This document shows positions 1 through 64,000 of a stretch of DNA of 64,000 nt, one piece after another (the stretch's first letter is position 1; the number at the start of each line of letters is the position of its first letter). Below the pieces are notes generated by a model. That model searched no databases and was not told where the DNA came from. It saw only the letters and a program-made list of their open reading frames with translations. A program made the position numbers and the translations under genes. The stretch spans positions 1 through 64,000 of the forward strand of contig JAEEQP010000001.1 of NCBI GenBank assembly GCA_016285355.1. Reading direction: 5' to 3'. Source of the DNA: Bacteroidales bacterium (GTDB lineage: Bacteria > Bacteroidota > Bacteroidia > Bacteroidales > F082).

Positions 1-2
1 TC

Positions 3-812
3 GACAAGTACCTGCAAGAGATTGGTAAGGTTGAGCTGATTTCGGCTGAAGAAGAGGTTGAATTGGCCCAGCGTATCAAGCAAGGCGACAAGATCGCATT
101 GGAAAAACTCACCAAGGCCAACTTGCGCTTTGTAGTCTCCGTAGCAAAACAGTATCAGAACCAAGGCCTCAGTCTTCCCGACTTAATCAACGAAGGCAAC
201 TTGGGTCTGATCAAAGCCGCACAACGTTTCGACGAAACCAGAGGTTTCAAGTTCATTTCCTACGCCGTGTGGTGGATTCGTCAGTCCATCCTACAGGCTT
301 TGGCCGAACAATCGCGTATTGTCCGTCTCCCCCTGAACAAAATCGGTTCCATCAACAAAATCAACAAGACTTATGCTAAGTTAGAGCAAGAGTTTGAGCG
401 TGAACCCAATGCAGAGGAGATTGCCGAGGTCTTAGAAATCACGGAGCAGGAAGTGAAAGAGTCGATGAAGAACGCCGGTCGCCACATCTCGATGGACGCA
501 CCGCTCGTGCAGGATGAAGACAACACCATGTACGACGTGCTGAAAAGCGAGGAGGCCCCGACGCCTGAGACCGAGCTTCTGTATGAGTCGTTGCGCAAAG
601 AAATTGACCGAGCCATCTCCACCCTGACGCAAAGGGAGCAGGATGTCGTCCGCCTATACTTCGGACTGAACGGCAGCCACCCGATGACGTTGGAAGAGAT
701 TGGTGAGAAATTCGACCTGACGCGCGAGCGCGTGCGCCAGATCAAGGAAAAGGCCATACGCCGGTTGAAACACACCAGCCGCAGCAAGATCCTGAAGAGT
801 TATCTCGGTTAA
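3..812 (+). CDS. rpoD: RNA polymerase primary sigma factor RpoD/SigA (5' end outside window)
   Basis: Housekeeping sigma factor that directs RNA polymerase to promoters. The frame is open from base 3, so the N-terminus lies upstream of the window; the first residues ([13 protein letters not shown]) belong to region 1.2. Region 2 follows ([40 protein letters not shown]), then region 3 and the region 4 helix-turn-helix ([19 protein letters not shown]), ending KSYLG. The short form without a large non-conserved region is typical of Bacteroidota. It fits the many TAnnTTTG promoters seen in this window. A strong terminator follows 10 bases after the stop. Confidence 0.96.
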
Positions 813-820
813 AAATTTGA

Positions 821-852
821 AAAAGCCTCTCAAAAATTTGGGAGGCTTTTTT
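821..852. terminator. Bidirectional rho-independent terminator
   Basis: The arms AAAAGCCTC and GAGGCTTTTTT flank a short AT loop. The T-run serves rpoD on the plus strand and the A-run on the other side serves the convergent ATPase gene. Confidence 0.85.
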
Positions 853-865
853 GATGTCCTAAAGT

Positions 866-2038
866 TCAGTAAGTCAAGCCAAAATGCCAAAGCGGGATGA
901 CTATGCCGTGGCCGAATTCAATGTCATCCTTTACGACGATGCCATTCGGAATGTCTTGGATTTGCTTCTTCCCTTTCTTACGCCCGCCAACTTCAAAAGT
1001 GTAATCTCCGACAACAAAGTCAGATTCCTTAGAAGCAAGCACTTTGTGCATCACTCGCATCTGATTGTAGAAAAAAGTCTCACGCAAATTGCCAACTTCG
1101 GGCCTTCCATTGGCCAAAACCGTCATCAAACTCGGATTGTCGACATATACCTTTTCCACTTTTCCCAAGCCGCGTAATCCGCCGGTATCGTCGCGCAGCA
1201 AGCCAATCATTCCCGCCTTTTCGAGGTATATCAAATAATCGGGCACATTGTTTTTGCTGACATGCAACTCGGCGGCAAGACTATCAGCGTTGGGTTTGTA
1301 AGGAGCCAATTCTGCAATCACCGCCAGCATTTGTTTCAGTTTTCGCGCCGTGGAAGCCAGCATGTCGGCATATTGCGGAATATCAGAGTCAATCGTTTGC
1401 GAAATGATTTGTTCCATCCTGATGGCAAAGCCGCTTTCCTTGGCGAAAGGATAATAACCAGAAGCCAAATACTCGCGGAACAAAGGCAAGGGATGCGGAA
1501 CAGGCAATTCTACCTTGTGCGAAATTATTTTTTCTAAGGAATATGTTTCCGTCTTCACACCATGGAACAATTCAAGATACTCACGAAACGACAAACCCTG
1601 CATAGAATACATCAAGGCACGGCGGCTCAAATCGGCTTCGCCTTTCGTAATGTCAAGCACGGAAGATCCCGTGAAGACAACATGCAAATCGGGATGCACA
1701 TCGTAAATTTGCTTCAACTCACGAGACCAATTGCGGTACTTGTGCGCCTCGTCAATATAGAGATGGGTTCCGCCTTCTTTCACGAAGTCGTCAGCCAAAT
1801 CCACCAAACTATGGTTAGCGAAATAGGTATGGTCTGCCGAAACATAAAGCCAAAATCCATCTTGGCGATGGGCTTTCAGCCGTTGCAGCAGCATGGTAGA
1901 TTTGCCCACACCTCTCGGCCCAACAATACCAACCAAGCGGCTGTCCCAATTGATTCGGTCGGCCATATAGCGCACAAAGTCATTCGGCGTTTGGCGTAGC
2001 ATCTCCTCCATATAGGCAATCAAAGTGGTGTCAATCAT
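866..2038 (-). CDS. AAA-family ATPase with DUF4143 C-terminal region
   Basis: Predicted ATPase of the large AAA_14/DUF4143 family, cellular role unknown. Walker A is GPRGVGKST (about residues 40-48) and Walker B is LYIDEAH (about 94-100). A sensor-like VVFTGSS follows, and the C-terminal half (about 190-390) matches the DUF4143 layout with a winged-helix part (AAELHVSKNNVPDYLIYLE) and a final restriction-fold-like region. The length of 390 aa is normal for the family. It is a single gene convergent with rpoD. It has its own TAnnTTTG promoter at 2059-2066, next to repeated TATAGGGAGA boxes that could be operators. Such genes are abundant and patchily distributed in gut Bacteroidales. Confidence 0.85.
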   Translation of the reverse strand: MIDTTLIAYMEEMLRQTPNDFVRYMADRINWDSRLVGIVGPRGVGKSTMLLQRLKAHRQDGFWLYVSADHTYFANHSLVDLADDFVKEGGTHLYIDEAHKYRNWSRELKQIYDVHPDLHVVFTGSSVLDITKGEADLSRRALMYSMQGLSFREYLELFHGVKTETYSLEKIISHKVELPVPHPLPLFREYLASGYYPFAKESGFAIRMEQIISQTIDSDIPQYADMLASTARKLKQMLAVIAELAPYKPNADSLAAELHVSKNNVPDYLIYLEKAGMIGLLRDDTGGLRGLGKVEKVYVDNPSLMTVLANGRPEVGNLRETFFYNQMRVMHKVLASKESDFVVGDYTFEVGGRKKGKKQIQDIPNGIVVKDDIEFGHGIVIPLWHFGLTY

Positions 2039-2058
2039 ATTTCCTCCTTATTTTGCGG

Positions 2059-2123
2059 CAAAAATAGCAAAAATCCCTTATATAGGGAGATTTTTGATAA
2101 AAAAAAGCACTGTTATAGGGAGA
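2059..2123 (-). promoter_or_regulatory. Promoter and candidate operators of the AAA/DUF4143 gene
   Basis: On the minus strand TATTTTTG (2059-2066) is a Bacteroidota -7 box 21 bases before the ATG. Beside it lie a near-palindrome TCCCTTATATAGGGA (2074-2088) and a second TATAGGGAGA half (2114-2123; the first is 2081-2090). The operator role is inferred from position and symmetry. Confidence 0.55.
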
Positions 2124-2147
2124 ATTATTGAAATTTTGGCACTTATT

Positions 2148-2273
2148 GAGGATTATTTTTCCGAAAATATCGCTTCCTCCAAGCCCATGGGCCTGGCCAC
2201 CTATAAGACGGCTACCGACATGCCTGAAGAGTTGCGACGTGCTTTGCCTGATATTGAGGAATTGAAGAAATGA
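2148..2273 (+). pseudogene. Remnant of the C-terminus of a YhcG/DUF1016-type PDDEXK nuclease
   Basis: The last 42 codons of an open frame read EDYFSENIASSKPMGLATYK and then TATDMPEELRRALPDIEELKK. This resembles the conserved tail of DUF1016 (YhcG) proteins, in which a 'kPiGvaeY..t..lPeel..sLP.iEel' pattern closes the protein. No upstream nuclease domain is present; the preceding bases are the ATPase promoter region. I read it as a gene fragment left by deletion or insertion. The family match is from memory of the pattern and needs a profile search. Confidence 0.5.
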
Positions 2274-2282
2274 AATTAATCC

Positions 2283-3287
2283 TTAAAACCAAAGACTAAA
2301 GTAAATGCCATTCCCAGTCAAGCCGTATTCAATTTCATAATCGCTTTGCGAATACATCCTGCCATTGTTGTAGAGATTGACGGCTTTGCGGATTTTGGCT
2401 TTGCCCGATGAAAGCACAGCTTTTTCCATTAAATTTTCTGCGACAATCAACACAGTACCTCCCCCAATCAGCCACAATCCTGTAATAGCAATCTTCTTTC
2501 TCTTTTCTGCCTTTTCAAGATATTCCTCATAATTGCGTTTGAGTGAATCATAATCACCATACTCATAATAACTGTAGTATTTCAGTGCATTCTCATAATA
2601 TTCAACTCTTTCATTGACTTCTGCATAGAGAGGCCAAAAAACTCCTTGAAATACTACTCCTACCGTTATTGATGCTGCTCCAAATCCAACTGCCAAACCA
2701 TGAATTGTTTCAAAATCTTTATTCCAAATCCTCATCCCTTCATCATATAAACTATATGAGTTTGAATTAGCAAAAAGCGTCCTGATTTCATGATCACTCA
2801 ATTTTTTCCCATTCTGTGAAATAGTAAAGCCATTCGCGTACAAAGCCTCGTCAGCAAAATACTTGTTAGCTCCTTCATAGCAACCATTAAATTCATCAAA
2901 CTCCACACGGATATTTCCAGCCTTGGCCACCTGACAAAGGACATAAACTCGGCAAGGCGAAGTCTTATTATCAGTGTATTCACACACTTTGTTGATAGGT
3001 ATGTTGTATTGTGAAGAAATCACATAATACTCTGTTCCTCTTTGCAAAGCAAGGTTGATTTCCTCAGAATCGAAAGGTTGACCAATATGCATTGCCGTAG
3101 AGCGAAACACTTCTCCAATAGCTCGGTTTCGAGCCTGCATTTCTGTTTGTCCCGTAGCTGATTCCACCACATAAAGATAAGTGCTGTTGGTCGGACTGGG
3201 CTTGTTGATAATCCAATCTGGCAATTTCTGCGAAAACGAAACTATTGCCATCAAGGTTAAAACAATGGTAATAATAGTCTTCTTCAT
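2283..3287 (-). CDS. Exported protein of unknown function, LPP20-like N-terminal region
   Basis: 334 aa with the start at 3287 (MKKTIITIVLTLMAIVSFSQ), which gives a clean Sec signal peptide; an upstream in-frame ATG at 3308 would overlap the preceding gene. After cleavage comes KLPDWIINKPSPTNSTYLYVV, the 'PDWI...' opening common in LPP20-type exported proteins. Around mature residues 200-290 lie two hydrophobic stretches (GLAVGFGAASITVGVVF and IAITGLWLIGGGTVLIVAENL) flanking a charged EYYENALKYYSYYEYGDYDSL segment, so it may be membrane bound. It starts 8 bases after the upstream lipoprotein gene and is probably co-transcribed with it. Function is not known. Confidence 0.75.
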   Translation of the reverse strand: MKKTIITIVLTLMAIVSFSQKLPDWIINKPSPTNSTYLYVVESATGQTEMQARNRAIGEVFRSTAMHIGQPFDSEEINLALQRGTEYYVISSQYNIPINKVCEYTDNKTSPCRVYVLCQVAKAGNIRVEFDEFNGCYEGANKYFADEALYANGFTISQNGKKLSDHEIRTLFANSNSYSLYDEGMRIWNKDFETIHGLAVGFGAASITVGVVFQGVFWPLYAEVNERVEYYENALKYYSYYEYGDYDSLKRNYEEYLEKAEKRKKIAITGLWLIGGGTVLIVAENLMEKAVLSSGKAKIRKAVNLYNNGRMYSQSDYEIEYGLTGNGIYFSLWF

Positions 3288-3294
3288 GGCATAA

Positions 3295-3885
3295 TCATTT
3301 AACCTCATTCATGATTCCTTGAGCACTGTTACGAAACTTATCACGATCGAACTCTATTTGCAATGCTTCGTCCTGAGCCATGGCATCAGCCATTTTGTCG
3401 ATGAGTACATGCTTTGATATTTCAACTACATAATACGACTCCCAAGTACCCGCCTCGGTAAGAAACATCTTTTCGCAGGCATTATCGGCATCGTTCAGCA
3501 CCTTGTCAACCACCTTCAACAATCGACCTTCCAAAAGAGCCTGCATTTCGTTCACTTTTTCACCAGTAACATTCTTGACATAATCTTCTGAAATGCCTTT
3601 CACCACGCCCCCCAACCTTTGGTTCAGCATTCGATTCGCTCCTGTAATGGCTTTCAGACGCGCCTGCTGTTTGTCCGCATCATTGCCCACGCCCAATTCC
3701 CTAAAATAGTTGGCATCGCTTTTGGATTCCGCCGCACAAGGCATGACCATTTCAACACCAGGGGAAATTGTGCCATGAGGTGCTTTGTAGGTTTCGATTG
3801 CTTGTTTGTTACTTCCACATCCAGCGGCACAAACGGCCACCACCATTAGCATCATGTCTGCCATGGTTTTAGTAAATCTCTTCAT
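3295..3885 (-). CDS. Lipoprotein, LPP20-like
   Basis: 196 aa from 3885 (MKRFTKTMADMMLMVVAVCAAGC). The VCAAGC lipobox predicts a lipid-anchored outer-envelope protein; an upstream ATG at 3957 would add residues before the signal peptide and run into the 3' end of the RNA gene, so I reject it. The body has the ARLKAITGANRMLNQRLGG and YYVVEISKHVLIDKMAD segments seen in LPP20-like lipoproteins, in which aromatic and helical parts alternate. It is followed after 8 bases by another exported protein gene (2283-3287). The two look like a two-gene envelope operon of unknown function. Confidence 0.75.
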   Translation of the reverse strand: MKRFTKTMADMMLMVVAVCAAGCGSNKQAIETYKAPHGTISPGVEMVMPCAAESKSDANYFRELGVGNDADKQQARLKAITGANRMLNQRLGGVVKGISEDYVKNVTGEKVNEMQALLEGRLLKVVDKVLNDADNACEKMFLTEAGTWESYYVVEISKHVLIDKMADAMAQDEALQIEFDRDKFRNSAQGIMNEVK

Positions 3886-3955
3886 AGAGTTTCTTCTTCG
3901 GCTTCCAGCCCCCAAAAGCGCAGGAGAATCCTCTATTCCCCTAATTGGTTGATAC

Positions 3956-4153
3956 AAAAGAAGCGTGGAACTGGTATGCCATACTCTAAGTCGAAGGTCC
4001 TAGGAAAACCTAATTACACGAATATGAATAGCAGTCCACGCTTAAACCGTGAACCCCTATGCCGTCTCCGTGTAATGTCTGGAATTTCCTAGGTTCTCGA
4101 CTTACAAGACAAGCATAACGCTTCTCAATATGTCAGACTTGGCACACCAAATC
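3956..4153 (-). ncRNA. ssrS: 6S RNA-like structured RNA (candidate ssrS)
   Basis: The minus strand folds into one long rod. Closing stem GAAGCG/CGCUUC is followed by UAUGC/GCAUA, then a nearly continuous stem UAAGUCGA.CCUAGGAAA with UUUUCCUAGG.UCGACUUA, then UUACACG/CGUGUAA, and an apical UUCACG/CGUGGA hairpin. The 3' side ends in CGCUUCUUUU. A perfect TATTTTTG -7 box lies just upstream (4160-4167). Length about 200 nt, rod shape with internal loops, and lack of coding potential are the hallmarks of 6S RNA, which binds the housekeeping RNA polymerase in stationary phase. The family assignment rests on structure only. Confidence 0.65.
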
Positions 4154-4159
4154 CGAGGG

Positions 4160-4167
4160 CAAAAATA
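4160..4167 (-). promoter_or_regulatory. -7 box of the 6S-like RNA
   Basis: TATTTTTG on the minus strand fits the Bacteroidota TAnnTTTG consensus and predicts a transcription start near 4153. Confidence 0.65.
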
Positions 4168-4285
4168 GCAATAATTTGTGCATGAGACGAGTTTCCCACA
4201 AAATATTTCCTATGTAGCATTTCGAAAATCGCGGAAATGTGAGAGGAAAAGAAAAACCTACGACAATTTTCAGGATAAAAAACCT

Positions 4286-4293
4286 TATCTTTG
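4286..4293 (+). promoter_or_regulatory. -7 box of the FecCD/ABC importer genes
   Basis: TATCTTTG, 22 bases before the ATG at 4316. Its position downstream of the longer open-frame start at 4178 supports the shorter protein start. Confidence 0.65.
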
Positions 4294-4315
4294 CGCCAGA
4301 TTTGGCCAACTAAAT

Positions 4316-5374
4316 ATGTCCTCTATTCCATCCATAGAAAAACGCCACTCCGCCCCTATCCTGCTGATTTCCATTGGAATTATTGCGGTCGGGGTGTTGC
4401 TCTTCGTGATGAACCTGTGTTTCGGCTCGGTATCCATCCCGATGAAAGAGATTTGGGCGGCGGTATTCGGAGGTGAAGGTTCTACCTACCGCGCTATTGT
4501 TTTGGATTACCGTCTACCGCAAGCGATTACGGCACTATTGGCAGGCATAGGGCTCTCAGTATCAGGTCTTTTGATGCAGACGCTGTTCCGCAATCCTTTG
4601 GCTGACCCTTCCCTATTGGGTATCAGCAGTGGTTCCAGTCTCGGCGTGGCGTTGGTCATTTTGTTGGGCACTGCTACGGGGCTATCGGTCAATACATTGG
4701 CGTTATGGTCCACTTTCGGAGTCACTATGGCGGCTTTCCTGGGTGCATTTGCGGTGCTGTTACTCATCCTCGCCTTGAGTTCGAGGCTCCGCAGCATGGT
4801 CAGCCTTGTGTTGGTGGGCATTATGATTGCCTACATCGCAGGTTCGGTCACCGACATTCTGAAGTTTTTCAGCCAAAAGGAAGGGCTGCACTCCTTCGTC
4901 ATTTGGGGCATGGGTAGTTTTTCCAATGTGAGCAAGGCCCAACTGCCTTTCTTTGCTATCGCCGTCGTGGCGGGTGCCGTTGGTTCGTTCCTTTTGTTCA
5001 AGACCTTGAACCTCTTGCTGTTGGGCGAGCGTTACGCGGAGAATCTCGGTGTGAACATCAGGCGGAGCAGTATGCTCATCATCTTGGCTTCAGGCTTTCT
5101 TACCGCACTCATCACGGCGTTTTGTGGTCCCATCGCTTTCTTAGGCTTGGCAGTGCCGCATATCGCGCGGTTCCTCTTCAAGAGCAGCGACCACAAGCTG
5201 CTCATCCCTGCCACGGCCTTTATCGGCATGGATTTGGCTTTGTTCTGCAACCTCATCGCGCGTCTGCCCTCGTTTGAAGGTAACTTGCCCATCAACTCGG
5301 TCACGGCACTCATTGGTGCTCCGATTGTGCTGTGGGTCATCTTCCACCGGCAACGGTTTAGTCAAACACAATGA
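4316..5374 (+). CDS. FecCD-family ABC transporter permease (iron-siderophore, heme or cobalamin uptake)
   Basis: 352 aa, the usual length for FecCD/BtuC permeases. It starts MSSIPSIEKRHSAPILLIS, supported by the promoter at 4286. The protein is almost entirely hydrophobic with about ten predicted membrane helices. It contains the family motifs DYRLPQAITALLAGIGLSVSG, LLMQTLFRNPLADPSLLGIS and FCGPIAFLGLAVPHIARFL, the last being the cytoplasmic loop that contacts the ATPase. It would form the inner-membrane channel for a metal chelate. The ATPase gene is 204 bases downstream in the same direction, with a repeat element between them. No substrate-binding protein is in the window, so the substrate is unknown. 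Confidence 0.9.
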   Translation: MSSIPSIEKRHSAPILLISIGIIAVGVLLFVMNLCFGSVSIPMKEIWAAVFGGEGSTYRAIVLDYRLPQAITALLAGIGLSVSGLLMQTLFRNPLADPSLLGISSGSSLGVALVILLGTATGLSVNTLALWSTFGVTMAAFLGAFAVLLLILALSSRLRSMVSLVLVGIMIAYIAGSVTDILKFFSQKEGLHSFVIWGMGSFSNVSKAQLPFFAIAVVAGAVGSFLLFKTLNLLLLGERYAENLGVNIRRSSMLIILASGFLTALITAFCGPIAFLGLAVPHIARFLFKSSDHKLLIPATAFIGMDLALFCNLIARLPSFEGNLPINSVTALIGAPIVLWVIFHRQRFSQTQ

Positions 5375-5391
5375 TATGAGAACGATGAGAA

Positions 5392-5556
5392 ACTACAGAT
5401 TATACAGATTGTACAGAAGTTCTCTGCAAAATTATAAGGACGCAAGCGTCCCGATGACACAGATTTCTACCTGCGCCAAGCCATCTGTAATAATTGGATG
5501 CTTGCATCCCAAAAATTATCAGACTCAAAATCGGTTTAATCTGTCAAATCTGTAGT
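5392..5556. repeat. Palindromic repeat element with 19-bp terminal inverted repeats
   Basis: ACTACAGATTATACAGATT (5392-5410) is the inverse of AATCTGTCAAATCTGTAGT (5538-5556) with two mismatches. Inside are the palindrome GGACGCAAGCGTCC and a second inverted pair around GGATGCTTGCATCC. No open frame of its own is convincing. It resembles a small non-autonomous repeat element lodged between the permease and ATPase genes. Confidence 0.6.
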
Positions 5557-5578
5557 TAAATAAAATGAATCCCTGTCC

Positions 5579-6334
5579 ATGAGCGAAGTCCTCCAAACAT
5601 ATCATCTGTTGATCGGCTACAAAGGCCAACCGTTAATCCCTGAGGTCAATGTCAGCCTATGCGAAGGCGACATCGTGGCTTTGGCGGGTCCCAATGGTTC
5701 AGGTAAGACGACGCTGTTCAAGACGCTTTCGGCCAGTATCAAGCCCATCGGCGGTGAGGTCAAACTGTTCGGGAAGGACTTGCGTGACTACTCCCCCACT
5801 GAACGTAGCTCACTGTTCAGCCTCGTGCTCACCGAGAAGCCCGACGACCTCTTCCTGAAAGTCTTCGACATAGTGGCCGCCGGACGTTATCCACAACTTG
5901 GCCTCTTGGCACGACTGCGAGACGAAGACGAGCAAATCATCTACGACAGCCTTCAAACTGTCGGTATCGGCCACCTCACCAACCGAAATTTTGTCTCGTT
6001 AAGTGACGGCGAGAAACAGAAAGTGATGATTGCCAAGGCCTTGGTGCAGGACACGCCCATCATCTTCATGGACGAGCCCGCCGCCTTCTTAGACTATCCA
6101 AGCAAAATCGAGTTGGTCAACATCATGCACAAGCTTTCGCGCGAGCAGCACAAGACCATCCTTTTCAGCAGCCATGACCTTGATTTATTGCTCCGCCACT
6201 CCGACCGCCTTTGGGTGATGGCGCCGCACCAACCCTTACGCCAAGGCACACCGAAAGAACTGGTTGAGCAAGGGATTATTGATGATTATTTTAAGCCGAT
6301 TGTGGCTAAGGAAGAGTTCTTTTGGATGAGATGA
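5579..6334 (+). CDS. ABC transporter ATP-binding protein (FecE/BtuD type)
   Basis: 251 aa ATPase that powers the FecCD permease encoded upstream. Walker A is GPNGSGKTT (about residues 38-46), the signature is SLSDGEKQK (about 141-149), Walker B is IIFMDEPAAFLDY (about 161-173) and the H-loop is SSHD (about 197-200). Q-loop residues lie in the VLTEKPDDLFLK region. Length and motif order are those of siderophore/cobalamin importers. It acts on the cytoplasmic face of the inner membrane as a dimer. It is probably co-transcribed with the permease, read through the intervening repeat element. Confidence 0.9.
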   Translation: MSEVLQTYHLLIGYKGQPLIPEVNVSLCEGDIVALAGPNGSGKTTLFKTLSASIKPIGGEVKLFGKDLRDYSPTERSSLFSLVLTEKPDDLFLKVFDIVAAGRYPQLGLLARLRDEDEQIIYDSLQTVGIGHLTNRNFVSLSDGEKQKVMIAKALVQDTPIIFMDEPAAFLDYPSKIELVNIMHKLSREQHKTILFSSHDLDLLLRHSDRLWVMAPHQPLRQGTPKELVEQGIIDDYFKPIVAKEEFFWMR

Positions 6335-6343
6335 GCAACTCAA

Positions 6344-6898
6344 TTATTCATCCATAACCTCATTCAAATCAAAATACAAAAGCCTTGTCGGTTCGTCTTT
6401 ATCATCATCATTCAATGGGACAAAGCCGTTTCGAACATAAAATGGGATGGCGTTTGCGTAAGCGTCCACGGTGATAAATCGGCAGCCCGTCTTATTGTCT
6501 ATGACAAAATAACTCTTGATGAATCGCAACAAAATGGTTCCTATTGATTGCCCCTTGAGCGACTCATCCACGCCAAACCTACACAACTTCACGGCGGGAT
6601 AACTGCGCAGACGCTTCTCGTTCACAAAGCGATTCTTCCGAAAACGGTTAAACTCCGTCTTGTTCTCAAAATCACTCAATGACACCTTGTCGTTGGCCAA
6701 ACTGAAAAATGCCGCAGCTTGTTTCGTAACCTTGTCCTCGAAGACATAAGTCACAGCCAACATTGCCTTACGGTAAGGTGCTGCTTCATTTAATATGAAG
6801 TCGTTCAAATCGGCATCACCGCAATTGAACGACTTCACTTGTTCATCGGCAGAAAGTTTCCGAACCTCATACCGATTCTTTATCTCTACAAAATCCAT
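6344..6898 (-). CDS. GNAT-family N-acetyltransferase, probable toxin of a type II TA pair
   Basis: 184 aa. GNAT acetyl-CoA-binding signature is LKGQSIGTILLRFI (about residues 116-129), preceded by a strand ending VKLCRFGVD and followed by the conserved VDAYANAIPFYVRNGF end of the fold. The N-terminal FNCGDADLNDFI pattern is typical of GNAT toxins and their relatives that acetylate aminoacyl-tRNA (AtaT/TacT-like). The start is only 2 bases after the stop of a 50-codon gene, which is the usual antitoxin-toxin arrangement. Toxin activity is inferred from this context and not shown by the sequence alone; an ordinary acetyltransferase is possible. Confidence 0.8.
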   Translation of the reverse strand: MDFVEIKNRYEVRKLSADEQVKSFNCGDADLNDFILNEAAPYRKAMLAVTYVFEDKVTKQAAAFFSLANDKVSLSDFENKTEFNRFRKNRFVNEKRLRSYPAVKLCRFGVDESLKGQSIGTILLRFIKSYFVIDNKTGCRFITVDAYANAIPFYVRNGFVPLNDDDKDEPTRLLYFDLNEVMDE

Positions 6899-6900
6899 TG

Positions 6901-7053
6901 TTATGATTTCAAGATACTCATAATCAAATAATAGGCAGCCATTCTCTCTGCTTTTTCTTCAGGAGTTTCCTTTCGGTTCTCGTTCATGCGCTCCTCAAAT
7001 TTCCGCGCATCCTCACCGAACAAAATCGGGGTTTCTTTGATAGGTCTTGCCAT
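6901..7053 (-). CDS. Small protein, probable antitoxin partner of the GNAT protein
   Basis: 50 codons: it begins MARPIKETPILFGEDARKF and ends AYYLIMSILKS. The MARPIKETPIL.GEDAR.F opening recurs in short Bacteroidales genes that precede toxin-like genes. It is highly charged with a helical C-terminus. A perfect TATTTTTG promoter box (7075-7082) lies 21 bases upstream, and the GNAT gene begins 2 bases after the stop. No clear DNA-binding motif can be assigned. Confidence 0.75.
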   Translation of the reverse strand: MARPIKETPILFGEDARKFEERMNENRKETPEEKAERMAAYYLIMSILKS

Positions 7054-7074
7054 AACAATCGTTTTCTCTGACTG

Positions 7075-7082
7075 CAAAAATA
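7075..7082 (-). promoter_or_regulatory. -7 box of the small protein/GNAT operon
   Basis: TATTTTTG on the minus strand, 21 bases before the ATG at 7053. Confidence 0.6.
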
Positions 7083-7134
7083 GTCATTTTCTCGAAATTA
7101 GATAAATTTCTGCAAAAATTACTCCTCTTTTTTG

Positions 7135-7142
7135 TATTTTTG
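7135..7142 (+). promoter_or_regulatory. -7 box of typA
   Basis: TATTTTTG followed by the start codon at 7174. It shows that an in-frame ATG at 7132 is upstream of the transcript. Confidence 0.65.
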
Positions 7143-7173
7143 CGCCTTGATTTTTAAGGAAATTTCTATTAAA

Positions 7174-8988
7174 ATGCAGAATATCAGAAATATAGCTATT
7201 ATCGCCCACGTTGACCACGGCAAGACTACCCTTGTGGACCGCATCCTGTATCAATCCCAATTGTTCAAGGAATCGGACGAAGCTCCTGGTCAACTCATTT
7301 TGGATAACAACGACCTCGAGCGCGAACGCGGCATCACCATCCTATCGAAGAATGTCTCCGTACGCTACAAGGATGTGAAAATCAACATTATCGACACCCC
7401 CGGCCACGCTGACTTCGGTGGTGAGGTGGAGCGCGTGCTCAACATGGCTGATGGCGTGTTGCTGCTCGTCGATGCTTTTGAAGGCCCTATGCCTCAGACT
7501 CGTTTCGTGTTGCAAAAAGCCATCGAACTGGGTCTGAAGCCCATCGTAGTCATCAACAAGGTGGATAAGCCCAACTGCCGTCCCGATGAGGTGCAAGAGG
7601 CCGTCTTCGACCTGATGTTCAACCTTGGTGCCTCTGAAGACCAATTAGACTTCCCCACCGTTTACGGTTCCTCGAAGCAAGGCTGGATGTCGGACCACTG
7701 GGAGCATGTCACCGACAATGTTTCCTACCTCTTGGATGTCATTATCGACACGATTCCGCCCGCGAAATTCGAGGAAGGCACACCGCAGATGCTGATTACT
7801 TCGCTGGACTATAGTTCGTATGTTGGTCGTATCGCTGTGGGTCGTCTGAAACGCGGTGTGTTACAGGCTGGTATGAATGTTTCGTTGGTGAAACGCGACG
7901 GCTCCGTCACACGCTCTACCATCAAGGAACTCTATACCTTTGAAGGTCTGGGCAAGGAACGCACCAAAAAACCTGTCGAGGCTGGCGACATCATCGCACT
8001 GATGGGTATTGACGACTTTGAGATTGGCGACACCGTGGCCGACTACGAGAACCCCGAACCGCTGCCGCCCATCCACGTGGACGAGCCGACGATGAGCATG
8101 TTGTTCACCATCAACAACTCGCCGTTCTTCGGCAAGGAAGGCAAATATGTCACCTCTCGCCACCTGCGCGAACGCCTCTACAAGGAGACAGAGAAGAACC
8201 TCGCCCTGAAGGTGGAAGATACCGATTCGCCTGATTCACTGATGGTTTACGGTCGCGGTATCCTGCACCTCAGTATTCTCGTCGAGACCATGCGCCGCGA
8301 GGGTTATGAGTTCCAACTCGGTCAGCCCAAGGTCATTGTGAAGTACATCGACGACGTGAAGTGCGAGCCTGTCGAATGTCTCACCGTTTTGGTGCCGGAA
8401 GACTTTTCGGGTCGTGTCATCGAGCAAGTCAGTGCGCGCAAGGGTGAGATGACCCAGATGGAGCCCAAAGGCGACCGCATGTGCCTCGACTTCGACATCC
8501 CTGCACGCGGACTTATCGGATTGAGAAACATACTGTTAACCGTCACCGAAGGCGAGGCTATTGTTTCACACCGTTTCAAAGGCTACGAACCTTGGAAGGG
8601 CGAAATGCCGACCCGCAATACTGGTGCTTTAATTTCGATGGAGACAGGCCAGGCCATTCCTTACGCCATCTGGAAATTGCAAGACCGAGGCATTTTCTTC
8701 GTCAACCCGAACGAGGATGTGTATGCCGGTGAGGTCATCGGCGAGAACACCCGCAGCAACGACATCGTCATCAACGTTTGCAAGACTAAGCACCTTACCA
8801 ACGTACGTGCATCTGGCAGTGATGAGGCCATCCGCCTCATCCCGCCTGTGCGTTTCTCGTTGGAGGAATACATGGAGTACATCCGCGACGACGAATATCT
8901 TGAGGTCACGCCCAAGAGTCTGCGTCTCCGCAAGATCATCCTCGACGAACTGGAGCGCAAACGCGCTTCGCGTCGTGGTGAGGAATAA
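7174..8988 (+). CDS. typA: Ribosome-associated GTPase TypA/BipA
   Basis: 604 aa, the normal length. Translational GTPase that binds the 70S ribosome and helps growth at low temperature and under stress, probably in ribosome assembly. G1 is AHVDHGKT (residues 9-16), G2 includes RERGITI, G3 is DTPGH and G4 is NKVD, followed by the EF-G-like beta-barrel ([12 protein letters not shown]), two alpha/beta domains and the BipA-specific C-terminal domain ([20 protein letters not shown]). The start at [14 protein letters not shown] is chosen because the promoter lies between it and the earlier ATG. It is a single gene, diverging from the TA pair and followed by an inverted-repeat element and terminator. 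Confidence 0.96.
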
Positions 8989-8991
8989 AAG

Positions 8992-9071
8992 AATTGGTTT
9001 TTACACGAATTACCATAAATTTTACATGAATTATCAGAAATGATTTTTGAAAATTCGTGTTTAAAACCAAT
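8992..9071. repeat. Inverted-repeat element after typA
   Basis: AATTGGTTTTTACACGAATT (8992-9011) faces AATTCGTGTTTAAAACCAAT (9052-9071), nearly perfect inverse copies. The space between holds degenerate direct copies of a TACACGAATTA-like unit. It is a second type of small repeat placed directly after a stop codon. Confidence 0.6.
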
Positions 9072-9084
9072 GAAGATTTTTTTC

Positions 9085-9114
9085 CAAAAGTCGGGCTGCG
9101 TGTCCGACTTTTTT
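9085..9114 (+). terminator. Rho-independent terminator downstream of typA
   Basis: AAAAGTCGG and CCGACTTTTTT pair around GCTGCGTGT, followed by T residues. Confidence 0.75.
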
Positions 9115-9170
9115 CGTATTATTGCAAACTTGTAAACGAGTAGAAAATGCATTCCGTTACAACAAGTAGC

Positions 9171-9178
9171 TAATTTTG
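9171..9178 (+). promoter_or_regulatory. -7 box of the lipoprotein gene at 9208
   Basis: TAATTTTG, 29 bases before the ATG. Confidence 0.5.
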
Positions 9179-9207
9179 TATTTATTTGTAAATCAAGCAA
9201 TAGAGCT

Positions 9208-9798
9208 ATGTCAAAAGTCAAAAAGACACTCATCATTCTCTTCGTTGCGATGGGTCTTTCATCATGCGATGTGCTGAATCAAATGGCTCAGATGGCCAAC
9301 TTTGCCAACTGCACCTTCAATTTCAATAGCGTCAACCACATTCAGATGCTCGGCATCGACCTGAGCAAAGGCATGAGCAAGGAGAGCCTCAATGTCTCAC
9401 AACTGCTCTCACTGACCAACGCATTGATGAACAGGTCACTGCCTGTCACTTTCAATGTCAACCTTGATGTCAAGAACCCTAACTCTATTGCAGCCTCAAT
9501 GGCCAAAATGGATTATATATTGACCCTTAACGGCAAGCAGGTCGTCAGCACTACAATGAACAACAGTGTGAATGTACCCGCCAATTCCAGCAGTGTGATT
9601 TCGATACCTATCAGCACTGATTTGTTTGAATTGTTCAGCGGCGAGTCGGCTGATGCCATTGTCAACTTAGCTTTCAAATTGGCTGGAGCCAACAGCAATC
9701 CTGTGAATGTAGGTATCAAGGTAAAGCCCTATATCACTATTGGAAACCAACAACTTGCCTACCCCGATTACATTTCATTAAACAAGACCCTACAATAA
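9208..9798 (+). CDS. Lipoprotein with LEA-type-2/WHy-like beta domain
   Basis: 196 aa. Signal peptide MSKVKKTLIILFVAMGLSSC ends in an LSSC lipobox, so the mature protein is lipid anchored. The body has the order hydrophobic strand, LPVTFNVNLDVKNPNSIAAS, MDYILTLNGKQVVS, and VNVPANSSSVISIPIST, which fits the LEA-2 (water stress and hypersensitive response) beta-sandwich: 'V.NPN...a....Y.l..ng......'. Such domains in bacterial lipoproteins have no assigned enzymatic role. It is followed after 19 bases by a one-TM protein gene in the same direction. Confidence 0.7.
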   Translation: MSKVKKTLIILFVAMGLSSCDVLNQMAQMANFANCTFNFNSVNHIQMLGIDLSKGMSKESLNVSQLLSLTNALMNRSLPVTFNVNLDVKNPNSIAASMAKMDYILTLNGKQVVSTTMNNSVNVPANSSSVISIPISTDLFELFSGESADAIVNLAFKLAGANSNPVNVGIKVKPYITIGNQQLAYPDYISLNKTLQ

Positions 9799-9817
9799 CC
9801 CGCAACAGACCCAAATA

Positions 9818-10804
9818 ATGGCAGATTTTGAAGAAAAAAAATACAGCATCGACCCTGGCCCAGGAAGGAAAATGGACGGTTGTCCCTATTCCAACTTTGA
9901 AGACGGCCACGATGTGCAAGAATATATCATCCCCCCTAAAGGGTATGTCTTTTCCGGTTTCAGGTTCGACCCTGATGCCAGCAACCAAATCTACGACGGC
10001 AAACTATATGCACAGTATACAAAGGAACCTTTCAACATCAGGCTGAAATCAAATATATGGAAGCTCGTGCTGGCAGTTATCATCGTTGCCGTCATTGGCT
10101 TGATTATCTTATTGGCAACCAGCGTTTTCAAAGACCCGAAATCCACAAGTAACACTCCCAAAGAGCCCAAGACAGAAGTCGCGACCAAACCTTCCAAAGA
10201 ATTGGAGAGAACTGACAACTCATTGAGCAAAACCACCCAGAGGAAAAATTCAAGAAAGGAGTTGAGAGAGAAAGAAAGAAAGGAGAAGAGGGAGAGAAAG
10301 GAGAGGGAAAAGCAAGAGAAATTAGCCAAGAAAGAAGCCGAAAAAGCCAAGAAAGAAGCCGAAAAAGCCAAGAAAGAAGCCGAAAAAGCCCAAAAAGAGG
10401 CAGAGAAGGCTAAAAAAGAGGCAGAGAAGGGTATGAAGAACGACAAGGAAACCACTATCCAGCAAAAGCAAGAACCCGAAGCCAAGCCTCAAGAGCAAGT
10501 GACAGAACAAGCGACGCAACCGCAAGAGCCAATCGCACCTGCCGTGACCGACCCCAATGTGCTGTTCAAGCAGGAGTTCTGGGATTTGGTCCACCATCGC
10601 AATCCTTCCATGGATGCTTACACGGATTTATACAACAAGTATAAACGGGATGTAAAAGGAGAAGAGTTTGATTATCTGCGTTATACGATTTTGAAAGACT
10701 TCGTCCACTTCAAGGCTTGGTACGACAATCTGAAGAAAATCCCCGAAAGCCAGCTACAGTCCATCGAATCCGTTGACGCGCTCATCAACAAAATCAATTC
10801 ATAG
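9818..10804 (+). CDS. One-TM protein with CPY/PPKG N-terminal domain, Lys/Glu-rich repeat and FWDLVHH C-terminal domain
   Basis: 328 aa, not a family I can name. Three parts are visible. The N-terminal domain (1-75) carries YSIDPGPG, DGCPY, DGHDVQEYIIPPKG and YDGKLYAQY. A single membrane helix follows (about 85-105, LVLAVIIVAVIGLIILLA). A charged linker has heptads KKEAEKA repeated six or so times (about 165-210), and a C-terminal helical domain starts FKQEFWDLVHHRNPSMDAY. There is no signal peptide, so the N-terminal domain is probably cytoplasmic. The next gene is a paralogue with the same three-part layout. The linker is encoded by 21-bp tandem DNA repeats and may vary in length. Confidence 0.8.
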   Translation: MADFEEKKYSIDPGPGRKMDGCPYSNFEDGHDVQEYIIPPKGYVFSGFRFDPDASNQIYDGKLYAQYTKEPFNIRLKSNIWKLVLAVIIVAVIGLIILLATSVFKDPKSTSNTPKEPKTEVATKPSKELERTDNSLSKTTQRKNSRKELREKERKEKRERKEREKQEKLAKKEAEKAKKEAEKAKKEAEKAQKEAEKAKKEAEKGMKNDKETTIQQKQEPEAKPQEQVTEQATQPQEPIAPAVTDPNVLFKQEFWDLVHHRNPSMDAYTDLYNKYKRDVKGEEFDYLRYTILKDFVHFKAWYDNLKKIPESQLQSIESVDALINKINS

Positions 10805-10831
10805 AAAACCATTTCGATTGCACATCTGACC

Positions 10832-11761
10832 ATGTCAAATACAGACAATAATCATAATCATATATATTACGTCGATCCTGGAATCGGAACCAAAAGTCAA
10901 AGTTGTCCTTACACCCATTATCAAGACGGACGCGACGTATATTCATACATTTATCCTCCAAAAGGATGTGAACTGACTGGATTTAAGCTCGAGCCATACG
11001 AATCAGACAATTTCTATGACGGTAAAATCGTTGCCCAATACGAAAAAATCTCGTTTTCAGATAGGCTAAAAAAGAACTTATGGTTGTATGTCTTGGCATC
11101 CATAGCTTTCATTGGCATTTTGGCTATTGTGGCCTTCTACGTTTTCGACTTACCGCACAAGCCAAAGCCAGTAATACAACCTGAGCAGGAACCCAAGACC
11201 GAAATACAAACCTTGCCTGTTGACACAACGGTCCAAAACCAAGTTTTCGATACATCCACGATTATTGAAGACACCTTAATTATCCAGGATACATTGATTG
11301 AAGAGCTTGAAAATGAAGTAACTGCATTGGATGAGGTTATTAAGGAAAATACAGAAATAACAGAGGCTGCCCTTGAAGAAAGTGTTCAAATTGAGGGACA
11401 GCCCATTGAGGAGCCTATTGAAAATAAGGTCAAGGAAAACGAAGTCGCTCCGACTGTCACCGAAACACAGTCTCAACCGACGGAGACAGAAGAGGTATTG
11501 ACGAAAGAACAATTCAGACAGGAGTTTTGGACTTTGATTCACCATAAGGAGACGCACATGCGTGCATACGGCAATCTTTACAGGAAATATAAAAGCCTGA
11601 ATCTCAAGTCCAGAGAGTTCTATTACTTATATCTGACCATTCTTGAAAACGGTAATGCGTTCAATATTTGGAAAGACAAATTGCTCAGCATCCCTGACGA
11701 TGAACTCAAATCCATACATTCCATCAGCGCATTGGAACAAAAAATTGAAGAATACGAGTAA
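10832..11761 (+). CDS. Paralogue of the preceding one-TM protein
   Basis: 309 aa. The N-terminal domain matches its neighbour: YYVDPGIG, SCPY, DGRDVYSYIYPPKG and YDGKIVAQYEK. A membrane helix (about 90-108, LYVLASIAFIGILAIVAFYVF) precedes an acidic linker rich in Glu, Pro and Thr, and the C-terminal domain FRQEFWTLIHHKETHMRAY is clearly shared. The linker is acidic here while the neighbour's is Lys/Glu mixed, so the two may interact by charge, which is a guess. The gene starts 27 bases after its paralogue stops; both are likely in one transcript. Function unknown. Confidence 0.8.
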   Translation: MSNTDNNHNHIYYVDPGIGTKSQSCPYTHYQDGRDVYSYIYPPKGCELTGFKLEPYESDNFYDGKIVAQYEKISFSDRLKKNLWLYVLASIAFIGILAIVAFYVFDLPHKPKPVIQPEQEPKTEIQTLPVDTTVQNQVFDTSTIIEDTLIIQDTLIEELENEVTALDEVIKENTEITEAALEESVQIEGQPIEEPIENKVKENEVAPTVTETQSQPTETEEVLTKEQFRQEFWTLIHHKETHMRAYGNLYRKYKSLNLKSREFYYLYLTILENGNAFNIWKDKLLSIPDDELKSIHSISALEQKIEEYE

Positions 11762-11788
11762 ATAAATCATAATTAAAACCTACACGAA

Positions 11789-14653
11789 ATGATTAGAAAC
11801 AACTTCATCAAACGCCACAACGGCCCCACCGCATCGGATGCTGAAAAGATGCTCAAGGTCATCGGCGTGAAATCGCAAGAACAACTTGTGGACGAAATCA
11901 TCGCTCCCGAAATCCGTCTGCCGAAAGACCTCAACATCGGCGAAGGCATGAGCGAATACGAAGTCATCTGCCACCTCAAGGCCATAGGTGCCAAGAACAA
12001 ACAGTTCCGCACCTACATCGGCTTGGGCTACTACAACACCATCACTCCTGGTGTCATCATGCGCAACATTCTTGAGAATCCAGGCTGGTACACCTCTTAT
12101 ACGCCTTACCAAGCTGAGATTTCGCAAGGCCGTCTCGAAGCCCTCGTGAACTTCCAGACCGTCATCAGCGACCTCACCGCCATGCCGTTAGCCAACGCCA
12201 GTTTGCTCGACGAAGGCACCGCCGCTGCTGAAGCCATGCTGATGTTCTGGCACGCCCGTAGCCGCGCCCAGGTGAAGGCCGGCGTGAAGAAGTTCTTCGT
12301 CGCCAACGACGTGTTCCCGCAGAGCATCGAAGTCATCAAGACCCGCGCCCACTTCCAAGGCATCGAGGTCGTAGTGGACGACGTCAACAAGTTCGATTGC
12401 AGTGAAGCATACTTCGGCATCTTGCTGCAGTGTCCCAACCAATTTGGTGAAATCGTTGACAACCGTGCCAAGGTTGCTGAATGGAAAGCCAAAGGCATGC
12501 AAGTGGCCGTTGCCGCCGACCTGCTCAGCCTCACTCTCATCACGCCTCCTGGCGAATGGGGTGCTGATGTGGTCTTAGGTTCCAACCAGCGTTTCGGTCT
12601 GCCGATGGGATTCGGTGGTCCTCATGCCGGTTACTTCGCCACCACCGAGGCCTACAAGCGTGAGATGCCAGGCCGTATCATCGGTATCAGCGTGGATGCC
12701 CTTGGCAACCCTGCCTTCCGTCTGGCTTTGCAAACCCGTGAGCAGCACATAAAGCGCGAAAAAGCCACCTCCAACATCTGCACCGCTCAAGCTTTGCTGG
12801 CCATCATGTCGGGCTTCTACGCTTTGTATCATGGTCCAGAGGGCTTGATTGAAATTGCACATCATATCAACTGCCTCGCCGGCAAGCTGACCTCCGAATT
12901 GGCCAAGCTTGGCGTGAAGCAACTCAACAAGCACTTCTTCGATACCTTGTTGTTCGAACTGCCTGAAGGCACTTGCACCTGCAAGGTGAAGGAAGCCGCC
13001 GAGAAACACGGTATGAACTTCCGTATCATCGACAAACAACACTTCGGCATCAGCCTTGATGAGACCACCGCTCGCGAAGACATCAACGAGATTGGTCAAG
13101 TCGTTGCTGAAGCCCTCGGTAAACAACATGAAGAACTGGTCTGCGACCCGAACTGCCAGAAGTTCAGCGGCATCCCGACCGAGATGCAACGTACCTCCAA
13201 GTTCATGCAGGCCCCGATGTTCTTCAAGTACCGCAGCGAGACCGACATGATGCGTTACATGAAGAAGCTCGAGAACCGCGACCTCAGCCTCAACCGTTGC
13301 ATGATCCCATTGGGTTCCTGCACCATGAAGCTGAACCCCGCCACTTCGATGTATGCCCTCAGCTGGCCTGAGTTCGGTAACATCCACCCCTTCGTCCCCG
13401 CCGACCAAGTGGAAGGCTATCTCGAACTCATCAACGAGATGGAGAAAGACCTTTGCGAAATCACGGGCTTCAAGGGCATGAGCTTCATGCCTAACTCGGG
13501 TGCCAGCGGCGAATATGCAGGTCTGCTCACCATCCGCCGTTACCAAGAGGCCAACGGTCAGGGTCACCGCAACATCTGCTTGATCCCTGCTTCGGCCCAC
13601 GGCACCAACCCCGCTTCGGCCGCCATGGCTGGTATGCAAGTGGTGGTGGTCGCCTGCGACGAGCACGGCAACATCAACCTCGAAGACGCCAAGGCCAAAG
13701 CTGAGCAATACAAGGATAATCTGGCTGCCTTCATGGTCACCTATCCTTCCACCCACGGCATCTATGAGGACGGCATCCGCACCCTCGTGAAGATTGTCCA
13801 CGACAACGGTGGTCAAGTCTACATGGACGGTGCCAACATGAACGCTCAGGTCGGTCTGACCAGCCCCGGTTACATCGGTGCCGACGTCTGCCACCTCAAC
13901 CTTCACAAGACCTTCGCCATCCCGCACGGCGGTGGCGGTCCTGGCGTAGGCCCCATCGGCGTGGCCGAACACCTGAAGCCTTACCTGCCTTCACACATCC
14001 TGTTCCACTGCGGTGGCGACAAGCAGGAAGGCGCCGTTTCAGCCGCTCCGTTCGGTAGTGCCCAGATCCTCACCATCACCTACTGCTACATCAAGATGCT
14101 GGGCGGTGAAGGCCTGAAGAAAGCCACCTTGGGTGCCATCATGAACGCCAACTACCTGAAGGAAAGACTGAAGGACTACTACCCGATCCTGTATACCGGC
14201 AACCACGGTCATGTGGCCCACGAGATGATTCTCGACATCAACGGCATTAACAAGACCGTTGGTGTGGCCGCCATCGACATTGCTAAGCGTTTGATGGACT
14301 TCGGCTTCCACGCTCCTACCGTGGCCTTCCCTGTCCACGAGACCCTGATGGTGGAGCCCACCGAGAGCGAGCCTATCGCCGAGCTTGACCGCTTCGTTGA
14401 AGCCATGATCCAGATCCGCAAGGAAATCAAGGACATAGAGGACGGCAAGTCTGAGAAGGGCAACAACATCATCTCGCACGCACCTTACACCGCCGAGATG
14501 CTGATGGCCAACGAGTGGAACTTCCCGTTCACCCGCGAAGAGGCTGGCTTCCCGATGAAGAGCGATGTGCAGGACAAGTATTTCCCGCATGTCACCCGCA
14601 TCGATGATGCCTATGGCGACAGGAATTTGGTCTGCAAGTTCTCTGCTGAATAA
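11789..14653 (+). CDS. gcvP: Glycine dehydrogenase (decarboxylating), single-chain P-protein
   Basis: 954 aa, EC 1.4.4.2. Pyridoxal-phosphate enzyme of the glycine cleavage system: it decarboxylates glycine and passes the aminomethyl group to lipoyl-GcvH. Both halves are fused, as in E. coli. The N-terminal half has YTPYQAEISQGRLE and ANASLLDEGTAAAEA; the C-terminal half carries the PLP lysine in HLNLHKTFAIPHGGGGPG (Lys near residue 707) and the SFMPNSGASGEYAGL and PASAHGTNPASA stretches. gcvH and gcvT are not in the window. The long antisense open frames over this gene are codon-bias shadows. A repeat and a terminator follow the stop. Confidence 0.97.
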   Translation: MIRNNFIKRHNGPTASDAEKMLKVIGVKSQEQLVDEIIAPEIRLPKDLNIGEGMSEYEVICHLKAIGAKNKQFRTYIGLGYYNTITPGVIMRNILENPGWYTSYTPYQAEISQGRLEALVNFQTVISDLTAMPLANASLLDEGTAAAEAMLMFWHARSRAQVKAGVKKFFVANDVFPQSIEVIKTRAHFQGIEVVVDDVNKFDCSEAYFGILLQCPNQFGEIVDNRAKVAEWKAKGMQVAVAADLLSLTLITPPGEWGADVVLGSNQRFGLPMGFGGPHAGYFATTEAYKREMPGRIIGISVDALGNPAFRLALQTREQHIKREKATSNICTAQALLAIMSGFYALYHGPEGLIEIAHHINCLAGKLTSELAKLGVKQLNKHFFDTLLFELPEGTCTCKVKEAAEKHGMNFRIIDKQHFGISLDETTAREDINEIGQVVAEALGKQHEELVCDPNCQKFSGIPTEMQRTSKFMQAPMFFKYRSETDMMRYMKKLENRDLSLNRCMIPLGSCTMKLNPATSMYALSWPEFGNIHPFVPADQVEGYLELINEMEKDLCEITGFKGMSFMPNSGASGEYAGLLTIRRYQEANGQGHRNICLIPASAHGTNPASAAMAGMQVVVVACDEHGNINLEDAKAKAEQYKDNLAAFMVTYPSTHGIYEDGIRTLVKIVHDNGGQVYMDGANMNAQVGLTSPGYIGADVCHLNLHKTFAIPHGGGGPGVGPIGVAEHLKPYLPSHILFHCGGDKQEGAVSAAPFGSAQILTITYCYIKMLGGEGLKKATLGAIMNANYLKERLKDYYPILYTGNHGHVAHEMILDINGINKTVGVAAIDIAKRLMDFGFHAPTVAFPVHETLMVEPTESEPIAELDRFVEAMIQIRKEIKDIEDGKSEKGNNIISHAPYTAEMLMANEWNFPFTREEAGFPMKSDVQDKYFPHVTRIDDAYGDRNLVCKFSAE

Positions 14654-14654
14654 G

Positions 14655-14689
14655 ATTTTTCACGCAGAAATCGCAGAATACGCAGAATG
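14655..14689. repeat. Short CGCAGAAT-type tandem repeat
   Basis: Three degenerate copies (cacgcagaaa, tcgcagaata, cgcagaatga) lie directly after the gcvP stop. This is a third repeat type found just 3' of a gene. Confidence 0.45.
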
Positions 14690-14723
14690 AAAAAATCGCA
14701 GCCGTTTGGTTGCGATTTTTTTG
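14690..14723. terminator. Terminator between gcvP and the convergent S4 gene
   Basis: AAAAAATCGCA and TGCGATTTTTTT pair around GCCGTTTGGT. Runs of A and T on both sides allow use from either strand. Confidence 0.85.
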
Positions 14724-14726
14724 TTT

Positions 14727-14966
14727 TTAATCCCACCCCTCAACAAAAATCTCATAATTCTCAAAAACAATCACTTCGCCGGCGGTAATCTTCGCTCGCT
14801 TGCGGGTTTCCACCTCGCCATTGCGGAGCACCATGCCTGCTGTGACGACCTCTTGGGCCTCGGCACCAGAATATACTACATCGCAGGCTTTGAGCAGTGA
14901 AATTAAAGGAATGTAGTCCTCGCCTTCGCGGAGGGTGAATTCGATTCTATTGAGTTTTCTTGCCAT
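14727..14966 (-). CDS. S4-domain RNA-binding protein (YbcJ-like)
   Basis: 79 aa, single S4 fold. The sequence FTLREGEDYIPLISLLKACD then SGAEAQEVVTAGMVLRNGEVETRKRAKI matches the short YbcJ/YaaA type, with the usual RNA-contacting 'V..G.V.vNGe.e.Rr..Ki' pattern. Proteins of this kind are thought to bind structured RNA or ribosomal particles. Its start overlaps the last 20 bases of the DUF368 gene, so the two are translationally coupled. Confidence 0.85.
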   Translation of the reverse strand: MARKLNRIEFTLREGEDYIPLISLLKACDVVYSGAEAQEVVTAGMVLRNGEVETRKRAKITAGEVIVFENYEIFVEGWD

Positions 14967-15912
14967 GTCTTGTAGGTTTTGGATTTTGCAAACGCTCTGC
15001 TTGTTTCTTTTTTGTGTGGCGAGCCATCAGTTCCAACACGTATACCGTAACTGCTCCCAACGCTACCATGACAACCGCCATCAGAAGTTCCCTATTCCAA
15101 CTGGGGAAATAAAAGACGTAATCCATCATGTCAACGGTAGGCTCTTTCCAAGGATACACCACCGGCAGGCTGCCTAACATAAAACCCGCCAATACGGATA
15201 GCGTAGAATCTCGATAATCGCGCATGAGCCATGAAAGCAAGTGTGAGAACGAGATAATACTCACTATCGCACCCAGCATAAAGGGCAACAGAATCCTTGC
15301 ACCTTGCATAAAGGTGGATGCCTTGGTCAAAGCTGGAATGGCCTCAGTGACAATCAGTTCGTAGTTACCCATCAGCAGCATGAGATGAGAGCCGGAGACC
15401 CCTGGTACCACCATGCCCGTGGCCCCGACGATGCCACATAGGAAAAGATACAAGAAGTTGTCGTTGGAATATGGATTCGACTTGATGGAAAGGAAGAACG
15501 AAATAGTCATGCCCACCAGAAAAAGTGCTATATTCTTGACATTCAACTTCTCAATGCGCTTCAACACATACACCACTGAAGCGAGGATAAGGCCGATGAA
15601 GAATGACCAAGTATAAACTTCGTAGGATTTCAGCGTCTGCTTCAGGAAAATGGCCGTCAGCACCATGCCCATCAAGAGGCCAAATACTATCGTGACTAAA
15701 AACTTGATGTCAGTGCGTCGTGCAAACTCGCTGACTTCGCCTTTACGGAGATATTTGAAATTCTTGTGATTCAATGCTTTGATGGCATTGACGAAACGCT
15801 CGAACACGCCCAAAATCAGCGATGCCGTACCACTCGATACAGGAAACACATTCACGGCTCCCATGATCATGCCCTTGATGAACACCTTTATCGTCAGCCA
15901 CAATTTTAGCAT
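14947..15912 (-). CDS. popT: DUF368 membrane protein, undecaprenyl-phosphate translocase family (PopT)
   Basis: 321 aa from MLKLWLTIKVFIKG at 15912. An earlier in-frame ATG at 15981 lies upstream of the promoter box (15938-15945) and is rejected. About eight or more membrane helices are visible. The DUF368 hallmarks are GMIMGAVNVFPVSSGTASLILG near the N-terminus and the internal repeat GIVGATGMVVPGVSGSHLMLLMG. Members of DUF368 have been shown to recycle undecaprenyl phosphate across the inner membrane, so a role in cell-wall lipid-carrier flipping is expected. The gene overlaps the S4 gene downstream. Confidence 0.85.
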   Translation of the reverse strand: MLKLWLTIKVFIKGMIMGAVNVFPVSSGTASLILGVFERFVNAIKALNHKNFKYLRKGEVSEFARRTDIKFLVTIVFGLLMGMVLTAIFLKQTLKSYEVYTWSFFIGLILASVVYVLKRIEKLNVKNIALFLVGMTISFFLSIKSNPYSNDNFLYLFLCGIVGATGMVVPGVSGSHLMLLMGNYELIVTEAIPALTKASTFMQGARILLPFMLGAIVSIISFSHLLSWLMRDYRDSTLSVLAGFMLGSLPVVYPWKEPTVDMMDYVFYFPSWNRELLMAVVMVALGAVTVYVLELMARHTKKKQAERLQNPKPTRHGKKTQ

Positions 15913-15937
15913 CACTTTTCTTTTTGCTTTCAAAACA

Positions 15938-15945
15938 CAAAAGTA
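15938..15945 (-). promoter_or_regulatory. -7 box of the DUF368/S4 operon
   Basis: TACTTTTG on the minus strand, 25 bases before the ATG at 15912. Confidence 0.6.
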
Positions 15946-16018
15946 CGACAAAAATTGTTTCCAAATGGAAGATTTCAGCATTCAAAGAAAAAAGTACAGC
16001 ATTCAACGCTAAAATCAC

Positions 16019-16026
16019 TATTTTTG
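16019..16026 (+). promoter_or_regulatory. -7 box of the DUF493/acylphosphatase operon
   Basis: TATTTTTG, 18 bases before the ATG at 16045; it rules out the upstream ATG at 15955. Confidence 0.65.
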
Positions 16027-16044
16027 CAATCTATAATCATCGAC

Positions 16045-16314
16045 ATGACAGACACCCAAAAACAAGTCCTCTACCCACAAAACTTTGACATCAAGCTGAT
16101 TATCGCTGCCGAGATTCCTATTGAAGAGGCCAAACAAAACATCAGCCAAGCCCTCAATGAGAGCCAGACGGTGCATAGTTTCGTCAACGTAAGAAGCAGT
16201 GGGAAAGGCAATTATTTCAGCTATTGCTACAATATCGACATTGAGAGCAAGGAGCATTTGGAACGCACTTACACCCTGCTCAGAACCATCCCTGAATTAA
16301 AATTTGCTCTATGA
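16045..16314 (+). CDS. DUF493 (YbeD-like) protein
   Basis: 89 aa. The pattern VLYPQNFDIKLI then a ferredoxin-like alpha/beta fold with VNVRSSGKGNYFSYCYNIDIESKEHLERTY is that of DUF493 proteins, whose fold resembles regulatory ACT domains. Function unknown. Its last four bases overlap the ATG of the acylphosphatase gene (ATGA), so they share a transcript starting at the 16019 promoter. Confidence 0.8.
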   Translation: MTDTQKQVLYPQNFDIKLIIAAEIPIEEAKQNISQALNESQTVHSFVNVRSSGKGNYFSYCYNIDIESKEHLERTYTLLRTIPELKFAL

Positions 16315-16589
16315 CAAAAGCCTATTCCATAAGGATTTACGGTCGTGTGTTCAATGTGGGTTTTCGCCGATATGTACACCGCTATGGACTGCAATGCCAT
16401 GTGGTCGGCTATGTGGAAAACGACCGCGCCGATGGCAGCGTCCACATTGAGGCCGAAGGCGAGGAAAAAGACCTCGAACGCTTTACTTTGCTCTGCGGCG
16501 AGGGTACACCTTATTCATTTATTACTGACATGAAGATTGTGGCCGTCGCGCCGACAGGGAAATTTGATGATTTTCATGAAATACGATGA
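16311..16589 (+). CDS. acyP: Acylphosphatase
   Basis: 92 aa, EC 3.6.1.7, hydrolyses acyl phosphates. The phosphate-binding loop is GRVFNVGFRRY (usual GxVQGVxFRxY, catalytic Arg kept) and the catalytic Asn lies in GYVENDRADGSVHIEAEG. The usual Gln of the loop is replaced by Phe, and two extra residues sit before DGSV, both tolerated in the family. Translationally coupled to the DUF493 gene upstream. A hairpin follows the stop at 16609-16630. Confidence 0.88.
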   Translation: MTKAYSIRIYGRVFNVGFRRYVHRYGLQCHVVGYVENDRADGSVHIEAEGEEKDLERFTLLCGEGTPYSFITDMKIVAVAPTGKFDDFHEIR

Positions 16590-16608
16590 TTGAACAATAA
16601 ACGAGAAT

Positions 16609-16630
16609 GGGCGAACACGTGGGTTCGCCC
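16609..16630. repeat. GGGCGAAC hairpin repeat
   Basis: GGGCGAAC and GTTCGCCC pair across a short ACGTGG loop, immediately followed by CTACA. Hairpins of this kind recur between genes in many genomes. It has no T-run on the plus strand, so I call it a repeat and not a terminator. Confidence 0.5.
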
Positions 16631-16662
16631 CTACAAGACAACAATTAAACAATTCAACGACA

Positions 16663-17373
16663 ATGATATACCCCGATTTCTCCAAAATCCTATTCCTCGA
16701 CATCGAGACCGTCTCGCAAGAGAAATCTTTCGACCAACTTTCCGAACGGATGCAGAAACTTTGGTCGCATAAGGCCGAACAAATCGGCAAAGGCGATGAA
16801 GAGGCTACGCCCGAATCGCTTTATGACCGAGCCGCCATCTATGCCGAGTTCGGAAAGATTGTCTGTATTTCGGTGGGTTTCTTCAATGACCAACGATTCC
16901 GTCTCAAATCGTTTTACGGCCACGATGAGAAAGCCCTGCTCAACGACTTTGCCAACATGCTGAACCGTTACTATAGTGCTCCCGATGCCCAGCTTTGCGC
17001 CCACAACGGCAAGGAATTTGACTTTCCTTACATCGCCCGACGCATGCTCATCAACGGAATACAAATCCCTAAAATTCTGCAAGTTGCCGGAAAGAAACCT
17101 TGGGAAACCAACTTCATCGACACCATGGAACTCTGGAAGTTCGGCGACTACAAGACCTTCACTTCCTTGGACTTGCTCTGCGCCATCTTGGACATCCCCA
17201 CCCCGAAAGACGACATCAATGGCAGCGAGGTGGGTCGCGTGTACTGGCAAGAGAACGACATAGAACGCATCAAGACCTACTGTCAGAAAGACGTGCTTGC
17301 TATCGCCCAACTCATGCGCCGTTACAACTACCTTCCTCTAATCCCCGACGACCGTGTGGACTACACCAACTGA
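16663..17373 (+). CDS. Predicted 3'-5' exonuclease (PolB-like DEDDy exonuclease domain)
   Basis: 236 aa. DnaQ-like fold with ILFLDIETV (first DxE, about residues 7-15), AHNGKEFDFPYIARRM (second Asp, about 108-123) and TYCQKDVLAIAQLM (final Y..x..D, about 204-217). This is the free-standing version of the exonuclease domain found in family B polymerases (PF10108-like). It would remove nucleotides from DNA or RNA 3' ends with two metal ions. The DUF2779 gene begins 2 bases after its stop, so the pair is probably one operon. Confidence 0.85.
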   Translation: MIYPDFSKILFLDIETVSQEKSFDQLSERMQKLWSHKAEQIGKGDEEATPESLYDRAAIYAEFGKIVCISVGFFNDQRFRLKSFYGHDEKALLNDFANMLNRYYSAPDAQLCAHNGKEFDFPYIARRMLINGIQIPKILQVAGKKPWETNFIDTMELWKFGDYKTFTSLDLLCAILDIPTPKDDINGSEVGRVYWQENDIERIKTYCQKDVLAIAQLMRRYNYLPLIPDDRVDYTN

Positions 17374-17375
17374 AC

Positions 17376-18875
17376 ATGCACATCCTTTCCAAATCCACAT
17401 ATATCAAGGGTTTACAGTGCGAGAAGGCACTGTACATGCAGAAAAAACACCCTTATCTGCGTGACAAGCTCAGCATTGAACAAAGAGCTAAGTTCCAACG
17501 CGGCACTGATGTGGGTGTGCTAGCGCATGAGGTCTTCCCTGAAGGCGTAGACATGTCGCCCAACTCACCTTCACAGTTTCCCAAAAAAGCGGCAGAAACT
17601 TGGCAGAACCTCAATAATCCTGAGGTTAAGGTTATGTATGAAGCTGTTTTCCAGTATAATGACACGCTTATCATGTTGGATATGATTGTCCGCGACGGTG
17701 ACAAGTGGTTGGCTGTGGAAGTGAAAAGTTCATTGCGACTCAGCGACACCTATTATAATGATGCTGCATTGCAATACTATGTGCTGCACGGCTGCGGGGT
17801 ACCGCTCAGTGATTTCCGCTTGATGTACCTCAATGGTGATTATGTGAAAAACGGTCCCATTAATGTGAAGCAATTGTTCAAGATGGAGTCGGTGATGGAG
17901 TATGTCATTGAGAGAGAAGCATTTGTTGCAGAGAATGTGGAACGGTTGAAAAAGGTGGTCGCCTTGCCGCACTCTCCTGTTGTCAACATCGGGACGCAAT
18001 GCCACAACCCCTACCCTTGTGATTTTCAGGGACATTGCTGGAAACTGATTCCGAAAAACAGCTTTCTCTTCACTACCGCAATGGATGATGACGCCTTGTT
18101 CCAACTCTATTTCAACGGTGTGAACACCAACGCCAAGATGCTGCAACAAATTGAGCCCGATTCGGATGAAGCCCATCAGATTGAGGCTTTGGAGACTAAC
18201 TCGTATTATATTGATTACAAGACACTTTACACTCTTGCTCCTCAGCCTAAACCCAAATCCATTGCTTATCTTAACCTCCTGCTCTACCGTCCTGCCGTGC
18301 CTGAATTGGATGGCACGAAGCCTTACGAGGAGATGATTTTAGCTTTTGCATTGCAAGGTAAACATGAGCAGGACGCAGCCACAGATTCCTTGCCTCCCAC
18401 AGGCTCACACAGGAATGACATGGCTGCTGAGACCTACCTACGCGGGGATGACATGGCTGCTGCTGAAAACTGTTTCGTTTGGGATTGCTTTGAAAATCAC
18501 GGACTTTGGAAAGAGGCCATCAACATCTTAATTGAGAAACTCTCTCATTATGAGTTGGTTGTATGTTTCACACCACAAAACCTGACCACCACCCTACTCC
18601 GCCACGAGATTATCCAGAACCAAGCCATCGGCTACAAGGTCTTCAACCTCTTTGATGTGCTGCAAGAGGCGCATTTCTACCATCCAGCCATCAAGCGGGG
18701 GCTCACTCTGCAACACCTTGAAACGGCACTTTTTAGCAATGCCAAACTGTTCGAACACAGCCGAATTATCCTTGAAGCCACCAGCAACGACCTCATTAGT
18801 TATCAACAGGCAAGAGAAGATTTAATCGCTGAAAATGAAATTGTTGCAAAAACTTATCAACTCTTTTTCAAGTAG
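17376..18875 (+). CDS. DUF2779-like PD-(D/E)XK nuclease-fold protein with Cys cluster
   Basis: 499 aa. It starts MHILSKSTYIKGLQCEKALY at 17376; a longer open frame from 17100 runs over the exonuclease gene in another frame and is rejected. The nuclease-like core is TLIMLDMIVRDGDKWLAVEVKSS, followed by ALQYYVLHGCGVPLSDFRLMYLN. Cysteines in LQCEKAL and in CHNPYPCDFQGHC could hold an iron-sulfur cluster as in Cas4 and AddB. Family function is unknown. Around residues 329-365 the text changes to low-complexity DAATDSLPPTGSHRNDMAAE, which looks like an inserted repeat and interrupts an otherwise conserved region. The exonuclease partner is directly upstream. Confidence 0.8.
   Translation: MHILSKSTYIKGLQCEKALYMQKKHPYLRDKLSIEQRAKFQRGTDVGVLAHEVFPEGVDMSPNSPSQFPKKAAETWQNLNNPEVKVMYEAVFQYNDTLIMLDMIVRDGDKWLAVEVKSSLRLSDTYYNDAALQYYVLHGCGVPLSDFRLMYLNGDYVKNGPINVKQLFKMESVMEYVIEREAFVAENVERLKKVVALPHSPVVNIGTQCHNPYPCDFQGHCWKLIPKNSFLFTTAMDDDALFQLYFNGVNTNAKMLQQIEPDSDEAHQIEALETNSYYIDYKTLYTLAPQPKPKSIAYLNLLLYRPAVPELDGTKPYEEMILAFALQGKHEQDAATDSLPPTGSHRNDMAAETYLRGDDMAAAENCFVWDCFENHGLWKEAINILIEKLSHYELVVCFTPQNLTTTLLRHEIIQNQAIGYKVFNLFDVLQEAHFYHPAIKRGLTLQHLETALFSNAKLFEHSRIILEATSNDLISYQQAREDLIAENEIVAKTYQLFFK
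18376..18470. repeat. Repeat-like insertion inside the DUF2779 gene
   Basis: The segment contains ATGACATGGCTGCTG twice (around 18416 and 18447) and the phrases cacaggctcacacaggaatgac and ctacctacgcggggatgac, which look like dispersed palindromic repeats found between genes. It is in frame and adds about 35 residues. See the finding. Confidence 0.5.
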
Positions 18876-18921
18876 TTGATAACTTCCCGAAAAGAGTCTT
18901 ATCGGGGCGAATTTTAATCCG

Positions 18922-18929
18922 TACTTTTG
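18922..18929 (+). promoter_or_regulatory. -7 box of dnaB
   Basis: TACTTTTG, 31 bases before the ATG. Confidence 0.6.
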
Positions 18930-18960
18930 CATTTCGAAACGAACAGAGAAATACAAAATC

Positions 18961-20517
18961 ATGCCCAACGATACTATCACGCGCCGACCTTTTGGCGATA
19001 CTGCGAAACGCAATTTGATGACTCCAGACCAAGTATTTGCTACTCAGGGACGTATCCCACCTCAGGCCACCGACCTTGAAGAAGTGGTGCTTGGTGCTCT
19101 CATGTTGGAGAAGGAAGCCGTCAATGAAGTCATCGATATTTTGTCGCCCGAAGCCTTTTATTTGGACAAACACCAGAAGATTTTCGCCGCCATCAAAGCC
19201 CTTTTTGGAAAATCGGAACCCATTGATATTCTGACTGTTACCAACGAGCTAAAACAACGTGGCGAGTTGGAAATGGTGGGCGGTGCCTATTATATCTCAA
19301 AACTCACCAACCGCGTCGTGTCGGCGGCCAACATCGAATACCATGCCCGCATCATCATGCAGAAACACATTCAGCGTCAGCTGATTCTGATTTCTTCCGA
19401 CATGATCCACGATGCATTTGAGGACACCACCGACGTGTTCGACCTGTTGGACAAGGCCGAGAACAACCTTTTCCAAATCAGCGAAAACAACCTGCGCCGC
19501 AGCTATGACTCGATGCAGGACTTGGTCAGCCGAGCCATCACTGAGATTCAGAACGCGAAAAATGCTGACAACAAGCTGCGCGGCGTGCCTTCGGGCTACA
19601 CTGAACTCGACCGAATCACGCAAGGTTGGCAGAAGTCTGACCTTATCATTTTGGCTGCACGTCCCAGTATGGGTAAGACTGCTTTCGCCTTGAATCTGGC
19701 CCGTAATGCCGCCGTCAACTTCAACAGACCGATTGCCTTCTTCTCCTTAGAAATGTCTTCAGTTCAATTGGTTACGCGTCTGATTTCGACTGAGACCTCG
19801 CTTACTGCTGACAAGCTGCGTTCCGGCGACTTGGCCGAATACGAGTGGCAACAATTGAACACCAAAGTCACCCCTTTGACCGATGCACCTATTTATATTG
19901 ATGACACACCTCAGCTTTCGGTCTTCGAGTTGCGTGCCAAATGTCGCCGACTGAAGCAACAGCATGACATTCAGATGGTTTTCATCGACTACCTGCAACT
20001 CATGACCGCCAAGGGTGACAAAGGCCTCAACCGTGAGCAGGAAATCAGTACCATCTCGCGTTCGCTGAAGAGTTTGGCCAAAGAGTTGGAGATTCCTGTG
20101 TTGGCACTTTCGCAGTTGAGCCGTAGCGTGGAGCAGCGTCCGGGTTCCAAAAAGCCCATCCTTTCAGACTTGCGTGAATCGGGTGCCATTGAGCAAGATG
20201 CCGACATGGTGATGTTCATCTATCGTCCTGAGTATTACAAAGATGGAGTTGATTCCGAAGACAAACCCAAAGGTTACACTGTTATCGACATTGCCAAGCA
20301 CCGTAACGGCAAATTGGGCGAGGTCGAGTTGAAGTTCGTAGGCCAATACGCTCGTTTCGAGGAGTTTGACCAAGGCTTTGACAATAGCAGTTTCACTTCC
20401 ATTGGCCCTAACAGCCAATTCGACAGTCCATCCATGGTCATCGGTTCGAAGATGAACGACGACGAAGGCATGGAGCCCTACCCCACCATCACTTCCGACG
20501 AGCAAGCACCATTCTAA
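18961..20517 (+). CDS. dnaB: Replicative DNA helicase DnaB
   Basis: 518 aa. Hexameric 5'-3' helicase at the replication fork. The N-terminal collar domain is GRIPPQATDLEEVVLGALMLE, the linker follows, and the RecA-like domain has Walker A ARPSMGKTAFALN (about residues 232-244), Walker B MVFIDYLQLM, the LSQLSR motif and the arginine finger region SDLRESGAIEQDADMVMFIYRPEYY. Length is typical for Bacteroidota, which carry an extra C-terminal tail. It is chromosomal dnaB and not a phage copy, judging from the housekeeping neighbours and codon use. The pseudouridine synthase gene follows after 15 bases. Confidence 0.97.
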   Translation: MPNDTITRRPFGDTAKRNLMTPDQVFATQGRIPPQATDLEEVVLGALMLEKEAVNEVIDILSPEAFYLDKHQKIFAAIKALFGKSEPIDILTVTNELKQRGELEMVGGAYYISKLTNRVVSAANIEYHARIIMQKHIQRQLILISSDMIHDAFEDTTDVFDLLDKAENNLFQISENNLRRSYDSMQDLVSRAITEIQNAKNADNKLRGVPSGYTELDRITQGWQKSDLIILAARPSMGKTAFALNLARNAAVNFNRPIAFFSLEMSSVQLVTRLISTETSLTADKLRSGDLAEYEWQQLNTKVTPLTDAPIYIDDTPQLSVFELRAKCRRLKQQHDIQMVFIDYLQLMTAKGDKGLNREQEISTISRSLKSLAKELEIPVLALSQLSRSVEQRPGSKKPILSDLRESGAIEQDADMVMFIYRPEYYKDGVDSEDKPKGYTVIDIAKHRNGKLGEVELKFVGQYARFEEFDQGFDNSSFTSIGPNSQFDSPSMVIGSKMNDDEGMEPYPTITSDEQAPF

Positions 20518-20532
20518 CCCAACACAGCCACA

Positions 20533-21468
20533 ATGATGAAAAAAGACAACAAAAGAGTCCCACATTCTCAAAGCAACCCGCTGAAATTCAACGTGTCGGA
20601 GCCGACGCAGTTGATGGATTTCCTGATGAAGAAGATGGACGGCATCAGCCGCAGCAAAGCCAAACGCATGTTGGCCAACAAGGTCGTTTCAGTTGACGGT
20701 CAGCGCACCACACAATTCGACTTCGCCCTTGAACCCGGCATGGTCGTGGAAATCGGCAAGCCCACCGCCAAGGAACGCTTTCATAGCCCCTGGCTGAGCA
20801 TCGTCTACGAGGATAAATACCTGCTCGTCATCGACAAAAAGGAAGGCCTGCTCACCAACAGTCCCACCAAGGAGAAAGACACCGCACAAGGCATTCTGAA
20901 TGAGTATTTTATATACACGCAACAACGTTGCCGCGCCCACACCATCCACCGCCTCGACCGCGATACTTCAGGTCTGATGCTTTTCGCAAAGAGCAAGGAA
21001 GTGGCCTTGGCTTTTGAAGAGGACTGGAAAAGCACCGTCTACGACCGACGTTATGTGGCCGTGGTGTGCGGCTGCATGGAGAAAAAGGAAGGCATGGTGT
21101 CGTCGTGGCTGAAGGACAACAAAGCTTTCATCACCTACTCCAGCCCTGTCGACAATGGCGGCAAGTACGCCGAGACTTTCTACAGGACCTTATATTCCAA
21201 TCCGAGGTATTCCTTGGTCGAGTTGCAGTTGGAGACTGGTCGCAAGAACCAAATCCGCGTCCACATGGCCGACATTGGGCATCCTGTTGTGGGCGATCCG
21301 AAATATGGCATTTTAGACTCAGGGACTTATGACAACTCGTTTGGTCGCTTGTGCCTTCATGCTTACAAGCTTTGCTTCCACCATCCTTACAAGAAAAAAG
21401 ACATGGAGTTTGAGACGCCGTTTCCGAAAGTGTTTTCTAAGCCATTTCCTGGGTTGGAGAGAGAATAA
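20533..21468 (+). CDS. RluA-family RNA pseudouridine synthase with N-terminal S4 domain
   Basis: 311 aa. The S4 domain covers about residues 20-75 (LMDFLMKKMDGISRSKAKRM, VVSVDGQ). The catalytic motif is AHTIHRLDRDTSGLMLFAKS with the catalytic Asp of HRLDRDTSG near residue 140. The closing LVELQLETGRKNQIRVHMADIGHPVVGDPKYG is also standard. It isomerises uridines in rRNA or tRNA; the exact target (RluD- or RluC-like) cannot be told. It is the last backbone gene before the restriction-modification operon and lies convergent to it. Confidence 0.93.
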   Translation: MMKKDNKRVPHSQSNPLKFNVSEPTQLMDFLMKKMDGISRSKAKRMLANKVVSVDGQRTTQFDFALEPGMVVEIGKPTAKERFHSPWLSIVYEDKYLLVIDKKEGLLTNSPTKEKDTAQGILNEYFIYTQQRCRAHTIHRLDRDTSGLMLFAKSKEVALAFEEDWKSTVYDRRYVAVVCGCMEKKEGMVSSWLKDNKAFITYSSPVDNGGKYAETFYRTLYSNPRYSLVELQLETGRKNQIRVHMADIGHPVVGDPKYGILDSGTYDNSFGRLCLHAYKLCFHHPYKKKDMEFETPFPKVFSKPFPGLERE

Positions 21469-21493
21469 GCAGTTGCATCAAAGACAACTGTCA

Positions 21494-22807
21494 TCATCCT
21501 TTTTTGAAATCCAACACCCAATCAATATCAATCTTTCCACCGCGGCCCTTTCGGTCGAAACGCATGAAACGATTCTTGATGATATATCCCCAACGGTTAG
21601 TCAAAGCAAGGCCATATCGTGATGCCAGTTCGGTGAGATACACAGCGGTATTAAAATGAACGTTGCTCACGTCACTATCACCAACAACAAACACGTAATG
21701 TGCATTCTCCTTCAAGCATTCCGACAATGACTTGAAATGCTTGTCCATCAAGGTGAAATACTTATATGCGACGTAAGAGTGTTTCAAACCGTTTTTGGGA
21801 TCATTGTTATAAACCTCGCTAAGCTTATCGTCAAGTTCTTGGATGCGGAACTGATGATTCGAAGGGTTAAAGCCCGAATATTCTTTGGCTGGAATCTGCT
21901 TGTTCCCCACGTAATTGTTTTTCTTGGTATTTTGCTTGGACTGCGTGTCCATTTCAAACAAATCACCAACCCAAAACAGCTCAACCATCTGATTGTAAAT
22001 GTAATCTATGGCCTTAATATATGGAGGAGACGTAATGGCCAGGTCTGCTTTTTGGCCTCCCATCATCGCTGTTATCGGCTCACTGCTGGAGGCTTTGAAG
22101 ACTTTCGCCGTACCCAGATTTGCCAACTGACTATATTGTGTGATGCGATTCACATAATATTCCAACTGAGATTCAAAAATGGGCAAAACAGCCTCTGGTT
22201 GCTTAACATGAGTATGCGAGACATACGTTTTTTGAGACTCATTATCAGCATACGACACCCGACGAATGATGGAGGAGAAACATAGAATAAGGAAATCATA
22301 AATGTCTTTTATCTCCTCTGACAAGCCAAAACTATCGGGAATCAGCTCTATTATTGACCTGATTTTCGACAAAGACACTATGGATTCTGAGGGAAACCAG
22401 TGCTCAAGTGTTGTGCATTCTGGACTAAACAATGGTCCATTATATTCGAGCAATGTGGTTTTGAACCAGGTTGTTACTTGATTAAGCAAAGGAATATTCA
22501 GAGGTGTGGTTTTTACTTTTGCAATCAATACTGACAATGGATCAATATCAATGCCAATGGAGGATTGGCCAGAGATTGAGCTTTCAACCAATGTTGTCCC
22601 GCTTCCGGAAAAAGGGTCTATGACAAGTTTCCCTTTTTCGTCTCCCAAATACCGCTTAATGGCCCATCCCGGAATTTGCGGAATGAACTTGGCCGGATAT
22701 TTATGAAAACCATGCGTATAAGATGTCACCGAAGCAACACGGATGTCAAGAATGGCGTCGTTTTCAATTTCTATCGGGATTTCGTTATGTACAGGCGTAA
22801 TTTGCAT
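21494..22807 (-). CDS. DNA methyltransferase (amino-methyltransferase, N4-cytosine or N6-adenine type)
   Basis: 437 aa. SAM-binding motif I is DPFSGSGTT (residues 64-72), followed by an acidic SIGIDIDPLSVLIAK (motif II region). Motif IV is TSPPY near residue 265. SPPY points to N4-cytosine or N6-adenine methylation. The order I before IV is unlike the classical beta class, where the PPY motif comes first. The opening HGFHKYPAKFIPQIP is shared in outline with its neighbour. It is the last gene of a three-gene operon (nuclease candidate, methylase, methylase), 4 bases after the previous stop. Two methylases often serve the two strands of an asymmetric target. Confidence 0.85.
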   Translation of the reverse strand: MQITPVHNEIPIEIENDAILDIRVASVTSYTHGFHKYPAKFIPQIPGWAIKRYLGDEKGKLVIDPFSGSGTTLVESSISGQSSIGIDIDPLSVLIAKVKTTPLNIPLLNQVTTWFKTTLLEYNGPLFSPECTTLEHWFPSESIVSLSKIRSIIELIPDSFGLSEEIKDIYDFLILCFSSIIRRVSYADNESQKTYVSHTHVKQPEAVLPIFESQLEYYVNRITQYSQLANLGTAKVFKASSSEPITAMMGGQKADLAITSPPYIKAIDYIYNQMVELFWVGDLFEMDTQSKQNTKKNNYVGNKQIPAKEYSGFNPSNHQFRIQELDDKLSEVYNNDPKNGLKHSYVAYKYFTLMDKHFKSLSECLKENAHYVFVVGDSDVSNVHFNTAVYLTELASRYGLALTNRWGYIIKNRFMRFDRKGRGGKIDIDWVLDFKKG

Positions 22808-22811
22808 AAAA

Positions 22812-24143
22812 TCATTTCTTTAGAAGCACTATACTCTCTCTCAAATACTCCTTTAATGGTTCCAATTCGGATTTTTGTTGGGAACTTGTGGTGAGATGAC
22901 GCGCAATGTAAATATGCTCCACCTCAAAGCCAATCTCTTTTCCAATCTCTGCCATCAAAAGGTCAGAGGGTATTATGACCCCGCTATAGGCAGAGTTACC
23001 GATGACTATGCCCACATATCCTCCAGGAACGGTTTGGTCATACAAAGCCTTCAAAAGCGTATGGGTGTCGTCAAAATAGCCCCTGACTATATCTGGAATC
23101 TTAGGGCTCCAAAGACGTCCAGAGTCAAACAAGCTTATTAAAGTCTCCAAATTGCCATTCACATACTTTATGGGCTTTCCATTAAGGGCATTTGTATTGG
23201 AACGGAATCCTGTTTCGCGCAACGTTTTCATATCTTCCTTGCTTGAAACAAAGCCGCCAAGCCAAAGTTCCAACTTGTGAATCTCAAAATAGTCGAAACA
23301 ATTGCAATAGGGAGGTGAGTAAAACGTAAGCTGAAACAGTTTGTCTGTCAACTCATTCAAATGCAAACAATCCCCTTTTATTATTGTAGGTTTATTGTCT
23401 ATTCTCCCATAATCGTTTTTTATATCATATAGAATCGCATCCAGTTTCCCGACAATCTTATCCACCACGAGTTGAAAACGATCGCCAGGGAAATGTTCCT
23501 CTTCCCAAACAGATTTGGGAATGTCAATATATCCTTTTTTTGTGCGTTTCCTATAGCGATATTTAAGGCCGTTCCCCTCTTTCTTCACATCAGACACCTC
23601 GTCAATACAAGCCAACCATGCAACCAAACACAAGCGGCGTATCTTTATGTTGACAATGGCATCTATTTCTGTTCGAATCTGTATTAAGGTAGACAGTATT
23701 TCATCGTTAAACATCTTTTCGGCCAAGGGGTAGGAAGAAATCAATAGTTTCTTTCCTCTTCGAAGACTCTGGAGTTGAACGATAACATCTGACAAGTCAG
23801 AAATATCAGCAGCAGTATACACCTCATTTTCAGTCTCCGAAACAAGCACAGAAATGGGGTTGACTTCAACGCCTACCGAATCGAGCCCGGACTGTCGCGC
23901 TGCAAGAAGTGTGGTGCCGCTGCCGGAAAATGGATCAAGGACAGCACCGGTTATACCCAACTTTTCAACGAACGTTGTAACCAATTCGGTAGCATAACCC
24001 TCTCGATAAGGATACCAACGCTGTACGGAAGTCTTGTAGGCATCCTGAAAATGTACCAAACGTTCAAACGAGGGAGACGCACTTGTTGAATAGGCCGACT
24101 CCATTGACTCCAGTAACAGCCGTTGTATTTCAATCCTATTCAT
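22812..24143 (-). CDS. DNA methyltransferase, second enzyme of the operon
   Basis: 443 aa from MNRIEIQRLLLESMESA at 24143; a TTG nine bases earlier is also possible. Motif I DPFSGSGTT lies at residues 70-78 and VGVEVNPISVLVSE follows; motif IV is YSPPYCNCFDYFEIHKLELW near 275. It is a distant relative of the neighbouring methylase with the same motif order. Its start overlaps the stop of the DUF3883 gene by 8 bases. It most likely protects host DNA from the linked nuclease, perhaps on the opposite strand of the recognition site. Confidence 0.85.
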   Translation of the reverse strand: MNRIEIQRLLLESMESAYSTSASPSFERLVHFQDAYKTSVQRWYPYREGYATELVTTFVEKLGITGAVLDPFSGSGTTLLAARQSGLDSVGVEVNPISVLVSETENEVYTAADISDLSDVIVQLQSLRRGKKLLISSYPLAEKMFNDEILSTLIQIRTEIDAIVNIKIRRLCLVAWLACIDEVSDVKKEGNGLKYRYRKRTKKGYIDIPKSVWEEEHFPGDRFQLVVDKIVGKLDAILYDIKNDYGRIDNKPTIIKGDCLHLNELTDKLFQLTFYSPPYCNCFDYFEIHKLELWLGGFVSSKEDMKTLRETGFRSNTNALNGKPIKYVNGNLETLISLFDSGRLWSPKIPDIVRGYFDDTHTLLKALYDQTVPGGYVGIVIGNSAYSGVIIPSDLLMAEIGKEIGFEVEHIYIARHLTTSSQQKSELEPLKEYLRESIVLLKK

Positions 24144-25566
24144 CTTGTGCAAAGGTCACTTTTTCATCGGCCATTTGAATCACATATTCCATGCGATAGG
24201 CAGTCGGGATCACATATATAGAACCCTCTTCATTTTTCTGACATGGATTCTTTATGATGTACAGATAAGGTCCGGAATTGGTGAAATACAGTCTGTAGAT
24301 ATAGAAATGCTCTTTTTGTTGCTCTGCTGCAACCCATTCATTTCGAGTGAGATTGATGGTATCTTGAAAGTCGGGGTTAGGTGGAGACACTCTGGCCGTG
24401 GTCTTTACCTCAATATATCTGATTTTCTCCTTGTCTTCGCGTCGCTCTACCCTATTCGCTTCAATTGAGGTTATATCGTATCCCAAACCATGCGTGCGTC
24501 CCAAATGATTGACTTTATTCACTAACCTTCTGTTGAAATCTCCTACAATTTTCTTTTCATACTTCATGACGAAAGCCTCGCCTCGGTCGCCAAGATTAAC
24601 CGTAGATTCCCCCTGTGTGGAATGGTCTTCATTATCTCCTACCGCAGGCGTATCGAAAGAGGAAGCTGTCGTATTAAAGACGGAAAGGTCGATTCCCTCC
24701 GAAACGCCCATATAGTAAAGCCAATCATATTCTATCGTTTTGAAAATGTTTGGGCGTCTTAAGTCATAATTCTGACAGTTGAAACGGAGGGGTTTGTTTA
24801 GCTCTTCTATAAATGCATTAATGGCCTTGATCTCACGCATGTTAAGGTAAACCGTGTAACGATCAAGCCTTATTAAATTAGCCAAACTCAAATAATCGAG
24901 TTGTTCTCTCAAGTGCTGTGTTGTCCAAGCACTGTTTCTAACCATACTGACTTTTCTGCGTATACCTTCAGCTCTCTCTTGCAATATCTTTTCGTAGACA
25001 ACTTCGGGAGAAACACGGCCTTGCAGGGTTTGTTCGCAGTTCAAGACATAATAGAACAAGTCATCTTTGGTAAGACGGGTATCGTTTTCAAACGCGATTT
25101 TCAAAAGTTTGATAATGAAATGAAAAGGGCGAAAAGAAATACCGTTTTCGAGCTTTTCTTTAAACGTGTTGATTTTTTGGGCTCCATTGGGCTGTTGAAA
25201 CTGAAAGCAAACACTCTTGAACAATGCTGGCTGGTCATTGTCAACCAGATACTTTTTTGTCCTCCTTGACAGATATACCACACCGTTGCATTTGTAAATC
25301 AAGCCTAAAATCTTCGTGACGTTTTCAGTACGATGGTTGCGAACCATCTTCATGGAAGAATGGTCATCCAATGAGATTCTGAAAGCATGGGCAAAACGTT
25401 CGTCGAAAGCATCCGCAAACTGGTCTTCTGCAATCGGGCAAATGTCGTTCAAGATGTTGACATATATAGCCATATAATCTTCCATCTGGGATATGGATTT
25501 GCCCCTAATAAAGTCGCATCTGAGTTGCCTTTCCGGATTAAAGTCATCAATGTTGACGTCGTACAT
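24136..25566 (-). CDS. DUF3883-domain protein, candidate restriction endonuclease
   Basis: 476 aa. The C-terminal third holds the DUF3883 PD-(D/E)XK-like core: GDRGEAFVMKYEKK, LGYDITSIEANR and IRYIEVKTTARV (Asp, Glu and Lys in the usual spacing), then NEWVAAEQQKEHFYIYRLYF. The N-terminal 300 residues are helical with wHTH-like features and would be the target-recognition part. First gene of an operon with two methyltransferases; a TAACTTTG promoter box lies 23 bases upstream. Being a nuclease follows from the fold and the context; no recognition site can be predicted. Confidence 0.8.
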   Translation of the reverse strand: MYDVNIDDFNPERQLRCDFIRGKSISQMEDYMAIYVNILNDICPIAEDQFADAFDERFAHAFRISLDDHSSMKMVRNHRTENVTKILGLIYKCNGVVYLSRRTKKYLVDNDQPALFKSVCFQFQQPNGAQKINTFKEKLENGISFRPFHFIIKLLKIAFENDTRLTKDDLFYYVLNCEQTLQGRVSPEVVYEKILQERAEGIRRKVSMVRNSAWTTQHLREQLDYLSLANLIRLDRYTVYLNMREIKAINAFIEELNKPLRFNCQNYDLRRPNIFKTIEYDWLYYMGVSEGIDLSVFNTTASSFDTPAVGDNEDHSTQGESTVNLGDRGEAFVMKYEKKIVGDFNRRLVNKVNHLGRTHGLGYDITSIEANRVERREDKEKIRYIEVKTTARVSPPNPDFQDTINLTRNEWVAAEQQKEHFYIYRLYFTNSGPYLYIIKNPCQKNEEGSIYVIPTAYRMEYVIQMADEKVTFAQDE

Positions 25567-25588
25567 AAAGCTTCCTTTTTAGAGTTTG

Positions 25589-25596
25589 CAAAGTTA
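25589..25596 (-). promoter_or_regulatory. -7 box of the restriction-modification operon
   Basis: TAACTTTG on the minus strand, 23 bases before the ATG at 25566. Confidence 0.55.
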
Positions 25597-25718
25597 GTTA
25601 TTTAATTCAAAATCCATACGGAAGAGGACCAAATCAAGTTTCAAAAGTACAAAATTTTTCATTGGCACAATGCATTTCAACCTTTGTATAAGACAAAGCA
25701 AAACGGGGATAAAAAGAA

Positions 25719-25747
25719 AAACCCTAACCTTCAATCAGTTAGGGTTT
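25719..25747 (-). terminator. Displaced tRNA-Leu terminator at the left edge of the island
   Basis: AAACCCTAAC and GTTAGGGTTT pair; on the minus strand a T-rich run follows. It comes right after a 14-base tRNA 3'-end fragment, so it is probably the original terminator of tRNA-Leu(CAG), separated from the gene by the island. From 25597 to 25718 I see nothing else. Confidence 0.65.
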
Positions 25748-25755
25748 CTTTTTTG

Positions 25756-25769
25756 GTGCCCCGAACAGG
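25756..25769. other. Left attachment repeat (attL core)
   Basis: GTGCCCCGAACAGG equals the 3' end of tRNA-Leu(CAG) in reverse orientation. The remainder of the tRNA is absent here. Confidence 0.75.
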
Positions 25770-25864
25770 GGAAATAATATTTAATTTCAAGAAATTATAT
25801 TTATATGTAATTTATTGATATTCAATATATATAAATCAAAAAGATTTCATCGAATTAAAAAAAT

Positions 25865-25908
25865 GTTGTGCAAAATTACAATTTGGTTGTGCAAATTTTG
25901 TATATTTG
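25865..25908 (+). promoter_or_regulatory. Integrase promoter with direct repeats
   Basis: TATATTTG (25901-25908) is the -7 box, 22 bases before the integrase ATG. GTTGTGCAAA occurs at 25865-25874 and 25886-25895, exactly two helical turns apart and just upstream of the box, so it could be a repressor site or integrase arm site. Confidence 0.5.
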
Positions 25909-25929
25909 AACAACATTAATTTTACACTT

Positions 25930-27308
25930 ATGGAGAAAATAGAAATTCACAGCAGAACGACCAAAAACAAGGGTCTATCCGTCTGCGTTTCCGCCTAAAT
26001 GACGGCAGAAGCGTACAGCTTTACCACAAAAGCGAAATCCAAGCCGACTTGAAAGAACTATCCAAGTTCAATGACGATGGAACAGTAAGACCAGGAACAA
26101 AGGTTTTCAACGGCGAATTGCGCAAACAGATTGCCAATGAAATTGACGCAATGAAAAGAGCCTACTCCAACATGAAACAAGAGGGGTACGACCTGAAAAG
26201 TGAAGTGCTTGAAAAGATGGTGTTTCAGGAACTCCACCCGATTCAAGCCGAAAGAGCAAGCCAAAGTACCCTTTTGGAACGGCTTGAAACCTATGTTTTT
26301 ACTTCGTACGAAAACGGTCTTTTCGGCAACAGCCGATTGAAGCATTACAAAATCCTTTTGCAAGAACTTCAACGGTTCTTGACCATCAACGGAAAAACGG
26401 TCATAACGCCCAACGATTTCACCGCAAACGATGTAATGAGTTTTCGCTTGTTCCTTTTCGATGAATACAAGTATGTTGGGAAATATAAGAAGATTTACAG
26501 CAACCTATCCGAAAGAAGCAAACCGAAAGAGAAGCGAAGCCTTAACACTGTGGCAACCGAAATGAAACAGTTGAATGCCTTTTTCAGCAGCCTTGAAGAT
26601 GCAGACGAAATAAACAAGTCACCATTCAGGAAATTGGGCAAAGCCAACAAGCAACTTGCAGTAAAAGAGCAATACGATGAACCCGTAATCTTGCGCAAAG
26701 AGGAATTGCTCAAAATCATGGAAACCGATGTACCCGAAACCCTGAAAGCCACAAAAGACGCTTTTTTACTGCAATGCAACTTCGGCCAACGAATTAGCGA
26801 TTTCAAAAAAATGACAATGGCCAATATTGCCGTTAATGAGGACGGAATACCCTACATTCATTATTTGGCCGACAAAACCAAGAAACAGAAACATTCTGAA
26901 TTTGTCGCCCCGATAATGCTATATGGATTGGAAATTATCAAACGCACCCGATTTAATATGCCTATTTTGAAATATGTAAGTGGACAATGCGGCTATAATG
27001 TAAAGATAAAGAACCTACTCAAACATTGTGAAATTGACCGTCTTTGCAGCATTTACGATGAAGAAAAAGGCGAAAACACATATTTACCTTTGTACGAACT
27101 TGCAAGCAGCAAACTTTGTCGCACCACCTGCAACGACCTGGTTAGGCTGCAAAGCACCGATGACAACGCTTCGGGGCTTCATGCCAACGGCTCAAAAGCT
27201 GTTGACCGTTATATTTCAAATTGGCTTCGCGATGTGTTCCCGCGATGGTGCAGCGCGTTTAACCAACCTATTTATAAAGTGGATAGTGAATTGAACATAA
27301 TTGATTGA
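25930..27308 (+). CDS. int: Tyrosine recombinase (integrase) with apparent frameshift near the N-terminus
   Basis: Site-specific recombinase expected to insert and excise the island at tRNA-Leu. The ATG at 25930 gives MEKIEIHSRTTKNKG and then stops at codon 23. The neighbouring frame continues GSIRLRFRLNDGRSVQLYHK into a full-length integrase, so one base seems missing near 25974. The catalytic domain has FGQRISDFKKM (first Arg) and LASSKLCRTTCNDLV (second Arg; the usual His is replaced), and the Tyr is probably in AVDRYISNWL. About 458 codons in all, typical for Bacteroidales integrases. It may be inactive, or the shift may be a sequencing error. A TTG at 26049 could restart a shorter protein. 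Confidence 0.8.
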
Positions 27309-27489
27309 AACCTTATGAGAAAAAATGGATTATTTGGACACGTCTATGTTTGCATATATCATTATAGGGAATGGGAAACGCGGTGTAAAAGCCATGTTTC
27401 TTTTTATTGAAGAGTTAAACTATAAGTTGAAAAAAGGTTGAAAAAGGGTTGAAGAGGTTGATTATTTAATATGCTATATTTCATTACAT

Positions 27490-27497
27490 TACTTTTG
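27490..27497 (+). promoter_or_regulatory. -7 box upstream of the HTH gene
   Basis: TACTTTTG, 28 bases before the ATG at 27526. The rest of the gap 27309-27525 is AT-rich and otherwise unremarkable. Confidence 0.6.
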
Positions 27498-27525
27498 CAT
27501 CAAATTTCATTAAAACAACAAAGAC

Positions 27526-27804
27526 ATGTTTAAGCAACCCACAACCCAACAGGCGGTTATTTCAATCCAGATGACCCCTGAACAATTCGAGAGAATAGAG
27601 AAAATGTTTGATTTAATTGAGGAGCACACCAAACCCAAAGAAGAAAAGTATTTGACCATCAAACAAGTGGCGGAGCTGTTAGGAGTGACAGAACCGACAC
27701 TTTGGAGATGGAACAAAGAGGGGATTCTTAAAAGGGTGAAAGTGGGCAACAAGGTCCGCTATAAAGAAAGCGATGTTAACAAGGTATTGGATGAGATGGC
27801 ATGA
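27526..27804 (+). CDS. Helix-turn-helix excisionase-like protein
   Basis: 92 aa. The C-terminal half is an HTH_17/MerR-type winged helix: YLTIKQVAELLGVTEPTLWRWNKEG and then VGNKVRYKESDVNKVLDEM. The N-terminal half is a short helix (EQFERIEKMFDLIEEHTKPKEE). Proteins of this size and type next to integrases act as excisionases or as transcription regulators of integrated elements. It has its own promoter box at 27490. The last bases overlap the ATG of a 31-codon frame. Confidence 0.8.
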   Translation: MFKQPTTQQAVISIQMTPEQFERIEKMFDLIEEHTKPKEEKYLTIKQVAELLGVTEPTLWRWNKEGILKRVKVGNKVRYKESDVNKVLDEMA

Positions 27805-27896
27805 CTACAAAAGCAAAAGCAATATCCGAACCAATTGCCCATTATCGTGACTTTGATAACGATGTAAAGAAGGCAACGGTTATGCTATTGGAATGA
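27801..27896 (+). CDS. Very short ORF, hypothetical
   Basis: 31 codons, beginning MTTKAKAISEPIAHYRDFDN. It is coupled to the HTH gene by an ATGA overlap, the only support for it. It may be the N-terminal remnant of a longer replication protein. Confidence 0.3.
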   Translation: MTTKAKAISEPIAHYRDFDNDVKKATVMLLE

Positions 27897-27931
27897 TTGA
27901 AGAATAAAACAACTATAAAATCCGAAATAAA

Positions 27932-28888
27932 ATGAATAGCAACACAAAAAACGATTTGTTTCCTGATTATTCAGAAGAAGACTTGAACCGATATGTTTTT
28001 GATGGCTTCATATATCTTTACGAAAAAGTTGATAGCATATTGGAAGAAAATGGCTATGTTGGAATACAAGATTATAGGTTAATCCAAGAATCACTTTTGG
28101 GAACAGCATGGGATGAACACATCATACAAATAAGAGATACCCCTTCTTATAAAATGGCATGGCATATCAATGATAAGGAAGACGGCCGGGTTTTCACACA
28201 AAAGGCGAAAAATTTTTGCAACAAGTTCCTCATCAAGGAAACCTTGAAATACAAATATTTTATAGGTACAAATGATGAGAAAAAAATCCGGGAAAATGCT
28301 TGTAAAAGTGTGAGTAAAGACTTTCCAATAGAACTTGTTCAAGAGATAGAGGACGATTTCTATGTTAAAGAATGTTGGAATAGCCGAAATGCTGAATTGC
28401 GTTTTTTGTATATGGTACCAACCATGGTATATAATCTGTTTTCTTATTTGGTCAATGTCAATGGCATGGAATGGATAGAATTTATCTTGAATGACGCGAA
28501 GATGGACTATATTGAAGTGAGTGGTGGATGGAAAAAAAATGATAGCGACATGCTGATATATTTGGATTTATGTGCAGATAAGATAAAACTAATGAGTGAT
28601 AAAATGATCCCTCAAAAGAAAACAGAATACGAAAGCAACGAAGAATTGCTGCGAATCTTTCACGGCGATGAAAGCAATATGCAAAAGTTTCTGAAAAACA
28701 TCCAGGGTCTGAGTGGTGCGGCCATTGTACACCGTGTAAAGGCGGCTATTGAACAAAACATGATATATGCAGATGATGCTCAAACTCCGATGTATAACGC
28801 ATTGAAAGCACTTGGTTATCCTGTTACCAGTTTGCAGAATTGGAATAAGGCTTTTTGTAGCAAAAAAAGAGTTTCGCTTATTGAATAG
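27932..28888 (+). CDS. Hypothetical protein of the replication region
   Basis: 318 aa, no family recognised. It is soluble, charged, and mostly helical by composition, with the segments EEDLNRYVFDGFIYLYEKVD and NGYVGIQDYRLIQESLLGT near the start and a C-terminal LSGAAIVHRVKAAIEQNMIYADD stretch. It sits between the HTH gene and the primase-helicase, in the same direction. Position suggests a role in replication or control of the island. Base composition is more AT-rich than the backbone genes. Confidence 0.65.
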   Translation: MNSNTKNDLFPDYSEEDLNRYVFDGFIYLYEKVDSILEENGYVGIQDYRLIQESLLGTAWDEHIIQIRDTPSYKMAWHINDKEDGRVFTQKAKNFCNKFLIKETLKYKYFIGTNDEKKIRENACKSVSKDFPIELVQEIEDDFYVKECWNSRNAELRFLYMVPTMVYNLFSYLVNVNGMEWIEFILNDAKMDYIEVSGGWKKNDSDMLIYLDLCADKIKLMSDKMIPQKKTEYESNEELLRIFHGDESNMQKFLKNIQGLSGAAIVHRVKAAIEQNMIYADDAQTPMYNALKALGYPVTSLQNWNKAFCSKKRVSLIE

Positions 28889-28946
28889 ATTGTATCTTGG
28901 GCATGTCAAAGGAAGGTGAAGTGATGGCTATTCGTGAAGGCAGACA

Positions 28947-31268
28947 ATGATCAGCGCACCATTAAATGGGACGAGTGATAGCCGTTCTAATAGTCAAGAA
29001 AACGATTGGAATAGCGTAAGTATGGCCGGAAAAAGCTATTGTGAGCAGAGACTATCGGCTGTCGGCATTACGGACGATGACAATCACCTGATTGGTGTTA
29101 CTGCTTCCGACGGATTCCATGGAATAAATGAGTTCCGCTTTTTCACTTCCGACGAAAACGACAATCTTGTCATCAATTACCTTACGCCTAATGGCCGCAT
29201 TCTCGAATACGAAGACAGATCCAAAAACGAAGGCCGTAGTATCCGGGCTTTTGTCAGGACCAGGCTGAAGAATCCCAAAGACCCAAAACAAAAGTACAAG
29301 CAACCTATAGGAACCGAAACATTCCCATTCTTCACGCCCAAGGCAATCGAAGCATACAAGGCCAAGGAGAAAGTCACCACTCTGTTCATCGTGGAGGGTG
29401 AGATAAAGGCATTTGTATTGTCGAAATTCGGCCTTTGTGCCATTGGCATCGGCGGTATCTACAATTTCACAGCCAAAGACAAGCTGGGACTGCATCCAGA
29501 CTTGGCGGATTTCATTGAAAAAACCAGCCCAAGGGAAATCGTTGTCTTGCATGATGCCGATGCGCTCCAACTGAAAGATTTTGAAGAAGCGAAGGAAGCT
29601 ACCAGTCGGCCAAGACAGTTCTCGGAATCATTGATTAGGTTCTATGACTATCTCAGAGAAACGAAGATATTTCAAGGCGATGTGTTTTACGAACATATAT
29701 TACGCGATGTGGGAGGTAAGGGCATTGACGACCTGCTTTTCAACGGACAATGTGACCAAAAGAAATGCATTGCAGAGTTGCAGGCAGTAAAGAAAAGCGC
29801 ACAAGGCACTTACATTGCCGTAGAGAAAATCACGGGAACAAGCCAAATTCGGAAATACTTTGGCCTGGATAGCGTCAGGTCGTTTTACAATCGCTACCAA
29901 GAAGACATTGGTGATCGTGAATGGACGTACAACCATACGCGATACTACCGTGACGACATGGGCAAGATCAGGCCTGCCTTTTCCGAAGACTTGAACCGAT
30001 ACATGATGGTCGGACCTGATTTGTATAAACTGACCATTGACGATTTGGGTAACCTGTTGTTGACAAAATGGTCTAAACAACGGCTTGATGCAGACTTCTC
30101 TAACCCGAAAGAGTTCATTCGGCAAATCCCTAAATATGATGGCTTCGCATACGAGCCTGAAAATGATCCGGAGAAATATAATCCTGCCCCGCGATACGAA
30201 AAAATGGGCTTCCATTCGGTGCTTTACAACAGGTTCGCCAAGCTTACCCATGTTCCAAAAGAGGGAAGATGGGATAATGTCAACAAGGTGTTACACCATA
30301 TTTTCGACTATCCGAATAATGATGGGGAAGCGCTTTATGAGATGGCGTTGGATTACTTTCAGTTATTGTTCACCAATCCGAAGCAGAGGCTGCCGATTCT
30401 CTGTTTGGTGAGTTGGGAGCAAAAGACGGGAAAATCAACGTTGCTGCATTTCCTGAGTTCCATTTTCCAGGAAAACGCGGTGTGCATGGACACGGTTAGG
30501 CTAAACAACAAGTTCAACGCCATGTTGGAAGGAAAGGAATTGGTGCTTGTCGACGAAGCCGCTGCCATTGACTTGAACTCCGTTGACTTTATGAAGATGG
30601 CCACCACCGCAGACGAATTGCCCTATGAGCCCAAAGGGAAAGACGCGAGAAGGGGAAAATGCTTCGCAAAGTTTGTCCTATGTACGAATAACGAGACGGG
30701 GTTTGCGCCGCTTACCTCAGCCGACACTCGCTTTTGGGTGATAAAGGTGTCTCCTTTTGAGGGCGCGGAAGACACTGAGATTGAAGAAAAAATGAAGGCT
30801 GAGATTCCCGCGTTTCTCCATTACCTGAAGAACCGCAAACTACATTATCCCAAGGTCGGTCGTCTCTATTTTGATGACAGCCTTTTCCGTACTCCGGCAT
30901 TGACAGCAGTAATTGAGACGAGCGAGACACCTCTGGTTAAGAACGTCAAGGATGTGCTGTTGACCCAATTCTTCACGCTGAACCAGACGGTCGTCAGATT
31001 GTCCGTAGAAGTGTTGTTCGAGCTAACGAAGAGACAGACAAAAGAAGCCGACAAATCCGAAATCAGAAGATACTTGAACGATGCCGTAAAGAAAGGGCTT
31101 TTGGCCAAAGGTGAAAACACCACTTTTGTGTATTTTGACGGCAAGGAAACGCAACAGGGCAAGTCAAGAATCTATATCTTCCATGCCAAGAATTGGCTCA
31201 ATGAAGAGGATTACGATGAATTGAAGAGGCAGATTGAAGAACGGGAACATGAAAACTCAAATTTTTGA
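28947..31268 (+). CDS. TOPRIM primase-SF3 helicase fusion (island replication protein)
   Basis: 773 aa. The TOPRIM part is TLFIVEGEIKAFVLSKFG (about residues 145-162) with IVVLHDADAL (about 206-215). A helical linker is followed by an SF3/D5-like helicase domain: Walker A WEQKTGKSTLLHFL (about 487-500), Walker B ELVLVDEAAAID, and the CTNNETGFAPL sensor. It belongs to the DUF5906/D5-like primase-helicases found in mobile elements, and would unwind and prime the excised island. A run of DnaA-box-like 9-mers begins 15 bases after the stop, so gene plus origin form a replication module. Confidence 0.85.
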   Translation: MISAPLNGTSDSRSNSQENDWNSVSMAGKSYCEQRLSAVGITDDDNHLIGVTASDGFHGINEFRFFTSDENDNLVINYLTPNGRILEYEDRSKNEGRSIRAFVRTRLKNPKDPKQKYKQPIGTETFPFFTPKAIEAYKAKEKVTTLFIVEGEIKAFVLSKFGLCAIGIGGIYNFTAKDKLGLHPDLADFIEKTSPREIVVLHDADALQLKDFEEAKEATSRPRQFSESLIRFYDYLRETKIFQGDVFYEHILRDVGGKGIDDLLFNGQCDQKKCIAELQAVKKSAQGTYIAVEKITGTSQIRKYFGLDSVRSFYNRYQEDIGDREWTYNHTRYYRDDMGKIRPAFSEDLNRYMMVGPDLYKLTIDDLGNLLLTKWSKQRLDADFSNPKEFIRQIPKYDGFAYEPENDPEKYNPAPRYEKMGFHSVLYNRFAKLTHVPKEGRWDNVNKVLHHIFDYPNNDGEALYEMALDYFQLLFTNPKQRLPILCLVSWEQKTGKSTLLHFLSSIFQENAVCMDTVRLNNKFNAMLEGKELVLVDEAAAIDLNSVDFMKMATTADELPYEPKGKDARRGKCFAKFVLCTNNETGFAPLTSADTRFWVIKVSPFEGAEDTEIEEKMKAEIPAFLHYLKNRKLHYPKVGRLYFDDSLFRTPALTAVIETSETPLVKNVKDVLLTQFFTLNQTVVRLSVEVLFELTKRQTKEADKSEIRRYLNDAVKKGLLAKGENTTFVYFDGKETQQGKSRIYIFHAKNWLNEEDYDELKRQIEEREHENSNF

Positions 31269-31282
31269 TTTTGTCCGTGGAT

Positions 31283-31478
31283 TTGTGGATATTGTGGATA
31301 TTGCTATTATTCAATGAATTATAAATCCACATTTTTTATCCACAAGTGGACAATGTGGAAAACGCTGAAAGTGAATCCATTAAGCAATACCGAAAAATAA
31401 CTTGTGGATATTGTGGATGAAATAGTAGTCTGTAAGGTGTTGAAAATGAAACTTTTCCACAAATCCGCAAAATCCACA
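31283..31478. other. Cluster of DnaA-box-like 9-mers, candidate replication origin
   Basis: Within 200 bases are TTGTGGATA twice in tandem (31283-31291, 31292-31300), AAATCCACA (31323-31331), a perfect TTATCCACA (31336-31344), TTGTGGATA with TTGTGGATG in tandem (31402-31419), TTTTCCACAA (near 31453) and AAATCCACA (31470-31478). They occur on both strands. The gap 31269-31543 holds nothing else. Confidence 0.65.
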
Positions 31479-31543
31479 TGGTTATCTATGCCGATTGCAT
31501 TGTGATACTTTATTGTTGTTTTCAGATGCAATATGACAATCTT

Positions 31544-34390
31544 CTACTTGTACAACAATTCCATGATGTTCTTTGCAGTTTCCGCATCATGAAATGTTAT
31601 TAAATTGTCTTCTGTGGATTGATAGCCAAGAATGTTGACACTGCCATACCAAATGTCGGTTTTATCTATGATGCAGCAATTGAAGGTGATGTCAGGCCTT
31701 AAAGTGACATTGATTCCGTTGACACGAAGCTTCGTCACGTCATCATTTTCTTCTTTGGTGAAAATGTTGATGACTATTCCTGTGGCCGCTAGCTCACATA
31801 GCCTATCGGCAATGGCAGAAAAACGGCCTAGTTTGATTTTAGGACAGGCCAACACGATGGATTGGTTTGCCTTTGACAGACCATTGACGAATGGTTTGAT
31901 AAAGTTCTTTCCATCATAGATGATATCCGTAGTTGTCGATAGTTCAGAGAAGAACATTTCATTCGATCTGATGCTATATCCTATTGCGGCATACCCTTTC
32001 AGCCTTCTGCGATACATCACCTCGCAAACGGGAACGTGGATATCCACATAGTCGTAAATCAGCACTTCCTTCTTTCCCTCGTATTCACGATGAAGCCGTC
32101 CTGCATATTGGGCTACAATGCCTTTCCACGAAACGGGTAGAGTCAAAAAGAGTGTGTCCAAACGCGGACAATCGAATCCTTCTCCTACATATTTGCCTGT
32201 GGCTACGATTACCATTGGGTCTGTGGCCGATATACTTAGCAGCCGTTCTTGTTTTTGCCTTTTCTCTTTGGCTGATTCCGATCCTACAAGAGTAATGACA
32301 TTCTTGCAATATGGCTTCAATAGCTCAGCCAAAACAAACACATGTGATGTCAGGTTGGTCAGGATGATAGGTGAGCGTCCTTCCTTCAAGGCTTCACATA
32401 CATCTTTCACTATCATTTGGTTCCTAAACTCGTCTTCAGAAAGCTGTTGGATGGTTTGCGCATAATTCTGTTTGTCATCGGTCAAGGCTCGATAAGGAGT
32501 AAAACGAGGAACAAGCAGCCGCTCAAAAGACTGGCTTCTTATCTGTGACATGGCATCAGCATTATACCTTATCGGCCCACATTGCATGAAAATGATAGGT
32601 TGGTGGCCATCCTTCCTGGTTGGTGTAGCCGTAAGCCCATAAACGTTTTGAGCATTTACCGTTTTCAATATTTGCTCAAAGCTGACGGCGGAAACATGGT
32701 GGCATTCATCCACGATAACCATGCCGTAATTCCTGACGAGGGGTTTCACTTCATTGTCGTTTATGCATGACTGCATGATGGCCACATCGATGATTCCATG
32801 AAGGGAGTCTCCCGTAGAGCAAAGCGTTCCAATGGGCGAGAATGGTTTCTTTTTTCCCCGTTTCCGCACTTGCTCTTTAGGCTCATATTCGACAATGAGA
32901 AAATTTTCAAGCTCGCGTTTCCATTGGTCCAATAATGCCTTCGTATGTACCAATATCAACGTGTTCACCTTCAGTTTGGCAATCATTCCTATGGCTGTCA
33001 CGGTCTTTCCGAAAGCCGTAGTGGCTGATAAAACGCCGTTGCTCTCGGCACAAAGACAATCCACGGCCCAAGACTGCTCTTCTTTCAAAGTACCATTGAA
33101 AGTCGCAGTTATGGACTGGCCGTGATTGGTCTTGTCTATCCAAGTCGCCTCGGCTCCGTTTTCTTGAAGAAAGTTGCGGATGGCACCTTCGCATCCGCGT
33201 GGAACCCCCAGATACTCATCCGTTATTTCAGCACATGATATGATTCTTGGAATGGAATATGTCGAAAGCCTCATCGCCTGATGGCTATAGAACTCTGGAT
33301 TTTTGAAAGAGGCCATGCGCTTGAAGTGATTCAAAACTTTGGCAGGAACCCCTTTTAACGGCACATACAACATGTTGGATTTGATGATGCTTAATGCCGA
33401 TCCAAAATCCATTGGAGATATTTGTGGAGCGACAGGCAGCTCCCACGGCTTCGATTCACTGGTTTTGGAAAGTTCTCCCATCGGTTGAGTGTTTCCAAGT
33501 TTGCGAACAATCTCGTCAAGTATGGTTTCCGACAGTTTCTTGACGTTTTGCAAGTATGCCCATTGGTCAGTATAAGGTTGGAAATTGTCATCAACAAACA
33601 CACTGTTCCCATTCTTGCGCGCCTTGCCTTGTAACGGAAGTGCTATCAGATTCCCGAGACCTCCATCCGGTAAAAAATCTTGGTTAGGAATGAATCGGTC
33701 GTAGGATTTGAAAGAAACACCTACATCTTGGTTCATGGCCTCAGTCAAAATAGCATTTCCCAGTCTTCTTGCTTTCATTGCAGCAACAGGACTTTCAAAG
33801 AAAATCCATACATGGGTGCCCTTTCCTGAACGTGAACGTTCTATGGAATAGGGAATAAGCCACTGTTTGCATACGCCAATAAAAGCACGAACATCCTCTT
33901 GATAGCCATGTTCACAATTCTTGTCGTCAAAGTCTGCGCACAGGAAATTGCACGTATTATCATCCATAATGGCATATACCCCTATCACGTCGCGCCCATC
34001 TTCGTCTTTGCCTGACAAATGCTTGTAGCAGTCTTCATCGGTAAGCGAAGAGAATTGACGGTTAGGACATTCCGCACACTTGAACTTCTTCTTGTTACAG
34101 AGTTGGAAATCCCATTCGTTGCTACAAACTGGCTGGTATCCTGCTTTACCAGTCGCTCTACTATACCACCTACGAGCGAACACGTCCTCACGCCCCTTGA
34201 ACAGCCCTCGGAACAAATCAATCTTTTCTTGAAGTGATAGCGTCAGCATGGCCGTAGGCACTTGTTTCCTTACAGGAACCTCATCGCCAAGCTTCTCCTT
34301 TAGCTTTGCATTCTCCTCTTCAAGTTCCCGAACGCGATTTCTCAACCAATCTCTTTCGGCTAACAGTTCTTGATAGGTCTGCTGCTCCAT
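31544..34390 (-). CDS. TOTE-type primase plus SF2 helicase with PLD-like C-terminus
   Basis: 948 aa. A short coiled coil (ERDWLRNRVRELEEENAKLK) leads into an archaeo-eukaryotic primase domain of the TOTE type: CAECPNRQF zinc motif, FLCADFDDK (catalytic Asp pair), SRSGKGTHVWIFF and PDGGLGNLIALPLQGKARK. A DEAD/DEAH helicase follows with TTAFGKTVTAIGM, IVDECHHV and GLTATPTRKDG. The final ~130 residues have a PLD fold, but the HxK motif reads NCCIIDK, so the nuclease is probably dead. TOTE proteins are predicted defence enzymes of mobile elements. It is the first of the minus-strand cargo genes after the origin. Confidence 0.85.
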   Translation of the reverse strand: MEQQTYQELLAERDWLRNRVRELEEENAKLKEKLGDEVPVRKQVPTAMLTLSLQEKIDLFRGLFKGREDVFARRWYSRATGKAGYQPVCSNEWDFQLCNKKKFKCAECPNRQFSSLTDEDCYKHLSGKDEDGRDVIGVYAIMDDNTCNFLCADFDDKNCEHGYQEDVRAFIGVCKQWLIPYSIERSRSGKGTHVWIFFESPVAAMKARRLGNAILTEAMNQDVGVSFKSYDRFIPNQDFLPDGGLGNLIALPLQGKARKNGNSVFVDDNFQPYTDQWAYLQNVKKLSETILDEIVRKLGNTQPMGELSKTSESKPWELPVAPQISPMDFGSALSIIKSNMLYVPLKGVPAKVLNHFKRMASFKNPEFYSHQAMRLSTYSIPRIISCAEITDEYLGVPRGCEGAIRNFLQENGAEATWIDKTNHGQSITATFNGTLKEEQSWAVDCLCAESNGVLSATTAFGKTVTAIGMIAKLKVNTLILVHTKALLDQWKRELENFLIVEYEPKEQVRKRGKKKPFSPIGTLCSTGDSLHGIIDVAIMQSCINDNEVKPLVRNYGMVIVDECHHVSAVSFEQILKTVNAQNVYGLTATPTRKDGHQPIIFMQCGPIRYNADAMSQIRSQSFERLLVPRFTPYRALTDDKQNYAQTIQQLSEDEFRNQMIVKDVCEALKEGRSPIILTNLTSHVFVLAELLKPYCKNVITLVGSESAKEKRQKQERLLSISATDPMVIVATGKYVGEGFDCPRLDTLFLTLPVSWKGIVAQYAGRLHREYEGKKEVLIYDYVDIHVPVCEVMYRRRLKGYAAIGYSIRSNEMFFSELSTTTDIIYDGKNFIKPFVNGLSKANQSIVLACPKIKLGRFSAIADRLCELAATGIVINIFTKEENDDVTKLRVNGINVTLRPDITFNCCIIDKTDIWYGSVNILGYQSTEDNLITFHDAETAKNIMELLYK

Positions 34391-34396
34391 GGGTCT

Positions 34397-35461
34397 TTAC
34401 TGCATTGCCTGTATCTCATTAAAATAGTAGAATGCCTCTGGGTGGGTCTTCTTCAGCTTGTTGAGTTTTGTCGGCAAGGGTAGTTGTAGAACCAAGTCAG
34501 ACAATTCGCTCGACAACTCTGGGTTGTAATGATGGATTTCGTTGTACCCTTTTTCAAGGAGTTTACAAAGATAGGCCACCTTGGCAGCATTCACAATAGC
34601 AGAGTCAAGAGTGTATTTCCCGCCTATCATAAATCCTCCTATGCGATTGATGCCATCTTGCAACAGCTTGTATTCATCAGGGCTTTGCTGGCCTCTCAAA
34701 CAAATGCAAATGGCTGTCTGATAAATGTCATTAAGTACCTGCTGAATGTTGTCGGGTTTCTGGTGGCGATATTGAAGTTCTATCGCGGCAAATCTCACAA
34801 AAGTCTCTCGGGTGGTGGCCAGATTATCGGTGATATCAAACAAGGAGGCTACGTCAAACAGTTGCTTAATAATCTCCATTGAACACTTCTTTTCTCCTTT
34901 GAAGAACGGAATGCCGGTGGTATGCGGCGCAAAAGCGGTCAACTTATCACCCAACAAATCCTCATGGCTTGGCAGATTGACCATGACCATAGGCTCGTCT
35001 GTAATAAACACTGGGCTTTGAATGGGCAACGACACAATCTTTGAATAGTGCGTTTCTTCAAAGAGTACGTCCAGAAGAATTTTTTCATGTCCACCATTAT
35101 TAGGATAACTCACTTCATAATAGAACTTGGCGTGTTGTTTCGGCACGTCCGTTCGTGATATTCGTGCAACAAGTTCCACTTTGCCAAAGCCATATTCTTC
35201 CGCATACTGGCAAAGATAGTTCTCTATCATGGTTCCTGGAGGGCAAATGATATCAATGTCAATCGACAAACGTTTGCTGGTGTTCAGGTGAAGCATTAGC
35301 GAGCTGCCGCCTTTAAACAGGAAAGGACAGCCAGAACGGGCCAATGCTTCAAGAAGCGAGAAGGCACGAATGGTCTTCTCTACCAAGGCGATATCGTGAA
35401 CGCCCAAACGATGGGCGGCTTCTGTTATCCATTCAAGGGATCTACTCTTTGGATTTATCAT
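34397..35461 (-). CDS. AbiEii/AbiGii-family nucleotidyltransferase toxin
   Basis: 354 aa. The fold is shown by FLFKGGSSLMLHLNTSKRLS (GGxS motif, about residues 47-66) and IDIDIICPPG (two metal-binding Asp), then KLLDVLFEETHYSK region and SHEDLLGDKLTAFAPHTTG. AbiEii enzymes transfer nucleotides to tRNA and stop growth during phage infection. It overlaps the preceding AbiEi-like gene by 20 bases, the standard antitoxin-toxin coupling of type IV systems, and lies 6 bases before the TOTE gene, so all three may be one transcript. Confidence 0.88.
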   Translation of the reverse strand: MINPKSRSLEWITEAAHRLGVHDIALVEKTIRAFSLLEALARSGCPFLFKGGSSLMLHLNTSKRLSIDIDIICPPGTMIENYLCQYAEEYGFGKVELVARISRTDVPKQHAKFYYEVSYPNNGGHEKILLDVLFEETHYSKIVSLPIQSPVFITDEPMVMVNLPSHEDLLGDKLTAFAPHTTGIPFFKGEKKCSMEIIKQLFDVASLFDITDNLATTRETFVRFAAIELQYRHQKPDNIQQVLNDIYQTAICICLRGQQSPDEYKLLQDGINRIGGFMIGGKYTLDSAIVNAAKVAYLCKLLEKGYNEIHHYNPELSSELSDLVLQLPLPTKLNKLKKTHPEAFYYFNEIQAMQ

Positions 35462-36185
35462 GGTTAATGGTGTTGATGATTCGTTCTACTTGTTCTTTAC
35501 GGTTGCGGCGCGAGGCGTAGCGCATCAGTTTTCTCTTATTGACGTTGACACGATTACATACATCTTCAAAGATATAGTAAATCTCAGAGCCACTGGTATA
35601 AAACAGTTCGTTGTCGCCCACGGCATCCACAAGGATTTTCTCAATGCGAGGCACAACGCAACCATCCACATCCGTCAAAGGTGATTGGCCTATCAGTTGG
35701 CGTACGACAATGGCATCCGACCCCGTCAGATAACGCTCACATTCCTGAGCTGTCGGAGCAATGAGGATGTTTCGCCCGATATTCATGTTCTGCAATGCGT
35801 GGAAAACCGCTTCCATGCCATCTTTCTCAACATCCACAAAGGTATAGCCGACATTGGGAATATGAAGCATAAACGATGTCAGCACCCTTGGGCTCCAGAT
35901 GCACATGTCAAGGAAGGGGAATTGCAATTTAAGCTTTTGATAGATTTCTCTCTCTGTTTCAGAGAGATGCAACACAAACTCAGGCAAGCTGTTCTTGGCC
36001 AACTGGTACTCACCAGGGCGTTTGCGAATGAGTATGCCCGATGCAATAAGACGGCCTATCTGCAAATCAACCGCCCTTGTTTTGATTGCGGTTTGTTTGC
36101 CGACAATGTCGCGAAGAAGGTCTTTCCGTTGGAAAAATCCTCCTTGCACGGCTGCATAGTTCAATATGACTTCAGTTGTTGTCAT
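35442..36185 (-). CDS. AbiEi-like antitoxin (DUF6577 type)
   Basis: 247 aa from MTTTEVILNYAAVQGGFFQR at 36185. The N-terminal winged helix is followed by QIGRLIASGILIRKRPGEYQL and an AbiEi-like C-terminal domain. An earlier in-frame ATG at 36233 lies upstream of the promoter box and is rejected. AbiEi proteins act as DNA-binding autorepressors and block the toxin at the protein or RNA level. TATCTTTG (36202-36209) is its promoter. Being in a pair with the nucleotidyltransferase is what identifies it most firmly. Confidence 0.82.
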   Translation of the reverse strand: MTTTEVILNYAAVQGGFFQRKDLLRDIVGKQTAIKTRAVDLQIGRLIASGILIRKRPGEYQLAKNSLPEFVLHLSETEREIYQKLKLQFPFLDMCIWSPRVLTSFMLHIPNVGYTFVDVEKDGMEAVFHALQNMNIGRNILIAPTAQECERYLTGSDAIVVRQLIGQSPLTDVDGCVVPRIEKILVDAVGDNELFYTSGSEIYYIFEDVCNRVNVNKRKLMRYASRRNRKEQVERIINTINHDKSKE

Positions 36186-36201
36186 GCTCAATAAACCGCT
36201 G

Positions 36202-36209
36202 CAAAGATA
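36202..36209 (-). promoter_or_regulatory. -7 box of the AbiE pair
   Basis: TATCTTTG on the minus strand, 16 bases before the ATG at 36185. The AT-rich gap 36210-36411 shows nothing else. Confidence 0.55.
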
Positions 36210-36411
36210 CATCATTTTTGTCAAATAATTCAAATTTTTGCCAAAAATATAGTAATTACATTGGCTTCAACACGTCAAGAGCCAATTATTGGATTGTTTT
36301 GCCTAAGATTTTTTTAAGCCTCAATGGTTATTGCGTTGCAAAGTCACTGCGTTTTTTGAAAGTGCAGTAGTTTTGAGGGAATCTATTTTTCAAATACAAT
36401 TTGACAGTCTT

Positions 36412-36462
36412 CTACTTATACGGCAATTCCAGGATATTCTTTGGGGTTCCTGCATTATGAAA
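36412..36462 (-). pseudogene. Duplicate of the last 16 codons of the TOTE gene
   Basis: Reads FHNAGTPKNILELPYK and stop; the TOTE protein ends FHDAETAKNIMELLYK and stop. The 3' flank is also alike (gacagtcttctacttata against gacaatcttctacttgta). It is the tail of a lost second copy or an older allele. Confidence 0.65.
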
Positions 36463-36531
36463 CTGATTGTTTCAGCTTGTAAAGTAAAATATAAGTTTGG
36501 CAATAAAACCACTTTTTTGCCAAAATTGTAA

Positions 36532-36575
36532 CTAAACCACTCTGGACTTGCAGTCCAAAGCGGTTTAGTTTTTAA
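36532..36575. terminator. Hairpin terminator at the end of the DUF805 gene
   Basis: CTAAACC.CT.TGGAC and GTCCA.AG.GGTTTAG pair, followed by TTTTT on the plus strand. The stop codon of the minus-strand DUF805 gene lies inside the 3' arm. Confidence 0.65.
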
Positions 36576-37119
36576 CGAATCGGTTGCTGCTTTTTAAGCA
36601 CACAATGAGAGTTATTATTGAGAAGACCAAAGCTATTGCTCCATTGATGATTGTTTCGGCAAAGAAGATGTAAGAAGCCGTCTCACTGTTTCCGTTTATA
36701 TGCAATATTTCCATTGCAAACTCCGAGGTAAATGCACAGCAAAGACAAGCCAAACTTATCTCATATAAAGAGAGTCCAAAAATGGGTATAAGAGAGGTCT
36801 TCCCTACATCGTGAAATCGCCTAACCTGTGAACTGATTAAAAGCAATGGCAATAGGAAAAGGCACATTGCTTCGCCACCCATAAAGACCACAAGAGCCAA
36901 GCCTCTGTTAATAGACTCCTCGTCGATATATTCAACAGGCATGAAAAGTGAAATCATAGCCACAATAATCATCAAAGCAATTATGAAGAGTGCAACAAAC
37001 AGCACCCACCGCCAATGCTCTTGACGGCTTGCCTCCCCTCGAAAATTAAAGAGATTTCTCCAACCCAAAGTAACTGCTTTTTTGAAGCCCATTTCCCGAT
37101 AGTTGTCTTCTCGTGTCAT
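36565..37119 (-). CDS. DUF805 inner-membrane protein
   Basis: 184 aa. NLFNFRGEASRQEHWRWVLF (the 'F.GRa.R.e.W' opening) and SSQVRRFHDVGKTSLIPIFGL ('RRlhD.g.s') are the DUF805 signatures. Four membrane helices are visible at about residues 40-62, 75-100, 110-130 and 155-178. Function unknown. The gene is 20 bases after a small exported protein gene in the same direction. On its far side are hairpin 36532-36575 and the AbiE region. Confidence 0.85.
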   Translation of the reverse strand: MTREDNYREMGFKKAVTLGWRNLFNFRGEASRQEHWRWVLFVALFIIALMIIVAMISLFMPVEYIDEESINRGLALVVFMGGEAMCLFLLPLLLISSQVRRFHDVGKTSLIPIFGLSLYEISLACLCCAFTSEFAMEILHINGNSETASYIFFAETIINGAIALVFSIITLIVCLKSSNRFVKN

Positions 37120-37139
37120 AACTCTATAATCTTAATATA

Positions 37140-37547
37140 TCATTCTTCTTTTTCTTTTTTATATCCAATAGATACTACACCAGCATCCGATTCCGAAACA
37201 CACATCTTCCCTATTGTTTCCTCATCCTCCCAACGGAAGAAATGATAGATGTCGTCATCATCATCCTTCTTGCCGGCATAGGTCAGGTTCTCGTAGATGA
37301 TCTCTGTCACTAATTTGGCATTCCGGAAATCATAAACGCCACCCTTGCCATTTTGGAACACGATGCCAAAGGGATATTCCTTGAGGTCGCCGTACATGAT
37401 GCTGTCGTATTGTTGCACCGCGATTTGAAGTTTCACCTCGTCAAAGTCTAAATAATCGGGTGACAGTTGTACGGTGGTTGTGTCAATTGATTGGGCTGAG
37501 GCGGCAAGTGCCAGCATCAGCAAAACTGTTACTAATGTTGTTTTCAT
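37140..37547 (-). CDS. Small exported protein of unknown function
   Basis: 135 aa with a signal peptide (MKTTLVTVLLMLALAASAQS) and a soluble body rich in Asp, ending YHFFRWEDEETIGKMCVSE. The text VVFQNGKGGVYDFRNAKLVTE resembles WG-repeat style 'nGk.gv.d..n.....' strands, and the next gene upstream is a WG-repeat protein, so it may be a distant relative or a fragment. It is followed by the DUF805 gene. Confidence 0.65.
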   Translation of the reverse strand: MKTTLVTVLLMLALAASAQSIDTTTVQLSPDYLDFDEVKLQIAVQQYDSIMYGDLKEYPFGIVFQNGKGGVYDFRNAKLVTEIIYENLTYAGKKDDDDDIYHFFRWEDEETIGKMCVSESDAGVVSIGYKKEKEE

Positions 37548-37588
37548 TTGATTCTGTTTTTATTCAATACTTTATTCTTCTTAAAATT

Positions 37589-37622
37589 GGGCTGCAAAAC
37601 CATACCCACGGCCTTGCAGCCC
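37589..37622 (-). terminator. Terminator-like hairpin after the WG-repeat gene
   Basis: GGGCTGCAA (37589-37597) pairs with TTGCAGCCC (37614-37622). On the minus strand it precedes AATTTTAAG, a weak T-run. Confidence 0.5.
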
Positions 37623-37640
37623 TTCAAAATATCATAATCT

Positions 37641-38813
37641 TTATAGTTTTTCCCCACATTCGTTCCCCTTGCTGTCCAAAATCACCGAGCCATTGGGACC
37701 GTCGCAATGGTAACGGTCGGATCCAATAGCCGTGATACTGGAGTATGAAGGTGGCGTAATCATATTGCCATTCCTGTCCATTAAACCATAATACCAATCA
37801 ATGGTACGGTATCTCAGGCAGTTGGCTGTGGCTGATTTCATTACGCCTTCCTCGTCATACTCATCGGTTGAATACTCCATTTTCTCGACTTCATCGAAAT
37901 TGCATGGATTGATGATGTTGCATTCAAAGTCCAACACCTGATTGAGATGATCAAGACGGCGCACAAAGATGCAGCTATCCCCATGGTGGATGGTGATGTT
38001 GTCATACTCAATAGGTAGAAGAATCTGACCTTTCGCATCAAGCAAGCCATAGTTCCACTCGCGGTCTTGAACCAGCCAAAAGCCTTTCGTGTCGTATGCA
38101 ATTTCATAGTATTCAGGGTCGACCACCCAATTACCTTGTTTGTCGATAAGACCAATACGGTTGTCGTCTCCTAACATCTGGCACAAACCGTTGTGGAAAC
38201 AGTAATCGTCGATGCGTTCCGTGTAAGGGAACGTCTTGTCCATCAAGGTTTGTCCTCTGTGGTCGATGAAGTGAAGCATACCCTTGTCCAACACACAAGC
38301 CACCCTTTCAGAGAAAATCCAAGCTTTATCGTATTGTGCTGGAATGACTACCTCTCCTGTGAAGCGGTTGAAGTAACCGCGTTTGTGTTCTTCAGCAGTA
38401 CAGAAACAAGCGAGGCTATCGCCGTCCGACGATTTACAAATCCATTGGACACCAGTTGTAGTGCGTTGTCCGAGGGTTGTGTTGTAAAGGTAGCCTGGGA
38501 AATCGTCATGAAATATGACATAAGGACTTACGTATTGGTTACGATAGCCATGTAGATAGGTTGGACTATTCACCATACGTTCATACTTGGCATCTTCGCA
38601 AAGATCTTTAACTAAATCAATGGCATCGAAAACCAATACGGTTACGAAAATCAACGCGAAAATTGCGGCACTTGTGGCAAATACATACCACACTCCCCTT
38701 GCGTACTTGTTCTCGGCCTTGTAGCCGAACATTTTGGCCACCCAGCGGGCGGCTTGCTTGATGCCTCTACCGATGGAGGCAAAGACGGAATCTGATTTTG
38801 AATTGTTTTTCAT
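37641..38813 (-). CDS. Membrane-anchored WG-repeat protein
   Basis: 390 aa. An N-terminal cytoplasmic segment is followed by one membrane helix (about 45-65, YVFATSAAIFALIFVTVLVF) and then WG-type repeats: RGYFNRFTGEVVIPAQYDKA, HFIDHRGQTL, IGLIDKQGNWVVDPEYYEIA, YGLLDAKGQILLPIEYDNI and YGLMDRNGNMITPPSYSSI. Such repeats form beta-rich surfaces used in protein contacts. There is no signal peptide, and the topology (repeats outside or inside) cannot be decided. It lies between the 37140 gene and the YbjN-like gene cluster. Confidence 0.8.
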   Translation of the reverse strand: MKNNSKSDSVFASIGRGIKQAARWVAKMFGYKAENKYARGVWYVFATSAAIFALIFVTVLVFDAIDLVKDLCEDAKYERMVNSPTYLHGYRNQYVSPYVIFHDDFPGYLYNTTLGQRTTTGVQWICKSSDGDSLACFCTAEEHKRGYFNRFTGEVVIPAQYDKAWIFSERVACVLDKGMLHFIDHRGQTLMDKTFPYTERIDDYCFHNGLCQMLGDDNRIGLIDKQGNWVVDPEYYEIAYDTKGFWLVQDREWNYGLLDAKGQILLPIEYDNITIHHGDSCIFVRRLDHLNQVLDFECNIINPCNFDEVEKMEYSTDEYDEEGVMKSATANCLRYRTIDWYYGLMDRNGNMITPPSYSSITAIGSDRYHCDGPNGSVILDSKGNECGEKL

Positions 38814-38849
38814 AATTCTTTGAAATTTAATTGATTGTTGTTATTGTAT

Positions 38850-39293
38850 CTATTCTGATTCAATATATTGTTTCACTTGCTCTATTATAAAACCTTCTAT
38901 TTGGCGTGTGATGGTTTCACTCTTCACGAGGCACCTCAGCTCTTCATTTGTTTTGCAAGCTGCAATGAATTTTATTGGACGGGTTGCTGTGCTATTCAGA
39001 TGGGGGAAACCCGCATCGATTCCCAACGCATATCTTGCAGGTTCCATTTCCATTTTCATGACGACAACCCCCATGCTCTTTATCGGTGACAAATCGTCCA
39101 CAAATCGTAGTCTGTTCTTTAATAGTTGATCAAAAGGCAACAGCCCCTCCATCGCTATCCGAAATCTATCGCTGTCCATTGTCTTCGATACAAAATCCAG
39201 AAATACCATAATCTGTTTTTGGACAAAGGTCTTCATATCATGACAAGGAGTTGGCTTTTTGTTTTTTGAGGTTACATTCATTTCTCTATTCAC
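38850..39293 (-). CDS. Hypothetical protein
   Basis: 147 aa; no family recognised. Two parts are visible: a helical N-terminal half (KTFVQKQIMVFLDFVSKTMD) and a second half with IKSMGVVVMKMEMEPARYALGI and a helical end. The start overlaps the stop of the YbjN-like gene by 8 bases, so translation is coupled. It belongs to the four-gene run that starts at 40097. Confidence 0.6.
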   Translation of the reverse strand: MNREMNVTSKNKKPTPCHDMKTFVQKQIMVFLDFVSKTMDSDRFRIAMEGLLPFDQLLKNRLRFVDDLSPIKSMGVVVMKMEMEPARYALGIDAGFPHLNSTATRPIKFIAACKTNEELRCLVKSETITRQIEGFIIEQVKQYIESE

Positions 39294-39666
39294 TCATTTT
39301 TCTGAATCTTACTCCAGCGGTCACCAAACTCAATAAGGATTTTTGGATTTGGAACGCCAGGTCTTCTTTCTCCCTATAATAGAATTCCGAAGATGCGATG
39401 ACAGTGTCATCCGAAATATAGAACTTGACTTGCTTTAACTGCTCATTCAGTTTGTTGCAACGCATTAGCATAGTTGCAAAATTCTCTTGGGTCAATTCTT
39501 CAAAGCCCGATAAAACTATTGTCACAAAATCTTCATCCTCCGGATTGGGGAAAATGTGTATGGCATGAAACTGATACCTTATAGCAATATGGTCTCCATC
39601 ATCTTCCAACACCTTATACTTGTGTTCCGAAATGATTTCGTTGATCAATTCATGTGTCTTATTCAT
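39286..39666 (-). CDS. YbjN-like small protein
   Basis: 126 aa. The pattern LEDDGDHIAIRYQFHAIHIFP, DFVTIVLSGF, NKLNEQLKQVKFYISDDTVIASSEFYY resembles the YbjN / type III secretion chaperone-like fold, in which a short sheet packs on helices. No enzyme activity is expected. It overlaps the upstream gene by 4 bases (ATGA) and the downstream one by 8. The upstream neighbour (39663-40097) looks like a divergent copy of the same fold. Confidence 0.6.
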   Translation of the reverse strand: MNKTHELINEIISEHKYKVLEDDGDHIAIRYQFHAIHIFPNPEDEDFVTIVLSGFEELTQENFATMLMRCNKLNEQLKQVKFYISDDTVIASSEFYYREKEDLAFQIQKSLLSLVTAGVRFRKMSE

Positions 39667-40097
39667 GCCACATCCTCCTTTTCCGCTTCATTATCGTCAC
39701 CACGAAATTGCCGTACATCGTCGCCTTCCACTAGTCGATGAAACAGGATCACCGTCGCTTGTAGCAAAAGAAGGCTATGCTCGATGACCTCATCAATATT
39801 GTCATTGTTGAAGATACGGTGTTCGTAGGTGGCCCACACATTACTCCCATAGGCACACACCTTGCCATATTTGATTTTAAGGTTAGTATCATTGATGATG
39901 TCTAAAATAGGGGCACGGTTGTCTTCTGTAACATCAAAGATATTGGGCACCGAAAACCGCAAAAAATCCTCGTCTTCATCATCTGGGGCATATAGAATGT
40001 TGATTCCCTCATAGTTGAACACATACCCAAATTCTGGGATTTCCTCGACGGAGAATCCGAATTCTTCCAGTTTTTCTAAAATCACTTTCTTTTCCAT
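39663..40097 (-). CDS. YbjN-like small protein, second copy
   Basis: 144 aa. YVFNYEGINILYAPDDEDEDFLRFSVPN, ILDIINDTNLKIKYGKVCAYGSNVWATYEHRIF resembles the YbjN fold: 'n..N......k.....g.v.a..e....'. Acidic C-terminal tail. It is the first gene after the kinase-AAA gene by 63 bases in the same direction. The three small genes downstream of the AAA gene are probably its partners. Confidence 0.6.
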   Translation of the reverse strand: MEKKVILEKLEEFGFSVEEIPEFGYVFNYEGINILYAPDDEDEDFLRFSVPNIFDVTEDNRAPILDIINDTNLKIKYGKVCAYGSNVWATYEHRIFNNDNIDEVIEHSLLLLQATVILFHRLVEGDDVRQFRGDDNEAEKEDVA

Positions 40098-40160
40098 TTT
40101 TGTACTGCTTTTAGTGTTTTACATTAGTAAAGATGCGCGTTTTGAACGCTTCTATCATTT

Positions 40161-42011
40161 CTATGCAAGAAATCCAATCCTCCGTCTTTCTTCCCGGTTT
40201 TGTCTCATATACTCGTCTCGCATTCGTTCGTAAGCTCTTACTTCATCTGGAGTTACTGATGGTCTCGTGCTACTTACAACTTCTTTCAACATGTCCTCAC
40301 TGATTATTACCGTATGTTCATCATCGGTTTTCAGGCTGGCTTCAAAAGCATGAATTGCCGTTTCTTTTACCATATATGAAATGTCACTTGACGTAAAACC
40401 TGAAGTCAGCCGAGCCAACGCTTCTGTGTCTATGTTTTCCTCGCAGGGGCGTTTGGTCAACTCTATGTCAAACAATTGTTTCCTGCATTCCATGTCTGGC
40501 ATACCTACATAAACCACTTGGTCTATGCGTCCATGCCTGATAACAGCCTTGTCTATCTTGTCAAGGCAATTGGTAGTACCAATGACATAGACATTCTTTT
40601 CCACGCAATCATTTAGTTGGGTAAGCCATTCCGCAACCTCGTCAGCTTGGTTCTCTTTCCCTGGAGTATCGCGTTTTCCGCAGAGTGCGTCAAATTCGTC
40701 TATCAAGAGCAAGCATCCGCGTTTGTTTTTTTGGGCTTTTTCTTCGGCTTTTTGGAAAAGCTCCTTAATCAGTGTTTGCGTTCCATGAATCCAGATAGAA
40801 CCTAAATCAGAAGGCTTAATGGAACAGAATTCCAATCCACATTCTTCGGCCAACCGCATGGATAGATAGGTTTTCCCTGTACCAGGAGGTCCATAAAAAA
40901 GCATATTGGGAGGCATAATGGAGAACTCTTTTGCCAATTCTTTGTGAGCTATGATGTCCACAAAGTCACGGCGCAATCTGCGTTTGAGATCTTCCATGCC
41001 TGCAACAGCTTTCAAACCTTCTCCGCTCTTTACCGAAATGCTCACTTTGAGCTGTGGCTCATGAGAAGAGCGTTTCGATTCATTGGTTTCATCCGGCTCT
41101 TTCAAGTCTTCTTCATTAAACTTATTGTTTCTCTCATACGAAAAGCAATCAAAAGACCTTGACTTTGCAAACCCCATATAATCCATAAGGGCGCAACACA
41201 TCTCTTCAGCATCTTTGTATCGGGCACCAGCATTTTTGTCAATAGCTCTATAGACAATCGGCTTTAGCGATTCTTCCATGACAAGCGTAGGCTGTTTCTT
41301 ATGCCTTACTGCATTAAGAATGATGTTTTGGTCCAATGTTTCATCAATGTAATGGGGATAATGTCCTTGAAGCATATAAGCCAGCAGCATCCCCATAGAA
41401 TAAACATCGGAAGCCGGGGAAAACCGACCCAAGAAAGTTTCAGGTGCTCGGCAACACTTGTTCAAACTGAAAACCATGAAATCAGGACTTCCATTGCAAG
41501 GTGCGGAAGCATGTTCCAACCCTACAAGGTGTGCTTTTGGCTGTTGGTTTTTGTCTTGTGAAATCCATACAGTATCAGGGCAGATATTATAATGGCCTCC
41601 TCCGCGAGTATTGTATTGAACTTCTTTTAGCCCTATCAGCAACTGGCGAGTAATGTCGAGAGCTTCCTTCTCCTCCAATGGCTTTTCTTCTACTATTTCA
41701 CGAAGCGTTTGGTACTCAAAAAACTCCGTGGACATGTATGAGACCATACGGCCACAATAGTTAAGGGTTCCATGGTCGATAAATTTTGGGAATAAGCTGT
41801 TTTTTAATTCTTTGACCAGATCAAACTCTCTCATCACACCGTCTTTTTTCAATTGCTCACAGGCTTGGTCGTCATAAACGGTCAAGAACACTTTATTCCC
41901 ATTTGCGTCTTCGGCCACATAAACCTCCCGATAACTGCTGCTCGGTTTGACCGCCAGTCGAATGAGATGATAGCTGGCGAATGTCTTTTTCAAGTTAAGT
42001 ATCATGTTCAC
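40161..42011 (-). CDS. Pseudokinase-AAA+ ATPase fusion
   Basis: 616 aa. Residues ~15-275 have a protein-kinase fold: REVYVAEDANGNKVFLTVYD in place of the glycine loop and ion-pair Lys, GGHYNICPDTVWIS where HRDxxxxN is expected, GLEH where DFG is expected, then APETFLGRFSPASDVYSMGMLLAYMLQGHYP. Loss of the catalytic residues makes it a pseudokinase. Residues ~340-560 are an AAA+ domain of the classic type: AGMEDLKRRLRRDFVDI, FYGPPGTGKTYLSM (Walker A near 373), LLLIDEFDAL, TTNCLDKIDKAVIRHGRID. It may use the pseudokinase to bind a signal or a partner and the AAA part to remodel it. Confidence 0.85.
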   Translation of the reverse strand: MNMILNLKKTFASYHLIRLAVKPSSSYREVYVAEDANGNKVFLTVYDDQACEQLKKDGVMREFDLVKELKNSLFPKFIDHGTLNYCGRMVSYMSTEFFEYQTLREIVEEKPLEEKEALDITRQLLIGLKEVQYNTRGGGHYNICPDTVWISQDKNQQPKAHLVGLEHASAPCNGSPDFMVFSLNKCCRAPETFLGRFSPASDVYSMGMLLAYMLQGHYPHYIDETLDQNIILNAVRHKKQPTLVMEESLKPIVYRAIDKNAGARYKDAEEMCCALMDYMGFAKSRSFDCFSYERNNKFNEEDLKEPDETNESKRSSHEPQLKVSISVKSGEGLKAVAGMEDLKRRLRRDFVDIIAHKELAKEFSIMPPNMLFYGPPGTGKTYLSMRLAEECGLEFCSIKPSDLGSIWIHGTQTLIKELFQKAEEKAQKNKRGCLLLIDEFDALCGKRDTPGKENQADEVAEWLTQLNDCVEKNVYVIGTTNCLDKIDKAVIRHGRIDQVVYVGMPDMECRKQLFDIELTKRPCEENIDTEALARLTSGFTSSDISYMVKETAIHAFEASLKTDDEHTVIISEDMLKEVVSSTRPSVTPDEVRAYERMRDEYMRQNREERRRIGFLA

Positions 42012-42031
42012 CTCCTCTTTTTATGTTGTTG

Positions 42032-43021
42032 TTATTCAGCATGAGTATGCCACCATTTCTTGATGGCCATTTCGAATTTCTTGTTCAAACGGGAGTAGCG
42101 TGTGTCCACCCAAGCTCGGGATTTGCCCAATGCCTCAGCCAACTCAACGGGAGATGTGTTGTTGATGAATCGTTGCTGCCACAAATTTCTGTCTTGCTCA
42201 CTCCAATTCAGTTCCGCTGAAAAACCATACAAGAAATCCAAAACCTTTTCGTGTACTTCCTGGTCTGTAAGGTTGACCCCGAACACATCTGCCAATGGGT
42301 TTTCGCCCATCTTGGCATTCATCCATTCTTCCGTGTCGGCCACAAAATCCGATGATACGGTCAGATAGTTACGAGTTTTGTTGCGTAGCACTTCCTCTTC
42401 ATAACAACAAGACGAACGAAGCAAGGCATCCTTCAGCTCATATTCGCCTTCGCTCTTGGCTGTTTCGAACTCTTGTGCTGTCATGCCAAAGCTTTCCATA
42501 ATCTCCTCTTTAGAGAGCCTGCCGACATAGACGGAACTCATCAAGTCGTGGTACTTGCTTCCTCTCATCTGTTCATCGATAATGAGTTGACACTTCTCTG
42601 GAGTTTGCGAAAGTAGGGCAAGTCTTGTGTTGCCCGTTGTCCGTGTGCGATTCATTGTAATGAGACCTTCTTCTTCCAATCTCTCCAAGACAGCATTACG
42701 AGCCACCTTTTTCAGCCAGGCAAAGAATGTGCATTGCTTTTCGTAAGTGTCAAGTGCCGCCCATGTTCCTTCCGACCAAAGTGTTTGGAAAACAAGACCA
42801 TTGAAGCATTCTGCCGACATCATTATACGATAGTTCTGTTCAAGATAGCCTAATATACCAGAGCGCAACCGTGCCATGTTACACTCTTCAGTTTTTGTTC
42901 CATAGAAGAAGTCGTGACAGAATTTCGAATCTGTTTTCAATCGCCTGATGATTTCCTCGGCTTCCGCCTCGTAGTTTTCGAGGCGTTCAGGGTCTAAGCC
43001 AATGCTGTTTCTCTTGTTCAT
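42032..43021 (-). CDS. Sigma-70-like protein
   Basis: 329 aa from MNKRNSIGLDPERLENY; a TTG three codons earlier is less likely. Region 2-like sequence is CTFFAWLKKVARNAVLERLEEEG, and the C-terminal NWSEQDRNLWQQRFINNTSP then LAEALGKSRAWVDTRYSRLNKKF is a region 4 HTH. Between them is an unusual ~120-residue insertion. It could be an alternative sigma factor for the island or a regulator derived from one. It lies 20 bases before the pseudokinase gene and after a strong terminator (43045-43092), so it starts a new transcript. Confidence 0.65.
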   Translation of the reverse strand: MNKRNSIGLDPERLENYEAEAEEIIRRLKTDSKFCHDFFYGTKTEECNMARLRSGILGYLEQNYRIMMSAECFNGLVFQTLWSEGTWAALDTYEKQCTFFAWLKKVARNAVLERLEEEGLITMNRTRTTGNTRLALLSQTPEKCQLIIDEQMRGSKYHDLMSSVYVGRLSKEEIMESFGMTAQEFETAKSEGEYELKDALLRSSCCYEEEVLRNKTRNYLTVSSDFVADTEEWMNAKMGENPLADVFGVNLTDQEVHEKVLDFLYGFSAELNWSEQDRNLWQQRFINNTSPVELAEALGKSRAWVDTRYSRLNKKFEMAIKKWWHTHAE

Positions 43022-43044
43022 GACCGTCAAAGTTTATAGCATGA

Positions 43045-43092
43045 AAAATGCCGTATTTCACATCTGATTTTCGACACGAAATACGGCATTTT
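43045..43092 (-). terminator. Strong terminator between two cargo operons
   Basis: AAAATGCCGTATTTC (43045-43059) pairs with GAAATACGGCATTTT (43078-43092) and has a T-run on the minus strand. It ends the transcript with the metallopeptidase and DUF1232 genes. Confidence 0.8.
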
Positions 43093-43152
43093 GCCACCCT
43101 TTTTCTGGGCTTTGGACGGTCTATTAAAGGCTTGGGGTTACTTCATTCTGTT

Positions 43153-44445
43153 TCAGCAATATAGCTTCAACAGATTTTCGTCAATTTTGATTTTTTCTTT
43201 CAAAACAAACAAATGATCATGCGCATCCCGCAGAACAAATGGTGCAGAAGGCTCCCTCATTTTCTCACAGGCATCGCCAACCGACTCCCTTATGTCTGCA
43301 TAACAATGCTTGATTTGGGCTTGGCGTGGATTTCCTTTCTCATCCACTCGTTTTACCATACTATCAAAGCGCGAACAGCCGTCATCACCAGGATAGGTTT
43401 CTTCGTATAGCTGTATAAACTGATTCTTCATATTCTTTATCTCTATTGAATCAACTGTTTCGTTCCGTAACTTGTCAATCAGATAGATGAGATACAACAC
43501 AAAGGTATCCTTGCGCTTGAAATGCACTTGTATCTGGTCAAGGTCTTTTTGAAGGAACAAACGATATTTGCCATCTGTACTATCCAAGGAATCACTCGCC
43601 CCAACGTATTTCACCTCAAAGGTCATTTTAGACTCCTCTGCCTGTTTTTGCGGATTGGCGACATCGCAAAACTTCTCAATTTGCGGCTTTGGTAGTTTAG
43701 ACAGAAAAGTAAGAAGGGTCTCAACGTCAATTCCGTCCAAAATATACGACAGTTCGGCATCGGCTTTTGTATCTTTGGTTTTCCGATACTTCAGAATGTT
43801 CTCTTTCATTCTGTCAATCATCTCACTTTTTTTCCTGAAGGTCACATCGCCTTCTATATCCAAGGCTTTGCGTATAGTTGGCATGGAAGGACGCATTCCA
43901 AAATTGGGATTCACCGCTGTCGAAGCCTTATTGACAATGTAATTCTTAAGAAACTTGTTGAAATCAACAGTCTCGTCAAACATGTTGCAGAAAGCATCCG
44001 TTTCGTTCAGGGCATACTGGCGTATCAATTCTTTCACACTATGCTTACTGATTCTTTCAGAGGTATAAACCATCAGTGCAAAACTTTTACGCAAGTCTTC
44101 ATCTTCAGAATGGACCAACAGATACTGTTTGCTTGACTGATGTGGGGTATAGAGAGGCATGATAAAACTACATTTAGCCTCCTCAATTGCGCTATTGAGT
44201 GTTGGATGATTGTCAAGTGCTGGCATGTTTTCCAAAGCCTCAAAATCATAATGGTTCACATACGACCTTCTGTCACTGGACTCGAAAAGCCATTCAAAGG
44301 CTTCTTTTGCCTTACTCGCTATGGCATTAGCATTGGAAGGTAAGAGATATAGGCAGCAATCCGCGAATTGCCCCACTGCGTATTGTTCAGTCACCAGTCT
44401 GCCCACAGCTGGCACATTGATGGGGCTATTGTCCATTATTCTCAT
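43153..44445 (-). CDS. Hypothetical protein of the metallopeptidase operon
   Basis: 430 aa, no family recognised; soluble. An N-terminal half of mixed alpha/beta is followed by a helical part, with LDQIQVHFKRKDTFVLYLIYLIDK and RFDSMVKRVDEKGNPRQAQIKHCY near the C-terminus. Its start overlaps the stop of the metallopeptidase gene by 20 bases, so the two proteins are probably made in equal amounts and may bind each other. It is the last gene of its operon, followed by a terminator. Confidence 0.65.
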   Translation of the reverse strand: MRIMDNSPINVPAVGRLVTEQYAVGQFADCCLYLLPSNANAIASKAKEAFEWLFESSDRRSYVNHYDFEALENMPALDNHPTLNSAIEEAKCSFIMPLYTPHQSSKQYLLVHSEDEDLRKSFALMVYTSERISKHSVKELIRQYALNETDAFCNMFDETVDFNKFLKNYIVNKASTAVNPNFGMRPSMPTIRKALDIEGDVTFRKKSEMIDRMKENILKYRKTKDTKADAELSYILDGIDVETLLTFLSKLPKPQIEKFCDVANPQKQAEESKMTFEVKYVGASDSLDSTDGKYRLFLQKDLDQIQVHFKRKDTFVLYLIYLIDKLRNETVDSIEIKNMKNQFIQLYEETYPGDDGCSRFDSMVKRVDEKGNPRQAQIKHCYADIRESVGDACEKMREPSAPFVLRDAHDHLFVLKEKIKIDENLLKLYC

Positions 44446-45226
44446 TTTGTTTCTCCTTTATTCTTTTTATGTAATCTTCCAAAAGTCTTGTTCCGTATGT
44501 GTTGTTAGGCAACGCCTCCACATCAACATTCTCTCCAAAAGCAAAAGGTGTTTCTGCGACATCTTCAATGCTGACTTTTTCCCATGATTCCTGAAGTTCT
44601 GAATAGTGGCCATACACAAAAGCCGGAAGCCCTTTCAGTAGGTCTTTTACATCATGATAATGATGGATAGTGATTAGATCCCAGGCGTATTTCCTTCCAT
44701 ATTCCACTATCTTCGCCCTGAGCTTTCCTTCTGGATGGGTCAAACTTGCTGGTAATGTTTCCAAGGCGTACTTGTATTTCCCTGTACCCACATCTCCGCC
44801 CAATATGGAGAATCCTCCTACCAACATGTCTGCCGCCAATTCCTGAATCCACATCTCATTGTCAAATAGCACGAATCGCGTATGATACAGAAATTGATGG
44901 CTCATTTCGTGGACAATGACTAAAGTCAGTGAGTCCTTGTTGTTCACTCCTGCTCGTGTCATCATCTGCCAGTTGTAATACAATTCACATTCTGAAGCAT
45001 CCTCACAGGTCATAACTTTGGCTATCGTTTCACACTTGTCTTGGACGACGGGCGCAGGTAATTGAAAGAAATCAGCCACTTTCTGGATAACCCTTTTTAT
45101 ATCCTCATTCGTCAGTTTTTCTCTGTCATAAAAGAACACGTCAAAAAAGTTGGCATTATGGCGCCTATAGAACGCTTGCCATACTGCCATAAATTCATAA
45201 TCGATGTCTTTCTTCTTTTCGTCCAT
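44426..45226 (-). CDS. Zinc metallopeptidase-like protein (HExxH)
   Basis: 266 aa. LTLVIVHEMSHQFLYHTRF has HExxH and a later WIQELAADMLVGG supplies a likely Glu zinc ligand, as in gluzincins. No signal peptide, so it is cytoplasmic. A helical N-terminal region (MDEKKKDIDYEFMAVWQAFY) precedes it. The substrate is unknown; within a conflict island it might process a partner on activation. It lies between the DUF1232 gene (21 bases upstream) and the 430-aa gene (overlap). Confidence 0.7.
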   Translation of the reverse strand: MDEKKKDIDYEFMAVWQAFYRRHNANFFDVFFYDREKLTNEDIKRVIQKVADFFQLPAPVVQDKCETIAKVMTCEDASECELYYNWQMMTRAGVNNKDSLTLVIVHEMSHQFLYHTRFVLFDNEMWIQELAADMLVGGFSILGGDVGTGKYKYALETLPASLTHPEGKLRAKIVEYGRKYAWDLITIHHYHDVKDLLKGLPAFVYGHYSELQESWEKVSIEDVAETPFAFGENVDVEALPNNTYGTRLLEDYIKRIKEKQNENNGQ

Positions 45227-45246
45227 AGCAATAATGGGCTGATCTT

Positions 45247-45612
45247 TTATTCGTCATCCGAGGCTACCGTCTCGTAGGGCGTATATTCTGCAAACCATTT
45301 GTCCAACATCTCATCCGTTTTTCGCTCAATCTCAGGTGTGATGTGTTTGCTGACTTTTTGAAACACCACAGCAATGGAAGCTGCTTCGTCAATCCATCCC
45401 ACCAAGGGATGCTTTTTCGCCGAAATCAAGTTGATAGGTAACACGAGGTACGCAAGTGCCGATCCTATCAACAACTTGACAGAACGGGGCGTTTCTTCGC
45501 TGGTCATGACAAAGTAAAGCAACAGCACCGGCCTTGCACTGACTCGCCCGACTTTCTTGGCATATGTCTTGATGTTGTCCCATAGTTGGGATGCGTTGAT
45601 GTTTGATTCCAT
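45247..45612 (-). CDS. DUF1232 (YkvA-like) small membrane protein
   Basis: 121 aa. The core VKLLIGSALAYLVLPINLIS...HPLVGWIDEAASIAVVFQKVSK is the DUF1232 signature, with 'YlilPiDliPd..p..G..DD' changed here to NLIS and DEA. One or two hydrophobic helices. Function unknown; such proteins are common in stress- or toxin-linked operons. It is the first gene of the 43153-45612 operon. Confidence 0.75.
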   Translation of the reverse strand: MESNINASQLWDNIKTYAKKVGRVSARPVLLLYFVMTSEETPRSVKLLIGSALAYLVLPINLISAKKHPLVGWIDEAASIAVVFQKVSKHITPEIERKTDEMLDKWFAEYTPYETVASDDE

Positions 45613-45720
45613 TTCGATTTGTTTTAAAAGGTTGACCTGCTTTTCACATCCTAAAGTCTATACACCAGATGGTTTTCTATCAAATTTCGGACAAAAAAAA
45701 CTTTGAGATTGGCAATCATC

Positions 45721-47259
45721 TTAATCCGACAATGGCCCAACAATCTCCCAATGGCCTCCTTTATCGGGGCCAACGCGACAGATGATTCCTTGATCTTTCA
45801 ATTTTCGGATGTTTTTGTCTACCCCATTCCGCGTCATACCAAGGCGATTAGCCATTTCTGAAAGTGTAATATCAGGTGTTATTGCAATTAGTTCCAGAAT
45901 TTTCTGCATACTTTTCTGCATACTTTTCTGCATACTTTTCTGGTTACTTTCTGTTTCCTCCGTAGTTTTCTGTATACTTTTCTGTATGGTTTCACCTTCT
46001 TGCTGCTTCACCAAGTCCTCAATCAAAAGCGTTGCCTCCACCCGTGCCGGCATTTGATGCTCGGCAAGCGTCGGCAATTGCCAACCGTTCTCACGCCAGC
46101 CAGTACTGATAATGTCAGCACCACTTCCGGCTTTTTCACCGACACCGACAAACACGAACATCTTTTGCAACAATGGATTGCGGCAAACGCTGTGCCCGCC
46201 TTCCCAAAAGTCTTCCAAACTGACTAGCATTGTCCCAGGATTCGACATCACAATACGGTCATCGTAACGGTCAATCACTATGTTCCCCATCACCGTGTAG
46301 GCACAATGGATGAGGCAGTTGCCCAAAGCTTCTCTTAATGAAGTGTGAGCCAATGTGGTGTCTTTGCGCCGTTGGTTTTCATCCAACTTAAAGGGCACTG
46401 GTAGCGCATGTTGCAGCATGGGTAGCACCCGAGAATAGAATTGATAGAGATTGGCTTCCCATGTGCCATCAGGATAGATCCGGTTTGTCCAGCGGATATT
46501 CTTCCCATCACCAAGATGTTCCCGATAGTCCGGGAAGAAGTTCGGGCAACACTCTGGGTCGGTAATGCTGCTGTTTTTGCCAAACATCAACATTCCCGCC
46601 ACCGTGAAACCTTCTTTTCCCGTAGTCCTGTCTTTGCGATAAGCCCCAACGCTTTCCAAAAACCGCAGGTCGTCAAAATCGTTCCACGGATGGTTCTCGT
46701 GCCTGTCTTTATACGACTGCCGATAGTTTCGCAGCGTCGTTGCATCTATGTCGTCAAAATTATAGCCCGTCAATATGCGCGAGTCTGCCGAGTATTGCAC
46801 GTTGTTAGCATCTGAAAACATTTGCCGCACCTCGTCATCCGAACAAACATAATCTCCCTCATGGTGGCGTTTATAAGTGTGTCCGAAAGGAGTAAGCGTT
46901 AGATATACAGGACACAAATAATAAGGTGCCTTGGGAATTAGGAACAACAACAGCCTAATACCATTTGCCGTTACATGTTCTACTACATCCCTTTCCGTCA
47001 GCAGTGGAATACTCACACAACTCTTGTTATGCGCACAATCCCAAAACGTTTTCTTATGTGCGGTTATTTGTTCCTCGGTTAGTCCATCAGGCATGAACTT
47101 GCCATTTTTCTCTTTCACGCCCATCACAATTACGCCACCTTGGCTGTTTGCAAAGGCCGAAAAGGTTTCCCAGAAAGACCCAGGAAAGCCGCCCTTTGCC
47201 GATTTGTATTCTACCTCGGTTCCTTCTCTCAATTTCAAAGATTTTACTAAGTCTTCCAT
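45721..47259 (-). CDS. AlbA_2/Schlafen-type ATP-binding protein with HTH and QKSM repeats
   Basis: 512 aa. The AlbA_2 domain starts EGTEVEYKSAKGGFPGSFWETFSAFANSQGG, and the GHKL-like ATP-binding half (HATPase_c_4) follows with LREALGNCLIHCAY and VGEKAGSGADIISTGW. A QKSMQKSMQKSMQK tract (encoded by 12-bp repeats, about 45898-45945) leads to a winged helix (ITLSEMANRLGMTRNGVDKNIRKLKDQG). Proteins of this layout are predicted regulators or nucleases in mobile elements and defence loci. It has its own promoter (47294-47301). No partner is obvious. Confidence 0.85.
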   Translation of the reverse strand: MEDLVKSLKLREGTEVEYKSAKGGFPGSFWETFSAFANSQGGVIVMGVKEKNGKFMPDGLTEEQITAHKKTFWDCAHNKSCVSIPLLTERDVVEHVTANGIRLLLFLIPKAPYYLCPVYLTLTPFGHTYKRHHEGDYVCSDDEVRQMFSDANNVQYSADSRILTGYNFDDIDATTLRNYRQSYKDRHENHPWNDFDDLRFLESVGAYRKDRTTGKEGFTVAGMLMFGKNSSITDPECCPNFFPDYREHLGDGKNIRWTNRIYPDGTWEANLYQFYSRVLPMLQHALPVPFKLDENQRRKDTTLAHTSLREALGNCLIHCAYTVMGNIVIDRYDDRIVMSNPGTMLVSLEDFWEGGHSVCRNPLLQKMFVFVGVGEKAGSGADIISTGWRENGWQLPTLAEHQMPARVEATLLIEDLVKQQEGETIQKSIQKTTEETESNQKSMQKSMQKSMQKILELIAITPDITLSEMANRLGMTRNGVDKNIRKLKDQGIICRVGPDKGGHWEIVGPLSD

Positions 47260-47293
47260 TGGTAGTACTCCGTATTTTAGTTACAGTCGAGTG

Positions 47294-47301
47294 CAAAGTT
47301 A
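47294..47301 (-). promoter_or_regulatory. -7 box of the AlbA_2 gene
   Basis: TAACTTTG on the minus strand, 34 bases before the ATG at 47259. Confidence 0.55.
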
Positions 47302-47341
47302 CATCAAAACCAATAAAGCTACAATGTGCGATGACAGATTT

Positions 47342-47635
47342 CTATAAGTCGAAGCCGAGTTTCTTGCCCAAGGCCTTCCACCGAGCATCGTCTTTATCAA
47401 AGTCATCAAGCATTCTTTCGGTCTTTTCGATGAGGTTGTCAGTATCATTAAGGAGTTGTTGTGTCCGCAGCCGCAGAGCAATTCTTTCTTTGACAAAATC
47501 TTCCTCATCAGAATTGGCTCCAATGGTTTTCATTACTTTCTTCAGGCAACTTGACGAGTTGTCTAACTTAATCCCGCTGGCTTCAATGGCGCGATCGAGG
47601 AGCTTTTGTCTGTTTGTTAAATCATTCCAAGACAT
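47342..47635 (-). CDS. Small helical protein, last gene of the 12 kb run
   Basis: 97 aa, almost wholly helical and charged (KERIALRLRTQQLLNDTDNLIEKTERMLDDFDKDD), no Cys cluster or membrane segment. No family recognised. It follows the interrupted small gene and both DUF4407 genes on the same strand and is probably co-transcribed with them. Confidence 0.6.
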   Translation of the reverse strand: MSWNDLTNRQKLLDRAIEASGIKLDNSSSCLKKVMKTIGANSDEEDFVKERIALRLRTQQLLNDTDNLIEKTERMLDDFDKDDARWKALGKKLGFDL

Positions 47636-47648
47636 ACTATTAAGTTTT

Positions 47649-47846
47649 TATTTTGTACTTCTTTTTGCAGCATCCATGTATTCATCGCCTTTGGCTTTGT
47701 ACATTTTGGCGCTATCCGTATGGTCCTTAGCCGCCCTACTGTCGTTCCTCTTTGCGGCTTCAGCAGCACGCTTCATGTGCCAAGCCATATTATCGTAATT
47801 CTCCTTAACCTTCCTTAGGTTCTATGCTTTGTCGTTGATAGACATA
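47649..47846 (-). pseudogene. Small Lys/Ala-rich gene interrupted by a TAG codon
   Basis: The frame from 47846 reads MSINDKA, then TAG, then 57 further codons with a coiled-coil-like MKRAAEAAKRNDSRAAKDHT. The sequence after the stop keeps a coherent helical protein, so the TAG (47823-47825) looks like a recent nonsense mutation; a shorter protein could start at the ATG at 47789. Confidence 0.55.
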
Positions 47847-47941
47847 TTTTATTGAGTATTAACACCATTATACAAACACATACCCTTATTACACCAATAA
47901 TATCTATCGTGTTTCAACTTTGGTTCATACCAAAACAAATG

Positions 47942-48820
47942 TCATCTTTGTTCAGTATTCTCCACACATTCTTCGTGACACAACCTCTCTTTTAATCTCT
48001 CATATACACCATTTGGAAGAATACATGTATATAATATTGGCGTTACAAAAATCATTATGAATAACAGCATTACCAAAACCAGAGCCGCTGTTTCTTGAGA
48101 AATCGCTCGTAATGCTTTCAGACGAGGTAACAGACCATGATTTTTTGTTTCTTGTTTACTTCGAAAAGCGACTTCCTCATTATTAATTTGTTGTAACAAC
48201 GAATCATTTACCGCTTCTATTCTTTGGTACTGACAATCCATTCGTCTTTTTAGCACCTTCAATTCACGTTCTTCAGCCACATGAGCATCCTTCTTCTTTG
48301 CTAAAAAAGAGTTCATTTCGTCTTGATAAACACGAAGCCGTTCTTTTTCATCATTCATCCTTATGAATTTTAATTCTTCAAGAGACTGTTTTTTAACCAT
48401 CCATGCTTCATCAATTTCTTGTTGGAAGAGGGTCTGTATATCCGTCTCAAATAAAACAAGATTTAAAGGTATAGCAACGAAGGCTCCCATAACAATAGCC
48501 AGCAATAGCCCCCATATTGCTCCTAACGAAACAAATCGTTTCATCATAGTTCTACCTCGAATCGTTGACAACACTAATCTGATAAGACACATAACCGAGA
48601 ATCCCCAAAACAACCCCAAAACCATGGATAACCACATGAAATGAAAAACATAATGAATCACAAACATAAATGAAAGTGCAGCCAAAATAGAAACAACAAA
48701 CACTGTCATCCCTATTATCTTGTGTCTATTAATTTCAGACGGACATATTCTAATTAAATTTTCATCCGTACCAGACATCCATAACAACGTCTTTGTAATA
48801 AAATCAAAGTTCTTTTTCAT
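47942..48820 (-). CDS. DUF4407 membrane protein, short version
   Basis: 292 aa. The N-terminal KTLLWMSGTDENLIRICPSE is the DUF4407 opening, then four membrane helices (about 35-55, 60-80, 105-125 and 245-270). Between helices three and four lies a long coiled coil (EIDEAWMVKKQSLEELKFIR...RLRVYQDEMNSFLAKKK), probably cytoplasmic or periplasmic. Function unknown. It is a paralogue of the C-terminal half of the next gene upstream, and the pair may form a hetero-oligomer. 42 bases separate the two. Confidence 0.82.
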   Translation of the reverse strand: MKKNFDFITKTLLWMSGTDENLIRICPSEINRHKIIGMTVFVVSILAALSFMFVIHYVFHFMWLSMVLGLFWGFSVMCLIRLVLSTIRGRTMMKRFVSLGAIWGLLLAIVMGAFVAIPLNLVLFETDIQTLFQQEIDEAWMVKKQSLEELKFIRMNDEKERLRVYQDEMNSFLAKKKDAHVAEERELKVLKRRMDCQYQRIEAVNDSLLQQINNEEVAFRSKQETKNHGLLPRLKALRAISQETAALVLVMLLFIMIFVTPILYTCILPNGVYERLKERLCHEECVENTEQR

Positions 48821-48862
48821 TGTTTTTAAGTTATTATTATTGGTAATAGTAAACTAACATTA

Positions 48863-51256
48863 TCATTCTTCTGGATAATCATCTTTTGTATAATCTTCAA
48901 GAGCCTCCTGGACGAGCTTGTCCCATAGGTACAACATGTGTATATAGTTTTTGTCTATTATAAACAATTCTTCTTTTAAAAGACTATCATTGTTTTTTAC
49001 CACATCATCATTGTTCTTACCTTCATTATTGTCTGGATCCATGTATTTTTCATAGTCGCCATTACGCAAAATGCATTTATAGAGTACTGGTGAAATGTCA
49101 ATAAAAACAAACAACAGTATTAAGAGCAAAGTAGCCATTTCAAAATTGTCATTGTTCCATGGGCGCATCAATTGCTGTAGTTGTTTCAACTGTATTCCTA
49201 AACTTGTATAGTCTGTTTCGTGAGATTGGTAAAACTTGTCTTTTTCGTTTGTTAATGCATCGTCAATTTTTTCGTTTTTGTTCTTACGCAAATTTGTTAT
49301 ACTATCTGTTAACGATTTAATAGCATTGTTCGCTTCATCATAAACATTTGAATTTCTTCTCGTTGGAGCTTTTAATCTGCCTATTTTCCTTGAAATATAA
49401 ACCCTATTTGTTGAATCTTTTGTGTTCTCTAGCTCTTTTTGAAGTGCCATCCTTGTTGTTTCATAGTCAATAGAATCCTTTTTATAAATGGAATTATCAT
49501 TCTTTTCAGCATTATTCTTAATGCTTTCCCACTGCTGTTTTCGCTCTTCCAAACCCGTGATTTCCTCATCGAACCTAGTTTCAAGCGAACTTCGAAACTT
49601 CTCCTTTTCGGTTTCCCATATAAAGTCATTCCGAGAAGATATATGACTGCGAATATCATCCTCAAAAACCTTCAATTCCAGCGGAGCCGCAATAACTATT
49701 CCGATTAGAAGAGATATGCAAAACCTAACCAATCCACCTTTTTTAAAAAATTTATCTCTAAAGTTTCTACCATGAAGTGTTGAAGTAATAAATCTGTCTA
49801 TAAACATTATGGCCATACCCCAAACGATACCAATCGGAATTGCTGCGCCCCAGCTTTTAAACACATACCAAAGAGCATAACAACATGATAGAGCAGCCAT
49901 AATCGCTGTAATAAGAATCATTGTTCCAACCCCTACATATTTGTTGTATTCACCCTTACAAGATGTCAATAAATTCTTATCAACACCAGCAACCCACCAC
50001 ATTGCCTCTGTAAACCAATCAAGTTTTCCTTTTGTTGATCTGAGTTTTTCGCCCTCCTTCCTTAAAGCATCCACCTTGTTGCCGTTTAGCAAATCAACAT
50101 TTACATTTTGTGTGGAGAATTCCGGAATCTTAATTGAAGAAATAATACTATTCAGACGATCGCGCTTATGCCTTAATTCTTCATCTTTCCTCTCTTGCTC
50201 AAGACGAGCTGCTATTGGGTCAACGTCAAAATATGCAGAATAATTTATATTGGCATTGACAATAACTTTTCGTGGATTCTCATTGATTCCATCATTCCAA
50301 CTGACAAATCTGTATCCTCTCTTTGACTTGGCTTCAATAAAAACTGTGCTTCCTTTTTCATATGTACCTGCACCTTCTGCAATACCCATTGAAATGTCGT
50401 TTACATCAAGTGACAAACGATAACGAATATGTTCAAATATAGCAGTGTACATTTTATTTGCATCTACGATAATAGTACGATTACTATTTATGTCACCATC
50501 CTCCCATCTTGTAAACACAAACCCTGGTTTTGCGGTTGCAGTTATCTTTGTAGTTGCACCAGACTCAAAACTACCCGACCCAGTCGTTACACCCATTTTT
50601 TCGTCACATGCTTTGACAACAATGTTGTATTTGGGTGTAGCTTTTTCAAAATAAGCCATATACTTAGTACTTTCAACCACTGTAATTAGATGTGGATTGT
50701 CGGTGTTACCATCACTCCATTTTACAAATTGGTATCCATCTTTTTCTATGGCCGTCAATTCTATCACGCTCCCGCTTTCATAACTACCAGTACCTTTTAC
50801 CGAGCCCCACAGGTGATTATTAGCGACAACTTCAATAGAATACTTTGGTGGCTCTATCTCATTAAACTCAGCAATAAATTCTGAATCTTTTTTTACTATG
50901 ATAGTGCGTTTTGAGTCCCTCGCATCATCCTGCCATTTCACAAATTTATACCCGTTATTTGGCATCGCGACAAGTTCAACCTTCGAATTAACTGGATATG
51001 TTCCGCCACCAGAGACAATTCCTTTTTGTTCGTCTTTTGAAACGGCTTTAATAGTATAAACTGGCTGCTGTTCTTCTGAAAGATCAACAAACCCTTCTTC
51101 TTCCCAATCGTCAAAATACATTGAAATTATGTCAGACTGACCTTCATACTTATAATCAATGCGTTTTGATTCCTCGTCTATCTTTTCGACAACAACGGTA
51201 AGCCCCATTCCTTTATTATTGGAATAGCGGTGTTTTTCTATTGGCTTGTCACTCAT
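48863..51256 (-). CDS. InlB-repeat plus DUF4407 fusion membrane protein
   Basis: 797 aa. N-terminal module 1-65 (HRYSNNKGMG, IDYKYEGQSD, MYFDDWEEEGFVDLS) is shared with the next gene. Four divergent InlB-type repeats follow (about 67-345; each has 'G.G.Y..Gs.v.l.A...gY.F..W.dg...n...i.V..n..y.A.F'). Residues ~405-797 are DUF4407: WFTEAMWWVAGVDKNLLTSC, four membrane helices, a long coiled coil and an acidic tail. There is no signal peptide, so the repeats may face the cytoplasm, unusual for InlB repeats. It is probably the membrane anchor of the system. Confidence 0.85.
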   Translation of the reverse strand: MSDKPIEKHRYSNNKGMGLTVVVEKIDEESKRIDYKYEGQSDIISMYFDDWEEEGFVDLSEEQQPVYTIKAVSKDEQKGIVSGGGTYPVNSKVELVAMPNNGYKFVKWQDDARDSKRTIIVKKDSEFIAEFNEIEPPKYSIEVVANNHLWGSVKGTGSYESGSVIELTAIEKDGYQFVKWSDGNTDNPHLITVVESTKYMAYFEKATPKYNIVVKACDEKMGVTTGSGSFESGATTKITATAKPGFVFTRWEDGDINSNRTIIVDANKMYTAIFEHIRYRLSLDVNDISMGIAEGAGTYEKGSTVFIEAKSKRGYRFVSWNDGINENPRKVIVNANINYSAYFDVDPIAARLEQERKDEELRHKRDRLNSIISSIKIPEFSTQNVNVDLLNGNKVDALRKEGEKLRSTKGKLDWFTEAMWWVAGVDKNLLTSCKGEYNKYVGVGTMILITAIMAALSCCYALWYVFKSWGAAIPIGIVWGMAIMFIDRFITSTLHGRNFRDKFFKKGGLVRFCISLLIGIVIAAPLELKVFEDDIRSHISSRNDFIWETEKEKFRSSLETRFDEEITGLEERKQQWESIKNNAEKNDNSIYKKDSIDYETTRMALQKELENTKDSTNRVYISRKIGRLKAPTRRNSNVYDEANNAIKSLTDSITNLRKNKNEKIDDALTNEKDKFYQSHETDYTSLGIQLKQLQQLMRPWNNDNFEMATLLLILLFVFIDISPVLYKCILRNGDYEKYMDPDNNEGKNNDDVVKNNDSLLKEELFIIDKNYIHMLYLWDKLVQEALEDYTKDDYPEE

Positions 51257-51299
51257 TAGTTTTTTTTATTAATGGGTTGTTGTTCTATTATCTGCTTCA

Positions 51300-52175
51300 C
51301 TACCTTGAATGAAATATATCAGAATTAATTCCTGTTTTCAAAATACTATTCACCTTTTCTATAATACCCTTTTTCTTTTCAGAATCAAATTGATCCGATA
51401 GTTCTATTATTTTGTCTCTCAAATCCTTGGTTTTCCCTATAAGATTCATTTTCTTGCTTTCCTCAAGCTGGAACAGCAATCTGTTCAGAAGCTTCCATTT
51501 TTCACTGTTATTACCAAAAGTGGCAGTGATGTTAACATCATCAGGAGCAGTCGCTTTTTTTTCAAAATAAGCGGTATATTCAACATCTTTTTCTACTGGA
51601 ACATTCCTCGGATTAGTTGATGAATCATCATTCCATTTCTTAAACACATATCCATTTTCCGGTTTCGCGCTAATTTCAACCACGGACCCAACATAAAACA
51701 TACCTCCTCCATCAACAGAGCCTTGTGCCTCATCATTAGATTTGACAGTAATTGTAAACTTGGGTTTCTGCTTTTCTTCGAAATATGCAGTAAAAGTCAT
51801 ATCTTTGTCTACCTGAATATCTCTGGGATTCGAAATATTATCATCATCCCATTTCAAGAAACAATAACCATTTTTGGGAGAAGCACTAATTTGAACTATC
51901 GAATTAACCGGGTATATCCCTCCGCCAATGACTGAACCTGCTTCGTCATCAATGGTCAACACTGTTAGTGTAAACGTTGAGGGCACCTCCCCTGTTAAAT
52001 CAACATAATTCCCTTCTTCCCAATCGTCGAAATACATTGATTTGTCATTATATTGGTCATCTGTCTGCCCTTCGTATTTATAATCTATTCGATTAGACTT
52101 TTCTACAATTTTCTTTATAATAATAGTACCATCATTACTGGAATAACGATGTCCCTGTATGCATTTATCGCTCAT
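51300..52175 (-). CDS. Soluble InlB-repeat protein sharing modules with the kinase and the DUF4407 fusion
   Basis: 291 aa from MSDKCIQGHRYSSNDG at 52175; a longer start at 52256 would overlap the dynamin gene and lacks the shared N-terminus. The N-terminal module (HRYSSNDG, IDYKYEGQTDD, MYFDDWEEGNYVDLT) matches the 48863-51256 protein. Two InlB-type repeats follow, then a ~70-residue helical tail (EKWKLLNRLLFQLEESKK...INSDIFHSR) nearly the same as the C-terminus of the kinase. It has no membrane helix. The layout suggests an adaptor between the kinase and the membrane protein. Confidence 0.8.
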   Translation of the reverse strand: MSDKCIQGHRYSSNDGTIIIKKIVEKSNRIDYKYEGQTDDQYNDKSMYFDDWEEGNYVDLTGEVPSTFTLTVLTIDDEAGSVIGGGIYPVNSIVQISASPKNGYCFLKWDDDNISNPRDIQVDKDMTFTAYFEEKQKPKFTITVKSNDEAQGSVDGGGMFYVGSVVEISAKPENGYVFKKWNDDSSTNPRNVPVEKDVEYTAYFEKKATAPDDVNITATFGNNSEKWKLLNRLLFQLEESKKMNLIGKTKDLRDKIIELSDQFDSEKKKGIIEKVNSILKTGINSDIFHSR

Positions 52176-52197
52176 ATTAATAGTAATTTGATATATT

Positions 52198-54738
52198 TCA
52201 CTTGTTGACCTCTTGCCATTGATTGTATAGGGCCTGTTTTCTCTGCAACTCATCAATAATACCTTGACGCTTTAATATTTCGTTGTAGTGGAGGCTAACA
52301 AAATGCACTATTTGATTGTTCATTGATCTGGGTGCACCAAACTGGAAATTAATAGCAGAACGTCGTTTTGCAATAAAATCGTCATTCACCTCTCTTTTTA
52401 GATCTTCTAGAATACTATCATCTTCATTTCGCAACGATTTCTTAATTGCATTCTCGATTTTCCACAATGATTTCAAGAAAGAAATATTTGCATTTTGAAG
52501 AGTGTTAAATGACGAATTGGCAAAGTTATCATTGTGCATAAATTTCAATATGGTTCTACTGATTATTTCACGATTGATAAAGTCTTGGACAATGCTTGTG
52601 ACATCGTATGAAAAAAATTGGTCAAATCTATTTTTCCAAATGGTGTCTGAAATAGACTCGCTTAAACGTTTATACCATTTACCATTACCTTCATCCCTGT
52701 TACACAAGAAGCCAAGATATTTATCTTTCCTAAAGATGTCGTATAGCTCATTTTGAGCTATTTCTAAACTCGATTGAATGGGCTTCGGGGAAACTAAATC
52801 TTGCACCTTTTCGGTAATGAGGTCATTTAAGTTACACTTAATATCACTATATGCCCTAAATTCTCTCCAATTCTCATACTCAATACTTGTGCATGGACCA
52901 TTTTTTCCAATAATATTAAATGTGTGTTCTGCAAAAAGGCTGGATTTCTTTTCTGCATCTTGCTCATTCTTTATACTATCAATTATTTCTGTGATTTTCT
53001 CTTCAGATAGCACTGCGTTGTAATAGTCGTTTAATCCTCTTAATGAATAAAGGACTTCCCTTCCAACATCTTCATTTTTTGCATATTCTTTTATTTTCAA
53101 GACAATTGTGTCTACAATTGAATTGTGTGATATTAGTGATAATTCCGTACACAGTTCTTGTACCGTACGGTTTACATCCACATTATTATTTCCAATGTTA
53201 ATATTGATAGCATTGGCAAGCCTTTGAAGGTCATTAATCTGTTGATGGACAATCCCAAATAAACCATCGGCTGCCGCAGTAAAGTCTTTATCTATTCTTT
53301 CAATATTATTAGCAAGATTTGAAACTATACTGTAAAGAATCGTTTGGCAATTCTTTGTATTGTTTAATTGCAAATCAGAAATTGACCCATCTCCATTTGA
53401 TATGTAATCATATACATAATTTCTTTCGCAATCAACCAAGATTTTTCTTTCTTGTGGTAACACAATAGGTGTCATTGTCTTCTCTATACCATTCTTAAAT
53501 GCTCGAATATAGGCTTGGTTAATGAGAGTCAAATTACCTGCGGTGGCATCATTAATGATATAATAAATGAATTTACTCTGTTTCTCGCCGTAATTATCAG
53601 TTAGGCTAGAATGAAAGGAGATTAGGGCTTCTGCGGGGACAGCCTGATCGTGCGCTTTTTCGATAGCAATTACCGAATCTATTTCATTTAATAGTTTTTC
53701 CTTAAGGGTTTCGTCAACGCCAACTCTTTTTTCTCCCACTCCTGGAGTATCTAAAAACTGAATTGGGCCGACTTCTTCATTCGCAACTTTAAAACCAATG
53801 AAAACATCTATCATTTTTACAGCATAAACAGAATAATTATCCGTTGTTACACCATCATAATTGAATGTACTTCTCTTGTAGAAATCATCTCTGTTAGCAG
53901 ATAGTCGTAAATCATTTATTAAGGTATCTGGACGATCTAATAAATCAAGATATTTTTCATATTCTAAAATGATATTTTTAAAAGTAGCTCCCAAAGTGTT
54001 TTCTTGAGCATTTGGAATTGATAGTGCTTTGTCGCGATGGTTTTGGCAGTATTCTATTAAGTCAGATTTGGAAATGGTAGAGCACCCCGTATTAATCTTA
54101 TCCCAGTTTAGTTTACATTCTTCAATATATTTGTTTATGGTTTCACAAATGTCTTTTGTGGTATTATATGTCACAACTGCACGGGGAATAGCATCAGCCT
54201 CTTGGGGCAATCCATTAATCGCGGGATAATGTTTCCTAATCTCAGCTGGTATATCGTAATCACTATTAATATAGTTTACAGATGTCCCGGTACATGGAAG
54301 ACCGCCATTATTCGTTGGAATAATATCCCTTGACGATAGTTGCTCAGAAATTGGGCAAATCAATTGTTTAAGGATTGTACTTTTGCCCTGACGAAACGCG
54401 CCAACAACACCAATGTTGATATACTTTCGGCTAACTCGATTATAAGCAGTTGTAAATACTCCCGGATTGACCCCGTCTCCTAGTTCCTTTAGATTTGTTA
54501 TTAGCCCTTGGGTTGTTTGGTTCCCGTCAAGTATCTCTTTTATTTGAGTCCATATGTTTTGTTGTCCAGTAGACTCTACCATTCGTTCCCAAAGCTGAAC
54601 ATCGTCTGTTCTAAAGGTTTTCTGTATCGCTTTTACACGTCTATTCCAAGCGGAAATCGTGTTTTTTCTTTGCTCGTAAGTATTCCTTAAACTCTCTCTA
54701 TTTACGAGTGCACTTTGAATTAAATCTTGTATCGGCAT
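52198..54738 (-). CDS. Dynamin-like GTPase
   Basis: 846 aa. P-loop GAFRQGKST at residues 113-121 and G3 FLDTPGVGE near 330 define a dynamin-family GTPase domain; a long region between them (PTNNGGLPCTGTSV) is the usual switch area. The C-terminal half is helical and rich in Asn and Lys, as in bacterial dynamin-like proteins that bind and fuse or remodel membranes. Bacterial dynamins occur in several anti-phage loci and membrane-repair functions. It sits directly before the InlB-repeat genes and after the transglutaminase gene in one run. Confidence 0.82.
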   Translation of the reverse strand: MPIQDLIQSALVNRESLRNTYEQRKNTISAWNRRVKAIQKTFRTDDVQLWERMVESTGQQNIWTQIKEILDGNQTTQGLITNLKELGDGVNPGVFTTAYNRVSRKYINIGVVGAFRQGKSTILKQLICPISEQLSSRDIIPTNNGGLPCTGTSVNYINSDYDIPAEIRKHYPAINGLPQEADAIPRAVVTYNTTKDICETINKYIEECKLNWDKINTGCSTISKSDLIEYCQNHRDKALSIPNAQENTLGATFKNIILEYEKYLDLLDRPDTLINDLRLSANRDDFYKRSTFNYDGVTTDNYSVYAVKMIDVFIGFKVANEEVGPIQFLDTPGVGEKRVGVDETLKEKLLNEIDSVIAIEKAHDQAVPAEALISFHSSLTDNYGEKQSKFIYYIINDATAGNLTLINQAYIRAFKNGIEKTMTPIVLPQERKILVDCERNYVYDYISNGDGSISDLQLNNTKNCQTILYSIVSNLANNIERIDKDFTAAADGLFGIVHQQINDLQRLANAININIGNNNVDVNRTVQELCTELSLISHNSIVDTIVLKIKEYAKNEDVGREVLYSLRGLNDYYNAVLSEEKITEIIDSIKNEQDAEKKSSLFAEHTFNIIGKNGPCTSIEYENWREFRAYSDIKCNLNDLITEKVQDLVSPKPIQSSLEIAQNELYDIFRKDKYLGFLCNRDEGNGKWYKRLSESISDTIWKNRFDQFFSYDVTSIVQDFINREIISRTILKFMHNDNFANSSFNTLQNANISFLKSLWKIENAIKKSLRNEDDSILEDLKREVNDDFIAKRRSAINFQFGAPRSMNNQIVHFVSLHYNEILKRQGIIDELQRKQALYNQWQEVNK

Positions 54739-54807
54739 AATGTTGTATTTTTTATTATTGATTAGTTACTTTCTATTTAAAAATGATTATTAAGTATTAA
54801 TAAATTC

Positions 54808-55770
54808 TCAATATATACTCACTTGCGTAAATTCATGTGTTGCAGATAAATATTCCATTGTATTGTCAAAGAACTTAAAAGGGAAGCAAGGCGTAGATGC
54901 TGGTTTTTCACCAAATGTGTAAGAGAAGTCTCCATTATCAAAGATGTTTCTAGAATCCCATGTAGGATCCATCAGCACCCACCTGCATCCATTCCATGCA
55001 GTTGGAAAAACATGGTTGCTTTCTTTATATGCCATACTCTTTTTTTTCTCTGAGATAGTGTTTGATGCACAACAACGAATACCTATTGAAGGAATTGAAA
55101 GCGCCCTAAATATTGCTACTGTGAGATTGGTGTATCCTTGACACACACCCTTGCCTTTAGAATAAGTAGACAAAGAAGAGTTATTCTTCCTTTTATATAA
55201 GTCGTCATTCAAAGCATCCATATCGTATGAAATATTTAGAGCAACCCATTCGTGGACAGCTTCCATTAGTGATATATCCCTGCTTCTAGCGTCTTTCTTT
55301 ATTTGATGGGCAAGATTCCTAATATTAGTATTATTAGATTGTATTGTCTTTGAAGGACTAACTAATCGAGAATCGAGTGGATTTAATGTTTCAAGGATTT
55401 TATTATTCGATTCATAACTTTTAGGTAGTAGAAAGCAGACACAATCGTTGGTAACCTGAATTCTAATATTACACTGCCCAATCATTGAATAATACAAGTT
55501 ATCGTTAGCGCTATGTTTACACCACACACAAAGATAATACTCACCCTCCTTTAGTCTTCCGACGTCCATTTTATCAGTTCCAAATGGACTAAAAGGCAAC
55601 TTCCCTCGTTTGAACTGATGCTGCCACACAGTTTTTTCATCATTGTCAATGATTCCGAAAAGGCAATCATCAAAAAGCATATTTTGTGGCAAACTTTCTA
55701 CTACAATCTGAGTCCCTTCAAATGCTAGAAAGATTCCCTTTGACGAATATGATGTTTTAATTTTCTGCAT
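54808..55770 (-). CDS. Transglutaminase-like cysteine protease or cross-linker
   Basis: 320 aa. C-terminal half is the transglutaminase/peptidase fold: KGKGVCQGYTNLTVAIFRAL (catalytic Cys near residue 208), ESNHVFPTAWNG (His near 250) and MDPTWDSRN (Asp near 266). The N-terminal ~120 residues are beta-rich with no signal peptide, so it acts inside the cell. Such proteins may be peptidases, amidases or cross-linkers. It starts 2 bases after the kinase gene ends, so the pair is likely coupled; a role as effector triggered by the kinase is inference. Confidence 0.78.
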   Translation of the reverse strand: MQKIKTSYSSKGIFLAFEGTQIVVESLPQNMLFDDCLFGIIDNDEKTVWQHQFKRGKLPFSPFGTDKMDVGRLKEGEYYLCVWCKHSANDNLYYSMIGQCNIRIQVTNDCVCFLLPKSYESNNKILETLNPLDSRLVSPSKTIQSNNTNIRNLAHQIKKDARSRDISLMEAVHEWVALNISYDMDALNDDLYKRKNNSSLSTYSKGKGVCQGYTNLTVAIFRALSIPSIGIRCCASNTISEKKKSMAYKESNHVFPTAWNGCRWVLMDPTWDSRNIFDNGDFSYTFGEKPASTPCFPFKFFDNTMEYLSATHEFTQVSIY

Positions 55771-55772
55771 AA

Positions 55773-56936
55773 CTATCTTTTATGGAAAATATCGGAATTT
55801 ATTCTAGACTCTAATATTTTGTTCATTTTTTCTGTAATCTCCCTTTTCTTTTCAGCATCAAATTGGTTTGACAATTCCACAATCCTATTTTTCAAATCTT
55901 TGCATTTTTCTAATAGATTCTTTTTTTTACTATCCTCCAGTTGGAAAAGCAATCTCATAAGGAGTCTCCATTTCTCAATGTCAATATCTGTGGTAGAACT
56001 GCCGTAAACACCTGATTCGCCAAGAGGTTGAATATCGCGAACATCTTTAATTAAGTCATTTGCAATCTCTTCAAGTATTTCTCTTGCTGGCGTTTCATTT
56101 CCTTGCTTGAAAAGATAACAGTTCTTAAACGATTCAAAGTCTGAATCTCTAAAAAGCAATCCTTCTTCATTCGAGAGTCTATCAACTTCCTCATCGTCCC
56201 ACAAATAAGGCCTTGCCTGTAGCAGTTGTAAACTGGCAATGATTATTTTCTCTGAAAAGTAGTCATCTTTCTCAGAACAACATAGGGATATTGCCCCAGA
56301 AATACGTTGGGGGTGTTGATAACCGCTATAGCCAGATGTTACTTGTGGCCTGCCAGATAAAGCTGGAACATACATGGAATCGTAATCAATCAGTTTTATT
56401 TTTATATCGCCATCAGGTGACTCTGACACAATAATATTTGCGTGTTGCAAATCACCATGAGAGATATTATTCTTATGCAATTGTGCAAAACATTCTCTAA
56501 ACAAGACTTCCAATTTGTGTAGTTTTTCCACTACTAAAGTCTCCCCAAGTCCACTTTCGTAAACGGATTCGATATATTTTTTCAAATCAAGTCCATCGAC
56601 CCAATCCATTATCATTACATCAGTATATCCGTCATCAATCCGAAGACTTCGCTCGCAAAACTCATATCCCACGAAATATGGCATAGGATGGTCTTTCAGA
56701 AATTCGGACACCATCTGCATTCTTTCCTTATTATCTGAAATATCTTTAAGCCAAACTTTCACAGCTTTACATGTAGCTCCACTCTCCATCTTGAAGGCCA
56801 TGCCAAAACCACCCAAATAATATAAAGGCAAACCGTTCCTTTTTGACAAAACACATGTATAACCCAGCAATGGTTTGGCGATAATATTGCCCGTGTTTGA
56901 TATTGAGTCAATTGCTTGTTCTTTTGTTGGTATCAT
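55773..56936 (-). CDS. Ser/Thr protein kinase of the TerY-P type with C-terminal helical module
   Basis: 387 aa; ATG at 56936 lies right after the PP2C stop, and a start at 56969 is an alternative. The kinase keeps its parts: LGGFGMAFK (glycine loop), CKAVKVW (ion-pair Lys), ISHGDLQHANIIV (HxD loop near 170) and LIDYDSMYVP (metal Asp, replacing DFG). Activation is plausible with HGD and IDYD, as in TerY-P kinases. The last ~70 residues (EKWRLLMRLLFQLEDSKK...INSDIFHKR) are shared with the 51300-52175 protein. It forms a triad with the PP2C and vWA genes. Confidence 0.85.
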   Translation of the reverse strand: MIPTKEQAIDSISNTGNIIAKPLLGYTCVLSKRNGLPLYYLGGFGMAFKMESGATCKAVKVWLKDISDNKERMQMVSEFLKDHPMPYFVGYEFCERSLRIDDGYTDVMIMDWVDGLDLKKYIESVYESGLGETLVVEKLHKLEVLFRECFAQLHKNNISHGDLQHANIIVSESPDGDIKIKLIDYDSMYVPALSGRPQVTSGYSGYQHPQRISGAISLCCSEKDDYFSEKIIIASLQLLQARPYLWDDEEVDRLSNEEGLLFRDSDFESFKNCYLFKQGNETPAREILEEIANDLIKDVRDIQPLGESGVYGSSTTDIDIEKWRLLMRLLFQLEDSKKKNLLEKCKDLKNRIVELSNQFDAEKKREITEKMNKILESRINSDIFHKR

Positions 56937-56937
56937 C

Positions 56938-58107
56938 TCATTGCTGTTTATTGTCGTTTTGTAATTCAACTTTCAATAATTCTACCTGTTCGTTGATTTC
57001 AGCCATCAGTTTAAGGCACATATTCATCTTATTCGTTATTGCTGTCAGTCTTCTCTCGTAACCCTCAATAGTATCGTTTTGTTTTTTCTCTTCCTCTTCC
57101 AAAACTGAAGATTCTGGCGGAACAGCGTTTTGCAATCCTTCCGAAGCACATTCTTCTTTAAGTTTCTCCTCATTGGCGATTGTGTCTTTCTGCTTTTCAA
57201 CACCTTCTATTGATTCTCCAACCTGTTCTGTATTTGCAGAGTCGATGTTCTTCTTTTGCTCTTCTATACTGGTTTCCGCCGATAATTCTTTCATCTTTGC
57301 TACCTCTGCATTTATCTCTTCAACATTATCAAGGTATAGAGTTTCATAGGTAATCTCTTCTTGGTCTAAAGCATTAGTAATGTGGACAATCAGTAAAGTA
57401 CAGTCATCGTCATCCATTTCTTTTCCCATTATTTTTTCATCTCTCCATGACAAATAATCAACATGGTTATTAAGAGAAAACAATTCTTTAGCAATATTTT
57501 GATTCACCTTGCAATTATTAAAGAACCATTTTGACATTTCGTCCGTCATTAATAATAGGTATCCGTCTTCGATCGGCAATGTTCCTGAAATAGCTGCACC
57601 TTTGTGATTACCATTAGAAGAAAAATACTCTGGTTGGTAACCAAATTGTTCATTAGACATTGAAGAATAATATCTGATGTTTTCACCATTTTCACTAACA
57701 AATACTAAAAAGCTATCTCCCAAAGCGACATATTTCCAGCAATTATCATCAAAATAGCAACCAACAAACGTGGCTGCAGAAAAACCACACCGCTCTTTAG
57801 TTAACTCCAGTCGAAATCGTCCACGAGTATCACTCTCTGAATGCTTCTTATTGTAAAATCGGGTAAACTCTTCCGTATAGTCCTTTTTTAGCGTAGCGGA
57901 ATTACCCTCAATTTGGAATAATCCTATTGGATTGTTTACATAATCAGAAGTCAAATGCTGTGACATGAAAGAGGAAAGCAGCGACATTGTTACTCCATCT
58001 GAAACTGCAAAAGCTAAACGATTAGTGTCAATGGCGAAACAATCTTGACACTTTTCCAAGGGGTCTCCAATATGTGGGATAATAAATCCCTTGATTTCTA
58101 TCCTCAT
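56938..58107 (-). CDS. PP2C-family Ser/Thr phosphatase with coiled-coil tail
   Basis: 389 aa. PP2C motifs in order: FAVSDGVT (metal Asp, about 33-40), SAATFVGCYF, YVALGDSFLVFV (about 132-143), LMTDEMSKWFF (about 185-195) and DDDDCTLLIV (about 230-239). The last 150 residues form an acidic coiled coil not found in plain PP2C enzymes. It would remove phosphate from targets of the kinase encoded just downstream. It forms the triad vWA-PP2C-kinase with neighbours on both sides. Confidence 0.85.
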   Translation of the reverse strand: MRIEIKGFIIPHIGDPLEKCQDCFAIDTNRLAFAVSDGVTMSLLSSFMSQHLTSDYVNNPIGLFQIEGNSATLKKDYTEEFTRFYNKKHSESDTRGRFRLELTKERCGFSAATFVGCYFDDNCWKYVALGDSFLVFVSENGENIRYYSSMSNEQFGYQPEYFSSNGNHKGAAISGTLPIEDGYLLLMTDEMSKWFFNNCKVNQNIAKELFSLNNHVDYLSWRDEKIMGKEMDDDDCTLLIVHITNALDQEEITYETLYLDNVEEINAEVAKMKELSAETSIEEQKKNIDSANTEQVGESIEGVEKQKDTIANEEKLKEECASEGLQNAVPPESSVLEEEEKKQNDTIEGYERRLTAITNKMNMCLKLMAEINEQVELLKVELQNDNKQQ

Positions 58108-58124
58108 GGCTTGCTATTGTTCTA

Positions 58125-58152
58125 AGGGAGCCCCTCTGTCTTTGAGCTCCCT
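58125..58152 (-). promoter_or_regulatory. Hairpin between vWA and PP2C genes
   Basis: AGGGAGC and GCTCCCT pair across 14 bases. There is no T-run, so it could be an RNA processing or attenuation site that sets the vWA to PP2C ratio. Confidence 0.4.
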
Positions 58153-58170
58153 CATACATATGTTTTTGAG

Positions 58171-59028
58171 TTAAGTATTTGAAATGTTTGATCCAAATTC
58201 AATGAACCTTGTCAACGTGGCTTCTTGTGCATTAGCCACAAGACCTTTACAACCAGCTCCTATCTTGGCACCATTATCTGATACAAAGATGTGGGCAGCA
58301 CTTTGTGCCATCCTCGATGTTAATTCACTACTAATATCAAAAAGAAATTCAGTTTGATAATTGCCAGCTAATAAGCTCTTTTCTATTGGGAACTTGATTT
58401 CCTGACCATCACCCATGTGTGCATTAAACAAGAATACTTTGCCTCCATCATTGTCGTATGTGTTCATTAAATTCACCGCTGAACTCATAACTTCTTCAAG
58501 GTAGCCAGGAACTTGTTCGAAATCCTCCTTACATCCATCTGTGATATTAATTACAATAGGTAATCCCATTGCTACGATAGGTTTTTCTCGTTTGGTCGGA
58601 TCTGACGCTTTTGGGTTAGCAATCTCTCTTTTTATCTTTTCATGCCATGCTTCCAACAATTCTTTCGCCATGTTAAAGGCACCAGCCATTGGAGTCCATC
58701 CGTTAGTGCATTCAAGGGTAAACAACGGCTTTCCGTTATATTTGCAGGACATCACATCGTCTTCCCACTCACTTGCCCATCCGTGTCTTATAAGTTCAAC
58801 ACTATCTCCCTTTTTCCCATATCCAATTACAGAGATATAGCACCTATTAATAAAATCTTCACCACTAACACAGCCTAAGATAATGTCATTTATTGATTTT
58901 GTAATACAGTTTTGTGCTAATTCTAACCGAGTCATAGAACCTGCTTGATTTGACATTGAACCAGATTGGTCGATCAGAAAGACTACATGGCCAGGCCATG
59001 GTGATCCATTTTTTTCTTTGTAATCCAT
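58171..59028 (-). CDS. von Willebrand factor A protein (TerY-like)
   Basis: 285 aa. MIDAS metal site FLIDQSGSMSNQ (DxSxS, about residues 16-27), with the Thr site at NGWTPMAGAF and Asp at INITDG. No signal peptide or membrane helix, so it is intracellular, as TerY is. vWA domains of TerY type pair with PP2C and kinases in the TerY-P triad. It probably senses or recruits a partner by metal-dependent contact. The PP2C gene follows 63 bases later with a hairpin between; upstream is the M48 gene. Confidence 0.85.
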   Translation of the reverse strand: MDYKEKNGSPWPGHVVFLIDQSGSMSNQAGSMTRLELAQNCITKSINDIILGCVSGEDFINRCYISVIGYGKKGDSVELIRHGWASEWEDDVMSCKYNGKPLFTLECTNGWTPMAGAFNMAKELLEAWHEKIKREIANPKASDPTKREKPIVAMGLPIVINITDGCKEDFEQVPGYLEEVMSSAVNLMNTYDNDGGKVFLFNAHMGDGQEIKFPIEKSLLAGNYQTEFLFDISSELTSRMAQSAAHIFVSDNGAKIGAGCKGLVANAQEATLTRFIEFGSNISNT

Positions 59029-59102
59029 GATGTCGTATATTTAAATTAAACATAAATGATCATTTTGATACTTGTTTGTTTTCAACGATTATAATATGTT
59101 TG

Positions 59103-59966
59103 TCAAGGGCGATCGAATATTGAAATGTCTATATTATTGGTAAGTGATAAAACTTTGGGTATAAATTGATTAATATTCTCTTCATCCATCCATTTAATCA
59201 ACTCCGATGCCCGCATCACCGTCCAAGGATGAGTGGAGTCAACAATAGAGACGAACTTGAAGAATTTGTTCAGTTTCTCATAGTCCAAGGTTTCGAAATC
59301 CTTGGCCTGTTGGAGGAAGGCTTGTTCGTTCAATCTACTGAAATGGCCCTGGGGAAGCCCTGCCATTTTGGTGAAGGCTCGAACAACTGCGTCTTTGTTT
59401 TGGCAACACAGCAATCCAGCACGGTCAGCGGTAAACTCGCTCATCCTGTCCCAATACAACAAGGCATATTGCAAAGGAGCCGCAATAAGGTTGCCGCCAG
59501 GAATCATGTCAATAATGTAGTTAATCACCTGTGCCAGCATGTGATAGAGCATGTGATTGCTCTTAATGTGCCCAAGCTCATGGCCGATGATAAACAGGAT
59601 TTCGTCATCGTCGCACAAATCCATCAAACCAGAGTTCAGCACCACAATTGGATTTTCCGCTCCAACGGTAAATCCATTAATCCCGAATCCCCACTGAAGA
59701 TACATCTCTGGCTTCCTGTCAACATCCAACACGCGGCAAGCATAATCCATGTACTCATACAGCTGCGGATAGCTGTCCTTTGTAACCCTCAGGTGGCTAC
59801 CTGTATATTGCACCCTGTAAATGCGCTCAATAGTTTGCTTGGTTACATATTTTCCAGCAATGGAAAGTCCTGGAGTCGCTTCCAAGGTCTCCAAAGCCTT
59901 CTTGTCAAAAGGATGCTCGTATTGCGAGTGGTCGAGGCCAGTCAATATTTTCTTCGTGTGCTGCAT
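59103..59966 (-). CDS. M48-family (HtpX/YggG-like) metallopeptidase
   Basis: 287 aa from MQHTKKILTGLDHSQYEHPF. A TTG start at 60008 falls inside the -7 box and is rejected. FIIGHELGHIKSNHMLYH has HExxH and MSEFTADRAGL supplies the third Glu ligand. A hydrophobic stretch (VINYIIDMIPGGNLIAAPLQYALL) lies after the zinc site, as in HtpX. No signal peptide. It is the first gene of the 12 kb run and has a clear promoter (60006-60013). In this context it could be an effector or a maturation protease; there is no direct evidence. Confidence 0.82.
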   Translation of the reverse strand: MQHTKKILTGLDHSQYEHPFDKKALETLEATPGLSIAGKYVTKQTIERIYRVQYTGSHLRVTKDSYPQLYEYMDYACRVLDVDRKPEMYLQWGFGINGFTVGAENPIVVLNSGLMDLCDDDEILFIIGHELGHIKSNHMLYHMLAQVINYIIDMIPGGNLIAAPLQYALLYWDRMSEFTADRAGLLCCQNKDAVVRAFTKMAGLPQGHFSRLNEQAFLQQAKDFETLDYEKLNKFFKFVSIVDSTHPWTVMRASELIKWMDEENINQFIPKVLSLTNNIDISIFDRP

Positions 59967-60005
59967 AACTGAATCGTTAGATGGTACGCGCAGGTTTTGA
60001 CGCTG

Positions 60006-60013
60006 CAAATATA
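60006..60013 (-). promoter_or_regulatory. -7 box at the head of the 12 kb run
   Basis: TATATTTG on the minus strand, 40 bases before the ATG at 59966. The gap 60014-60227 shows no convincing gene. Confidence 0.6.
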
Positions 60014-60227
60014 ATGAATAACTAATTTGGTTCTACAAAAATTCATTTTTTCAATTCTTTCACCCAAAAAGATGTGACAAATATAAAGAATCTATCACGC
60101 AGAATGATTTTTCTCAAAATTTTCACTCTCTCGAATGAACAAACACTAAATGCCGATGCGTGTCTTACCACGCAAGAACTCCATATGACGATCGATGATC
60201 ACAAATTTGTCACCAAACCCGACAAAA

Positions 60228-60926
60228 TTAAGAAAACTCTTTTACCAACCGATCTATTCCTTCAACAGCCTTGGCTTTGATGTGTTGAAAACCTAAAGGG
60301 AGCACACCTTCCATCTCATTCGGGTCAATAAGATACTTGGGAATTCCTTTAGGAGCGTAATCCACCAACCCAGCAGCAGGGTAAACCACCAACGAGGTGC
60401 CTATCACCACAAATATGTCTGCCTGTTTTACCCAGTATTCGGCCTCATCCATTTTATCAACATACTCGCCAAACCATACAATATAAGGTCGCAATTGTGA
60501 GCCGTCTGCTGCTTTGTCACCCAAACGGATAGGCACATCAAGAGGATATTCCTTAATGTTATCTGGTAAGAGTTTATTGCGTGAAGAAGTAACCTTGCTC
60601 AGTTCACCATGTAGATGAATAACCCTGCTACTCCCAGCCCTCTCATGAAGGTTGTCAACATTTTGTGTTACGATGGTCACTTCATATTCATTTTCCAGTT
60701 CCGCCAGTACCCGATGTGCATGGTTAGGCTCCACTTCCAGTAGATTCTTTCGTCGTGCATTGTAGAAATCAAGTACAGCCTGCGGGTTTTCCCTGAATCC
60801 TTCAATGCTTGCCAGCTTCATGGCATCATATTTTCCCCACATCCCATTGGAGTCTCTGAATGTGGGTATTCCGCTTTCGGCACTGATACCAGCACCAGTA
60901 AGAAAAACAATGTGTCGTTTATTCAT
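60228..60926 (-). CDS. Sir2-family NAD-dependent protein deacylase
   Basis: 232 aa. NAD motifs FLTGAGISAESGIPTFRD (residues 6-23), IVTQNVDNLHERAG and the active His in VIHLHGEL, then PYIVWFGE and VVIGTSLVVYPAAG. The usual four zinc Cys are absent, as in some bacterial sirtuins. It removes acyl groups from lysines using NAD; Sir2 domains also appear in defence systems that deplete NAD, but there the domain is fused to other parts, and here it stands alone. It has its own promoter (60949-60956). Whether it belongs to the 12 kb system is open. Confidence 0.88.
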   Translation of the reverse strand: MNKRHIVFLTGAGISAESGIPTFRDSNGMWGKYDAMKLASIEGFRENPQAVLDFYNARRKNLLEVEPNHAHRVLAELENEYEVTIVTQNVDNLHERAGSSRVIHLHGELSKVTSSRNKLLPDNIKEYPLDVPIRLGDKAADGSQLRPYIVWFGEYVDKMDEAEYWVKQADIFVVIGTSLVVYPAAGLVDYAPKGIPKYLIDPNEMEGVLPLGFQHIKAKAVEGIDRLVKEFS

Positions 60927-60948
60927 AGTCCAATCATTTATTCCGCTG

Positions 60949-60956
60949 CAAAAATA
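60949..60956 (-). promoter_or_regulatory. -7 box of the sirtuin gene
   Basis: TATTTTTG on the minus strand, 23 bases before the ATG at 60926. Confidence 0.6.
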
Positions 60957-61077
60957 TTATATATCGTTGCCGCCCGCAAGTGGTAAACATGGGTATTTAT
61001 CAGCACATAATTCTGCGACAGCCTGTCGCAGCTTTACCAAACCCTTCAGAAGACGAGTCTAACTCTTAACCGTTCTC

Positions 61078-61557
61078 ATGCGATTCTTCATCCTCAGCCA
61101 CTATGTTGCCAACTGTCACATGCCGCTGCATTGTGATGCCCGCCCATTCTCTGACGAGAAGGGTATCCACGGAGCCATCGAGAAGAAATGGGAAGACCAG
61201 GTCAACAAGTCCTACAAGATTGACAAGGACAACAACCGTTTCTTCTATGACCCCGATGGTTATCCGCTACCACTAAACCCAACGCCCTTCATCTTGGATG
61301 TTGAGAACGATGTGGCCACAAGGAAGTATATCTACGGTTGGACAGGCGACAACGGCAACACGTGGGATTTCATGAGTGCCGTCTCGCAATACTCCTATCT
61401 GTTCTCCTACTACCTCGTTCCTGAAACATTCAAGAACACGCAGACCATGCAAGAGTTCATGGAGCAGACCGAGTGGGGTCAAAACTTCGACAAGTACAGC
61501 AAGATGATTTTCGGTGATGCCATTGATGCCATCGCACGTATCTGGCTCCGTGTCTGA
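61078..61557 (+). pseudogene. Truncated S1/P1 nuclease or phospholipase C-like gene
   Basis: 159 aa reading LSHYVANCHMPLHCDARPFS then IHGAIEKKWEDQV. The H-x3-N-x-H-x-P-L-H-C spacing is the zinc site seen in S1/P1 nucleases and PlcC-like enzymes, but the conserved N-terminal zinc half is missing and the frame is closed by a stop at 61060. It is the only protein-like stretch on the plus strand between the sirtuin gene and mobC. I read it as a gene fragment. The match is by motif only. Confidence 0.5.
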
Positions 61558-61879
61558 ATTAAATACAGAAAGTGGTTGAAATAACCCCTTTCCCGTCCAT
61601 CCTATCTGTTTTCAGCTGACACCGGGATGAGTTATAAAAAAGTTGGACAACACCTACTAAAACTATCACCAACCCATGAAGATCTGTGCCGCGCCGAAGC
61701 CTTTGTCTTATGTTCGGCAATGTTACAGCTGCATCATTTTGTTGCACTACATTGTTTTGGCTAAACATTGCCGCTTAATATTAAAATATGGAAATATAGA
61801 TATTTATGATTATGAATAGTTATATTTCTGTTTTATAACAAAAACAAAAACCTACATAGTAACATAGTAACAAATTGTA

Positions 61880-61970
61880 TTTATAAAAGTTATAAATATA
61901 CAAATATAGAGATATACAAATGTATAAATATTGAAATATACAAATGTATAAAAATAGAAATGTATATTGA
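61880..61970. repeat. AT-rich iteron-like direct repeats
   Basis: ATATACAAATGTATAAA occurs at 61912-61928 and 61936-61952, 24 bases apart, with a degenerate copy at 61896-61910. The surrounding 61790-62040 is almost pure A/T. It lies just before the oriT-like hairpin. The gap 61558-61879 holds nothing recognisable. Confidence 0.5.
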
Positions 61971-62105
61971 AAACCAGCGATAACACAAGGGGAAAAGGGA
62001 TTTCCCGTTTGAAACAATGTTAGTATTTTTGTGGCCGAATTTATTTACAAACAATAGACAAAATGAAAAATGTTTTTCTCCTAAACAAGACGGTTTTTTG
62101 TTGTG

Positions 62106-62162
62106 GGGGCTTTGATTGCAAGATGTGTTTTTGTGCTGACAAAAACAAATCTTGCCCAAAGC
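62106..62162. other. Candidate oriT hairpin
   Basis: GCAAGATGTGTTTTTGT (62118-62134) and ACAAAAACAAATCTTGC (62139-62155) pair with one mismatch around GCTG, and outer GGGCTTT.../...AAAGCC extend the stem. Large hairpins directly before mobC are typical of transfer origins. Confidence 0.55.
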
Positions 62163-62216
62163 CTCAAAGCTTTGGGAGATGAAAATTTCGCAACTCGATT
62201 TTCAAACATTAGGAAT

Positions 62217-62573
62217 ATGGAAAGTATGAAAAAGCGGATTTGGTTTCGCATGACAGATGAAGAAAAGAGTCGGTTACAGGAAATGGCTTCCAACTCTGGC
62301 CGGACGGTATCAGGATACATCCGCGCTAAACTGTTCGGTGGTGAGAAGGCCACCATCAACGCTGTTGAGTTTCTGAAAGAGTATAAAACGCAGATTCATG
62401 AAATGCAGAAGATAGGTAACAATATCAATCAACTGGCTCACTATGCCAATATCTGTATCAAAAGTGGTACGTTGTCAGAAGTTGTAGTCCAAGAGATGAA
62501 TCAAACGATTGGAGAACTCACAAAGATAGAGATAAAACTTGAGGATATTATGCGCAGAATAGTGAAAGGCTGA
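62217..62573 (+). CDS. mobC: MobC-like relaxosome protein
   Basis: 118 aa from MESMKKRIWFRMTDEEKSRL at 62217. The ribbon-helix-helix start is followed by the MobC pattern NSGRTVSGYIRAKLF and the coupling helix EFLKEYKTQIHEMQKIGNNINQLAHYANICIKSG. MobC opens DNA at oriT for the relaxase. No mobA/relaxase gene follows; only 290 bases separate it from the tRNA. The element is therefore probably a remnant or depends on a helper. Confidence 0.85.
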   Translation: MESMKKRIWFRMTDEEKSRLQEMASNSGRTVSGYIRAKLFGGEKATINAVEFLKEYKTQIHEMQKIGNNINQLAHYANICIKSGTLSEVVVQEMNQTIGELTKIEIKLEDIMRRIVKG

Positions 62574-62659
62574 TTTTGTGTATTGAAAACAAGGCTCTAC
62601 TGAATAGTGGCGGTGAGTAATTTACAAGATTTCGTATAATTTTGTATGGAAAAAAGTAG

Positions 62660-62733
62660 TAAATTTGCTGCACCGTTCCAAACGGAAAATAAATGTTGAA
62701 AGCCGTCTGTCAATCCGTTGGCAGGCGGTTTTT
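62660..62733 (+). other. Short transcript unit near the right end
   Basis: TAAATTTG (62660-62667) is a -7 box and GCCGTCTG/CAGGCGGT with TTTTT (62702-62733) is a terminator 40 bases later, which would give a very short RNA. From 62574 to 62659 I see nothing else. Confidence 0.4.
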
Positions 62734-62822
62734 AGCGTGGGGTAAATCAGTCGGCTCTGCCAACCGGAAATATCCGCTGAGCCGTAAAATGATTTGGTGG
62801 GGCAACGGTGGGGCAAAGAAAA

Positions 62823-62855
62823 AGCCTTAACTCTGATTTTCAATGAGTTAAGGCT
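62823..62855 (-). terminator. Terminator of the tRNA-Leu pair, supplied by the island
   Basis: AGCCTTAACTC and GAGTTAAGGCT pair; the minus-strand T-run follows. It differs from the displaced hairpin at 25719-25747. Confidence 0.7.
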
Positions 62856-62862
62856 GTTTTGC

Positions 62863-62876
62863 GTGCCCCGAACAGG
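62863..62876. other. Right attachment repeat (attR core)
   Basis: GTGCCCCGAACAGG covers the last 13 bases of tRNA-Leu(CAG) and one base beyond it. Confidence 0.75.
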
Positions 62877-62945
62877 AGTCGAACCTGCACACCTCTCGAT
62901 ATACGCACCTGAAACGTACGCGTCTACCAATTCCGCCATCGGGGC
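62864..62945 (-). tRNA. tRNA-Leu (anticodon CAG)
   Basis: 82 nt. Acceptor arms GCCCCGA/TCGGGGC pair perfectly, with A as discriminator and no encoded CCA. Anticodon stem TACGT/GCGTA holds loop TTCAGGT, so the anticodon is CAG. A long variable arm (class II) and T arm GCAGG TTCGACT CCTGT complete it. The island end lies in its 3' part but restores the gene. Confidence 0.93.
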
Positions 62946-62955
62946 TTGGAATCAG

Positions 62956-63039
62956 TGCCCAGGACAAGAGTCGAACTTGCATGCCGTAATCGGCACTACC
63001 CCCTCAAAGTAGCGTGTCTACCAATTTCACCACCTGGGC
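62956..63039 (-). tRNA. tRNA-Leu (anticodon GAG)
   Basis: 84 nt. Acceptor arms GCCCAGG/CCTGGGC pair; anticodon stem CTACT/GGTAG with loop TTGAGGG gives GAG. It lies 10 bases upstream of tRNA-Leu(CAG) on the same strand and shares its promoter. Confidence 0.93.
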
Positions 63040-63049
63040 TAAACGGCTG

Positions 63050-63057
63050 CAAAAATA
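63050..63057 (-). promoter_or_regulatory. -7 box of the tRNA-Leu pair
   Basis: TATTTTTG on the minus strand, about 10 bases before the first tRNA. Confidence 0.65.
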
Positions 63058-63129
63058 CAACTTTTTTCAATGCTGCAACAACTTTGAGAAAAATTTTCAT
63101 CTTTTTTTTCTTCGCATTACTTAATTTCT

Positions 63130-63137
63130 TATTTTTG
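63130..63137 (+). promoter_or_regulatory. -7 box of the DUF4301 gene
   Basis: TATTTTTG, 21 bases before the ATG at 63159. Confidence 0.6.
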
Positions 63138-63158
63138 AACCGTTTAAAACTCAACGTT

Positions 63159-64000
63159 ATGCTTACAGAAAAAGACCTTCAACAACTTTCAGAGCGAAAT
63201 ATCGCTGAAAATCAAGTAATAAACCAAGTCGCACAACTGAAAAGAGGCACGCAATATGTCCAACTGATGCGCCCCGCCACCCTCGGCGACGGTATCCTGC
63301 GCCTTGACGAAGAACAGGTGAAACAGATGACCGCAAGCTTCGAGACTGACAAGGAGATCTACCAGTTCACGAAATTCGTCCCTGCCTCGGGTGCCGCCTC
63401 ACGCATGTTCAAGGATTTGTTCGCCTTTGTCGAGACTGCCGAAGAGACCAAGTTCACGGACATTTTCTTTGCCCACATCCACAGCTTCGCCTTCTTCGAC
63501 GACCTCAACGAAGCCGCGAAACGCCTCTATGGCAACGACATTGATGCTTTATTAAAGGAAGGCCGCAAGGTGGACGTCGTGAAAACTTTGCTCCTTGAAG
63601 ATGGACTCAACTACGGCAAACTGCCCAAAGCCCTGCTGAAATTCCACCATTATGACGGATTCAACCGCTTGGCTTTGGAAGAGCATTTGGTGGAAGCCGC
63701 CCGCTATGCCACCGACAACGAAGGCGTGGCCAAACTGCACTTCACCGTCTCGCCTGAGCACGAGGAACCTTTTAAGAAGACTGTCGGTGCACTGAAAGAC
63801 AGCTACGAGAAAAAATACGGCGTGCGCTATGACATCACCTATTCTTGTCAGAAGCCTTCCACTGATACGGTGGCCATCGATGCTGAAGGCAATCTGTTCC
63901 GCGAAGCCAATGGCAAGATTTTGTTCCGTCCTGGCGGTCACGGCGCACTCATCGAGAACCTGAACGACCTCGGTGAGGAAATCGTTTTCATCAAGAACAT
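63159..64000 (+). CDS. DUF4301 family protein (3' end outside window)
   Basis: At least 280 aa, running off the window end. It begins MLTEKDLQQLSERNIAENQV and contains FVPASGAASRMFKDLF (a nucleotidyltransferase-like G-A-S-R loop), NYGKLPKALLKFHHYDG, and LFREANGKILFRPGGHGALIENLNDL. These are DUF4301 hallmarks; the family is restricted largely to Bacteroidota and resembles sugar-nucleotide transferases in its N-terminal loop. Function unproven. It is backbone, adjacent to the tRNA pair. Confidence 0.88.
   Translation, partial: MLTEKDLQQLSERNIAENQVINQVAQLKRGTQYVQLMRPATLGDGILRLDEEQVKQMTASFETDKEIYQFTKFVPASGAASRMFKDLFAFVETAEETKFTDIFFAHIHSFAFFDDLNEAAKRLYGNDIDALLKEGRKVDVVKTLLLEDGLNYGKLPKALLKFHHYDGFNRLALEEHLVEAARYATDNEGVAKLHFTVSPEHEEPFKKTVGALKDSYEKKYGVRYDITYSCQKPSTDTVAIDAEGNLFREANGKILFRPGGHGALIENLNDLGEEIVFIKN

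Follow-up and report, generated by a model that had tools for sequence, protein, structure and literature searches.

What is the work of a row of genes in which a vWA protein, a phosphatase and a kinase stand beside a dynamin, a transglutaminase-fold enzyme and paired DUF4407 membrane proteins, and does this row travel as a unit? In the 64,000-nucleotide stretch of Bacteroidales DNA analysed here (the window), such a row runs from 59966 to 47342. An earlier note on this DNA saw in it one transcription unit within a defence island, in which a phospho-switch controls a membrane-bound effector. We find that the eleven-gene run is half of a larger, rare two-operon block of about twenty genes.

Organization of the two-operon block

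All eleven genes are present on the minus strand, as are all features given below with coordinates, and gene set, strand and order are those that the earlier note described; its domain calls agree with Pfam and PADLOC matches, and the start codons of three genes were corrected. We scanned both strands of 61000-36001 for TTG-N(18-22)-TAnnTTTG, which we take to be the Bacteroidota-type promoter motif, and obtained seven minus-strand and three plus-strand matches, with 1.56 expected per strand. One predicted promoter (TTG-N-TATATTTG, 60006..60038) stands before the first gene of the run, and another (TTG-N20-TAACTTTG, 47294..47324) precedes the gene that follows the run. The sole minus-strand match inside the run, at 50973, lies within a coding region, every terminator-like minus-strand site in the run falls inside a gene, and no convincing break by internal promoters or terminators was seen. 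These scans support the proposed single unit with a promoter at 60006, and one transcription unit for 59966-47342 is the simplest reading, as predicted from sequence. Over 36-64 kb, two tRNA-Leu and no other Rfam family scored above cut-off.

The first operon opens with an M48 metallopeptidase (59103..59966; PF01435, 1.2e-22) that has HELGH and the second E and in which no transmembrane segment was found; its start was corrected to ATG 59966, a TTG start at 60008 being disfavoured because it overlaps the promoter. The TerY-like vWA protein (58171..59028) carries a MIDAS motif and matches PADLOC TerY (1.6e-18), with a Pfam match of 24.1 bits, below the cut-off of 27. Likewise, the PP2C-like phosphatase (56938..58107) has the metal-binding Asp residues, a PADLOC PP2C match (4e-15) and a Pfam match of 18.9 bits, below the cut-off of 24. 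The TerY-P-type Ser/Thr kinase (55773..56936, start corrected to ATG 56936) shows HGD and DYD motifs and matches Pkinase (5e-9) and PADLOC STK_OB (9e-36), the latter over the kinase part only (model positions 4-265 of 562); Pfam recognised neither a zinc ribbon nor an OB fold at its C-terminus. With vWA, PP2C and kinase genes adjacent and PADLOC models matched, the proposed TerY-P triad is well supported. Behind it lies a transglutaminase-fold thiol enzyme, a predicted peptidase (54808..55770; core match 2e-12), with Cys, His and Asp in place. These metal-site, Cys-His-Asp and kinase motifs, like the P-loop of the dynamin described next, were identified by eye.

The next gene encodes a bacterial dynamin-like GTPase (52198..54738) with a P-loop and DxxG and a PF00350 match just over cut-off (2e-6). 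Its predicted model (mean pLDDT 79, pTM 0.56) combines a GTPase domain with a helical stalk and is nearest to SynDLP, BDLP and IniA, and by this model the product is structurally a bacterial dynamin; the domain arrangement is uncertain because the whole-model superposition is loose. Dynamins of the SynDLP/BDLP/IniA type are linked to membrane upkeep. The run continues with an InlB-repeat protein and two DUF4407 proteins, considered below, and ends with two small proteins, P46 (47648..47788), which has a homologue in genome G136, and the 97-residue P97 (47342..47635).

The same strand goes on past the run into a second operon, from 47259 to about 36565. It begins with a protein matching SLFN/AlbA_2 and HATPase_c_4 (45721..47259), for which blastp found no match in the compared stretches of G001 and G136 and whose gene is perhaps an insertion. 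After it come a DUF1232 protein with one hydrophobic segment (45247..45612) and a gluzincin-like protein (44426..45226; HEMSH seen by eye, no Pfam family), both kept in G001 and G136. A protein without a Pfam family (43153..44445) has a partial match in G001 over 28% of its own length, and the next (42032..43030) is conserved in G001 and weakly matches a sigma-70-like protein of G136 by blastp (2e-4). Beyond a protein kinase-AAA ATPase fusion (40161..42011), 31-33% identical to its counterparts in G001 and G136, lie a protein with no family assignment of its own in Pfam (39663..40097), tied to the adjoining YbjN-type gene by a common G136 homologue, that YbjN/TY-Chap gene itself (39286..39666), conserved in both relatives, and a WG-repeat protein with one hydrophobic segment (37641..38813), conserved in G001.

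Conservation of the core and proposed exchange of the switch

The earlier note expected the order PP2C-kinase-transglutaminase-dynamin-InlB/DUF4407 to travel together, and it was seen in no inspected genome. A different set was found together, made up of M48, dynamin, the DUF4407 fusion and P97 with a large part of operon 2: in the distant islands of G001 and G136 the order M48, dynamin, DUF4407 fusion, P97, DUF1232, gluzincin, kinase-AAA and YbjN is kept, and the vWA-PP2C-kinase-transglutaminase-adaptor cassette was not found in either island. In place of this cassette, G001 has two DO-GTPase-type genes and G136 an unrelated triad of vWA, PP2C and kinase-vWA genes. In G294 and G257, too, DO-GTPase-type genes lie at the dynamin locus, and the G294 locus has a DUF445 membrane part. 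Three of the DO-GTPase-type genes, the single one in G257 and one each from G001 and G294, exceed the Pfam cut-off; the remaining three score more weakly and were placed by homology. A profile built from these six genes gave no match at E<=0.01 anywhere in the 64-kb window. Since the same core order adjoins different switches, the block seems, as far as sequence comparison goes, to be a constant membrane module carrying an exchangeable switch, with the exchange resting on three DO-GTPase-type and two triad loci, among them the G257 locus, a 7.3-kb contig. A PP2C gene is also present in G001, beyond the island end, so that a phosphatase and a DO-GTPase do not strictly exclude each other. No Pfam match to GAP1 was found among the scanned neighbours in G001 and G294, where distant forms could escape; Pfam presumably includes GAP1 models.

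The best conserved parts of the island are P97 (60-61% identical in G001 and G136) and M48 (49% and 63% identical, respectively). The dynamin is only about 23-28% identical even to these relatives. P97 was found in one of the nine genomes in the family of G136 and three of the 247 in that of G001; two of the latter matches are 25-26-bit stretches within proteins of about 700 residues and were not counted as P97. Likenesses of P97 to Nup57, BORC and syntaxin chains (E 0.3-1; Pfam Syntaxin_2, 0.019) were taken as chance.

Distribution is uneven across the genes. The dynamin is patchy (four of 324 genomes), PP2C matched in three of 324, one of these at 19.7 bits only, and M48 exceeded 150 bits in six genomes, three of which (G208, G107 and G209) have no dynamin match. 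Kinase homologues number 2123, so the kinase alone is no signature. As an anchor in genome contigs the dynamin gave one distant locus only, and gene-order counts therefore rest on the sampled genomes, in which the search scored few first-look candidates per genome, with misses possible. The long common order is confined to three islands, and the exact cassette to the window. Two partial GTPase matches (18-20 bits) beside G001 in a 118-genome phylum sample were not counted. In mobile elements, we found no dynamin relatives among viral contigs, plasmids or phages, no P97 relatives among plasmids and viral contigs, no kinase relatives among viral contigs and two weak kinase matches (27-29% identity) among plasmids.

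A candidate adaptor between kinase and scaffold

The InlB-repeat protein (51300..52175, start corrected to ATG 52175) consists of a head, two InlB repeats and a C-terminal tag. Its C-terminus is 67% identical over 67 residues to that of the kinase, which ends in this common 67-residue tag, and its N-terminal part is 48% identical over 209 residues to the DUF4407 fusion (48863..51256), which has a similar head, four InlB repeats and four hydrophobic segments. Pfam recognises both sets of repeats. In the predicted topology of the fusion, the repeats are cytoplasmic and a coiled-coil stretch is periplasmic. A short DUF4407 membrane protein (47942..48820) follows, the Pfam matches of the two DUF4407 genes being 3e-50 and 2e-31. 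Both adaptor matches look old and kept at the protein level, and the protein looks like a two-address adaptor between kinase and DUF4407 fusion, making the proposed link from kinase to membrane protein plausible.

The adaptor had no match in the relatives' loci compared, so the docking idea rests on one locus. A tag profile built from four sequences matches those same four only, none of the EAD models in Pfam recognises the tag, and identical tags on adaptor and kinase could mean competition rather than binding. In the relatives, collagen-type repeats appear to replace the InlB-type repeats, and the head profile matches these proteins marginally (E 0.014 and 0.023). Among plasmids, the fusion matched only an InlB-repeat protein and no relative. 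DUF4407 exceeds its cut-off in 37 genomes, 35 of which lack such a dynamin match, and in all four stand-alone DUF4407 contexts examined the other island genes are absent.

The longest contigs for P0002 (dynamin) and P0130 (InlB-DUF4407) are equal at 135174, as are those for P0003 (dynamin) and P0131 (InlB-DUF4407) at 23772, each a hint of a shared contig. If P0002 and P0130 do share one, the dynamin (64%) is diverging faster than DUF4407 (90%).

Proposed function and alternatives

We give roughly even chances to the reading that the block is a modular two-operon system in which a switch of the TerY-P type is docked to a membrane scaffold and controls a dynamin and two peptidases, with phage or envelope defence as the probable purpose. 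The constant part would comprise M48, dynamin, P97, a membrane scaffold, which in three islands is DUF4407, and the DUF1232/gluzincin/kinase-AAA/YbjN operon, and the exchangeable part the switch, represented here by the triad and the thiol enzyme. The adaptor would bind the kinase by pairing of their similar tags and the fusion by pairing of their similar heads and repeats, which would hold the kinase against the inner side of the membrane. Damage or infection might be reported by the periplasmic DUF4407 stretch or by the vWA protein; kinase and PP2C would then set the phosphorylation state at which the dynamin assembles on the membrane, either sealing it and delaying lysis or breaching it, and the thiol enzyme and M48 could cut partners to fire or reset the system.

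Genomic context divides on the purpose of defence. The neighbours within the window include AbiEii, TOTE and a BpuJI-like protein, and the G257 dynamin follows two DNA methyltransferase genes, which fits the suggested defence island. Around G136, G294 and G001, however, Pfam assigns most of the eight scanned neighbours to housekeeping, with no clear defence gene seen among them; two in G136 match PADLOC DpdF (3e-149) and mad3 (1e-49), for which the Pfam readings are RecQ-type helicase and ABC-F-type protein. Those housekeeping surroundings, the likeness of the dynamin to SynDLP, BDLP and IniA, and the membrane parts (DUF4407, DUF1232, and DUF445 in G294) would suit envelope stress response or membrane repair rather than anti-phage activity, with the scaffold sensing damage and the dynamin patching the membrane. 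We consider this rather unlikely, given the patchy dynamin and the defence-type neighbours of the window and G257.

The run might instead be a mosaic, in which a TerY-P-transglutaminase cassette and an M48-dynamin-DUF4407 cassette are chance neighbours with separate work. In G001 and G136 the core does occur in the absence of the cassette, and TerY-P is a known add-on module, according to the portion of PMC11090510 available to us; however, a single adaptor bears both kinase tag and scaffold head, and the cassette sits between M48 and dynamin in one predicted operon, which makes mere juxtaposition improbable. Equally hard to favour is abortive infection, in which activated DUF4407 and dynamin proteins would kill the infected cell by rupturing its inner membrane: membrane proteins, phospho-switch and peptidases fit the effector-deployment logic of NTP-dependent conflict systems in the available part of PMC7159879, but neither Pfam nor PADLOC recognised a known pore former in the run, and the four stand-alone DUF4407 contexts lie apart from island genes.

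Should the docked-switch reading hold, kinase/phosphatase/vWA and DO-GTPase switches, so far treated separately, would serve the same membrane effector, some DUF4407 proteins would gain a biological setting, and the assembly of a bacterial dynamin may be under phospho-switch control. That the islands form a new class of membrane-defence machine, with a constant dynamin/M48/P97/scaffold core, an interchangeable phosphorylation or GTPase trigger and a dedicated two-address adaptor, built on cytoplasmic InlB-type repeats, that wires the phosphorylation form to the scaffold, is a more tentative proposal, which we consider somewhat less likely than not.

Comparison with known systems

The earlier note knew of no system with the full gene set, and our searches, limited to open-licence papers, likewise found no description of it; the available parts of PMC11237479 and PMC13092281 hold nothing bearing on the island. 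The triad shares its adjacent vWA, PP2C and kinase families with TerY-P, including the OB-fold antiphage form. A C-terminal zinc ribbon or OB fold is described for the TerY-P kinase in the portion of PMC11090510 available, whereas here the kinase ends in the tag, and the triad is tied to transglutaminase, dynamin and DUF4407, with other switches in the relatives. The same portion presents TerY-P as a module that occurs often, though not always, in CoCoNuT type II/III-A systems, and this module is the likeness to CoCoNuT; Pfam recognised no McrB-type GTPase, nuclease or HEPN domain among the genes of the run and the scanned operon-2 genes. Nor do these include the MoxR-type AAA of vWA-MoxR ternary systems, the sole AAA over cut-off being PF00004 of the kinase-AAA fusion.

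DO-GTPase/GAP1 systems resemble the islands of G001, G294 and G257 in their DO-GTPase-type genes. The available part of PMC7159879 links kinase, PP2C and vWA genes to some GAP1-N2 systems, and the words 'dynamin' and 'M48' are absent from its main text. It also reports that MoxR-vWA, DO-GTPase-GAP1 and EACC1-caspase pairs are not exchanged, whereas here different switches adjoin a like core without a recognised GAP1. EAD-based effector recruitment (PMC7159879, in the part available) is similar in that like domains on two proteins are predicted to join them; here, a single adaptor bears two addresses. Finally, SynDLP, BDLP, IniA and DynA, the last of which has a phage phenotype (PMC8844932, in the part available), share the GTPase domain and helical stalk, and the dynamin described here differs in sharing its operon with a phospho-switch.

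Results and discussion

Gene content and transcription of the island

All eleven genes of the run described in the earlier note were confirmed (minus strand, 59966-47342), with corrected ATG starts at 59966 for the M48 peptidase, 56936 for the kinase and 52175 for the InlB-repeat adaptor. The promoter claimed at 60006 likewise stands, as a good Bacteroidota-type element, TTGTAG...TATATTTG at 60038-60006. Scanning 61000-36001 returned seven minus-strand and three plus-strand promoter-type elements, vs 1.56 expected per strand. The only minus-strand match within the run lies inside a coding region, the next (47324) lies ahead of a second operon, and no terminator-like site was found between run genes on this strand; a single transcription unit is the simplest interpretation. 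That the run works as one system is, in our judgment, probable.

The run makes up half of a larger island, which continues on the same strand as operon 2 (47259 to about 36565). Products of this second operon include a Schlafen/AlbA_2 ATPase, DUF1232, a gluzincin-like protein (with HEMSH seen by eye), a kinase-AAA fusion, two YbjN-related proteins, a WG-repeat protein and DUF805. Several others fall in no Pfam family; for one of these, blastp gave a weak match (2e-4) to a sigma-70-like protein of the sampled genome G136. The order M48, dynamin, DUF4407 fusion, P97 (a 97-aa protein), DUF1232, gluzincin, kinase-AAA and YbjN is common to the window, G136 (loci L036 and L037) and an uncultured Porphyromonadaceae, G001 (L001 and L049), where the WG-repeat protein is also in position. 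Over the aligned part only, identities to G001 and G136 are 61 and 60% for P97 and 49 and 63% for M48, the best conserved proteins, then 42 and 44% for DUF1232, 35 and 29% for gluzincin (the latter covering 55% of its length), 31 and 33% for kinase-AAA and 29 and 28% for the DUF4407 core; dynamin is among the least conserved (23 and 28%, the latter covering 47% of its length). The Schlafen protein (45721-47259, SLFN/AlbA_2 plus HATPase_c_4), wedged between P97 and DUF1232 with its own predicted promoter, had no match in the compared island stretches of G001 or G136. Three islands of this kind have NusG-like genes close to their start (L036:15875-16465 and L083:250-831 by Pfam match, L039:15550-16344 by homology), an arrangement that would be consistent with antitermination in very long operons.

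Distribution across genomes

Among 324 genomes of G001's order, presumably Bacteroidales, the dynamin profile matched four (G001, G136, G294, G257), the P97 profile two (G001, G136) and the M48 profile 100 at E<=0.001, with only three above 200 bits (G001, G136, G294). Some self-matches are built in: profile A6 includes G001, G136 and G294 rows, and A3 and A4 include G001. The G294 dynamin scores 2e-15 with a profile built without G294, and that of G257 matches Pfam Dynamin_N at 2.4e-8. The expectation that the homologues travel together was borne out for M48 and dynamin, which share a single island in G001, G136 and G294 (chance of such overlap 7e-7, or 6e-5 without the seed G001, the score line having been set after the fact), but not for M48 in G208, G107 and G209 (152-176 bits) or for DUF4407 in 35 of the 37 genomes with a gene over the cut-off; neither these 35 genomes nor the three with M48 have a dynamin match. 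No other island genes were found beside stand-alone DUF4407 in four contexts (by eye and phmmer), and a phylum-wide sample of 118 genomes gave a strong dynamin match in G001 only.

The G208, G107 and G209 loci (L040, L042, L043) hold a second M48 group, which lacks dynamin but has a conserved neighbour of 164-191 aa specific to it. Weak P97-like stretches (25-26 bits) occur in proteins of about 700 aa at L097:10157-12307 and L098:9608-11722, each protein being flanked by a 446/447-aa gene and a 534-aa gene.

A differing switch beside the core

The window-type vWA, PP2C and kinase profiles, which include the triads of G140 and G078, were searched in ten loci and matched the window and those two genomes, neither of which has a dynamin match; in G001, G136, G294 and G257 they found nothing except a 13.6-bit kinase match at the G136 kinase-AAA. 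The place of the window's triad is taken in G001 by a pair of DO-GTPase-type genes, of which one clears the Pfam cut-off and the other reaches 23.9 of 27 bits. G294 has three (one over the cut-off, two weak but clearly homologous), and G257 has one, over the cut-off, directly after dynamin. Past DUF4407, G136 carries genes for a DA1-like peptidase and then for vWA, PP2C and kinase-vWA fusion proteins, a triad of the same logic whose sequences lie beyond reach of the window profiles. In three cases the triad comes with a predicted peptidase: a transglutaminase fold in the window, DA1-like in G136 and trypsin in an AAA protein in G140. Since G001 also has a PP2C outside the island, beyond its end and next to a sirtuin homologue, any exclusivity concerns the switch module and not every phosphatase. 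The window sirtuin (60228-60926) lies just upstream of the run; its 45% homologue (L049:14411-15223) is followed by the PP2C and a second DUF1232.

Proposed adaptor, scaffold and effector

The adaptor is 67% identical to the kinase's C-terminal 67 residues and 48% identical to about the first 200 of the DUF4407 fusion. Different codons at 22 of 45 identical residues of the former segment point to an ancient duplication maintained by selection. The profile of this tag drew on four sequences, those of the kinase, the adaptor and the kinase relatives P0009 and P0010, and had no match beyond them among the proteins compared. The head shared with the fusion scored only marginally against collagen-type relatives (the L001 protein, E 0.014; P0136, E 0.023), leaving a common head there unproven. 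A collagen-repeat model was marked in 13 of 18 DUF4407 homologues among the matches listed, and repeats are visible by eye in the G001 protein. Hydropathy and charge predict cytoplasmic InlB repeats, with the long DUF4407 stretch between hydrophobic segments three and four outside. On the simplest reading, the adaptor would dock the kinase on the DUF4407 scaffold through like-with-like pairing; that it links the two seems somewhat probable.

Whether dynamin is the final effector we judge an even call. Between the closest relatives found, dynamin (52198-54738 vs P0001/P0002) is 64-68% identical, vs 90% for DUF4407 and 95% for the kinase; it may diverge faster than either, a hint of diversifying selection.

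Defence or envelope repair as possible functions

TerY-P is reported to shield Pseudomonas PAO1 from phage (PMC10889362), and the Bacillus protein DynA to delay lysis by phage (PMC8844932). The run has AbiEii, a TOTE primase-helicase and a BpuJI-like protein in its vicinity, and in G257 two methyltransferase genes precede dynamin. By Pfam, the eight neighbours scanned in G136, G001 and G294 are RecQ-type helicase, ABC-F-type, leucine-rich-repeat, PP2C, SpoT-type, TonB receptor, YidC and ribosomal S1 proteins. The first two also match the PADLOC models DpdF and mad3, taken as cross-hits. We give defence about equal chances of being right or wrong as the island's function, and regard envelope repair as a possible, if rather doubtful, alternative.

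At 31544-36233, the TOTE gene (PF22548, 1.3e-97) stands next to DUF6577 and AbiEii toxin genes (the latter PADLOC 2e-127); the BpuJI_N/NOV_C protein (24136-25566) is likely a restriction enzyme.

Comparison with known systems

The earlier note knew of no described system with this full gene set, and we too found none in the open-licence literature (DUF4407, TerY plus dynamin, DO-GTPase, TerY-P and related combinations). According to the paper defining DO-GTPase systems (PMC7159879), their core pairs, including DO-GTPase-GAP1, are not exchanged, whereas here differing switches accompany one core; these islands may be an exception, though no GAP1 was recognised in the island neighbours scanned. 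Section 28 of that paper proposes like-with-like pairing for effector-associated domains of other systems, and here we infer it for an adaptor. Known families account for the enzymes and membrane domains, which places the island among modular NTP- and phosphorylation-switched conflict systems; new in comparison with these are a shared core with differing switches and an adaptor with two addresses.
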